Source: an uncultured Bacteroidales bacterium (lineage in GTDB: Bacteria; Bacteroidota; Bacteroidia; Bacteroidales; FEN-979). From it: a stretch of DNA of 37,343 bases. Position 1 is the first letter of the stretch. Each line of letters opens with the position of its first letter. Positions 1-37,343 of this stretch are shown here, in pieces. The notes beneath the pieces were generated by a model. The model had not been told where the DNA came from. It saw nothing but the letters and a program-made list of their open reading frames with translations, and searched no databases. The position numbers were made by a program, and so were the translations under genes. The stretch is from NCBI GenBank assembly GCA_903926565.1, contig CAIYJU010000029.1, forward strand, positions 1-37,343, in the 5' to 3' direction.

Positions 1-556
1 AGCCTGCTTCCGTTTATTTTGACAAGTCAAAAATATAAAAAATATCATAACTGAATTAAAATCAAGATAAAAGCTCGTAAAAATCAAAATCAAAGAATAT
101 ACTTTTTAGTTTTCTCTTGTTTTGCAACATAGAAGAGCCACGGAGATTGATGCCAATAAAGGTTTTTCACATATAAGGATAAAGCAATATGCCGATCACT
201 AATATGCTTATTTTTCAATAACACTGTTTAGGAAAAACTTTTTCCTCTGTGGCACTCTGTGTTTCCTCCGTGTTTCTCTGTGTAACTTATTTTATAACAA
301 TTGTTTAGAATCATATTTCAAAATTTCGGACAAATAGTACAGGTCCTGCGATGTGTATAAAGAGTAGCCTTCAAGGGGAGAGCCGGGGAAGGGTCATTAC
401 CATATCAGCGGATGTTTCTATAAGTTAACTGTTGTGATTGCGATTAATCATAAGATGAATGTTCCTGTCTCCAGATTGGCAGGTTTTAAAAATATTTCCG
501 GAAAGGTCAGGCGGTGCATGTCGCTAAATTCATTAATTTTGCTTAAATCTCTTTTT
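1..556. other. Upstream region without a supported gene
   Basis: AT-rich stretch in which I find no convincing coding sequence. It holds the CACAGAG-type repeat annotated at 244-286 and a related single copy near 131-146. The last part (434-556) is open in frame with the following ModE-like gene from a GTG codon, but the residues before Met at 557 do not look like family sequence, so I treat it as leader. I could not pick out a confident promoter. Confidence 0.5.
244..286. repeat. Degenerate CACAGAG/CACGGAG tandem repeat
   Basis: Read on the minus strand, this block is a run of roughly 10-bp units built on CACAGAG or CACGGAG (ACACAGAG, ACACGGAG, ACACAGAG, CCACAGAG). A single plus-strand copy, GCCACGGAG, lies at 138-146 in the opposite orientation, so the two could pair as a loose inverted repeat across about 100 bp. 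The CACAAAG units in the element at 11854-11940 belong to the same sequence style. I infer a dispersed non-coding repeat family; its function is unknown. Confidence 0.55.
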
Positions 557-934
557 ATGGATTCAAAATTCACCAGTAAATTATCCGAGATACATCTTCA
601 TTATAAGATATGGATGTCTGATGGACAAGAGAATGGCATTTTAGGCGACGGAAAATGGAAAATGCTCAAACTGATTGAGGAGAAAGGATCGATGAAGGCC
701 GCTTGTGATGAGTTGGGGTATACCTACCGTCGTACCTGGGGGAATTTAATGAAAATCGAAAAGTTTTTCGGGTTTCCCCTGCTGGAAAAACAACGTGGCG
801 GCAGCGAAGGCGGTCACACTGCGCTTACTGAAGAGGGTAAACGCCTGGTCAGGGCATTCGAAGCCTTTCACAACATGGTTGATACCCATATTCAGCAGGG
901 TTTTGAGCAGTTTATCCAGGAATTAAAAAAATAA
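557..934 (+). CDS. ModE-like winged-helix molybdate regulator
   Basis: A 125-residue protein made of one LysR/ModE-type winged helix-turn-helix. The core runs from the GDGKWKMLKLIEEKGSMKAA helix pair, through the recognition segment around YTYRRTW, to the wing and the ALTEEGKRLV helix. It has no C-terminal molybdate-binding (TOBE/Mop) domain, so it matches the short, single-domain ModE-like proteins. I chose ATG 557 because upstream GTG 434 and ATG 518 would add about 40 residues unlike the family; no clear Shine-Dalgarno site helps decide. Only 19 bp separate it from the binding-protein gene, so the two are probably co-transcribed. I infer that it regulates the Mo/W transport and cofactor genes downstream. 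How it would sense the metal without an effector domain is not visible. Confidence 0.85.
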   Translation: MDSKFTSKLSEIHLHYKIWMSDGQENGILGDGKWKMLKLIEEKGSMKAACDELGYTYRRTWGNLMKIEKFFGFPLLEKQRGGSEGGHTALTEEGKRLVRAFEAFHNMVDTHIQQGFEQFIQELKK

Positions 935-953
935 ACAGTAGTCCCGAATTATC

Positions 954-1913
954 ATGAAAAAACTTTTAAGTACACTGTCTCTGGTATTTTTCTCCCTGAT
1001 TTTTTCTTTCGCCCAAAACCCACAGAAGGCTCTTTCAGGCGACCTGGTCATTTTTCACGCGGGAAGCCTTTCGGTGCCCATGAAGGAGATTGGGGCTGCT
1101 TTTAAAAAGGCCCATCCTGAAGTAAATATTTTGATGGAATCAGCCGGCAGCGTTGAAAGTGCCCGGAAAGTCACCGACCTGAACAAGCCATGTGATATTT
1201 TAGCCTCCGCTGATTACAAGGTAATTGACAATATGCTGATCCCGAAATTTTCGGATTGGAATATAAAATTCGTCTCCAATGAGATGTGTATCGTATACAC
1301 GGAGAAATCAAGATATGCCAATAAGATAAATATCAAAAACTGGCATGACATCCTGCAGAAAAAAGATGTAGCGTATGGCCGTGCCGATCCCAATTCAGAC
1401 CCCTGCGGCTACCGGTCGGTTATGACCATGCAACTTGCCGAAAAATTTTATAAACAATCCGGCCTTGCCAGCCGGTTGATGGCCAAAGATGCAAACTATA
1501 TGCGGCCAAAAGAGGTTGATCTCCTGGCTGTTCTTGAGTCGGGGTCGGTTGATTATATTTTTCTGTATAAATCTGTCGCCATCCAGCATAAATTGAAATA
1601 CCTGGTTCTCCCCTCCGAGATAAACCTGAAGGATCCCAGATTTACCGACTTGTACAACACTGCAGCGGTCTCCATTAATGGCAAAGAGCCCGGTCAAAAA
1701 GTAATTATGAAAGGCGAACCTATGATTTATGGGGTAACCCTGTTGAATTCAGCACCCAACAAACCGGTGGCCCTGGCCTTCCTGCAATTCATGCTGGCAA
1801 AGGACAAAGGAATTAATATCCTTGAAAAAGATGGCCAGCCTTCAGTAATTCCGCAAAAAAATCCCAATTTCGATAAACTTCCTGCAGAACTGAAACCTTT
1901 TGCTTCTAAATAG
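954..1913 (+). CDS. wtpA: Tungstate/molybdate ABC transporter substrate-binding protein (WtpA/ModA type)
   Basis: A 319-residue periplasmic binding protein with a cleavable signal peptide ending near SFAQ (about residue 21). Several signatures of the WtpA/ModA-like class are present: FHAGSLS after the first strand, ESAGSVESARKV, DILASADYKVID, the GRADPNSDPCGYRS loop and, near the C-terminus, GEPMIYGVTLLN. This class binds tungstate or molybdate and delivers it to a WtpB/ModB permease; which anion is preferred cannot be read from sequence. There is no lipobox, so it should be soluble in the periplasm. The matching permease and ATPase genes are at 7336 and 8175, separated from it by four envelope-protein genes, which is unusual. 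Family assignment is firm; the choice between Wtp and Mod naming is softer. Confidence 0.93.
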   Translation: MKKLLSTLSLVFFSLIFSFAQNPQKALSGDLVIFHAGSLSVPMKEIGAAFKKAHPEVNILMESAGSVESARKVTDLNKPCDILASADYKVIDNMLIPKFSDWNIKFVSNEMCIVYTEKSRYANKINIKNWHDILQKKDVAYGRADPNSDPCGYRSVMTMQLAEKFYKQSGLASRLMAKDANYMRPKEVDLLAVLESGSVDYIFLYKSVAIQHKLKYLVLPSEINLKDPRFTDLYNTAAVSINGKEPGQKVIMKGEPMIYGVTLLNSAPNKPVALAFLQFMLAKDKGINILEKDGQPSVIPQKNPNFDKLPAELKPFASK

Positions 1914-1952
1914 TTAACAATCTTATTTGGAATCTCATGATAAGAAAAAAAT

Positions 1953-1986
1953 GATACCGATACGCATGAACGAACATATCGATAAC
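1953..1986. promoter_or_regulatory. Inverted repeat, candidate operator between wtpA and the lipoprotein gene
   Basis: GATACCGATA at 1953-1962 faces TATCGATAAC at 1977-1986. Eight of ten bases are complementary across a 14-bp spacer, so the arm centres are about two helical turns apart. It lies in the 81-bp gap before the lipoprotein gene. The CGATA-type half-sites are loosely reminiscent of ModE operators, and a ModE-like gene lies close by, but I found no second copy in the window. Treat it as a candidate only. Confidence 0.3.
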
Positions 1987-1994
1987 TAAGTTCT

Positions 1995-2900
1995 ATGAAA
2001 AAAAACTGGATTTACATGATCATGGGCAGTGCCCTTTTATTATTATCAGCGGTTTCCTGCAGCAAAGATGAAAACCCGGCACCTCCTTCAATCAGCTTAT
2101 CAACAGGCGCGGATTACACTGCCTCCGGAGCCATTGTAGCAGTTGGGGGAAAACTCAGGTTTGGGATCACGGCCTCGGCAAAAGATGCCAACATTACCAA
2201 CTTTGTTGTAAAAAAAATCATGCCCGACGGAACCACGAAAGTGGTGCTTGATTCAGGGTTAAACTCCACAGGATTCTTCGTTAACGAAACATTTTATCAG
2301 AATATTGAGGAGGAAGCCAGGTGGACATTCCAGGTGATGGATAAAAACAGGCAGTTCGCAACCACCGCCATCACCATATTCAAGGATCCGGCTTCGACCT
2401 GGGGGGGGATTTTCGAGTTTCCCTCTATTACCATGGGTTTTCATAGCAATACCACTCATGGCCAGTTTCTTGTTCCATCAACCGGGAAAGTGTTTTTTGC
2501 TGATTCAGCGGAAATCAATCAAAATCTGATAGACATCATTACCTACTATTATGTGGATGTTACTCCGTCGCCCACCTTTTCCTCAGCAGGTGAAACGGGA
2601 GGGGGCATTACCGAGTATTATCCTTCGATAAGCCTATGGACCACAAAAAATTACACCAAATATGACATCAGCGTGGATACCGATCCAATATCTGTGGATG
2701 TGTTCGATGCCTGTCACAACGATAGCCTGCTGCTTCTTTCCTATGACGAAGTATGGGGCAAGCGTAAATTCAAATGGGCTGTTCCCGGTGTTGTGGTGCC
2801 GTTCAAAACATCCGCCGGGAAATTAGGGCTGATCAGGGTAATATCTGTAGAAAATGACCCGGCCGGCAAGACCACATTCGCATTAAAAATTCAGCAATAA
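1995..2900 (+). CDS. Putative outer-membrane lipoprotein of unknown function in the Mo/W locus
   Basis: A 301-residue protein with a lipoprotein signal: a hydrophobic stretch followed by LLSAVSC, with the lipidated Cys at about residue 22, then an acidic and Pro-rich linker (SKDENPAPP). The rest looks all-beta. An N-terminal part of about 100 residues resembles an Ig-like fold and is followed by a domain rich in Tyr, Ser and Gly. I recognise no catalytic motif and no known metal-binding signature. It lies 81 bp after wtpA, with a T9SS protein and a TonB receptor behind it, so it may be a surface partner of the receptor. That is inference from position. Lipoprotein status is well supported; function is unknown. 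Confidence 0.75.
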   Translation: MKKNWIYMIMGSALLLLSAVSCSKDENPAPPSISLSTGADYTASGAIVAVGGKLRFGITASAKDANITNFVVKKIMPDGTTKVVLDSGLNSTGFFVNETFYQNIEEEARWTFQVMDKNRQFATTAITIFKDPASTWGGIFEFPSITMGFHSNTTHGQFLVPSTGKVFFADSAEINQNLIDIITYYYVDVTPSPTFSSAGETGGGITEYYPSISLWTTKNYTKYDISVDTDPISVDVFDACHNDSLLLLSYDEVWGKRKFKWAVPGVVVPFKTSAGKLGLIRVISVENDPAGKTTFALKIQQ

Positions 2901-2949
2901 ACAATATAATCTATAGTCAACCAATCATTTAACCTTAAAACAAACAATT

Positions 2950-3819
2950 ATGAAAAAAACTCTACTCTTTGCCTTGTTGATCATCCTTGCAAGCTCCCTG
3001 CAAGCCCAGGAAACACTTACCGGATGGACCTTCCCTGTAAATACCGGGAGCGACAGCCTCAATGCCAACTTAGGTACCACGGGAAACAAAACCTACGACA
3101 TCCGCTTTCAGTGGGTACTGACCTCAACCTCCGATTCCACGCTGAATACGGTTACTTTCGTTGATGGTGCTACCACTTTTGCCGCAGCAACAACCGGATG
3201 GGCCAATGGTGCCGACATTAAATTCTGGTCGGTTAAATTTAAAGCCAACAATTACTCCGATTTTAAACTTTCCTCAAAACAAAAGAGCGATGCCACCAAC
3301 CCGGGGCCACGTGATTTTAAACTTCAGTGGAGATTGAGCAGCGGAACGTATGCCGATGTTCCCGGTGGTGCTGTCACTCTGGGATCAGACTGGGCCACCG
3401 GCGTGGTAACCGAACTTCCTTTACCAATCACCGGACAAGGTACCAGTTCTATCTATGTGAGATGGATCATGGCCTCGAATACCGATATCAATGGTGGAAC
3501 GGTAACCGCGGCCGGACAATCGATGATTGATGACATTCTCATCACAGGAGTCAGTGTAACCGGGCAGAATGAGATCCTTTACACCAACCGTCTCAAGGTT
3601 TTACCCTCTCCGAACAACGGAAACTTCAACTTAACCTCCACTGAACCAATGGAGGTGATTTCTGTCGCCGATGTAAACGGTAAAACATTGGTAACCATAA
3701 ACAACCCATCTCAGAAACAACCCATATCAGTTTCAAATGCAAAACCCGGGCTATACCTGTTAAAAGTTCGGTTCACAGGCAGCGATCAGGAGGCAGTGAC
3801 ACGCTTTGTTGTTGAATAA
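2950..3819 (+). CDS. T9SS-secreted beta-sandwich protein
   Basis: A 289-residue protein with a signal peptide ending near LQAQ (about residue 20). The central domain (about 22-205) is rich in beta strands and has the DFKLQWRLSSG and YVRWIMASN stretches typical of surface beta-sandwich domains in Bacteroidota. The last ~75 residues form a type A T9SS sorting domain: PSPNNGNFNL, then VISVADVNGKTL, then PGLYLLKVR. The protein should therefore cross the outer membrane through T9SS and be attached at the surface or released. I see no catalytic residues. It ends 16 bp before the TonB receptor start, so the two are almost certainly co-expressed. A role in capturing a Mo/W complex outside the cell is only a hypothesis from this context. 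Confidence 0.82.
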   Translation: MKKTLLFALLIILASSLQAQETLTGWTFPVNTGSDSLNANLGTTGNKTYDIRFQWVLTSTSDSTLNTVTFVDGATTFAAATTGWANGADIKFWSVKFKANNYSDFKLSSKQKSDATNPGPRDFKLQWRLSSGTYADVPGGAVTLGSDWATGVVTELPLPITGQGTSSIYVRWIMASNTDINGGTVTAAGQSMIDDILITGVSVTGQNEILYTNRLKVLPSPNNGNFNLTSTEPMEVISVADVNGKTLVTINNPSQKQPISVSNAKPGLYLLKVRFTGSDQEAVTRFVVE

Positions 3820-3835
3820 CCAATTTTCAAAAGGC

Positions 3836-6196
3836 ATGAGGGCAGGCATTTCAGGCAGAATCGGGGTTTGGTTCACCTTGCTGCTTGCCCTCATGTCGTT
3901 TTCAATGGCTACAGCCGGAGGAACTATCCGGGGAAAAGTCACCGAAATGCCCGGAAATACCCCTTTGTTTGGCGCCCATATCATCCTCGAAAACCAGGAT
4001 AAAGGAACTTATACCGATAAAGACGGGACATTCCTGATCACCGGTATCAAACCCGGTAAAACAGTTGTCAGGGTTTCTTTTGTCGGGTATAAATCCGCTG
4101 TAAAAACAGTTACAATCCGGGAAGGGCAGCTTATCACGATTAATTTTGAGATGGAAATAAGCGCATTGACCGCACCTGAAGTTGAAATTCTGGATGTAAA
4201 ACCTGAACGGGCACCCCAGGATGAACCGGTTCGCATGGAAATCATCTCCGCCCAAACCATTTCAAATAATCCCGGGCAGAGCATCGTTTCGGTTCTCGAC
4301 TTTGTTTCGGGGGTAAACCTGTCCTCCACCATGGGTATTTTCGCCAACAATACGGTGGTTACCCTCCGCGGATTGAGCGGGAACGACCAGGCGAGAACCC
4401 TTGTATTGCTCGATGATGTACCCCTGAATAAAGCAGATGCCGGGAGTGTCAACTGGAACCTGATTAACCGGGACAATGTTGAATCCATTGAGGTTCTTAA
4501 AGGACCCGGTGCGGCAAAGTATGGCAGCAGCGCCATGGGAGGCGTTATCAATGTGAAATCGAAACAGCCTGTCAAACTGATATCCGGAACAGCCACAATC
4601 GATTACGGGACGCTTAACACGGCAGGCTTCCGATATCAGCTCTCAGGGAAGCTCAATCCGGAAATTCGCAGCAAAGGATTTGTTTATGGATTAAACGGAT
4701 TCTACCGAAGAAGCGATGGGTACAACCCGGAAATCCAGGAGTATCTTGAGAAAAGCGACACATTTTTTGTGAACAACTATTTGAGGGAGGCCGCCATCGG
4801 CGTAAAAGCCGGATACCAATTCAACAACCTCAATACTGTTGAATTGAACACCAATTTTTTCAACGACAAGCGTGGGCGCGGAATTGAAGTGTATGAGGTT
4901 GACGGAGCATTTGAAAAACATGGCACCTGGCAGGCCAACGTACGTTATAAAGGAGGCGCCGGATCCTTACGCTGGACAATTCTTGCGTACAACCAGGTTG
5001 AACACTTCGAACGATTGAATGAAAACATGAAGGAGGCAGAATACAGCCTTTACCTGGTAGAATCAGACCGCATCGACCAGGGAGCAAACCTCAGCATGGT
5101 TATTCCCTGGCGCAAATCACAAACCTTTACCGCCGGGATCGATTACAAGGGTGGCGCCGTGGATGGTCAGGATATCTATTACACCTCCACAGATATTATC
5201 TCCAATGCAGGGAAAATGAACATCTGGGCATGCTTTATCCAGGATGAAATCGGACTGCTGAACAATAAACTGCAGTTCAACCTGGGACTCAGGTTCAATA
5301 CAGCCATTTTCCACGATGGCAGCTTTAAAATTGATGAGCCTTCCTATGCAATACAATACCTGGTTGATTACCAGGATAGTTTATTCTCCCGAACGCAGTG
5401 GTTTCAACTCGATCCGAAATTTTCTGTTCAATACCGTTTTACCCCCCAATCGCGCATTTATCTCTCGGCGACTGAAGGGTTTCGTGCACCAAATCTCGAT
5501 GATCTTTGCCGGACGGGTAAGATTAAAAATGGTTTTAAAGTTGCAAATCCTGCGCTCAAACCGGAAGTGTTAGACAATTTCGAAGCGGGCACCGATTTTC
5601 TTCTGCTGAAAAAACTGCATGTAGCTGCCTCCCTGTATTACTCTGTCGGGAAAAACTTTATGTACAATGTGAGTACCGGCGATTCGGTAAATATGGGATA
5701 TAAACTGGCGCCGGTATTTATGAAACAGAATATCAGCAGGGTGGAAATTACTGGTTTTGAGATCGATCTGGATATCAATCCGGTAAAGTGGCTGACCTTG
5801 TTTGCCAATTACACGTTTAACCATTCAGTGATCAGCAGTTTTACCTCGGCAGATCCTTCGGTTGACAAGGATCTTAACGGTAAATTCCTGACAGACGTTC
5901 CCAGGAACAAAGCTTCAGCAGGTTTTACTGTAAAAAACAAACTTGTCAACATCAACCTGCTGTGGAAATATACCGGTGTGCGCTACATAAACGACCTGAA
6001 CGAACAGGATCCCTATCTCCTGGCCACTCAGTATCCCTCATATCAAACGTTTGGAATCAGGTTTTGGCACACCTTTTTCAACCATCTTACCGCCGGGCTC
6101 AATATTGACAATATTTTTGATATAACTTACATTGATGACCGGCTGCAGCAAAGTCCGGGAAGAATGATCACGTTGGAAATTACAGCAACCTTTTAA
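3836..6196 (+). CDS. TonB-dependent outer-membrane receptor
   Basis: 786 residues from ATG 3836, which is preceded by an AAAGG stretch and begins a proper signal peptide; an in-frame TTG at 3806 only adds residues that overlap the previous gene. Order of domains: signal peptide (1-27), carboxypeptidase-like regulatory domain (about 28-105, GTIRGKV to VSFVGYKSAV), plug (about 120-245, with VTLRGLSGND, LVLLDDVPLN, IEVLKGPGAAKYGSSAMGGV), then the 22-strand barrel ending in a terminal Phe. It is a full-length receptor without a SusD partner, which points to a small chelated ligand rather than a glycan. Its place between wtpA and the permease/ATPase genes suggests that it moves molybdate, tungstate or a chelate of them across the outer membrane; this is inferred. 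I do not see an obvious TonB box. Confidence 0.9.
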   Translation: MRAGISGRIGVWFTLLLALMSFSMATAGGTIRGKVTEMPGNTPLFGAHIILENQDKGTYTDKDGTFLITGIKPGKTVVRVSFVGYKSAVKTVTIREGQLITINFEMEISALTAPEVEILDVKPERAPQDEPVRMEIISAQTISNNPGQSIVSVLDFVSGVNLSSTMGIFANNTVVTLRGLSGNDQARTLVLLDDVPLNKADAGSVNWNLINRDNVESIEVLKGPGAAKYGSSAMGGVINVKSKQPVKLISGTATIDYGTLNTAGFRYQLSGKLNPEIRSKGFVYGLNGFYRRSDGYNPEIQEYLEKSDTFFVNNYLREAAIGVKAGYQFNNLNTVELNTNFFNDKRGRGIEVYEVDGAFEKHGTWQANVRYKGGAGSLRWTILAYNQVEHFERLNENMKEAEYSLYLVESDRIDQGANLSMVIPWRKSQTFTAGIDYKGGAVDGQDIYYTSTDIISNAGKMNIWACFIQDEIGLLNNKLQFNLGLRFNTAIFHDGSFKIDEPSYAIQYLVDYQDSLFSRTQWFQLDPKFSVQYRFTPQSRIYLSATEGFRAPNLDDLCRTGKIKNGFKVANPALKPEVLDNFEAGTDFLLLKKLHVAASLYYSVGKNFMYNVSTGDSVNMGYKLAPVFMKQNISRVEITGFEIDLDINPVKWLTLFANYTFNHSVISSFTSADPSVDKDLNGKFLTDVPRNKASAGFTVKNKLVNINLLWKYTGVRYINDLNEQDPYLLATQYPSYQTFGIRFWHTFFNHLTAGLNIDNIFDITYIDDRLQQSPGRMITLEITATF

Positions 6197-6218
6197 CAAC
6201 CCTATAAATTTAACAGTC

Positions 6219-7301
6219 ATGAAAAAACTCGCAGTTACTCTGTTTTTAACTTTATTTTTGCAAATTATCTATGCCCAGAAACCTGAAGACGCTCTGAAAA
6301 ACAAACCCGACCTGAAAGTGGCTACCCAAATTGTTCCTGACAAAGCCGACCGGAATAACAACTTCTACGATAACGAAGAATCATACATTCTTCCGTTAAA
6401 TGACCTGATGATCGGCGGTGAGATTGAAAACCCCGGTAAAGTTGATTTTTCCGGCCTTACAAAACGTTCCGTAATCGTAAAAGAGGCATTGCTGAAAAAT
6501 GATTCCGTCAACCAGTTTGTCGGGGCATATCGTTACGACGGATACTCCTTGTTTGATATCCTGAAAGATCGTGTATTGAAGAAAAAAAATGCGGCAGATT
6601 TCCGCCCCATCATCGATGTATATGTTGAAATTGAAAACAACCGGGGAGAAAAAGTGGTACTGAGTTGGGGTGAAATCTATTACCCTAATTTTTTACATAA
6701 TATTATCATCGCAACAGAGGTAATGCGCATCGTTCCCAGTAAATCAAAAGATCTCTGGCCTTTGCCTACTGAGAGCAAACTAATTGTTTCACAGGATCTT
6801 ATTTCAGAAAGAAATATTTCAAGCCCGGTAAAGATCACCGTAATTTCATATCCACGATCCTACGTGGTAAACCGTGAAATCAGCCCGCTTGTTTCTGAAA
6901 AAGTGATTATGTTCGCAGGCGAAAAGCAGGTGGACAGTTTTTCAACCACACCGGCCCAACTGCAAACAGAGACCCTGCATACCATTTTCTACGGGAAAGG
7001 ACGCGGGATCCACAGCACACAGCCGTTTTCGGGAGTGTACCTGAAGAATTACCTGGCAGGCAAATCCCGATTCAATCAGAATAGCCTGCGGACCGGGCTG
7101 GTCGTTTGTGCCGGCATCGACGGATACCGGGCGGTATACTCCTTCAGTGAAATCATGAACCGCAGCGACCAGGCTGAAGTGCTGCTTGTACCATGCCCTG
7201 ATGAAAAAGACGGAGGAAAGTTCAGGATCTTCCCCTCCTGCGATTTTTTCAGTGACCGGGCGGTGAAAGCGTTGTCGGAGATCAGGGTGGAGGTTAAATA
7301 A
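6219..7301 (+). CDS. Secreted protein with two sulfite-oxidase-type (molybdopterin-fold) domains in tandem
   Basis: A 360-residue protein with a signal peptide (MKKLAVTLFLTLFLQIIYAQ). Two halves each follow the pattern of the oxidoreductase molybdopterin-binding (SUOX/YedY) fold. The first (about 65-225) runs from IGGEIENPGKVDFSGL through GYSLFDILKDR to ISSPVKITVIS. The second (about 230-358) shows FSGVYLKNYLAGK, GLVVCAGIDGYRAVYSFSEI, LLVPCPDEKDGGKFRIFPS and a final LSEIRVEV. In this family a conserved Cys in the first half of the fold ligates Mo; I see none at the equivalent point in either copy, and the Cys residues present are in other segments. It is therefore probably not a normal Moco enzyme. 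It starts 22 bp after the TonB receptor gene. A periplasmic binding or sensing role for Mo/W or pterin is possible but unproven; the fold call itself is from visual motif matching. Confidence 0.6.
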   Translation: MKKLAVTLFLTLFLQIIYAQKPEDALKNKPDLKVATQIVPDKADRNNNFYDNEESYILPLNDLMIGGEIENPGKVDFSGLTKRSVIVKEALLKNDSVNQFVGAYRYDGYSLFDILKDRVLKKKNAADFRPIIDVYVEIENNRGEKVVLSWGEIYYPNFLHNIIIATEVMRIVPSKSKDLWPLPTESKLIVSQDLISERNISSPVKITVISYPRSYVVNREISPLVSEKVIMFAGEKQVDSFSTTPAQLQTETLHTIFYGKGRGIHSTQPFSGVYLKNYLAGKSRFNQNSLRTGLVVCAGIDGYRAVYSFSEIMNRSDQAEVLLVPCPDEKDGGKFRIFPSCDFFSDRAVKALSEIRVEVK

Positions 7302-7312
7302 TCAAATGAGGA

Positions 7313-7333
7313 ATGTGAAATGTGAAATGTGAA
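7313..7333. repeat. Heptamer tandem repeat before the permease gene
   Basis: Three perfect copies of ATGTGAA end two bases before the ATG at 7336. They fill the place where a ribosome-binding site would be. A similar arrangement, with different units, precedes the ATPase gene and moeA. Confidence 0.75.
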
Positions 7334-7335
7334 TT

Positions 7336-8136
7336 ATGATACCACGGACCTCATACATACAGCTGATCTTCCTTCTCCTGGGCGCTTTGGTGCTATTGTT
7401 TATTGTGGCGCCACTGGCCGGGATGTTTCTGAGTACCACACCTGCGCAGGTATTTGAAACCGCTCGTGAAGCAGAGGTGAGAGACAGCATCTGGCTTACC
7501 ATATACACCTCGCTGGCCGGCACTCTCTTTTTTTCGGTTGCAGCCATCCCGCTCGCGTACCTCCTTGCACGGAAACAATTCCCTCTGAAAAGGATCGTAA
7601 CCGGCATCATCGACCTGCCGGTGGTCATCCCCCATTCTGCGGCAGGTATTGCACTGCTGGGCTTTGTATCACGCGATTCGGTACTCGGGCAGATGGGCTC
7701 TGCGGTGGGGCTGAACTTTGTAGGGCATCCTGCCGGAATTGCCATTGCCATGGCTTTTGTGAGTATTCCCTACCTGATCAATGCAGCCAGGGATGGATTT
7801 TCCGGTGTGCCGGTCCGCCTCGAAAAGGCTGCAAGAACTCTTGGTGCATCACCCCAGAGGGTGTTTTTCACCATTTCACTGCCACTTGCCTGGCGTAATA
7901 TCGTTTCGGGGCTGATCCTGATGTTTGCCCGGGGAATGAGCGAGTTCGGAGCAGTAATCGTGGTTGCCTATCACCCGATGATCACCCCGGTGCTGATCTA
8001 TGAACGGTTCGGCGCCTTCGGGCTGAAATATGCCAGGCCTGTTTCGGTGTTGTTCATATTGATCTCGCTGGCGTTGTTTATTGGGTTGAGGTGGATGGCG
8101 AAGGAGAAAAAGGGAGGTAGCGAGGTAGCGAGGTAG
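7336..8136 (+). CDS. modB: Molybdate/tungstate ABC transporter permease (ModB/WtpB type)
   Basis: A 266-residue inner-membrane protein with about six hydrophobic segments, the usual size for ModB/WtpB. The binding-protein-dependent transport signature (EAA loop) is clear at about residues 164-185: EKAARTLGASPQRVFFTISL, followed by the conserved LPLAWRNIVSGLIL and MSEFGAVIVVAYHP segments typical of molybdate, tungstate and sulfate permeases. It would form the channel with the ATPase encoded next, fed by the WtpA-type protein at 954. The ATG at 7336 follows a heptamer tandem repeat rather than a recognisable Shine-Dalgarno site. The stop codon lies inside an octamer repeat that leads straight into the ATPase start codon. 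Confidence 0.92.
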   Translation: MIPRTSYIQLIFLLLGALVLLFIVAPLAGMFLSTTPAQVFETAREAEVRDSIWLTIYTSLAGTLFFSVAAIPLAYLLARKQFPLKRIVTGIIDLPVVIPHSAAGIALLGFVSRDSVLGQMGSAVGLNFVGHPAGIAIAMAFVSIPYLINAARDGFSGVPVRLEKAARTLGASPQRVFFTISLPLAWRNIVSGLILMFARGMSEFGAVIVVAYHPMITPVLIYERFGAFGLKYARPVSVLFILISLALFIGLRWMAKEKKGGSEVAR

Positions 8137-8175
8137 CGAAATAGCGAAATGGCGAAATAGTGAAATAGCGAAATA
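8120..8175. repeat. Octamer tandem repeat joining modB to modC
   Basis: Seven consecutive 8-bp units (GCGAGGTA twice, then variants of GCGAAATA) run from inside the end of modB to the A of the modC start codon. The modB stop TAG is supplied by a unit boundary, and the last unit supplies the A of ATG. A change in unit number would alter the C-terminus of ModB and the spacing in front of modC. Confidence 0.85.
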
Positions 8176-9227
8176 TGCTGGAACTGAGAAAAATTTCGAA
8201 ACGGTTTGCTGATTTTTCGTTGAAGGAGGTTTCTTTCACGGTGGAACGGGGTGATTATTTCATCCTGCTGGGTGAATCGGGTGCGGGCAAGTCGATGGTT
8301 CTGGAAACCATTGCAGGACTGGTTGCTCCTGACTCCGGCTCCATATTTCTTGATAAAAAAGATGTTACCACTGAAAAAATCCAGGACAGGAAAGCAGGAC
8401 TGGTTTTCCAGGATCATGCTGTATTTCCCCATATGACCGTTGGAGAGAACATTGCCTATTCACTGCATGGCCTCAAACTCACGAAGGAAGAAAAAAAAGA
8501 GAAAGTACGGGCCATTGCTATTGAACTTGGAATTGGGGACCTTTTATTACGTATGCCCGGGACTCTGTCGGGCGGGGAACTGCAGCGTGTAGCCCTGGGT
8601 CGTACGTTGATCCAGCAGCCACAGATTCTGTTGCTCGATGAACCTCTTTCGTCACTGGATACGCGCCTGAAAGGCGATCTCCGGCGTTTGCTCCGGTCCA
8701 TACACCGCAAGGGGCAAACCATTTTGCATGTCACTCATGATTATGAAGAGGCCCTGTCGCTGGGCACCCATATTGCTGTGATCGATAAGGGAACAATTAT
8801 TCAGTCGGGAACCCCTTCGGAGGTGTTTCATCATCCGGGGTCTGAATTTGTTGCTCATTTCATCGGGATCAGGAATTTTTTTGCAGTCAGCCTGGTTACT
8901 GAAAATCAGATTACCTTTGCATATACTTTCAATAAAATCCCGGTCAGGATTGTTACAGAGGCAAAAGAGGGAGATGGATTTATTCTTATCCGGGGAGAGG
9001 ATATCCTGTTGTCGGCGGTACCGGTTGAAACCAGCGCCACCAATAATTTTCCGGGAACGGTAGTTGAAATTGTGCCGAACTCTGGCGGTGTGGACGTTAC
9101 CATCGATGCCGGGATTGAACTGCAGGCAAGGATCACACGGGAATCGTTGGAGAAACTGGGCCTGAAGGCCGGGGGTACCTGTTGGGTACATTTCAAGGCA
9201 ACAGCCGTAAAATACATCCCCCGGTAG
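8175..9227 (+). CDS. modC: Molybdate/tungstate ABC transporter ATP-binding protein (ModC/WtpC type)
   Basis: A 350-residue ATPase with all the expected motifs: Walker A GESGAGKS (33-40), Q-loop Gln at about 79, signature LSGGELQR (131-138), Walker B ILLLDEP (151-157), D-loop SSLD, and the switch His in HVTHD at about 188. The C-terminal ~110 residues hold a TOBE/Mop-like beta domain (around NFPGTVVEIVPNSGGVDVTI), which in this family can bind the oxyanion and feed back on transport. The protein would drive uptake through the permease encoded 38 bp upstream. The start codon is contiguous with an octamer tandem repeat and lacks a visible Shine-Dalgarno sequence. Confidence 0.93.
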   Translation: MLELRKISKRFADFSLKEVSFTVERGDYFILLGESGAGKSMVLETIAGLVAPDSGSIFLDKKDVTTEKIQDRKAGLVFQDHAVFPHMTVGENIAYSLHGLKLTKEEKKEKVRAIAIELGIGDLLLRMPGTLSGGELQRVALGRTLIQQPQILLLDEPLSSLDTRLKGDLRRLLRSIHRKGQTILHVTHDYEEALSLGTHIAVIDKGTIIQSGTPSEVFHHPGSEFVAHFIGIRNFFAVSLVTENQITFAYTFNKIPVRIVTEAKEGDGFILIRGEDILLSAVPVETSATNNFPGTVVEIVPNSGGVDVTIDAGIELQARITRESLEKLGLKAGGTCWVHFKATAVKYIPR

Positions 9228-9242
9228 GGGCAAGGCTTGCCC
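9228..9242. repeat. Short GGGCAA/TTGCCC palindrome after modC
   Basis: GGGCAAGGCTTGCCC begins directly after the modC stop codon and is followed by another CTTGCCCTTG. The stem would have six pairs around a three-base loop. There is no T-run behind it, so I do not call it an intrinsic terminator; it may be a small repeat or an RNA-stabilising hairpin. Confidence 0.4.
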
Positions 9243-9314
9243 TTGCCCTTGTTAAACATTGCCCCCGATTCCAATTGATTTTGAAATAGAATATAAAACA
9301 GGATTTAAAACACC

Positions 9315-9328
9315 GAAATTTGAAATTT
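9315..9328. repeat. GAAATTT direct repeat before moeA
   Basis: Two perfect copies of GAAATTT end one base before ATG 9330, in the ribosome-binding position. This is the third case in the cluster of a short tandem repeat set directly against a start codon. Confidence 0.55.
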
Positions 9329-9329
9329 G

Positions 9330-10511
9330 ATGGTATCCTTTGAAGAAGCTATAAATACTGTGCTTTCTCAACACTTTCGCCTCGATAGCGAACGGGTTGT
9401 TTTGTCGGAATCCCTGGGAAGAATTCTTGCAGAAGATGTTTTTTCCGATATGGACATGCCACCATTTGATAAATCTGCCGTGGATGGTTTTGCATGCATG
9501 CTCGAAAATTTGTCAATCAATTCCATGACCCTGGAAATCATTGAAACCATCCCGGCAGGAACTGTTCCTCAAAACGCCATATTACCCGGACAGTGCTCTA
9601 AAATAATGACCGGCGCCATGGTTCCTTCCGGAGCTACCTGTGTCATTATGGTAGAAGATTCTGAAAAAGCCGGCGAACACCAGGTAAAAGTGACCCCTGT
9701 TAACACGGGAAATAATATTTGTTACCGGGGAGAAGATATCCGTAAGGGGGACCTGGTATTGCCGAAGGGAATTCAGATTACCCCTGCCCACATAGCCGTT
9801 TTAGCAAGTGTTGGGGCTGTAACCCCTTTGGTGACAAAGCTTCCGGCCATAGCCATTATTTCCACCGGGGATGAGCTCGTAGAACCGGCAATAACCCCCG
9901 CTCCTGCCCAGATCAGAAACTCTAATGCCATGCAGATGGAGGCCCAGATAAGAACAGTTCCTGCCATCCCTGCATACTATGGAATCGTATCGGACGAAGG
10001 GCCCGAATTGCGAAAAATAATCGACCTGGCACTGTCGGAAAACGATGTTGTGTTGCTCACAGGGGGAGTTTCGATGGGTGATTTCGATTTCGTTCCGGGA
10101 GTGATGCAGGATGCCGGCATCGAAATTTTGTTTAAAAGCATTGCTATCCAGCCCGGGAAGCCTACCGTGTTTGGAAGGCGCAACAATACTTTCATATTCG
10201 GATTGCCCGGAAATCCTGTATCTTCTTTCGTATTGTTTGAATTAATGGTAAAACCCTTCCTGCGCAGAATGATGGGATGCACAACGGAGCCTGTTGAATT
10301 CAGACTTCCGATTGGAGTTGATTTTACACGACGGAAATCGGCCCGTAAATCAATGATCCCTGTGATTATCAGGGAAGGGGCGGTTTTTCCGGTCGAATAC
10401 CATGGATCGGCACACATCAATGCATATAGCGTGGCAAACGGCATCATGTCTGTGGAGATCGGAACCACCATCATTAAAAAGGGAGAACTGGTATATGTAC
10501 GACCGCTATAA
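9330..10511 (+). CDS. moeA: Molybdopterin molybdenumtransferase MoeA
   Basis: A 393-residue protein of normal MoeA length. It inserts molybdenum (or tungsten) into adenylylated molybdopterin in the last step of cofactor synthesis. Visible features are the N-terminal SFEEAINTVL and MPPFDKSAVDGFA segment (domain I), the MoCF-binding domain with AIISTGDELVEP and LLTGGVSMGDFDFV, the PGKPTVFGRR stretch, and the GLPGNPVSSFVLFEL motif, followed by the C-terminal beta-barrel domain IV. ATG 9330 is preferred over the adjacent TTG 9327. Its 3' end overlaps moaA by 17 bp, suggesting translational coupling, and the gene lies about 100 bp after modC, in the same apparent operon. Confidence 0.95.
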   Translation: MVSFEEAINTVLSQHFRLDSERVVLSESLGRILAEDVFSDMDMPPFDKSAVDGFACMLENLSINSMTLEIIETIPAGTVPQNAILPGQCSKIMTGAMVPSGATCVIMVEDSEKAGEHQVKVTPVNTGNNICYRGEDIRKGDLVLPKGIQITPAHIAVLASVGAVTPLVTKLPAIAIISTGDELVEPAITPAPAQIRNSNAMQMEAQIRTVPAIPAYYGIVSDEGPELRKIIDLALSENDVVLLTGGVSMGDFDFVPGVMQDAGIEILFKSIAIQPGKPTVFGRRNNTFIFGLPGNPVSSFVLFELMVKPFLRRMMGCTTEPVEFRLPIGVDFTRRKSARKSMIPVIIREGAVFPVEYHGSAHINAYSVANGIMSVEIGTTIIKKGELVYVRPL

Positions 10512-11295
10512 CCGACGGATCAATTACCTTCGTATTTCGGTCACCGACCGCTGCAACCTTCGCTGTATCTATTGCATGCCGGCAGAGGGTGTGCACCTTT
10601 TGGGACATGGGGATATCTTAAGCCTTGAGGAGATTCTGGAGGTCATCAATGAGGCGGTAATCCTTGGAGTCACGAAAGTAAGGATCACCGGCGGAGAGCC
10701 ACTGGTGCGCAAAGGCATCGTTTCACTGATTGACAGAATTTCGAAAATAAAAGGGATCAAAGACCTTGGCCTGACGACCAATGGCATCCTGCTACCGCTA
10801 TTTGCGAAAGACCTGGCAAGCGCCGGCCTTCACCGGATCAACATCAGCCTCGACACCCTTGATCCGGAAAAATACCGGACGATTACCCGTGGCGGCGATA
10901 TTCAAAACGTACTTGACGGAATTGAAGCAGCTAAAAATGCCGGATTGTTCCCTGTGAAAATTAATTGCGTTGTGCGGAATTCATCAGATGAACCAGATGC
11001 GCAGGCTGTTCGTGAATTCTGCCAGCAAAACGGCCTTGAGGCAAGATTTATCCACGAAATGAATCTTGCTGACGGGCGCTTCACCATCGTTGAAAATGGC
11101 CATGGTGGTGACTGCGTCAACTGCAACCGGCTCAGGCTCACTGCGAACGGAATGATCCGCCCTTGCCTCTTCAGCGATATAGAATTCAGCACACGGGAAC
11201 TTGGCATCCGTAAAGCTCTGGAACAGGCTGTCGGAAAAAAACCTGAAAAGGGCAGTGTAAACCTCAACGGAAACTTTCACAATATCGGAGGATGA
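10495..11295 (+). CDS. moaA: GTP 3',8-cyclase MoaA, short form
   Basis: A radical SAM enzyme that converts GTP to 3',8-cyclo-GTP, the first step of molybdopterin synthesis. From ATG 10495 it has 266 residues. The N-terminal cluster motif C-x3-C-x2-C is at Cys20/24/27 (TDRCNLRCIYCMP), followed by RITGGEPLVRKG. The second cluster motif C-x2-C-x13-C is at Cys207/210/224, with the NRLRLTANGMIRPC arginines, and the protein ends in the Gly-Gly pair used by MoaA. It is about 60 residues shorter than typical MoaA (about 325-340): the segment between the barrel and the second cluster (after RFIHEMNLADGRF) is largely missing. All key residues I know are kept, so it is probably active. A longer start at 10402 would sit entirely inside moeA and is rejected. 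Confidence 0.9.
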   Translation: MYDRYNRRINYLRISVTDRCNLRCIYCMPAEGVHLLGHGDILSLEEILEVINEAVILGVTKVRITGGEPLVRKGIVSLIDRISKIKGIKDLGLTTNGILLPLFAKDLASAGLHRINISLDTLDPEKYRTITRGGDIQNVLDGIEAAKNAGLFPVKINCVVRNSSDEPDAQAVREFCQQNGLEARFIHEMNLADGRFTIVENGHGGDCVNCNRLRLTANGMIRPCLFSDIEFSTRELGIRKALEQAVGKKPEKGSVNLNGNFHNIGG

Positions 11296-11301
11296 CAAAA
11301 T

Positions 11302-11769
11302 ATGACAGACAATAACAAAAAAAAACTGTCCCATGTCAACAAACAGGGCAAGGCAAACATGGTGGATGTAAGTACAAAGCCAAATCAAATGCGCACTGCC
11401 ATTGCAACCGGGCATATCAGTCTCAGTGCGGAAACCCTGGTCCTGATCCGGGAAAACAAAATGAAGAAAGGTGATGTGCTGACCATTGCAGAAATTGCAG
11501 GAATCCAGGGAGGCAAGCGCACCAGCGAGTTGATTCCTTTGTGCCATCCGCTGCAAATATCAAAGCTGGATGTAACTGCTTCAATCGATGAAACCGGGGT
11601 GATGATTGAAAGTTTGGCCCGTTGTACCGGCCAGACCGGGATTGAGATGGAGGCGCTTACAGCGGTTTCAGTCGCGCTGCTCACCATTTACGACATGTGC
11701 AAAGCAGTTGAGAAGACCATGGTAATCGGGGAGATCAGGCTGATTGAAAAGGTAAAGGAAGATGTGTGA
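11302..11769 (+). CDS. moaC: Cyclic pyranopterin monophosphate synthase MoaC
   Basis: A 155-residue protein of normal length that converts 3',8-cyclo-GTP to cyclic pyranopterin monophosphate, acting right after MoaA. Recognisable segments are NMVDVSTKPNQMRTAIATG, ELIPLCHPLQISKLDV, and the strongly conserved TGIEMEALTAVSVALLTIYD followed by MCKAVEK, which carry active-site residues. It starts six bases after moaA and the GGAGG overlapping the moaA stop codon would serve as its ribosome-binding site. About 230 bp of repeat-bearing sequence separate it from the next cofactor gene. Confidence 0.96.
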   Translation: MTDNNKKKLSHVNKQGKANMVDVSTKPNQMRTAIATGHISLSAETLVLIRENKMKKGDVLTIAEIAGIQGGKRTSELIPLCHPLQISKLDVTASIDETGVMIESLARCTGQTGIEMEALTAVSVALLTIYDMCKAVEKTMVIGEIRLIEKVKEDV

Positions 11770-11821
11770 AAAAAGTTCAAAGTGTAAAATGCAAAGGCAA
11801 AATTCAAAATTAACCCATACA

Positions 11822-11979
11822 CCTCAACCCTCGTGAGGCTGTCTCGCAGGTCATTAACCACAAAGTATCACAAAGTAAGGCACAAAGGACACCAAGCTAA
11901 TATAACTAATATCCAGGCACTTTGTGTCCTTTGTGGTTAAATATAAGACTTATGAGACAACCTCTGCAGGGGATGAGGG
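11822..11979. repeat. MITE-like nested inverted-repeat element
   Basis: The gap between moaC and the MOSC-MogA gene is mostly one symmetric structure. An inner pair, TTAACCACAAAG (11854-11865) and CTTTGTGGTTAA (11929-11940), is perfect over 12 bp and extends with CACAAAG-type units on both arms. Outside it, GAGGCTGTCTC on the left matches GAGACAACCTC on the right with one mismatch in the paired form. Further out, CCTCAACCCTC and GATGAGGG also correspond loosely. There is no ORF inside. I infer a small non-autonomous element or a long hairpin that could act on the transcript. Confidence 0.6.
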
Positions 11980-11997
11980 ATATTAAAACGATTGAAG

Positions 11998-12930
11998 ATG
12001 CAGCAAATTAAAATATTGTCGGTAAACACCTCTGAACAAAAGGGAACAATTAAACGGCCTGTTGATCAGATTGAGCTGAATCATAACGGGGTGAAAGATG
12101 ATGCCCATGCCGGTCATTGGAACAGGCAGGTGAGCCTTCTTGGCATGGAAAGCATTGCCAAATTTGAATCAGAAGCAAACAGGAAAGTGATTCCCGGGGA
12201 ATTTGCCGAGAATATCACCACTTCGGGTATTGAATTATGGGAAACACATCCGCTCGACAGGTTTACATGGGGCAGCCTTGAGATGGAGGTCACCCAGATC
12301 GGCAAGGAATGTCACGGCACCAGTTGTGCAATTTTCAAAGAGGTTGGAAATTGTGTCATGCCGAAGGAGGGCATTTTTTGCAGGGTACTGAGCCCCGGCA
12401 GCCTCCGGGAAGGCATGCACCTTGAGTACCATCCCAAAAAATACAACGTGATGGTGATTACCCTCAGCGATCGGGCCAGTGCCGGCGAATATGAAGACAA
12501 ATCAGGCCCAAGGATCAAAGAACTCCTTCAAGATCATTTTTCAAAATTCAATGTTCAGTATTCAATATTCACTTCGCTCCTTCCCGATGATCCTGATAAG
12601 CTGAGGGGACTGCTCCACAAGGCCAAGGAAGAACTCACGGATATTGTCATTACCACAGGCGGAACCGGGATTGGTGCCCGCGACTTTACCCCGGATGTTG
12701 TCGCCCCCATGCTTGACAAGGAGATTCCCGGCATCATGGAATTGATCCGGATGAAATACGGCACCGACAAGCCTGCCGCTTTATTAAGCCGCTCGGTGGC
12801 CGGTGTCATGGGGAAAACGCTGATTTTCACCCTGCCCGGAAGTGTACGGGGAGTAAACGAATACATGTCGGAAATATCGAAATCGCTGATGCATGCAATC
12901 TATATGCTGCATGGACTGGATATACACTGA
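11998..12930 (+). CDS. MOSC domain - MogA/MoaB fusion protein
   Basis: A 310-residue two-domain protein from ATG 11998 (a TTG six bases earlier is less likely). Residues 1-145 are a MOSC domain with HAGHWNRQVSLL, the GEFAENITTSGI stretch and the IGKECH motif, whose Cys105 is the conserved MOSC cysteine. Residues 148-305 are a MogA/MoaB-type domain with VITLSDRASAGEYEDKSGP, the ITTGGTGIGARDFTPDV motif and FTLPGSVRGVNEYM. MogA adenylylates molybdopterin before MoeA inserts the metal; MOSC domains are known from cofactor sulfurases and related proteins. The fusion suggests that the two steps act on the same bound pterin. The stretch around 12538-12572, which codes for FSKFNVQYSIFTS, is built of ATTCAAT-like repeats. 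Confidence 0.92.
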   Translation: MQQIKILSVNTSEQKGTIKRPVDQIELNHNGVKDDAHAGHWNRQVSLLGMESIAKFESEANRKVIPGEFAENITTSGIELWETHPLDRFTWGSLEMEVTQIGKECHGTSCAIFKEVGNCVMPKEGIFCRVLSPGSLREGMHLEYHPKKYNVMVITLSDRASAGEYEDKSGPRIKELLQDHFSKFNVQYSIFTSLLPDDPDKLRGLLHKAKEELTDIVITTGGTGIGARDFTPDVVAPMLDKEIPGIMELIRMKYGTDKPAALLSRSVAGVMGKTLIFTLPGSVRGVNEYMSEISKSLMHAIYMLHGLDIH

Positions 12931-12980
12931 TTGATTCAACCGGACATCTCCCTGGTTTTTATCAATAAAGCACAGGTTTT

Positions 12981-13012
12981 TTTGTAAACCTTGCTTTACT
13001 GTATTACATTTG
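12981..13012 (+). promoter_or_regulatory. Bacteroidota-type promoter for the propeller sensor gene
   Basis: A TTTG box at 12981-12984 and TACATTTG at 13005-13012 match the Bacteroidota -33 TTTG and -7 TAnnTTTG consensus, with 20 bp between them. The start codon of the downstream regulator is at 13031, leaving a very short leader. This marks the end of the Mo/W operon and the start of a new unit. Confidence 0.65.
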
Positions 13013-13030
13013 GGAAGTATTTGAGTTTGC

Positions 13031-15925
13031 ATGATGCGACCGGTTATAAATAAGCTATTCTGCACCCTGATTTTAATTTTATTGCCTGGCAACCTCCATG
13101 CCCAGCGTTATGGGTTGCCCGGAATACATAATTTTACCCGCTCAGAGTACTGTGGAGGTACCCAGAACTGGGCCGTGGCACAGGCCTCCAATGGCATGAT
13201 GTACTTTGGCAACAACAACGGACTTGTTGAATATGACGGGGCCCACTGGACAGTTTATGGTGACATGGAACTGGTCGTAAGGTCAATCTGCATCGACAGC
13301 AACCGGATTTATGTCGGAGCATTTAACAAATTTGGCTATTACGAGGGAAACGTCAACGGAACACTTAAATATCACTCCTTATTACCGCTGATCAAAGGCC
13401 GCATCAATGACTTTGATGAAATCTGGCGAATTCATAAAACCAGCTTTGGCATTGTCTTTCAATCGTTCAAGGCCATGTTCATTTACAACCATGACAAAAT
13501 CGAAATTGTCTATCCCAGGTCGAAATTTCATTTTTCTTACTTTGTAAACGGAATTTTGTGGGTTCATGATGAAGTGCAGGGGTTAATGCAGTATCGGGAA
13601 GGGAAAGTCAGGAACATCCCGGATGGAAACTCCCTGGCCGGAATCCAGATATGGACGATCCTTCCGTTGAATGACGACCAGGTCATCCTTGGAACTGCCA
13701 AAAATGGAATTTTTAAGTATGACGGGGAAAAACTTTCAGTGTGGGACAAACCGGTGAATGCCCTGATGAAGAAGTACCAGATTTTTTCCGGAGCATTGAT
13801 CGACAAAAAGTATTATGCTTTCGGCACAATCCAAAACGGTCTGATCATATCAGATTCAGCTGGCCAGGTGATATTCGAAATTAACAAGGAGCGTGGCCTG
13901 GCAAACAATACTGTTTTATGTGTCGGAAATGATCAGGAAGGAAACATCTGGCTGGGACTCGACAATGGCATTTCCGTAATTCACAATAAATCGTCGCTCA
14001 CTTTTATCCAAAACTATTTTAACATCGGCTCAGGTTATGCATCAGCCCGGTTTGGTGAAAATCTCTATCTTGGTACAAACCAGGGCCTTTTCTACGTCAG
14101 ATGGTCAGACTTTATCAATCCCCTGAAGAAAAAAGAAGATTTTCACCTGATCGAAGGTACAGAGGGCCAGGTTTGGAGTCTGACGGTTATAGACAACACC
14201 CTTCTCTGCGGGCACAATCTGGGGGTATTCCAGGTACTTGATAAAAATGCGGTAAAGATATCTTCCGTACCGGGCGGATGGAATATCATCAGGTTTGACA
14301 GGAATCCGTCACTCTTAATTGTGGGAAACTATGTAGGGTTATCCGTACTTGAAAAAAGAGGTGCGATGTGGTCGTTCAGGAATAAACTATCCGGTTATGA
14401 CCAATCGTCGCATTACCTTGAACAGGATTCAAAGGGTTATATATGGATCAGCCATGGATATAAAGGATTATTCAGGGTGAAACCTGATGATGATTTACAG
14501 ATTGCAAAGGAGATACGCTTTTATAACAGCATCAACGGGCTGCCGGCAGACCAGGGAAACACCCTTTTTAAACTGAAATCAGGAATCGCTGTGGGTACAA
14601 AAGAGGGAATTTTCAGGTATAATGAAACCAATGATAAGTTTGACCCCGATGTGCAGCTTAACCAGCTATTTCCTGACATAAAACAAATTGAGTATCTGGT
14701 TCAGGACAGCGCCAACAATATATGGTACTATAATAAGCAAAAACCCGGAGTACTCCGATTCCAGGAGGATGGAACCTATACCAATATTACTGCTCCTTTT
14801 GTTGAACTTTCGGGAATGGTAATTCCTGCGTTTGGCCATGTTAACGCCATGAATGCCAACAATGTACTAATCGGGATGGAGGGTGGTTTTGCCCATTATA
14901 ACTCAACACAGTTTAAACAATACAGTTTCCAGCCGGTGGTTTATATCAGCAAATTACAATCGGGCGATACTTCAGAGGGCACCTATCACTATAACAGCAC
15001 TTTCATGAGCCAGGCGGTAGTTCCGAGATTCAGGCATGTCAACAACACTATTGCCATCTCCTATTCGGCCAGCCAGTATGCAGAACAGGGAGTCTCATTT
15101 CAATTCAAATTAGACGGATTTGACAAAGATTGGTCGCCCTGGTCGCTTAAAAATTCCAAAGAATACACAAACCTTCCGGCCGGAGAATACACCTTTAACC
15201 TGAAAGTCCTGACATTACAGGGAAAAATAACACCGGTGCTGAAATACAGGTTTATTATCCTTCGACCCTGGTATGGAACAATTTATGCATGGATGGTTTA
15301 TGGTCTTATTTTCATTTTCATGCTCTTTCTGGCTTACCGGTTTTTCCTAAGCAGTATGGAAAAATCACGCCTGAAGGAAAAGGAGGTGCAAAAAGACAAA
15401 TACCGGCAAAGGGAACAGCAACTGAAGGAGGAGGCCCTTTTCACTGAGAAGGAGATTATCAGGCTTAGAAATGAAAAACTCAACCTGGAGATGATCCATA
15501 AAGAAAAAGAACTTGCCAACTCGACCATGCTCATTATCCAGAAGAATGAGATCCTTCACAAGTTAAAAAATGAACTCAGCAAGATAAAAAATCAGCTTGC
15601 CGATGAACACCTGAAAAACGACCTCAATTCTACCATCAAACGAATCGGTAAAGAGATCGACAACGAGAAGGAATGGCATGTTTTCAATACACATGTTGAG
15701 CAGGTTCACGAAGATCTGTTTAAAAAACTTAAAGCAACATATCCTTCCCTGACCCCACGTGAGCTCAGTTTATGCGCCTACCTCCGCATGAACATCTCCA
15801 GCAAGGAAATTGCCACATTAATGAATATAAGCACCCGTGGCGTGGAAATAGGAAGATATCGCATCCGGAAAAAACTGGACCTCGACAGAAATGCCAATCT
15901 GACTGATTTTATGATGACACTTTAA
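13031..15925 (+). CDS. Transmembrane propeller sensor with LuxR-like DNA-binding end (one-component regulator)
   Basis: A 964-residue protein. Signal peptide (1-24); beta-propeller repeats of the two-component-regulator type (about 25-650, e.g. NNNGLVEYDG, DQEGNIWLGLDNGI, DSKGYIWISHGYKGL); a triple-tyrosine (Y_Y_Y) domain (about 660-740, FKLDGFDKDWSPW to PAGEYTFNLKV); one transmembrane helix (about 748-768); a long coiled coil rich in Lys and Glu (770-890); and a LuxR-like helix-turn-helix (about 905-964, LTPRELSLCAYLRMNISSKEI). There is no histidine kinase or receiver domain, so a periplasmic signal, probably an oligosaccharide, must be passed directly to the DNA-binding end. It stands just before the glycan operon and shares its C-terminal architecture with the regulator at 34572. 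It probably controls the operon, perhaps through the TGATGTA arrays. Confidence 0.9.
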   Translation: MMRPVINKLFCTLILILLPGNLHAQRYGLPGIHNFTRSEYCGGTQNWAVAQASNGMMYFGNNNGLVEYDGAHWTVYGDMELVVRSICIDSNRIYVGAFNKFGYYEGNVNGTLKYHSLLPLIKGRINDFDEIWRIHKTSFGIVFQSFKAMFIYNHDKIEIVYPRSKFHFSYFVNGILWVHDEVQGLMQYREGKVRNIPDGNSLAGIQIWTILPLNDDQVILGTAKNGIFKYDGEKLSVWDKPVNALMKKYQIFSGALIDKKYYAFGTIQNGLIISDSAGQVIFEINKERGLANNTVLCVGNDQEGNIWLGLDNGISVIHNKSSLTFIQNYFNIGSGYASARFGENLYLGTNQGLFYVRWSDFINPLKKKEDFHLIEGTEGQVWSLTVIDNTLLCGHNLGVFQVLDKNAVKISSVPGGWNIIRFDRNPSLLIVGNYVGLSVLEKRGAMWSFRNKLSGYDQSSHYLEQDSKGYIWISHGYKGLFRVKPDDDLQIAKEIRFYNSINGLPADQGNTLFKLKSGIAVGTKEGIFRYNETNDKFDPDVQLNQLFPDIKQIEYLVQDSANNIWYYNKQKPGVLRFQEDGTYTNITAPFVELSGMVIPAFGHVNAMNANNVLIGMEGGFAHYNSTQFKQYSFQPVVYISKLQSGDTSEGTYHYNSTFMSQAVVPRFRHVNNTIAISYSASQYAEQGVSFQFKLDGFDKDWSPWSLKNSKEYTNLPAGEYTFNLKVLTLQGKITPVLKYRFIILRPWYGTIYAWMVYGLIFIFMLFLAYRFFLSSMEKSRLKEKEVQKDKYRQREQQLKEEALFTEKEIIRLRNEKLNLEMIHKEKELANSTMLIIQKNEILHKLKNELSKIKNQLADEHLKNDLNSTIKRIGKEIDNEKEWHVFNTHVEQVHEDLFKKLKATYPSLTPRELSLCAYLRMNISSKEIATLMNISTRGVEIGRYRIRKKLDLDRNANLTDFMMTL

Positions 15926-16055
15926 CCTCCGAACAACTACTCCGCATTCATAACATATAATCATAACCGGTGCAGGCCATGATGTGTTGCCAAGAAACCA
16001 CCCACCATCATCAATAAACTCATTTTGATATCCTTAACGAATTTCAATCTGTTAT

Positions 16056-16148
16056 TTGATGTAATAATGATGTAATTATTCCGGTACGGTTGCTGCATTA
16101 TTGATGTACAGAAATATATATAAGCCCTGAAATTATACTATACTTTAG
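16056..16148 (+). promoter_or_regulatory. Triple TGATGTA operator and promoter of the glycan operon
   Basis: TGATGTA occurs at 16057-16063, 16068-16074 and 16102-16108, with start-to-start spacings of 11 and 34 bp. A -7-like TACTTTAG is at 16141-16148, 32 bp after the last heptamer; there is no good TTTG -33 box, which fits an activator-dependent promoter. The 55-bp block 16056-16110 matches 27486-27540 without gaps at 45 of 55 positions by my manual count, with the same distance to the -7-like box. The hydrolase gene starts at 16179. Confidence 0.65.
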
Positions 16149-16178
16149 CACCATGATTCCGGCAAGATTGAGCAGAAC

Positions 16179-17588
16179 ATGAAAGAACCCCGCAATACAG
16201 TATACACCAAAAGGCAAATTAAGGCGAAAGGACGCATGCATTGGTTATTGTGCATGATGCTGATGTTACTTTTTATTTCGCAGTTGAACGGACAAACCAA
16301 AATCGTAAACGATGCATCAGGATACAGGCTTTTCAGGAATGGTGCACCCTATTATGTAAAAGGTGTTGGCGGCGAAACATACATGGATCAGGTTACCATC
16401 ATCGGCGGCAATTCTATCCGAACCTGGGGTGTGGAAAATGCCGATAAGGTGCTGAATGAAGCCCAACGAAATGGCCTTACGGTCATGCTTGGCCTGTGGC
16501 TTCAGACTGAACGACAGGGTTTCGATTACAATGATTCGGATAAAGTTCTGAAACAACTGAACCATTTCAAAACAATGGTTAAAAGATACAAGGACCATCC
16601 TGCCCTCCTGTTCTGGGGAATTGGCAATGAACTCGACCTTCAATATTCAAATGTAAAGGTGTGGAGTGCGGTTCAGGATATCGCTAAATACATTCACGAG
16701 ACAGATCCCGACCATCCTACCTCAACTGTTACAGCCGGCTTGGATTCGATGGAGGTCCAGCTGATAAAAAAAATGGCACCTGATGTTGATATTTATTGTG
16801 TTAACACCTATGGTGACATTCAAAATGTTCCCCTGAAAATTGAAAAATATGGATGGAGCGGTCCTTACATGATCACGGAATGGGGCCCGAACGGCTACTG
16901 GGAAGCACCCAAAACCACCTGGGAGGTTTCCATCGAACAAACAAGCACCGAAAAGAAAGCTGTTTACTTTGAACGTTATAAAAAACATATTGAGCCTTTT
17001 AAAACCAAATGCCTGGGTTCTTACGCCTTTTTCTGGGGATCAAAACAGGAATATACTGAAACATGGTTTGGACTCTTTGCCAAAGACGGGGTTGCCACGG
17101 AACCAATAGATGCCCTGGAAATTGCCTTCACCGGCCATAATCCTTTAAAACCAGCTCCCACGATCCTCAGTATGAACATCGCGGATAAAACTGCATCAGA
17201 CACGGTAAAACTGAAAGCAGGTGAAAAATATCCGGCGTCGGTACTCGCAAAAATCGGCCTGAATATGACGGAAACTGCCAATGACACACTGAACAAATTT
17301 GCCTACCGGTGGAGAATACTGGATGAAAGCAATGACAAAAAATCGGGAGGCGATGCCGAAGATGAAGCACAGGAGATACCTGGTTTGATAAGCCAGGGAC
17401 ATCAAAGCCGGATCAGCTTCAGAGCCCCGTCAAAAAAAGGCGCCTACCGGCTGTTCGTCAGTGTATTGTATAATAACAAAGTTGCGTACTCCAACATCCC
17501 ATTCTGGGTGAACGACAGAACCCCGGAGGATGGGCAGGCGAGATTCATAGAATTCAGGAAAACAGACATGAACTCTTTCAATCAATAA
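16179..17588 (+). CDS. Clan GH-A-like TIM-barrel glycoside hydrolase
   Basis: A 469-residue secreted enzyme. A hydrophobic signal segment ends near LNGQ at residue 39; the n-region is long, and Met20 (16236) is an alternative start. The barrel (about 40-325) has GGNSIRTWG, then FWGIGNELD with the likely acid/base Glu151 after Asn150, and YMITEWGPNGYW with the likely nucleophile Glu234, at the spacing seen in retaining clan GH-A enzymes such as the GH2 barrel. A beta-rich domain follows (about 330-465). There is no T9SS tail or lipobox, so it is probably periplasmic. It opens the operon and ends right against the next gene. With GH3 and GH16-like partners, a beta-glucanase or beta-glucan transglycosidase is a fair guess, but I cannot name the family. 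Confidence 0.82.
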   Translation: MKEPRNTVYTKRQIKAKGRMHWLLCMMLMLLFISQLNGQTKIVNDASGYRLFRNGAPYYVKGVGGETYMDQVTIIGGNSIRTWGVENADKVLNEAQRNGLTVMLGLWLQTERQGFDYNDSDKVLKQLNHFKTMVKRYKDHPALLFWGIGNELDLQYSNVKVWSAVQDIAKYIHETDPDHPTSTVTAGLDSMEVQLIKKMAPDVDIYCVNTYGDIQNVPLKIEKYGWSGPYMITEWGPNGYWEAPKTTWEVSIEQTSTEKKAVYFERYKKHIEPFKTKCLGSYAFFWGSKQEYTETWFGLFAKDGVATEPIDALEIAFTGHNPLKPAPTILSMNIADKTASDTVKLKAGEKYPASVLAKIGLNMTETANDTLNKFAYRWRILDESNDKKSGGDAEDEAQEIPGLISQGHQSRISFRAPSKKGAYRLFVSVLYNNKVAYSNIPFWVNDRTPEDGQARFIEFRKTDMNSFNQ

Positions 17589-19472
17589 GTGAAAAAGTCT
17601 TTCAAATATCTACTTCTGCTGAGTTTGATCCTAAATTCAAACTTACGGATGCATGCCCAGGATTCTATTCATAAAATCCTGAAGGATAGTGCCTTTTATG
17701 AAACCAACAAATTTAAAACAGGCAATTTTCCTAAAAAAGCGATGGCAGCTTTGCAGCAGTTCAGCATCAGCGGATATTACAGGTTTGTGACCAATTACCG
17801 TCATCTCGATGTAGCGTATCCACACCTGGAAAACAATAAAAACAACATCTTCGTTGGCGACGACAGCCAAATTCCGGAATTGATGCTGAACATCAGCGGC
17901 AGCGTTATTAAAAACACCTCCTTTGGAACCGACCTCTATATGTGGACCCCAATGACCGGCTTGGGTCAGCCTGAAAACGTAAAGGGATTAAACCTGGGAA
18001 TAAGCCTGTATGGTACTTACTCCAGCCCTTACGGGGAATTTACGGTACGAACAGGAGGCATCAACTGGTATTCACTCACCCCCTTTACTTTTCAAACGAA
18101 TAAAGGATACGACCGATACAGCATCTTTGAACGAAATCCCTGGGATCCGAATACCGCTTCACTGAGCTCCAGGTATGCCACTTTTTACAATTCAGGGGCC
18201 ATCAACCAGGACGAACGGTGGGGACAACAGGCATTCCAGGGAATCATCGTTGAAGGGGCAAACCTTCCCAATGGATTTTCCGGATCGTTCATGTATGGCA
18301 AAACCCAGTTAAACGGGGGCCTTTCCCCCATCCCCAACAGCTCATTCGGAGGGAAAATCAGAAAAGACTACAAATCCAACTATATCAGCATCAACACGTT
18401 TAACAGTACGGGTTACCCCGACTCCCTGGAGCAATTCCGGATGGGGTTCAACATAGCAACAGTTGAATTCAGGAACAATATAAAAAACTTCCAGATCAAA
18501 GGAGAGATCGGTGCAGGAAGGTCTTTTGTTCAGGATAACGTAAGCCTTTGGGGGGAAGCGGTCTCCGTTAAAATATCAACCAATATTGCACATAAATTCC
18601 CGGTTGAAATTCACGTGTACCGCATCAGTCCGAAGGTAATCAATAACAGTGGGGCCTTTATAAACACCTCCGGCCAGGGATATGTCAATCCCAACAAAAA
18701 TGGTCCTCAGCCGGTTTTACCCGCCATTGAAAGCACCATGGTTCCAATCGGACAGCTGACAAACAACAGGCAGGGGATTGACCTGAATACCCAGATCAAC
18801 ATAAGCAGGGTTAAAATCTCCTTTGGTTACAGCACCAGCATGGAGCTGGACAAATTGTCGTCAAAAATAACTTACTGGCATCCAATTAACAGCCTCGTGC
18901 TTGCCCACTTCTGGAGATGGGACTTCCCATCGAATGTTGGTCCGTACAACAACCTGTCGAAAATATACAGGACGGTTTATGAGAAGGTCAACCTGACCGA
19001 TGTTGATCCTGTCAGCCTCAAACCATTTCTGCGCAAATACTTCAACAACATTGAAATAAACGCAAAATACTCCGGAAAGCTATTCAACAGGGACTACTAC
19101 ATATACTACCTCGGACAATACAGTTCAGCGCAGAACTATCTTGCCCCCATCACGGTATTCACTGAGAAAGCCCTTCTCAGGACCTATTATCACCAGCTGG
19201 AATTTTATTACACCGTCAGCCCTTCAGTGATCTGGGCAAACTATTTTGGCTTCGAACGAATCATCGCAAACTATGGCACCGAGACTGACAAGATTTCAAG
19301 AAGGCCCAAAAATCAAACCGGGTATAGTGTTGCTACAGGTTTTGATGTGCGTTTGAGCAAAGGTGCCGCCCTTTACCTGCGCCAGCGCTGGGTAAATTAT
19401 CATGATTCAAGCTTTGCAAACGACAAATACAGTGGATTTGAAACTACGGTGGAAATTAAAATATTCTTTTAA
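17589..19472 (+). CDS. Outer-membrane beta-barrel protein, first of two
   Basis: A 627-residue protein starting with GTG directly after the hydrolase stop codon. A signal peptide (about 1-24, ending MHAQ) is followed by alternating hydrophobic and polar strands with many aromatic residues and ends in Phe-Phe, the outer-membrane barrel C-terminal signature. There is no plug domain, carboxypeptidase-like domain or TonB-type motif, so it is not SusC. I do not recognise the family. Its length would allow a barrel of 16 or more strands. It shares a one-base overlap with the next barrel gene. In this operon it may be a porin or anchor for oligosaccharide passage, which would replace the missing SusC; that is inference. 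Confidence 0.72.
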   Translation: MKKSFKYLLLLSLILNSNLRMHAQDSIHKILKDSAFYETNKFKTGNFPKKAMAALQQFSISGYYRFVTNYRHLDVAYPHLENNKNNIFVGDDSQIPELMLNISGSVIKNTSFGTDLYMWTPMTGLGQPENVKGLNLGISLYGTYSSPYGEFTVRTGGINWYSLTPFTFQTNKGYDRYSIFERNPWDPNTASLSSRYATFYNSGAINQDERWGQQAFQGIIVEGANLPNGFSGSFMYGKTQLNGGLSPIPNSSFGGKIRKDYKSNYISINTFNSTGYPDSLEQFRMGFNIATVEFRNNIKNFQIKGEIGAGRSFVQDNVSLWGEAVSVKISTNIAHKFPVEIHVYRISPKVINNSGAFINTSGQGYVNPNKNGPQPVLPAIESTMVPIGQLTNNRQGIDLNTQINISRVKISFGYSTSMELDKLSSKITYWHPINSLVLAHFWRWDFPSNVGPYNNLSKIYRTVYEKVNLTDVDPVSLKPFLRKYFNNIEINAKYSGKLFNRDYYIYYLGQYSSAQNYLAPITVFTEKALLRTYYHQLEFYYTVSPSVIWANYFGFERIIANYGTETDKISRRPKNQTGYSVATGFDVRLSKGAALYLRQRWVNYHDSSFANDKYSGFETTVEIKIFF

Positions 19473-21178
19473 TGAAAAAACTTAAACTGCCGATTTACAT
19501 TATACTCCTCATATTAGGTGCAACGGGCCTGCATGCCCAGCAAAAACGCACCATCAATATTATTGGAGGTGCCCGATCCTTTATTTCAACAAACCAGATT
19601 AAGGTGATGGACAGCATTCCGGATACGACCACTGTTAAAAAAAACAACGGAGGGTATGCACTGATTGACCTCGGTGTCGATATCACACCCAATAAAAGCG
19701 TTGAAATCCTGGGAATGTTCAGGATTAAAAATTACTATGGCGGATTCTGGGGATCAGGCGTCAGTTTTGATGTGCGCCAGTTGTGGCTCAAAGGTATTGT
19801 CGGAAATGTGTTCAGGTACCAGCTGGGTGATCTGAATCTTAAACAAACCCCGTTTACGCTATACAACCATCATGCAGACAGAATTGATTCATTACCGGAT
19901 GTCTTCAACCTTCAAAATCAAATAATTTCATACGAAAAATTCTATATCGGCAATACATGGCGCCAGCAGGGGGCCAATATTGATTTCGGATTAAATTTTT
20001 CAAAGGTTTTAAAGGAGCTAAATTTCACAGGATACCTCACGAGAATGCAGGCCACGAATTTTTTCACAGTGCCCGACAGGCTGATGGGCGGAGCAACTGT
20101 AAATGTTGTCCAGGGCAGGCACATCAGTTTCGGCTACAACGGCTTCTGGGCTTTCGATGTAAAAGGGACGGCACCCGACAGCAACACCTATCATAATTCA
20201 GTGAATACCATAGAACTAGAATATACCACCAACTTGAAAAACATCGGTTTTGAGGTTAAAGCGGAAGCCGGCACCAGCAAATCGGTATATTCTCAGGATG
20301 TTGATGCTTCCCTGCTCAAAGATTATTTCATACATGGCTACGCCACCATCAGGTTACCAAAACAGTACCTGGATTTTACGCTGGGCTATCTGAATGTTGG
20401 TCCTGATTTCAGGAGTATCGGGGCGCAAAGTAAAGACATCAACTATTCAGCCGCCCCTGAATATTACAACCGGTACACCAATGCCCAGATTCCCAGGCCC
20501 CTCAGTGTTTTTGATGTGGTCAGGAATGAGAACATCTACAACACCTCTGTGACCAGCACGCTGATGGCAACCAATCCGGTGTATAACAATGTTTTACCTT
20601 ATGGCATTGCCACATTCAACACACAGGGCATTCTGGCGAAAATCAATTATAAATTCCCGAAGGGGATCGCAGTCAATGCTGAACAATATTTCCTTTCTGA
20701 AATCAGGGGCCAGGGAACCAACAGCTTGAAGAAATTTTCCCAGACAAAACTTCTCGCACAAATTGAGATTAACAAGCTGGCAAACTTCTCGAGGGAATTG
20801 AAAATTCAGATTGGCGCCAACTATCAGATTACCAGCAGAAAAAGCGACGTTACTGTCGAAGAGGTTGATCTTAAATCCCTGCAATTCCAGGCTGGAGTGG
20901 AATTTGAATTTATCAAAAAAATCGATCTCCTTCTTGGCATCGTTGGCTTATCAAACAAAGGGAATGATTTTCTCCCGGTACGAAATTCCTACTCGAAAAT
21001 TGAATATTTTAACAGTGCCAATTATGATTTAAGCCAATATTTATCGGCAGCTGGTATTCGTGTCAGATTTTTAAGTGACCGTATCTATCTCTGCGCCCTT
21101 TACCAGAGAAGTACCTATACGGATAAGATCAACGTTAATCCGGATTATCAACTCGACCAGTTTTGCGCTTATTTTTAA
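19472..21178 (+). CDS. Outer-membrane beta-barrel protein, second of two
   Basis: A 568-residue protein with signal peptide (MKKLKLPIYIILLILGATG to HAQ, about 1-23) followed by strand-rich sequence with typical barrel patterns (e.g. SVEILGMFRIKNYYGGFWG, YIGNTWRQQGANIDFGLNF) and a C-terminal Phe. It differs in sequence from the barrel encoded just before it and has no plug domain. The TAATG overlap with the upstream gene points to translational coupling, so the two barrels are probably made in fixed ratio. I do not recognise a named family. A role as a channel, or as an adhesin holding the hydrolases and lipoproteins at the surface, would both fit. Confidence 0.7.
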   Translation: MKKLKLPIYIILLILGATGLHAQQKRTINIIGGARSFISTNQIKVMDSIPDTTTVKKNNGGYALIDLGVDITPNKSVEILGMFRIKNYYGGFWGSGVSFDVRQLWLKGIVGNVFRYQLGDLNLKQTPFTLYNHHADRIDSLPDVFNLQNQIISYEKFYIGNTWRQQGANIDFGLNFSKVLKELNFTGYLTRMQATNFFTVPDRLMGGATVNVVQGRHISFGYNGFWAFDVKGTAPDSNTYHNSVNTIELEYTTNLKNIGFEVKAEAGTSKSVYSQDVDASLLKDYFIHGYATIRLPKQYLDFTLGYLNVGPDFRSIGAQSKDINYSAAPEYYNRYTNAQIPRPLSVFDVVRNENIYNTSVTSTLMATNPVYNNVLPYGIATFNTQGILAKINYKFPKGIAVNAEQYFLSEIRGQGTNSLKKFSQTKLLAQIEINKLANFSRELKIQIGANYQITSRKSDVTVEEVDLKSLQFQAGVEFEFIKKIDLLLGIVGLSNKGNDFLPVRNSYSKIEYFNSANYDLSQYLSAAGIRVRFLSDRIYLCALYQRSTYTDKINVNPDYQLDQFCAYF

Positions 21179-21193
21179 CATGACATTTTAGCG

Positions 21194-22192
21194 ATGAAAA
21201 AAATATTCTATATAGCACTGGCCCTCATCAGTTTGTGGTCCTGCAGAAAAGAGACCGTCACCTTTGATGGTCCGAGCATCAAGGAGATGTACAGTAATTT
21301 TTCCATGCTCGAAAATTTCAAGTCCAGCAAAGACAGTGTCTCCTTTGCAAATGGAGAATACATCCTGTTTACTGCAAAATTTAACAAGATGGTCAACTGG
21401 AAAATAACGGTTACCGGACAAACATCACACGCAAAGAAGGAGATTACCGGGCTCACCAATGCAATTGACGGATCCAACGGGCTCTGGGATGGTTCCACAA
21501 CCTATTTTCCCATGTTCAAAGCAGAGAACTGCCGGGCGGAATTAACGATCGAAGGGGTGCCCGACACATTCATCGTCACAACAAAAATAAAATCCGTAAA
21601 AGTCAATACCGGGCTTGTTATCGCTGATTTTGAAAACGGGTTCAACCCGCTCTGGACCAAGTTTATTCAGTCGGGAGCCAACATGGATTTTAAAATAAAA
21701 ACTGACACACTTGCCCCGCAGGGGGATGATTACCTGAATATGGCGGGCACTGTGGATTGGGACTGGCTCATTGGATTAATTGATTACCCGGCAGCTGCGT
21801 ATGGCTCGGGAAAAACGATGCCGCTACCAACAAACCCTGGGAATGTCTATTTTAATTGCCTGATCTATGGCGTGCCGAATACCAATGAATCCCATGTGTT
21901 GTTTCAATTTAAAGAAGATGAAAACGCTGATGGCACGATCACTGCAAGCAGCGACGATCAATATGATTTAGAAGTAATCGTGAATTGGGTCGGATGGAAA
22001 CTTGTTACTGTAAAATATGCCGATCTGCCTTGTCTGAACAATGGCCAGCCAGTCACCCCAAATGGGAACGGCCAGCATAATCCCGACAAAATCGGTAAAA
22101 TATCCATGCTGCACCTGGCCGATCCCAAAAACGGTTTTGCCAGTTGTAAAATTGATTATCTGATCTTTACTGATACGCCACTAAAACCCTGA
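21194..22192 (+). CDS. Putative surface glycan-binding lipoprotein
   Basis: A 332-residue lipoprotein: a short hydrophobic signal then LISLWSC with the lipidated Cys at 17. An N-terminal Ig-like part (about 20-130) is followed by a jelly-roll-like domain that opens with VIADFENGFNPLW and closes with CKIDYLIFTD. This layout recalls the CIA30/CBM11-like beta-sandwich domains that bind glycans. It has no catalytic motif I can see. It sits 15 bp after the second barrel gene and overlaps the next lipoprotein gene by one base. I infer that the two lipoproteins do the work usually done by SusD and surface glycan-binding proteins. Confidence 0.72.
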   Translation: MKKIFYIALALISLWSCRKETVTFDGPSIKEMYSNFSMLENFKSSKDSVSFANGEYILFTAKFNKMVNWKITVTGQTSHAKKEITGLTNAIDGSNGLWDGSTTYFPMFKAENCRAELTIEGVPDTFIVTTKIKSVKVNTGLVIADFENGFNPLWTKFIQSGANMDFKIKTDTLAPQGDDYLNMAGTVDWDWLIGLIDYPAAAYGSGKTMPLPTNPGNVYFNCLIYGVPNTNESHVLFQFKEDENADGTITASSDDQYDLEVIVNWVGWKLVTVKYADLPCLNNGQPVTPNGNGQHNPDKIGKISMLHLADPKNGFASCKIDYLIFTDTPLKP

Positions 22193-22848
22193 TGAAAATC
22201 AACGTTCTATATGTATTTCTGTTAGCCGGCCTGTTCGGATGCGCACCGGGCAAACCTTCTTTTGTCAAGGTACAGACTAAAGAGCTGTATGATATCAATA
22301 CTGTGGAAAGAATTCCTTCCGTCAATGGATTCACTGCACTGGATATCTTTACTGAAACCATGGATAACACGGTTTGGGCATCACCCGAGAAGAACTGCCT
22401 GGCCCTGTCAAAAGATAACGAACATGCTTTTATGGGCAAAAATTCCCTGCATGTCAAATGGGATAAAGTAACCGGCGGATGTAAATGGATTGGAATCGGA
22501 TTTGGCTGGAATGCATGGCAACCGAAGGACATGATCGACATTGTGAATGATGCTGCCGTGGAGATGAAGGTGAAGGCTGCAAAAGGCGGTTTTTCGAACT
22601 TACCGGTGGCATTCGCATTTGAAGACTATACGGGAACTCAATCCTATTGCGGGTTCAGTACCAAACTGGCCTCGGGTCGGTTTAACGACAGTACCTGGAC
22701 CACCGTGACCATCCCTCTGAAAAATTTCCCGTTTCAGCTGAATGATGCCGATTTAGGCAAAATGAAACAATTTATTATTCAACTTGAAGGAGATGGGGAC
22801 ATATACCTTGATGAAATAAAAATAATCAGTTATAGTGATGAGAAATAG
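22192..22848 (+). CDS. Small CBM-like lipoprotein
   Basis: A 218-residue lipoprotein: LLAGLFGC with Cys17 as the lipidation site, a short linker, then one beta-sandwich domain. The domain has the course of CIA30/CBM11-type modules: AFMGKNSLHVKWDKVTGGC, WTTVTIPLKNFPF, then a final IYLDEIKII strand. A C-terminal jelly-roll domain of the same style is seen in the preceding lipoprotein, so the pair may bind different parts of the same glycan. It overlaps both neighbours (TGATG junction upstream, 11 bp with the GH3 gene downstream), which indicates coupled translation. Confidence 0.72.
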   Translation: MKINVLYVFLLAGLFGCAPGKPSFVKVQTKELYDINTVERIPSVNGFTALDIFTETMDNTVWASPEKNCLALSKDNEHAFMGKNSLHVKWDKVTGGCKWIGIGFGWNAWQPKDMIDIVNDAAVEMKVKAAKGGFSNLPVAFAFEDYTGTQSYCGFSTKLASGRFNDSTWTTVTIPLKNFPFQLNDADLGKMKQFIIQLEGDGDIYLDEIKIISYSDEK

Positions 22849-25084
22849 CATCCTTCTTTTCCTGTTGATCACATCCTGTTTGTTTGGTAATGCACAAACC
22901 AGGCCTGATGTCTTTATCGATTCATTGATAAGAATCATGACTGTCGAAGAAAAGGTCGGACAGATGTCACAAATTGACCTGGGGGTGATAGCCACAGGGG
23001 AACCATGCAAATTGAAGAATCCCCAGGAAATTGACCTTGAAAAACTGCATCTTGCCATTACAAAATACAAGATCGGATCAGTGCTGAATGTCGGATGCGG
23101 CAGCGGGACAATCTCAATTGAAAACTGGCATAAGATCATTGGTTTGATCCAAAAGGAAAACACCGCGCTTTCCAGGCTTAACATTCCGATCATCTATGGC
23201 ATCGACGCTGTTCACGGGGTAAACTACACCATGGGTGGCACCCTGTTTCCCCAGCAAATCGGCCAGGCAGCCACCTGGAATCCTGACCTTGTCGAGCAGA
23301 TTAATGCAATAACAGCTTATGAAACCAGGGCAAGTGCCATTCCATGGAATTTCTCCCCTGTGCTGGATCTTGGCAGGCAGCCATTGTGGTCGCGCTTCTC
23401 TGAAACCTACGGGGAAGATGTTTTTCTGGCCAAAGCAATGACAAAGTCAGCAATTACCGGGATGCAGGGAGAAGACATAGGCAGTCCGTTCAAAGTTGCC
23501 GCCTGCATGAAACACTTCCTTGGTTACAGTATGCCTTTAAGTGGAAAAGACAGATCTCCTGCCTGGATCGCAGAAAGGGAATTAAGAGAGTATTTTCTGC
23601 CGACTTTCCAGCAAGCCATTATTTCCGGCGCAAAAACAGTGATGATAAATTCCGGTGAGATCAATGGAACACCTGTTCATGCAAATTATGACATCCTTAC
23701 CAAATTACTTCGCAATGAATTGGGATTTAAAGGAGTCGCCATAACGGACTGGGAAGACATTTATAAACTGACAGACCTGCACCGGGTTGCCTCCAACAGG
23801 AAAGAGGCCGTTAAAATGGCGATCATGGCGGGTATCGACATGAGCATGACACCCAATGACCTTGTATTCAATGATTTACTTATAGAATTAGTTAAAGAAG
23901 GCGCAGTGCCAATGAACCGGATTGATCAGGCTGTATCAAGAATATTGACCCTTAAGAAAGAGCTGGGCCTGTTCAATAAAACACAATATCCAATTGCAAC
24001 CTATCCTGAGTTTGGTTCAAAACAACATGCAGAAATCAGCTATAAGGCCGCATGTGAATCACTTACGTTATTAAAAAACAACAACAAGGCTTTGCCGATT
24101 GAAAACAAAAAAGAAAAGATCTTTGTTTGCGGCCCGGCAGCCAATTCACTGAATTTTTTAAACGGATCATGGACACATACATGGCAGGGTATTGATACAA
24201 CCTGTAATACCAAAAACAAGCTGACAATCTTACAGGCATTACAAATAAATTTTGGCAAAGAACATATTACCTTCCTGCCAGGCTGTTCCACAGATAGTTT
24301 GATTGATCTTGCATCCTGCCTGGAACTGGCGAAAAAAGCAGACAAGATCATCTTATGCCTGGGAGAAAAACCCGGTACCGAGTTACCAGGGAACATCGAT
24401 GATCTGTCACTATCCCCGGCACAGGTAAAACTGGCAGCAGCCCTGTCGTCGCTGCATAAGCCCGTAATTTTAGTCTGCAGTTTCGGCAGGCCCAGAATTA
24501 TCCGCGATGTGGTGAAGGGTGCTGAGGCCGTTTTATATGCCTATTTACCCGGTGATGAAGGTGGAAGAGCGATTGCCGATTGTATTTCAGGGATCGTAAA
24601 CCCAAGCGGCAAACTGCCATTCACCTATCCCGGGGCAGTTAATGAACTCGTACATTACGACCACAAAACCATGGAGGAACTGGCCACCGATTTTTCGATG
24701 AACGGCTACAATCCTGAATTCGATTTCGGGTATGGCCTTTCTTTTACCAGCTTTACCTATTCACCCATGAAGATAAATAAGGCCACCATCACCGGCAGTG
24801 AATCGATTGAGGTTTCGGTGACCGTTACCAACAATGGAACCAGGACGGGAAAAGAGGTTGTCCAGCTGTATTACCAGGATTTGTTTGCTTCCATCACGCC
24901 ATCCGTAAAAAAACTGACAGAATTCCGAAAAATAGAATTAATGCCTCATGAATCGAAACAGGTTACCTTTGTTTTAACCGCGGAAAACTTCTCCTTTATC
25001 GGGAAAGACTGTCAGCGGATAACAGAACCGGGAGAGATCGAGTTACAATTGTCCAATCAGAAAAAACTCATTTATGTCAGGTAA
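22838..25084 (+). CDS. Glycoside hydrolase family 3 beta-glucosidase
   Basis: 748 residues from ATG 22838. The N-terminal GH3 barrel shows MTVEEKVGQMSQ, IPIIYGIDAVHGV, WNFSPVLDLGRQPLWSRFSE, the KHF motif of FKVAACMKHFLGY, and GVAITDWEDI with the catalytic Asp304. The alpha/beta sandwich domain (about 400-600) and a fibronectin-III-like domain (about 655-745) complete the BglX-type layout. It should release glucose from beta-linked oligosaccharides. The signal sequence (LLITSCLFGNAQ) allows either cleavage after AQ or lipidation at Cys14, so location is periplasm or a membrane face. It overlaps both the lipoprotein gene before it and the GH16-like gene after it by 11 bp. Confidence 0.94.
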   Translation: MRNSILLFLLITSCLFGNAQTRPDVFIDSLIRIMTVEEKVGQMSQIDLGVIATGEPCKLKNPQEIDLEKLHLAITKYKIGSVLNVGCGSGTISIENWHKIIGLIQKENTALSRLNIPIIYGIDAVHGVNYTMGGTLFPQQIGQAATWNPDLVEQINAITAYETRASAIPWNFSPVLDLGRQPLWSRFSETYGEDVFLAKAMTKSAITGMQGEDIGSPFKVAACMKHFLGYSMPLSGKDRSPAWIAERELREYFLPTFQQAIISGAKTVMINSGEINGTPVHANYDILTKLLRNELGFKGVAITDWEDIYKLTDLHRVASNRKEAVKMAIMAGIDMSMTPNDLVFNDLLIELVKEGAVPMNRIDQAVSRILTLKKELGLFNKTQYPIATYPEFGSKQHAEISYKAACESLTLLKNNNKALPIENKKEKIFVCGPAANSLNFLNGSWTHTWQGIDTTCNTKNKLTILQALQINFGKEHITFLPGCSTDSLIDLASCLELAKKADKIILCLGEKPGTELPGNIDDLSLSPAQVKLAAALSSLHKPVILVCSFGRPRIIRDVVKGAEAVLYAYLPGDEGGRAIADCISGIVNPSGKLPFTYPGAVNELVHYDHKTMEELATDFSMNGYNPEFDFGYGLSFTSFTYSPMKINKATITGSESIEVSVTVTNNGTRTGKEVVQLYYQDLFASITPSVKKLTEFRKIELMPHESKQVTFVLTAENFSFIGKDCQRITEPGEIELQLSNQKKLIYVR

Positions 25085-25910
25085 AGCTATTCTTCCGGGT
25101 ATTTCCATTCTGATCTCCCTGTTTTTTTATTCATGCAAACAATCTGATCCCATTCCGCCTGAAGAAACCAAAGGAGACCTCTATTTCTCAGGGTATTACT
25201 GGAATTTCAAAAACAGCAATGAAACACTGGCCGGACCTGGTCCAAACTTTTTCGCCAGTGACTCAACCAATATCTGGCTGGATGGTGACAACCAGCTCCA
25301 TCTGAAAATCACAAAAACAAATAACCGTTGGTATTGCAGTGAACTGATCTCCACCAGGGTTTTTGGCTACGGGACCTATATTTTCACCACTTCCAGCGAT
25401 CTGACAACCCTGAACGAGAAAATTATCTTCGGTTTATTTACCTGGGATGATCATTCATTTCAAACCCAGGCCAACAGTGAAGTCGATATTGAATTTTCAA
25501 GGTGGAATGTGGCGAATGATTCGCTGCTGCTTACAACCAGCGTCCAGCCAGTGTGGTTTGACAATGCCGCTCCCTATCCTGAACGAACCAGAAAACCCAA
25601 AATGCAGGCAAGTATGCTGAAACACACCTGCACCAGCATGTTCAAATGGACACCCGACCTTATCACCTGGGAAACTTATGAAGGCAGCGACTATCCCGGA
25701 ACAAACAAACTTGCAAGCTGGTCATTTGATAAATCCAATTTGCCGAGAACAAAAACCGAAGGCGGCAGAACCTCCGACCCGATTGTGATTCCTGCGCCTT
25801 CCGACAGCACAAACGTACGCTTTAACCTGTGGCTTTTGAACGGCCAGGCGCCTTCTGACAACAAGGAACCAGAGGTTGTTATTAAGTCATTCAGATTTAT
25901 TCCCCTCTAA
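25074..25910 (+). CDS. GH16-like beta-glucanase lipoprotein
   Basis: A 278-residue lipoprotein with ISLFFYSC (Cys21 lipidated). The concanavalin-like fold is indicated by WLDGDNQLHLKIT, RVFGYGTYIF and LFGLFTWDDHSF-like strands, and the catalytic ExDxE motif is present as SEVDIEFSRW (Glu136, Asp138, Glu140). Family 16 enzymes cut beta-1,3, beta-1,3/1,4 or related glucans and galactans. The context with GH3 and many glucan-type binding modules points to a beta-glucan. It is compact, with no attached binding module; binding seems to be delegated to separate proteins in the locus. The start overlaps the GH3 gene by 11 bp. Confidence 0.82.
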   Translation: MSGKAILPGISILISLFFYSCKQSDPIPPEETKGDLYFSGYYWNFKNSNETLAGPGPNFFASDSTNIWLDGDNQLHLKITKTNNRWYCSELISTRVFGYGTYIFTTSSDLTTLNEKIIFGLFTWDDHSFQTQANSEVDIEFSRWNVANDSLLLTTSVQPVWFDNAAPYPERTRKPKMQASMLKHTCTSMFKWTPDLITWETYEGSDYPGTNKLASWSFDKSNLPRTKTEGGRTSDPIVIPAPSDSTNVRFNLWLLNGQAPSDNKEPEVVIKSFRFIPL

Positions 25911-25946
25911 TTATTATCGTCACTTATTAATGTCAATACAATACCC

Positions 25947-27248
25947 ATGAAAAAAATACTACTTTCTCTTATTTTAACAGCGATGGCCACCTCCTTCAGT
26001 GTGGCCCAGAATAAAAATGTAACATTTCAGGTCCATTCCCCTGATTCAATTCCTGTATATGTATTCGGAAGCTGGAGCAACTGGCTTGTCTGGCCCGGCG
26101 ACCGCATGAATTCCGTCGGAGATGGCTATTATGCAGTTACACTCTCCCTGCCGGTAAGCACAACGTATGAATTCCTGTTTGTAAACGGCATATCACCTGT
26201 TAAAGAAATATTGGACCCGGCGTGGCCTTGCACCAATGGGAATGGTGAATATACAAACCGGGTGTTGTCAATGAAAACAAATGATACGACGATATGTTAT
26301 GACTGGAAATCGTGCAACACCTGCACGGCGCCTGCCAACAATGTCGCGGTAACATTTACTGTCCATAACCCCGATTCCATCCCTGTTTATGTGTTTGGCA
26401 GCTGGAGCAACTGGCTGGTATGGCCCGGCGATCAGATGACCTCCATTGGCAATGGCGATTATGCTGTAACCTTAACCCTGCCGTCAAACACCAACTATGA
26501 ATATCTTTTTGTAAACGGGACAGTTCCGGTCAAAGAGGTGCTTAATCCTGCATGGTCATGTACCAACGGGAATGTACAATACACCAACAGGGTGCTGGCA
26601 TTGGGCAGCACAAACACCTCCCTTTGTTTCAAATGGGATTCCTGTGTCTCCTGCACAGGACAAAGCGACGGGATAATGGTTAAATTCCAGGTGCTCAATC
26701 CAGATTCGGTGCCGGTGTATGTTTTTGGAGGATGGAGCAACTGGGGAAACTGGCCGGGCACCCCGATGACATCGGTTGGTAACAATCTGTATGAAACAAC
26801 CATTCAATTGAAGTCGAACCAGACAATTGAATACCTGTTTGTAAACGGTGTCGGACCGACAAAAGAAGCGCTGGATCCTTCCTGGGCCTGCACCAACGGC
26901 AATGCGCAATACACCAATCGGATATCAACGCTTGGCAGCAGCGACACAACCATTTGTTTTAAATGGGGTGTTTGCCAGACATGCGGATCTTCTGCCGTGA
27001 ATTCCATTTCAAAAGATGAGATGAAAGTACAGCTGACCAGGGATGGCGTTCGTGTTTTTTCTACTACGGTGGCCTACATTGACCAAATTGAAGTTTATGA
27101 TTTGCTGGGCAATAAAGTCTATCATTCAGCCGGAAAAATAAAAATGAATGGCCTGGTTCCCATGGCCCTTCACGGGAATGCAGTTTATCTTATAAAAATA
27201 TCTGCAAACAATCAGAGATTCACCTTTAAAGGATTGCTGACGAATTGA
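25947..27248 (+). CDS. T9SS-exported protein with three WSNW-type carbohydrate-binding modules
   Basis: A 433-residue protein: signal peptide (to about 20, SVAQ), three tandem modules of about 105 residues (about 22-128, 131-236, 239-345) and a type A T9SS sorting domain (about 358-433, ending FKGLLTN). Each module has VYVFGSWSNW or GGWSNWGNW, a PGDxMxS turn, YEFLFVNG, then an AWxCTNGN and a C-terminal Cys pair (CxxC). The aromatic WSNW turn resembles starch-binding E-set (CBM20/CBM48-type) modules common on Bacteroidota surface proteins. No catalytic domain is present. It is the last gene of the operon and is followed by a strong terminator. Homologous modules occur in the two large proteins of the next unit. 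Confidence 0.85.
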   Translation: MKKILLSLILTAMATSFSVAQNKNVTFQVHSPDSIPVYVFGSWSNWLVWPGDRMNSVGDGYYAVTLSLPVSTTYEFLFVNGISPVKEILDPAWPCTNGNGEYTNRVLSMKTNDTTICYDWKSCNTCTAPANNVAVTFTVHNPDSIPVYVFGSWSNWLVWPGDQMTSIGNGDYAVTLTLPSNTNYEYLFVNGTVPVKEVLNPAWSCTNGNVQYTNRVLALGSTNTSLCFKWDSCVSCTGQSDGIMVKFQVLNPDSVPVYVFGGWSNWGNWPGTPMTSVGNNLYETTIQLKSNQTIEYLFVNGVGPTKEALDPSWACTNGNAQYTNRISTLGSSDTTICFKWGVCQTCGSSAVNSISKDEMKVQLTRDGVRVFSTTVAYIDQIEVYDLLGNKVYHSAGKIKMNGLVPMALHGNAVYLIKISANNQRFTFKGLLTN

Positions 27249-27272
27249 TAATCCTGTAAAAAATGCCCGAAG

Positions 27273-27317
27273 AGGCTGTACTAAAAGGATGCAATTCATT
27301 TTATTACAGCCTTTTTT
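27273..27317 (+). terminator. Intrinsic terminator ending the glycan operon
   Basis: AGGCTGTACTAAAA (27273-27286) pairs with TTTTATTACAGCCT (27299-27312) with one mismatch across a 12-base loop, followed by a run of six T ending at 27317. It lies 24 bp after the stop codon of the three-module protein and separates that operon from the promoter block at 27486. Confidence 0.88.
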
Positions 27318-27684
27318 ATTTTCACTCTCCCGTTTTTTTAAAACAACGGTTTCAGACCCTCTCCTGCTCCTCATTTTCACCTGTTAACGATTCGATTCAT
27401 GTGTATAGACTGATGTGTTAAAGCAAGCTGAGATATTTACATATATGCCTACATATCAGGTATTTGCATATTTCACAACCTTGGCTTGATGTATTAATGA
27501 TGTAATTAATAAAGTGATGTTGCTGAATTTTTGATGTACAAATATGTTTTTAAAAACTTGCATTACAATATAAATTAGCGGCCTCAAACGTCCATGATAT
27601 TTCACAAGGAAAAAATTCTATCAACATAACAACAATTCCGATGATCCTGACAATTACCGTAAATTAACCTCAAAACAATTTATC
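27318..27684. other. Gap without a gene between two glycan units
   Basis: I see no coding sequence here. It holds the promoter-operator block at 27486-27578 and about 100 bp of AT-rich leader before the next gene. The stretch 27400-27470 has further TGATGTG and TACATAT-like words that may or may not be extra sites. Confidence 0.6.
27486..27578 (+). promoter_or_regulatory. Triple TGATGTA operator and promoter of the second glycan unit
   Basis: TGATGTA occurs at 27487-27493, 27498-27504 and 27532-27538, with the same 11- and 34-bp spacings as the block at 16056. The -7-like TAAATTAG at 27571-27578 again lies 32 bp after the last heptamer. GTTGCTG between the second and third heptamer is also shared. 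An extra near-match, TGATGTT, lies at 27515-27521. The coding sequence begins at 27685, so the leader is about 100 bases. Confidence 0.65.
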
Positions 27685-30654
27685 ATGAAAAAACAATTCC
27701 TTTCTGCAATTTTCAGCATGATGCTTTCAGTGATTTGTTATGCTCAAACACCTTTGGATTTACCGGTGACTTTTGATGATGCCACCGTGAACTATGCGTT
27801 GACCGATTTTGGCGGGAACATCAGCAGTATTGTAAGTGATCCGACAGTTCCGACAAATATGGCCTGCAAAATCATTAAAAGCAGCACTGCAGAATTGTGG
27901 GCTGGAACCACCTTAGGAGGAGCCGTTGGTTTTGCAACACCTGTGCCGTTTGCAGCCGGTTCTACTACGATAACCATGAGAGTTTATTCACCGGATGCAG
28001 GTATCATTGTCAAGATGAAGGTAGAAGATGCAACGGATCCGACCAAATCCGTGGAAACAAATGTGTTGACAACCACAGCCGGCACATGGGAAACACTCAC
28101 ATTCGATTTTGCCAACCAGGCCCCGGGAACGGCTGCGATTAATTTCAGCTATACCTACAATAAAATGTCGGTGTTTTTCAACTTTGGAACTCCCGGATCT
28201 CTTGCAGGAGAAAAAACATACTATTGCGATGATATTTATTTTGTCTATTCCGGTCCAACCCCGCTAAACCTTCCGGTAACTTTCAACAATAATAATGTCA
28301 ATTATGATCTTGTTGATTTTGGCGGCAATGCCAGCAGCATTGTTTTTGACCTGGTGGTTCCAACCAATAAGGTATGCCAGGTTATCAAATCAAATGTTGC
28401 CGAACTTTGGGCAGGAACAACGCTCGGGGGAACATCCGGTGGATTTGCCACTGCGATTCCTTTTGCAGCAGGTGCAACCTCATTGACCATGCGGGTTTAT
28501 TCACCGGATGCCGGGATCCCGATCCGTCTGAAAGTAGAAGACCCTGCCAATCCAGACGTCATATGTGAAACGGAAGCATTAACAACCGTAGTAAATACAT
28601 GGGAAACCCTGACGTTCAATTTTGCCAATCAGGTTGCCGGGACTCCCCCACTAAATCTCAGCAACACGTATAAAAAATTATCGGTATTCTTCAATTTTGG
28701 CACAACCGGTGCAGTTGCAGGAACCAAAACATACTTTTTTGATGATGTCGCCTTTGTGCCTGCAGTTGTTCCCGTAATTGACCTTCCCGTTACTTTCGAC
28801 AACCCGGCCATCAACTACGGGCTGGTTGATTTTGGCGGTAATGCAAGCAGCATCGTAGCTGACCTGGTCGTTCCATCAAACATGGTCCTGCAGGTTATCA
28901 AATCAAACACTGCCGTGCTTTGGGCCGGTACGACGCTTGGAGGGTCAATCGGATTTGCCACGGCAGTGCCATTTGCCTTGGGTTCAACCACGATTACGAT
29001 GCGGGTTTATTCACCCGATGCAGGCACCCCTGTCAGGATGAAAGTAGAAGATCCAATCATTGGTGCCGTCGCCGTTGAAACGGAAGCGATGACAACTCTG
29101 GTCAACGCATGGGAAACACTTACATTTAATTTCGCCAACCCTGCACCAGGAAGCACTCCTATTAATTTTAGCAACACCTATAAAAAAATGTCGCTGTTTT
29201 TCAACTTCGGCACCACCGGGGCCGTTGCAGGTACAAAAACATATTATTGCGATGATATTATTTTCGGCGGTGGCGGGCCCGTACTGCTCAACCTGCCTGT
29301 AACATTCGAAAACAGCAATGTTAACTACGACCTGGTTGATTTCAGCGGTAACACCAGCAGCATCGTCAATGACCTCGTGGTTCCGTCCAATAAAGTATGC
29401 AAGGTGATCAAATCGGATGTTGCCGACCCCTGGGCCGGTACAACCATTGGCGGATCAACCGGTGGATTTGCTTCTCCGATCCCGTTTGCACTGGATTATA
29501 CCAGGATCATCATGCGCGTGTATTCTCCCGATGCCGGCATTCCTGTCCGCATGAAAGTAGAAGATCCGGCCAATCCGGGGATTTACGTGGAGACGGAAGC
29601 AGTGACAACCGTAGCCAATACATGGGAAACGCTCACATTCAATTTCGCCAGCCAGGTACCCGAAACTCCTGCGCTAAATCTCAGCAACACCTATAAAAAG
29701 CTGACAGTATTTTTCAATTTTGGAACACCAGGTGCAGTAGCCGGAACCAAAACCTACTATTTTGACGATGTTGCATTTGGCCCTTATGTTCCGACGATGA
29801 TACAGGTTACCTTCCAGGTTCAGAATCCCCCCTCCACCCCTGTGTATGTATTTGGGGGCTGGTCCAACTGGGGCAATTATCCGGGAACCGAGATGACCTC
29901 TGCCGGAGGTGGTTTTTATACAGTAACCCTTCCTCTGGCAGCAAGTTCCTCCCATGAATTTCTTTTCGTCAGCGGCAGTACGCCCGTCAATGAAGTGCTG
30001 GATCCTTCATGGCTGTGCACGAACCAAAATGCCCAATACACGAACCGGGAAGTCACCCTTGATCGCACTGACGTCACCATATGTTATAACTGGAGTTCCT
30101 GCAACTCCTGCATCATTCCTGTAGTGCCTGTTAACAGGGACCTACAGAATATAACTGTTGCTGCCGAAGAGGGAGCTTGCTACGATGCGACCCAAACAGT
30201 CACCATTGCCGGCAACAACAGCTTTTTCACCGTAGCTGCCGGGGGTGCCGCAGACGTTGTTGCAGGGCAGAACATTCTGATCCTGCCGGGTATGACCATC
30301 AGTGAAGGTGGATATTTCCATGGGTATATCTCGATAAACCAGCAGTTCTGTGCCATACCTGCTGTGAAATCTGTTGAAATCCCGCAGAAAAACATACTGA
30401 ACACCGACGTTTTAGACCTGAGAATTTTTCCGAATCCGGCATCTTCCAGTGTGATGCTTGATCTTACCGGTGTGGCTGATGGCGCTCAGACCAAACTTGA
30501 AATGATCGGGATCAGGGGTGAGTCGATTCGTACCGAAGTGTTTTCCGGCAGCGGAAAACATCCGATTCCGCTAACCGGCCTGACAACCGGCGTTTATGTA
30601 TTCCGGGTAATTTGCGGAGACCAGGTTGTTACAAAAATGTTGCTGAAAAACTAA
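27685..30654 (+). CDS. Large T9SS-exported protein with four jelly-roll CBMs and one WSNW module
   Basis: A 989-residue protein without a catalytic domain. Signal peptide (about 1-20); four tandem modules of about 170 residues (about 22-190, 192-360, 362-530, 532-700), each opening with LPVTFDD/FNN, then VDFGGNASSIV, ELWAGTTLGG, MRVYSPDAGIPVRMKVEDP, WETLTFNFANQ, and closing with TKTYYFDDVAF; one WSNW-type module (about 705-808); a short beta-solenoid-like segment (about 815-895, QNITVAAEEGACYDATQTVT onward); and a T9SS sorting domain (about 908-989). The repeated module resembles the binding domains attached to secreted family 16 laminarinases in Flavobacteriia, so beta-glucan is the likely ligand. 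Multivalency suggests strong capture of insoluble or long chains at the surface. Confidence 0.86.
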   Translation: MKKQFLSAIFSMMLSVICYAQTPLDLPVTFDDATVNYALTDFGGNISSIVSDPTVPTNMACKIIKSSTAELWAGTTLGGAVGFATPVPFAAGSTTITMRVYSPDAGIIVKMKVEDATDPTKSVETNVLTTTAGTWETLTFDFANQAPGTAAINFSYTYNKMSVFFNFGTPGSLAGEKTYYCDDIYFVYSGPTPLNLPVTFNNNNVNYDLVDFGGNASSIVFDLVVPTNKVCQVIKSNVAELWAGTTLGGTSGGFATAIPFAAGATSLTMRVYSPDAGIPIRLKVEDPANPDVICETEALTTVVNTWETLTFNFANQVAGTPPLNLSNTYKKLSVFFNFGTTGAVAGTKTYFFDDVAFVPAVVPVIDLPVTFDNPAINYGLVDFGGNASSIVADLVVPSNMVLQVIKSNTAVLWAGTTLGGSIGFATAVPFALGSTTITMRVYSPDAGTPVRMKVEDPIIGAVAVETEAMTTLVNAWETLTFNFANPAPGSTPINFSNTYKKMSLFFNFGTTGAVAGTKTYYCDDIIFGGGGPVLLNLPVTFENSNVNYDLVDFSGNTSSIVNDLVVPSNKVCKVIKSDVADPWAGTTIGGSTGGFASPIPFALDYTRIIMRVYSPDAGIPVRMKVEDPANPGIYVETEAVTTVANTWETLTFNFASQVPETPALNLSNTYKKLTVFFNFGTPGAVAGTKTYYFDDVAFGPYVPTMIQVTFQVQNPPSTPVYVFGGWSNWGNYPGTEMTSAGGGFYTVTLPLAASSSHEFLFVSGSTPVNEVLDPSWLCTNQNAQYTNREVTLDRTDVTICYNWSSCNSCIIPVVPVNRDLQNITVAAEEGACYDATQTVTIAGNNSFFTVAAGGAADVVAGQNILILPGMTISEGGYFHGYISINQQFCAIPAVKSVEIPQKNILNTDVLDLRIFPNPASSSVMLDLTGVADGAQTKLEMIGIRGESIRTEVFSGSGKHPIPLTGLTTGVYVFRVICGDQVVTKMLLKN

Positions 30655-30713
30655 CAGCATCGCGTGCCTTTCATGACCAATCAATAGTAGAAACTGTTCA
30701 AAAAATCAAAGCA

Positions 30714-32447
30714 ATGAAAAACATTTCATATCATAAAGTCAACCCTGCAATCAGGCTGGTAGCAGGTGTAGCGATCCTGATCACCTTCTTCATCTCAGGT
30801 TCATTACCTGTTCAATCCCAGGTTATTAACCACCGCCCATTAACGCAGGTGGATCTGCCCGTAACCTTTGATGATGCAAGTGTGAACTACGACCTGATCG
30901 ATTTTGGAGGAACCGCCAGCGTGATCCAGGTCGATCCGGTGGCCCCGCCAAACAACGTTTGCAAAACCATCAAGGGAAATACAGCTGAAACCTGGGCCGG
31001 TACAACCATTGGCGGCACCGCAGGTTTTGCAAATGTTGTTCCTTTTGCGCCGGGCGCGACCACAATGACCATGAGGGTTTATTCACCGGATGCCGGAATC
31101 CCTGTCCGCATGAAAGTTGAAGACCCCAACGATCCAACCAAAAGTGTTGAGACGCAAGTTTTAACCACAACTTCCAATGCCTGGGAAACCCTTACATTCG
31201 ATTTTGCCAACCAGGCACCCGGAACCGCTGCCATCAATTACAGCTACATCTATAAAAAACTCTCCGTGTTTTTTAATTTTGGCACGACAGGTGCGATTGC
31301 CGGAACCAAAACGTATTATTTTGACGATATCGCTTTCGGCGGAACAGCCCCGGGCTCTATTTTGGTAACATTCCAGGTTCTTAACCCGGATTCTGTTCCG
31401 GTGTATGTGTTCGGGAGCTGGACCAACTGGGGTAACTGGCCCGGTGATCCCATGACTTCAATCGGAAACGGTTACTATACTGTGAACCTTCCTTTCCCGG
31501 CAAATTCCAGCCATGAATTTTTATTTGTAAATGGCACCAACCCTGTAAAAGAAGTATTAAATCCTGCATGGTCCTGCACCAACGGCAATGCCACCTATAC
31601 AAACAGGGTGATCACTCTGGGCCCTGCCGACACCCTGATCTGTTTCAAATGGGATTCATGCACCCAGTGCAATGTGCCTTCACAAACCCAGGTGAACCTT
31701 CCTGTGACGTTTGACGACAGCAATGTAAATTACGCTCTGGTTGACTTTGGCGGCAATGCAAGCAACATTGAAAACGACCCTGTATTGCCATCCAATAAAG
31801 TTTGTAAAGTCATTAAATCCAATTCGGCTGAACTATGGGCCGGAACAACAATCGGAGGCACAGCCGGCTTTGCAGCTGCCATTCCGTTTGCTGCGGGTTC
31901 CACAATCATGACCATGAGCGTGTATTCTCCCGACAGCGGCATCCCTGTTCGCATGAAGGTGGAAGACCCCAACGATCCAACCAAAAGTGTTGAAACTGAA
32001 GATATGACAACGACGTCAAACGCATGGGAAACACTGGTGTTCGATTTTGCAAACCAGGCTGCCGGAACTGCTGCGATCAACTTCGGGTACACCTACAAGA
32101 AACTGTCCGTATTTTTCAATTTTGGAATTACCGGCGCCATTGCAGGAACCAAGACTTACTTCTTTGACAATGTGGCTTTTGGTTTTCCGGTTACAACTGG
32201 AACCATTGCAGGAGATGAAATCAAGGTAAACCTCAGCCAGGCCGGACTGCGCATATTTTCAAATACGATCTCAGGTGTAGATCAGATCAATGTTTTTGAT
32301 ATCATGGGAAGGAGTGTTTATTCATCCGGCGGAAAATCTGACGTCAATACGCTGATCCCGATGTGGCTTAATTCCGGATCGTTCTATATCATTAAAATCA
32401 AAGTGAAAGATCAGGTCGCTACATTTAAGGGATTGCTGGTAAATTAA
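30714..32447 (+). CDS. T9SS-exported protein with jelly-roll CBM - WSNW - jelly-roll CBM layout
   Basis: 577 residues from ATG 30714; an upstream in-frame start at 30612 would overlap the previous gene and spoil the signal peptide. Signal segment around LVAGVAILITFFISGSL (ending VQSQ, about residue 35). A first jelly-roll module (about 46-212), a WSNW-type module (about 217-322), a second jelly-roll module (about 325-490) and a T9SS sorting domain (about 500-577, ending FKGLLVN). The modules are close relatives of those in the preceding protein, and the tail is nearly the same as in the three-module protein at 25947. No catalytic residues are seen. It is 59 bp after the preceding gene and 27 bp before the symporter gene. 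Confidence 0.86.
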   Translation: MKNISYHKVNPAIRLVAGVAILITFFISGSLPVQSQVINHRPLTQVDLPVTFDDASVNYDLIDFGGTASVIQVDPVAPPNNVCKTIKGNTAETWAGTTIGGTAGFANVVPFAPGATTMTMRVYSPDAGIPVRMKVEDPNDPTKSVETQVLTTTSNAWETLTFDFANQAPGTAAINYSYIYKKLSVFFNFGTTGAIAGTKTYYFDDIAFGGTAPGSILVTFQVLNPDSVPVYVFGSWTNWGNWPGDPMTSIGNGYYTVNLPFPANSSHEFLFVNGTNPVKEVLNPAWSCTNGNATYTNRVITLGPADTLICFKWDSCTQCNVPSQTQVNLPVTFDDSNVNYALVDFGGNASNIENDPVLPSNKVCKVIKSNSAELWAGTTIGGTAGFAAAIPFAAGSTIMTMSVYSPDSGIPVRMKVEDPNDPTKSVETEDMTTTSNAWETLVFDFANQAAGTAAINFGYTYKKLSVFFNFGITGAIAGTKTYFFDNVAFGFPVTTGTIAGDEIKVNLSQAGLRIFSNTISGVDQINVFDIMGRSVYSSGGKSDVNTLIPMWLNSGSFYIIKIKVKDQVATFKGLLVN

Positions 32448-32474
32448 CAAACAGAAGGATAATACTGACAAACC

Positions 32475-34205
32475 ATGGATACAGGTTTTACCCTCAGCTG
32501 GATTGACTATGCCATCATGATCGTGTATTTCGTTTTTGTGCTCGGCATCGGCTGGGCACTTAAACGGCACATGAAGACCGCCAATGCATTTCTGGAAGCA
32601 GGCAGGGCGATGCCGGCCTGGGTGGCGGGACTGGCCTTTATCTCAACCAATCTCGGGGCGCTTGAGGTGATGGGAATGACGGGATCGGGGGCCAAATACG
32701 GCATGTTAACCACTCATTTTTACTGGATCGGGGCCATTCCTGCCATGGTTTTCCTGGCCCTGTTCATGATGCCATTTTATTATGGATCAAAAGCGAGATC
32801 TGTACCGGAATACCTGAAACTGAGGTTTGATGAAAAAACCCGCGGTTTGAATGCGATTCTTTTTGCGGTCATGACCATCCTGGCTTCAGGAATATCGATG
32901 TACGCACTGGCGATTCTCATGGAACGGGTTCTGGAATGGAATTTTCACCTGAGCCTGGTATTATCTGCTGCCATTGTGCTTGGATACACTTACCTTGGCG
33001 GGCTTTCTTCAGCAATTTACAATGAGGTTCTTCAATTCTTCATCATCGTTTTTGGTTTGCTCCCCATTGTCATCCTGTGCCTGATGGACCTTGGCGGATG
33101 GTCGGGAATGAAAGAGCAGTTAGCCCCCATCGTGTCGGCAAAAGGGTTTGCCCCCGATACCTGGACCACCACCTGGAAATATACAGGTACCGCTTCGGCC
33201 AATCCGATGGGTGTGGAGTGGTATGGCATCTTTGCCGGACTCGGTTTTGTGCTATCCTTCGGGTACTGGTGTACCAACTTCCTCATTGTTCAGCGCGCCA
33301 TGTCGGCGGAATCTCCCACAGCGGCGAGAAACACCCCGTTAATCGGGGCTCTGCCAAAGATGTTCATTCCTTTCCTGATCATTGTGCCGGGAATAGCTGC
33401 ACTTGTATTGCTGAACAAACAGGGTTCCGGTTTTACCCTGCCGGAAATTGCCCCGGGCCAGTATAATTATGACTATACCATCATCGCCCTGCTGAAACAG
33501 TACCTTCCGGCAGGGGTACTCGGACTGGGCATTACGGCACTGCTGGCCTCCTTTATGTCGGGAATGGCGGGAAATGTTTCCGCCTTCAACACTGTATGGA
33601 CGTATGACATATACCAGAGCTACATACGACCGGTCACGGGCAATAAAGATGCCGACGACCGGCATTATCTCACGGTGGGGCGGATGGCCACTGTTTTCGG
33701 GGTGGTGGTGAGCATTGCCGCTGCCTACCTTGCGAGTCTCTTTGGCAACATCATGGATTTTCTGCAAACAATTTTCTCCATGATCAATGCGCCTTTGTTC
33801 GCCGTGATCTTCCTTGGAATGTTCTGGAAGCGAACCACCGGGCATGGGGCATTCATCGGCCTGCTCTCCGGCTTTTTTGTCGCATTGCTGCACCATGGAC
33901 TAACTTCACCGCTGGGGGCAGCCACCCTCGTAAAAGGAGGCTGGATCTACCATGCGTATGTTTATCCCGTTGAGATGGCACAAAACTTCTGGACCGCAAT
34001 CTTTGCCTTCACGACTGCTTCGATTGTTACGGTTGCTCTTTCCATGATCACCAAACAGCTGAAAACTGACGACGACCTGAAAGGTCTTGTCTATTCGCTT
34101 ACGCCAAAATTCAGGGAGGAACATGTGCGGTGGTATTACAGATCCTCCACCCTTGCAATCTTTGTACTGGCCATTGCAGGTTTGCTTACAATTTTATTCT
34201 GGTAA
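32475..34205 (+). CDS. Sodium/solute symporter (SSS family, SGLT-like)
   Basis: A 576-residue inner-membrane protein with about 14 hydrophobic segments, the expected size for the family. Visible family features include AGLAFISTNLGALEVMGMTGSGAKYG near the N-terminus in separate helices, KARSVPEYLKLRFD, TYLGGLSSAIYNEVLQFF, and the ASFMSGMAGNVSAFNTVWTYD helix that contains the conserved Ser/Asn region linked to Na+ binding. The SGLT branch couples Na+ entry to sugar uptake. Next to a glucan-degrading locus, glucose or a short glucoside is the likely cargo. The gene follows the T9SS protein gene by 27 bp and is followed by a small membrane protein gene. Confidence 0.92.
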   Translation: MDTGFTLSWIDYAIMIVYFVFVLGIGWALKRHMKTANAFLEAGRAMPAWVAGLAFISTNLGALEVMGMTGSGAKYGMLTTHFYWIGAIPAMVFLALFMMPFYYGSKARSVPEYLKLRFDEKTRGLNAILFAVMTILASGISMYALAILMERVLEWNFHLSLVLSAAIVLGYTYLGGLSSAIYNEVLQFFIIVFGLLPIVILCLMDLGGWSGMKEQLAPIVSAKGFAPDTWTTTWKYTGTASANPMGVEWYGIFAGLGFVLSFGYWCTNFLIVQRAMSAESPTAARNTPLIGALPKMFIPFLIIVPGIAALVLLNKQGSGFTLPEIAPGQYNYDYTIIALLKQYLPAGVLGLGITALLASFMSGMAGNVSAFNTVWTYDIYQSYIRPVTGNKDADDRHYLTVGRMATVFGVVVSIAAAYLASLFGNIMDFLQTIFSMINAPLFAVIFLGMFWKRTTGHGAFIGLLSGFFVALLHHGLTSPLGAATLVKGGWIYHAYVYPVEMAQNFWTAIFAFTTASIVTVALSMITKQLKTDDDLKGLVYSLTPKFREEHVRWYYRSSTLAIFVLAIAGLLTILFW

Positions 34206-34232
34206 CAACCACTGATATTAAAATTCAACCCA

Positions 34233-34442
34233 ATGGGCATCGACATCAAATTCCCGATAGGCTTAATGTTTACGATTTTAGGCTTGCTTATTACCATTTT
34301 CGGCATCATGACCAATACCGATGTTCCCATGTACAGCCGCTCCCTGGGAATAAACATCAACCTCTGGTCGGGAGCAGGAATGTTGGTTTTTGGCATCATC
34401 ATGCTGGTTTTCTCCTATCTGACAAGTAAAGCTAAAAAATAG
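34233..34442 (+). CDS. Small two-helix membrane protein next to the symporter
   Basis: A 69-residue protein with two clear hydrophobic helices (about 10-28 and 45-63) joined by a short loop with Tyr, Ser and Arg, and a basic tail (TSKAKK). It lies 27 bp after the symporter stop codon in the same direction, so it is probably co-expressed with it and may be an accessory subunit. No named family can be given. The composition and clean membrane pattern make it much more likely to be a real gene than a chance ORF. Confidence 0.72.
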   Translation: MGIDIKFPIGLMFTILGLLITIFGIMTNTDVPMYSRSLGININLWSGAGMLVFGIIMLVFSYLTSKAKK

Positions 34443-34571
34443 GTGATCGGGATATAGTTGATTTTATTCCTGACATTTTCCCCATCCTGGCATATATTGT
34501 TTTTTTTTGTAGATTTACGATCTCTGTAACGCTATCGGTAAAGTACAAAAGACCAGACTAACAATCCAGTG

Positions 34572-36341
34572 ATGCATAAACTCATCGCACTCATTTTGTA
34601 CCCGGGGAGATTATTCCTCATCATTGCAGTTTTTTTGATATTAAACTCCGGGCTTTCCGCCATCAACCTGGATAGTCTTTCCCGTTTGCTTCCACAGAAA
34701 AAGGGTGTTGAAAAGGCGCAGGCACTATACAACCTTGCAGAAAGCTCACTCAACATGGACAACCTTCAGGAAGCTATTCGCTTTTATCAGCAATCCGCTG
34801 AAGTGGAAATGATGGTTGCCGGCACTGATTCAAGGAACTATATTGACCGAATGGGAGATATCGGTTATTGTTACCTGATGCTGAATCAGTATGAAAAAGC
34901 ACTCAACTATTTCGAAAAGGGCCGCGACCTGGCAATAAAGACCAATTATACGGAAGAGGCTGCAAACAACTATTCAAACATTGCAACCATATATGTCGAA
35001 TGGGGCGACTACGGCAAAGCCATTACCCATTTTCAAAAAGCCATGGATATCGACAGGAAAGCCAACCGTACTGACCAGTTTTCGACCGATCTGAACAACA
35101 TCGGGAAGGTTTATGAACTATCCGGCAAATATCAGCAGGCGGTTAAGTATTATCTTGAAGCGCTTGAAATTGAAAGAAAAGCCGGGAACAAAGCAAGAAT
35201 CGCCATCCGGTTAAACAACCTCGGCACGGTTTATAAAGCCTGGGAAAAATACCCTGAGGCCCTGAACTACTTCCAGCAGGCACTTGAAATTGAAAGGTCG
35301 CTGGGAGATAATGAAAAAGTGGGCAAACGGCTGGCATATATTGGCGCCACCTACCTCGCCATGGGGCAATTTGACCAATGCTTTTCCTACCTTCAGCAGG
35401 GGCTGGCAATTCTTTCAAAGACTGACCTTACCGATGAACTTGCACGCATTCAAAACAGTTTTGGGAAATACTACCTGGCAAAGAAAAACAATACCCTCGC
35501 GGTGGAACACCTGCTGCTTAGTCAGGATCATGCCCTCGAAAACAACCTGAAACCCCTGCAGATCAGCAATCTGAAAACATTGTACGAAATTTATGAGCAA
35601 ACCGGGCAATCAGCAAAAGCCCTTGCAGCGTTTAAACAACACCAGCAACTCAAAGATTCTGTTTTTTCGAAAGAAAGCGACAACAAACTGGCTGAATTTC
35701 AAGCCCGGTTTGAAAATGAAAAGATGCAGATTGAAAACGAAATGCTCCGGAATGATGCAAATTCCAAAAAAAAGATCTACCTTCTGACAGGGATTCTCTC
35801 TGCAAGCCTGGTCCTCATCCTTCTGTCCATCATCTTCATTCTCAGGCTCAGGGCAAGAAATGCCAGGCAGTCAAAAGAGATCGCTGAAAAAAACGCAGCA
35901 CTTCTAACAGAGGAAATGGAGGTGAAAAACAGGGAACTTACCTACAATGCGCTGGCCATCATCCGGAACAATGAGGCGACCGCAGAAGTCATCGAAAGTA
36001 TTGAGCAGGCAGTAGAAAACGGCCATTCTGTTGACGGGCTTGAGTCAATTCTTCAGAATATTAAAACACTCGAAAGGGACAAAAGCTGGAAAGAATTTGA
36101 AGTCCGGTTTACCCAGGTTCATAAAGACTTTTATGATCGCCTTACCGCAGGCTTCCCCGACCTGACTCCGAATGAAATTAAACTTTGTGCTTTCCTCCGT
36201 TTGAATATGACAACCAAAGACATCTCTGCCATTACCCGGCAGAGCGTTCACAGCATCAATGTCGCCAGGACCCGGTTAAGGAAAAAAATGAACCTGGCCA
36301 ACAGCGATGAGAACCTGATCAACTTCCTGATCAAACTTTAA
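34572..36341 (+). CDS. TPR-containing transmembrane regulator with LuxR-like DNA-binding end
   Basis: 589 residues from ATG 34572 (an adjacent GTG at 34569 is less likely). An N-terminal hydrophobic segment (about 12-32) is followed by six or more tetratricopeptide repeats (about 45-350, e.g. YCYLMLNQYEKALNYFEKG, GDYGKAITHFQKAMDI, GKYQQAVKYYLEALEI), one transmembrane helix (about 400-422), a coiled coil, and a helix-turn-helix at the C-terminus (about 533-589, LTPNEIKLCAFLRLNMTTKDI to NLINFLIKL). There is no kinase or receiver domain. The last ~60 residues resemble those of the propeller regulator at 13031. It closes the glycan locus and may sense a periplasmic protein or glycan signal. Its targets cannot be named, though the heptamer arrays nearby are candidates. 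Confidence 0.88.
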   Translation: MHKLIALILYPGRLFLIIAVFLILNSGLSAINLDSLSRLLPQKKGVEKAQALYNLAESSLNMDNLQEAIRFYQQSAEVEMMVAGTDSRNYIDRMGDIGYCYLMLNQYEKALNYFEKGRDLAIKTNYTEEAANNYSNIATIYVEWGDYGKAITHFQKAMDIDRKANRTDQFSTDLNNIGKVYELSGKYQQAVKYYLEALEIERKAGNKARIAIRLNNLGTVYKAWEKYPEALNYFQQALEIERSLGDNEKVGKRLAYIGATYLAMGQFDQCFSYLQQGLAILSKTDLTDELARIQNSFGKYYLAKKNNTLAVEHLLLSQDHALENNLKPLQISNLKTLYEIYEQTGQSAKALAAFKQHQQLKDSVFSKESDNKLAEFQARFENEKMQIENEMLRNDANSKKKIYLLTGILSASLVLILLSIIFILRLRARNARQSKEIAEKNAALLTEEMEVKNRELTYNALAIIRNNEATAEVIESIEQAVENGHSVDGLESILQNIKTLERDKSWKEFEVRFTQVHKDFYDRLTAGFPDLTPNEIKLCAFLRLNMTTKDISAITRQSVHSINVARTRLRKKMNLANSDENLINFLIKL

Positions 36342-36488
36342 TGTCGTACTAACAATCAATTACTTAACATTTCTGTATCAATAATGTGACCACTATTTCC
36401 GGTCACTGTATCACTATTGTATCATCCAATTATTTGGTGAAAGTCATTTACGGGTGTATTCTTGCAGCATCATTTATTTTGATGACCC
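36342..36488. other. Intergenic region upstream of the small ORF and peptidase gene
   Basis: No coding sequence is seen. The region holds the TGTATCA array described separately and a GTGACC/GGTCAC inverted repeat (36385-36390 and 36401-36406, 10-bp gap) inside that array. I found no full TTTG/TAnnTTTG promoter; TATTTTG at 36475-36481 is the nearest match. Confidence 0.5.
36374..36424 (-). promoter_or_regulatory. Triple TGTATCA array related to the glycan operators, opposite orientation
   Basis: TGTATCA lies at 36374-36380, 36407-36413 and 36418-36424, with start-to-start spacings of 33 and 11 bp. On the minus strand these read TGATACA in the order 11 then 33, close to the 11 and 34 order of TGATGTA in the two glycan promoters. 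It may bind a related regulator or be a chance resemblance. Confidence 0.45.
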
Positions 36489-36626
36489 ATGGACACAAGA
36501 CAGGAAAAACTTCAGAGAGAGGCAAAAAAATTGGCTAAGGCCAAAAAAGAGGAGAATGATGCCTTGCGGAAAATCATTCAGGCAATGACAAAAAATGTAA
36601 CTAAAGAAGACAAACCCTGCAAATAG
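36489..36626 (+). CDS. Possible small basic protein (45 residues)
   Basis: ATG 36489 opens a 45-codon frame ending TAG at 36624-36626. The product is almost all charged, predicted helical, and rich in Lys, Glu and Arg (EKLQREAKKLAKAKKEEND then ALRKIIQAMTKN). There is no signal peptide or membrane segment. It ends 40 bp before the peptidase start and would share its transcript. The composition fits a real small helical protein, but such lysine-rich frames also arise by chance in AT-rich DNA, and there is no strong ribosome-binding site. Confidence 0.35.
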   Translation: MDTRQEKLQREAKKLAKAKKEENDALRKIIQAMTKNVTKEDKPCK

Positions 36627-36666
36627 TAATCGTACAATTCATTATTTACCCTAAAATTGAGGAAAC

Positions 36667-37343
36667 ATGAGACACTTATTATTGATACTGACGATGATGA
36701 CTGCACTCTCGATCTGCTCACTGGCGGCCGGCCACAAGGTTGATGAGGCCCTTGCCCTGCGGGTGGCGGCAAAACAGTTTGCAATGCTGGAAAAACTTGA
36801 TTCAAAATCATTTAACACCTTACAACCCTTCATTCAATTGACAAAATCAACGGGCGACACAGTCACATATTATGTTGTCGCATTCAGTAACCGGCCCGGA
36901 TTCGTGATCATCCCGGGGAGCACCTTCGCCAGGCCCTTTATTGCCATGTCTTCAAAGAATGTCTTTGACACAACCACCATCCCTCCTCCGATGAATTTCA
37001 TGCTGCAATCCGCTGAGCGGATGGTTTTACGATCCATCCACGACGGTAGCATCCTGTCGGATGCACCTGTTGAGCAAAAGGAGTGGATGAATCTGGATAC
37101 GCTCAATTTTAACAATGTCGCGCTCAGGTACAATGCGTGGGAGGTAAGTCCATTGCTTACCGCGCAGTGGGGTCAGGGTGGATATTACAACCAGAAATGC
37201 CCATACCACGGACCAGCCTGTGACAATGGGCATGCCTATGCAGGATGCGGCCCCGTTGCGATGGCGCAGGTAATGCAGTACCATCAATATCCGGAGAAAT
37301 ACAACTGGTCAAACATGCCCGATATTGTTTATGCAACAAATAA
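36667..37343 (+). CDS. Peptidase C10 (streptopain-like) precursor, partial at window end
   Basis: The frame is open from ATG 36667 to the window edge (225 complete codons), so the C-terminus is missing. It has a signal peptide (about 1-21, ending LAAG), a propeptide-like region with HKVDEALALRVAAKQF and YYVVAFSNRPGFVIIPG, as in SpeB-type precursors, and the mature-enzyme start with WGQGGYYNQKCP. The catalytic cysteine motif AGCGPVAMAQVMQYHQYP is present, with Cys194 as nucleophile. The catalytic His would lie beyond the window. C10 enzymes are secreted cysteine proteases, often with a T9SS tail in Bacteroidota; whether one is present here cannot be seen. Confidence 0.9.
   Translation, partial: MRHLLLILTMMTALSICSLAAGHKVDEALALRVAAKQFAMLEKLDSKSFNTLQPFIQLTKSTGDTVTYYVVAFSNRPGFVIIPGSTFARPFIAMSSKNVFDTTTIPPPMNFMLQSAERMVLRSIHDGSILSDAPVEQKEWMNLDTLNFNNVALRYNAWEVSPLLTAQWGQGGYYNQKCPYHGPACDNGHAYAGCGPVAMAQVMQYHQYPEKYNWSNMPDIVYATN

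Follow-up and report, generated by a model that had tools for sequence, protein, structure and literature searches.

A predicted four-heptamer operator shared by two beta-1,3-glucan promoters and its candidate membrane-tethered LuxR-type regulator in an uncultured Bacteroidales bacterium

Two glycan promoters of an uncultured Bacteroidales bacterium (GTDB lineage FEN-979; contig CAIYJU010000029.1, whose analyzed stretch of 37,343 nucleotides we call the window) carry the same 55-bp block of phased heptamers. Judging from sequence comparisons, we propose that this block is very probably the activator operator of REG, encoded directly upstream of the first copy, and that it would control beta-1,3-glucan use. 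The proposal upholds the core of the original prediction, in which a coiled-coil regulator would use its C-terminal DNA-binding domain to read a phased operator common to both promoters. All features are listed in Table 1.

Table 1. Positions of the proposed regulator, operator elements and associated genes in the window
Feature	Position	Strand	Basis or remark
REG, likely transmembrane one-component regulator, proposed binder	13031..15925	+	Reg_prop, Y_Y_Y, long helix, LuxR/GerE-type HTH
Site a, heptamer 1 TGATGTA	16057..16063	+	sequence and 18-site alignment
Site a, heptamer 2 TGATGTA	16068..16074	+	sequence and 18-site alignment
Site a, heptamer 3 (degenerate) TGCTGCA	16091..16097	+	sequence and 18-site alignment
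Site a, heptamer 4 TGATGTA	16102..16108	+	sequence and 18-site alignment
Site a, -7 box TACTTTAG	16141-16148	+	32-bp gap after heptamer 4
GH158-like endo-beta-1,3-glucanase, first gene after site a	16179..17588	+	PDB 9oro (GH158), E 3e-88
GH3 enzyme, operon after site a	22835..25084	+	Pfam GH3 N and C domains
GH16-like beta-glucanase	25074..25910	+	PDB 1byh, E 9e-6; NCBIfam beta-glucanase, E 2.5e-5, below cut-off
Site b, heptamer 1 TGATGTA	27487..27493	+	sequence and 18-site alignment
Site b, heptamer 2 TGATGTA	27498..27504	+	sequence and 18-site alignment
Site b, heptamer 3 (degenerate) TGCTGAA	27521..27527	+	sequence and 18-site alignment
Site b, heptamer 4 TGATGTA	27532..27538	+	sequence and 18-site alignment
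Site b, -7 box TAAATTAG	27571-27578	+	32-bp gap after heptamer 4
CBM-repeat protein, T9SS-type tail, first gene after site b	27685..30654	+	CBM_35_2 above cut-off
Sodium:solute symporter, past CBM-repeat genes	32475..34205	+	Pfam SSF, E 8e-51

Results

Layout and conservation of the operator

Recounted without gaps, the blocks at 16056-16110 (site a) and 27486-27540 (site b) are identical at 45 of 55 positions, as originally claimed. Each carries TGATGTA three times in steps of +11 and +34 (starts 16057, 16068 and 16102; 27487, 27498 and 27532); this triple pattern occurs twice and was matched in 0 of 100 dinucleotide shuffles. The spacing of the three predicted heptamers thus stands, but the unit is larger. 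The GTTGCTG noted as shared is present and contains an overlooked degenerate heptamer (TGCTGCA in site a, TGCTGAA in site b) that precedes the last one by exactly 11 bp; the operator unit therefore comprises two pairs, 34 bp apart: [TGATGTA-N4-TGATGTA]-N16-[TGCTGCA-N4-TGATGTA], followed by the -7 box. Both the triple pattern and the 55-bp consensus (up to 3 mismatches) were searched across the assembly (4.69 Mb, 210 contigs, 93.84% complete), and each search returned only the window's two copies. The mismatch-tolerant search suggested as a check therefore gives no dispersed repeat at unrelated genes in that assembly.

The four-heptamer layout (offsets 0, 11, 34 and 45) is known at 18 sites, all with 7-bp direct repeats and a 4-bp spacer. 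Heptamer 3 reads TG[CT]TGNA in 17 of them and AGGTGCA in one. When 20-35 bp was allowed between heptamer 2 and the last heptamer, the distance was 27 bp in 7/7 within-family matches. The 45/55 identity inside one cluster could point to functionless recent duplicates or mobile repeats; this is barely credible, however, given that the assembly has two copies only, the alignment of the 18 sites, in which heptamers are kept while spacers diverge, and the independent recurrence in other families described below.

Position relative to the promoter

A TAnnTTnG box was matched at 5/5 positions in all 18 sites, beginning 32 bp (13/18) or 33 bp (5/18) after heptamer 4. The predicted gap of 32 bp was measured in both window sites, whose boxes are T-A variants (TTAG); the Bacteroidota primary-sigma consensus is given as TAnnTTTG in the available text of PMC7366714. 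Around -33, the alignment has T at position 60 in 18/18 sites and at position 62 in 17/18; the region is T-rich with no clear TTTG, and site a holds only TATATATA. The original prediction held that a good -33 TTTG is missing; the T-rich element suggests that the -33 is degenerate rather than absent. Binding sites upstream of the -33/-7 region, combined with a weak -33, are the usual arrangement for activation. It is accordingly quite improbable that REG acts as a repressor or in a dual role, blocking the promoter when no ligand is bound, given that the heptamers do not overlap the -33/-7 region but precede it, and that the -33 is weak.

Genes behind the sites

GH16, GH158 and GH3 genes, the combination that marks a beta-1,3-glucan utilization locus, are all present in the window. 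First genes at the 18 sites encode CBM-repeat proteins (8), beta-1,3-oligosaccharide phosphorylases (5), GH158 (2), SusC (2) and GH81 (1). Homologs of the CBM-repeat protein at 27685..30654, whose Por_Secre_tail match of 25.5 bits is below the cut-off of 27, come after sites in 7 relatives. The five phosphorylases are 71-90% or fully identical to the one at locus L028, which matches PDB 6hq6 with E 0; proteins of about 1160 aa after some sites had been considered as SusC, and the one tested is such a phosphorylase. A search for this enzyme in the window's assembly did not find it. Likewise, the genes of 16179-34205 gave no Pfam match to SusC or SusD; SusC/SusD follow sites in two relatives.

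REG as the candidate reader

REG is encoded directly upstream of site a. Its Reg_prop, Y_Y_Y and GerE domains all score above the Pfam cut-offs (GerE 26.8 bits against 23.5), its translation, read by eye, suggests a signal peptide and a single transmembrane helix, and its periplasmic part is similar to the HTCS sensors 4a2l and 3v9f. The model of the C-terminal 200 aa (pLDDT 90.7) has a helix at 2-91, and its Foldseek matches include LuxR/NarL-type DNA-binding domains (VraR, LiaR, ComA and NarL) at TMt of about 0.7-0.83 and weak E-values of 0.08 or worse. Because the Pfam search returned no histidine kinase, receiver or AraC HTH, REG does not qualify as a hybrid two-component regulator. Nor does NCBIfam lend support to a SusR-like identity of REG and its paralogs: the SusR model NF058541 is absent from the REG matches at E 0.01.

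REG orthologs (52-100% identity) were found in 10/11 family genomes with sites and 0/32 without (43 genomes, mostly MAGs; Fisher P 5.7e-9, uncorrected for kinship, the counts from these related genomes not being independent). REG lies directly upstream at 10/18 sites, at 108-224 bp in nine cases and at 644 bp in the tenth. Of the other eight sites, seven are in genomes that carry REG at a different place, consistent with action in trans. One genome (G006) has a site and no REG ortholog found in its assembly, and in another (G025) no site was found in the 19-kb surroundings of its REG.

The original prediction named two flanking coiled-coil regulators as readers, and only REG is implicated. The second, a TPR-LuxR protein at 34569, sits inside the cluster and has a C-terminal HTH 33% identical to that of REG, so that it might read the operator alone or with REG. 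We rejected it as very improbable: the assembly encodes 14 further paralogs of its C-terminus, yet contains two operators only, and in the loci of relatives that we examined, the sequences beside sites that match it belong to the C-terminal ends of REG orthologs, with no separate TPR protein. Its match to NF058541 is weak and far below the cut-off.

Heptamer pairs beside REG homologs of other families

With the 18 sites left out, we surveyed 68 REG homologs, 57 of them from other families. In their downstream regions (19.6 kb in total), exact TGNNGTA-N4-TGNNGTA pairs number 30, spread over 26 of the 68; the remaining 567.5 kb of these loci hold 2, and the opposite strand of the downstream regions holds none. 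No exact pair occurs in 42/68 downstream regions, 10 of which are among the 22 REG-like ones. The 32-bp gap to the -7 box recurs in 9/13 REG-like regions holding a pair (P 1e-13) and 9/24 paralog regions holding one (P 5e-7). TGATGTA appears twice in 10/14 REG-like pairs versus 1/16 paralog pairs, and the HTH residue before RYR is S in 24/25 REG-like proteins and R in 11/11 same-family paralogs. Some pair distances are off-phase (58 twice; 28, 39, 40, 47, 51 and 73 once each). At loci L169, L171 and L174 the second pair scores low (4-5 of 8), and the script mis-seated L173 and L190.

At the genome scale, the exact pair was found in 11/14 hand-picked REG-like genomes, a count that is partly by construction since they were picked for a pair or near pair in their loci. 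Only 2 matches in these genomes fall off-locus, the first within a coding sequence and the second ahead of a sigma-factor-like gene. Among 21 genomes picked as lacking REG-like genes, one had a match, inside a coding sequence; the reversed-pattern control gave one match (G310). L183, the sole region examined from two Bacteroides genomes (found by a 16S primer), has no pair with 9/10 matches.

These data also bear on whether the operator is read by another regulator that shares its site geometry, for instance a response regulator of the OmpR/PhoB type, REG being a mere neighbor. The layout of PhoP, an OmpR/PhoB-family member, is indeed a 7-bp motif with a 4-bp spacer in the available text of PMC4832192. 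Nevertheless, REG and the sites co-occur, pairs are concentrated behind REG homologs and nearly absent from the rest of those loci, and heptamer type tracks the REG paralog; we consider a different reader improbable.

Discussion

The likely ligand of the periplasmic propeller/Y_Y_Y part of REG, we propose, is a beta-1,3-glucan oligosaccharide, and the signal would pass through one transmembrane helix and the coiled coil to the LuxR/NarL-type HTH. Each HTH would read one heptamer, two HTHs binding head-to-tail at a distance of one helical turn (11 bp); judging from the spacing, two pairs 34 bp apart could place four HTHs on about the same face of the DNA. The proximal pair, 32-33 bp before the -7 box, would help RNA polymerase where the promoter's -33 is weak. 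In this way REG would activate two operons together, GH158/GH3/GH16 behind site a and CBM-repeat/symporter behind site b.

NarL/LuxR-type regulators share the HTH class of REG. NarL heptamers start with TAC, like TACNNCA, the reverse complement of TGNNGTA. The classical sites of NarL and LuxR are built as inverted repeats; in contrast, the repeats here are direct, and no pair occurs on the opposite strand of the surveyed downstream regions. Direct 7-bp repeats with a 4-bp spacer are instead shared with the PhoP-type sites described in PMC4832192, where three or four motifs in a row are also bound. Those sites are read by a winged-helix response regulator, whereas the candidate here is a one-component protein of the membrane whose HTH is of the LuxR/NarL type; the operator has two pairs with 16 bp between them.

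Among Bacteroidales glycan-utilization promoters, SusR-like and HTCS motifs are likewise direct repeats found by comparative genomics, but the account in Ravcheev 2013 (PMC3878776), as far as available, gives two sites with centers 67/77 bp (SusR-like) or 21 bp (HTCS) apart, rather than four heptamers. REG belongs to neither group, as no kinase, receiver or AraC domain was found in it and the NCBIfam SusR model is not listed for it. Gut Bacteroides beta(1,3)-glucan utilization loci, in the portion of PMC7157763 available, combine GH16, GH158 and GH3 as the window does; they include an HTCS regulator and SusC/SusD, whereas the proposed regulator in the window is REG. A literature search on the bare heptamer gave nothing on such an operator among the matches listed, and one on Y_Y_Y/LuxR regulators found none.

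More broadly, we lean toward the view that membrane-tethered LuxR/NarL-type sensors of Bacteroidales, a widespread class, use a common grammar: TGNNGTA heptamers paired head-to-tail at a spacing of one helical turn, another pair some two to five turns off (22, 32-34, 43-44 and 53 bp), the proximal pair fixed 32 bp before the -7 box, and a central dinucleotide that tells paralogs apart. If so, PhoB geometry would have been taken up by a LuxR-type HTH, and a structural question arises as to how membrane-tethered HTHs of this type bind head-to-tail direct repeats.

Overall, a predicted DNA code is here tied to an uncharacterized regulator class, so that sequence searches could uncover regulons, even genes far from the regulator. 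The use of beta-1,3-glucan in uncultured Bacteroidales of lakes is thereby opened to testing and, should the common grammar hold, the operators of hundreds of uncharacterized glycan regulators would be predictable from sequence.

Operator layout

The blocks that precede the two glycan operons, sites a and b, are identical at 45/55 positions, the figure given in the original prediction, and both carry TGATGTA at offsets 0, +11, and +45. That prediction counted three heptamers per block, one too few; a fourth, TGCTGCA or TGCTGAA, lies inside the conserved GTTGCTG, 11 bp 5' of the last heptamer, and the layout is therefore that of two heptamer pairs at offsets 0, 11, 34, and 45. A search of the window's own assembly found no further copy of the 55-bp block besides sites a and b, and a dispersed repeat was thus not seen. 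The pair TGATGTA-N4-TGATGTA, with one mismatch allowed, occurs four times in the assembly, twice as the first pairs of the two sites. No published account of the four-heptamer layout was found in open-licence literature. Ravcheev et al. 2013 (PMC3878776) predicted direct-repeat motifs of Bacteroides regulators, with site centres 67 or 77 bp apart for the SusR-like and 21 bp apart for the HTCS type.

Features of the window
Feature	Position	Description
Upstream genes	434-12930	LysR-type HTH protein, solute-binding protein, TonB-dependent receptor, molybdenum-cofactor proteins; a probable molybdate/Moco cluster of its own
REG	13031-15925 (+)	Sensor-regulator, candidate reader
Site a	16056-16110	Operator block
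Two genes of site a operon	17589-21178	627 and 568 aa, no Pfam or NCBIfam match
Three adjoining genes	25947-32447	Share long CBM-like repeats (119-300 bp, 60-79% identity)
Site b	27486-27540	Operator block
TPR regulator	34569	Matches C-terminal part of REG
Peptidase	36667-37341	C10-family start with Spi-type inhibitor domain; cut by contig end

Conservation across relatives

A search of 61 related genomes, in which the last heptamer could lie 20-35 bp past heptamer 2, recovered 8 sites in 7 genomes; this spacing is 27 bp in 7/7 sites within the family (FEN-979) and 24 bp in a single site outside it (G046), which has no TGCTG. With up to three mismatches, 17 sites were found in 11 of 43 family genomes, with 0 control hits. 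A scan of the GTDB collection, excluding the window's own genome, returned 16 stretches, each in a MAG that bears the label Bacteroidales, Bacteroidetes, or Draconibacterium; of these, 15 had already come up in the family search and one (L048) was new.

Over all 18 known sites, heptamers 1, 2, and 4 hardly vary, and the spacers diverge apart from a T that is invariant at positions 8, 41, and 44 of the alignment. The last heptamer is TGATGCA (9/18), TGATGTA (8/18), or AGATGTA (1/18). A -7 box (TAnnTTnG) starts 32 bp past it in 13/18 sites; in the other 5/18 the box starts at 33 bp.

REG as candidate reader

REG carries Reg_prop, Y_Y_Y, and GerE domains and is the sole full-length protein of its kind found in its assembly, where other matches cover its C-terminal part (15, including the TPR regulator) or its Y_Y_Y part (2). 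Orthologs (52-100% identity) occur in family genomes G000, G001, G003, G008, G015, G016, G025, G029, G035, and G062, that is, in 10/11 with sites and 0/32 without (Fisher P 5.7e-9, kinship ignored); G006 is the site-bearing genome in which none was found. REG is split over two contigs in G008 and interrupted in G003, where the ortholog (L030:6551-9441) spans two frames with one internal stop reported, either real or an assembly error.

The gene directly upstream is REG at 10/18 sites, and 7 of the 8 sites without adjoining REG lie in genomes having it elsewhere. Neither of the two G025 sites shares a contig with REG, and the 19 kb surrounding REG contain no site.

Heptamer pairs beside REG homologs

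The 71 full-length homologs collected comprise 11 paralogs from within the family (L093-L103) and 60 proteins that belong to other families in the order (L136-L195); of the 71, 25 are nearer REG ("REG-like") and 46 nearer paralog L096 ("PAR"). At least 60 bp of downstream sequence was available for 68/71 (19,646 bp in total). These regions hold 30 exact TGNNGTA-N4-TGNNGTA pairs on the regulator strand, in 26/68 regions, and 0 on the opposite strand; 2 more turn up in the rest of these loci (567,505 bp, counting both strands), and none in the 64 regions upstream of regulators. In a heptamer-blind count, lag 11 ranks first, with 16 regions containing identical 7-mers, followed by lags 43 and 32 (7). 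Exact pairs occur in 12/22 REG-like and 14/46 PAR regions, and TGATGTA appears twice in 10/14 REG-like pairs versus 1/16 PAR pairs, 6/16 of the latter being TGAAGTA-TGACGTA. The L093-L103 paralogs, which adjoin SusC/SusD-type genes, have on their 3' side an operator variant of their own, most commonly TGAAGTA-N4-TGACGTA followed at 43-44 bp by a second pair.

For the 38 regions whose first pair reaches 9/10 matches, distances to the second pair group at 43 (10), 44 (5), 33 (3), and 34 bp (2), where shuffles lead one to expect 0.13 per distance. Distances of 22, 32, and 53 are each represented once; off-phase values are 58 (2) and 28, 39, 40, 47, 51, and 73 (1 each). When score alone decided where the second pair sits, a gap of 32 to the -7 box was seen in 9/13 REG-like regions (P 1e-13 against a background of 1.75% per offset) and in 9/24 PAR regions (P 5e-7 against 4.45%); the second pair behind the L174 hit is doubtful. 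The script overlooked L182 and L190, which show a 5/5 box at 32 once their second pairs are placed by eye, at 33 and 32; L180 has just 3/5 at 32 and 4/5 or better at 33. Visual inspection of G286 shows two groups, each of four heptamers phased at 11 bp, with a SusC-like gene after one of them.

Downstream genes and proposed mechanism

First genes after the 18 sites are CBM-repeat genes (8), homologs of L028:9654-13151 (5), GH158 (2), SusC (2), and GH81 (1); L028:9654-13151 matches a beta-1,3-oligosaccharide phosphorylase of solved structure, and GH17, GH30, and sugar transporters lie in the vicinity of several sites. The site a operon encodes GH158, GH3, and a GH16-like enzyme, the same set that has been described from gut Bacteroides in loci for beta(1,3)-glucan (PMC7157763). 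For G029_C120 and L048 the substrate is assigned by analogy, because only REG and CBM-repeat genes are recognised next to the site.

By domain match, REG has a LuxR/NarL-type HTH that follows a long helix; the fold of this HTH matches VraR, LiaR, ComA, and NarL domains (TMt ~0.7-0.83, E-values 0.077 at best). One HTH may bind each heptamer, head-to-tail and one turn apart. This arrangement would fit the 7-bp/4-bp-spacer geometry demonstrated for the winged-helix protein PhoP (PMC4832192). Sensing by REG would lead to binding and, in turn, to activation. Overall, sites a and b represent a real, conserved operator, and REG is a well-supported candidate for its reader.
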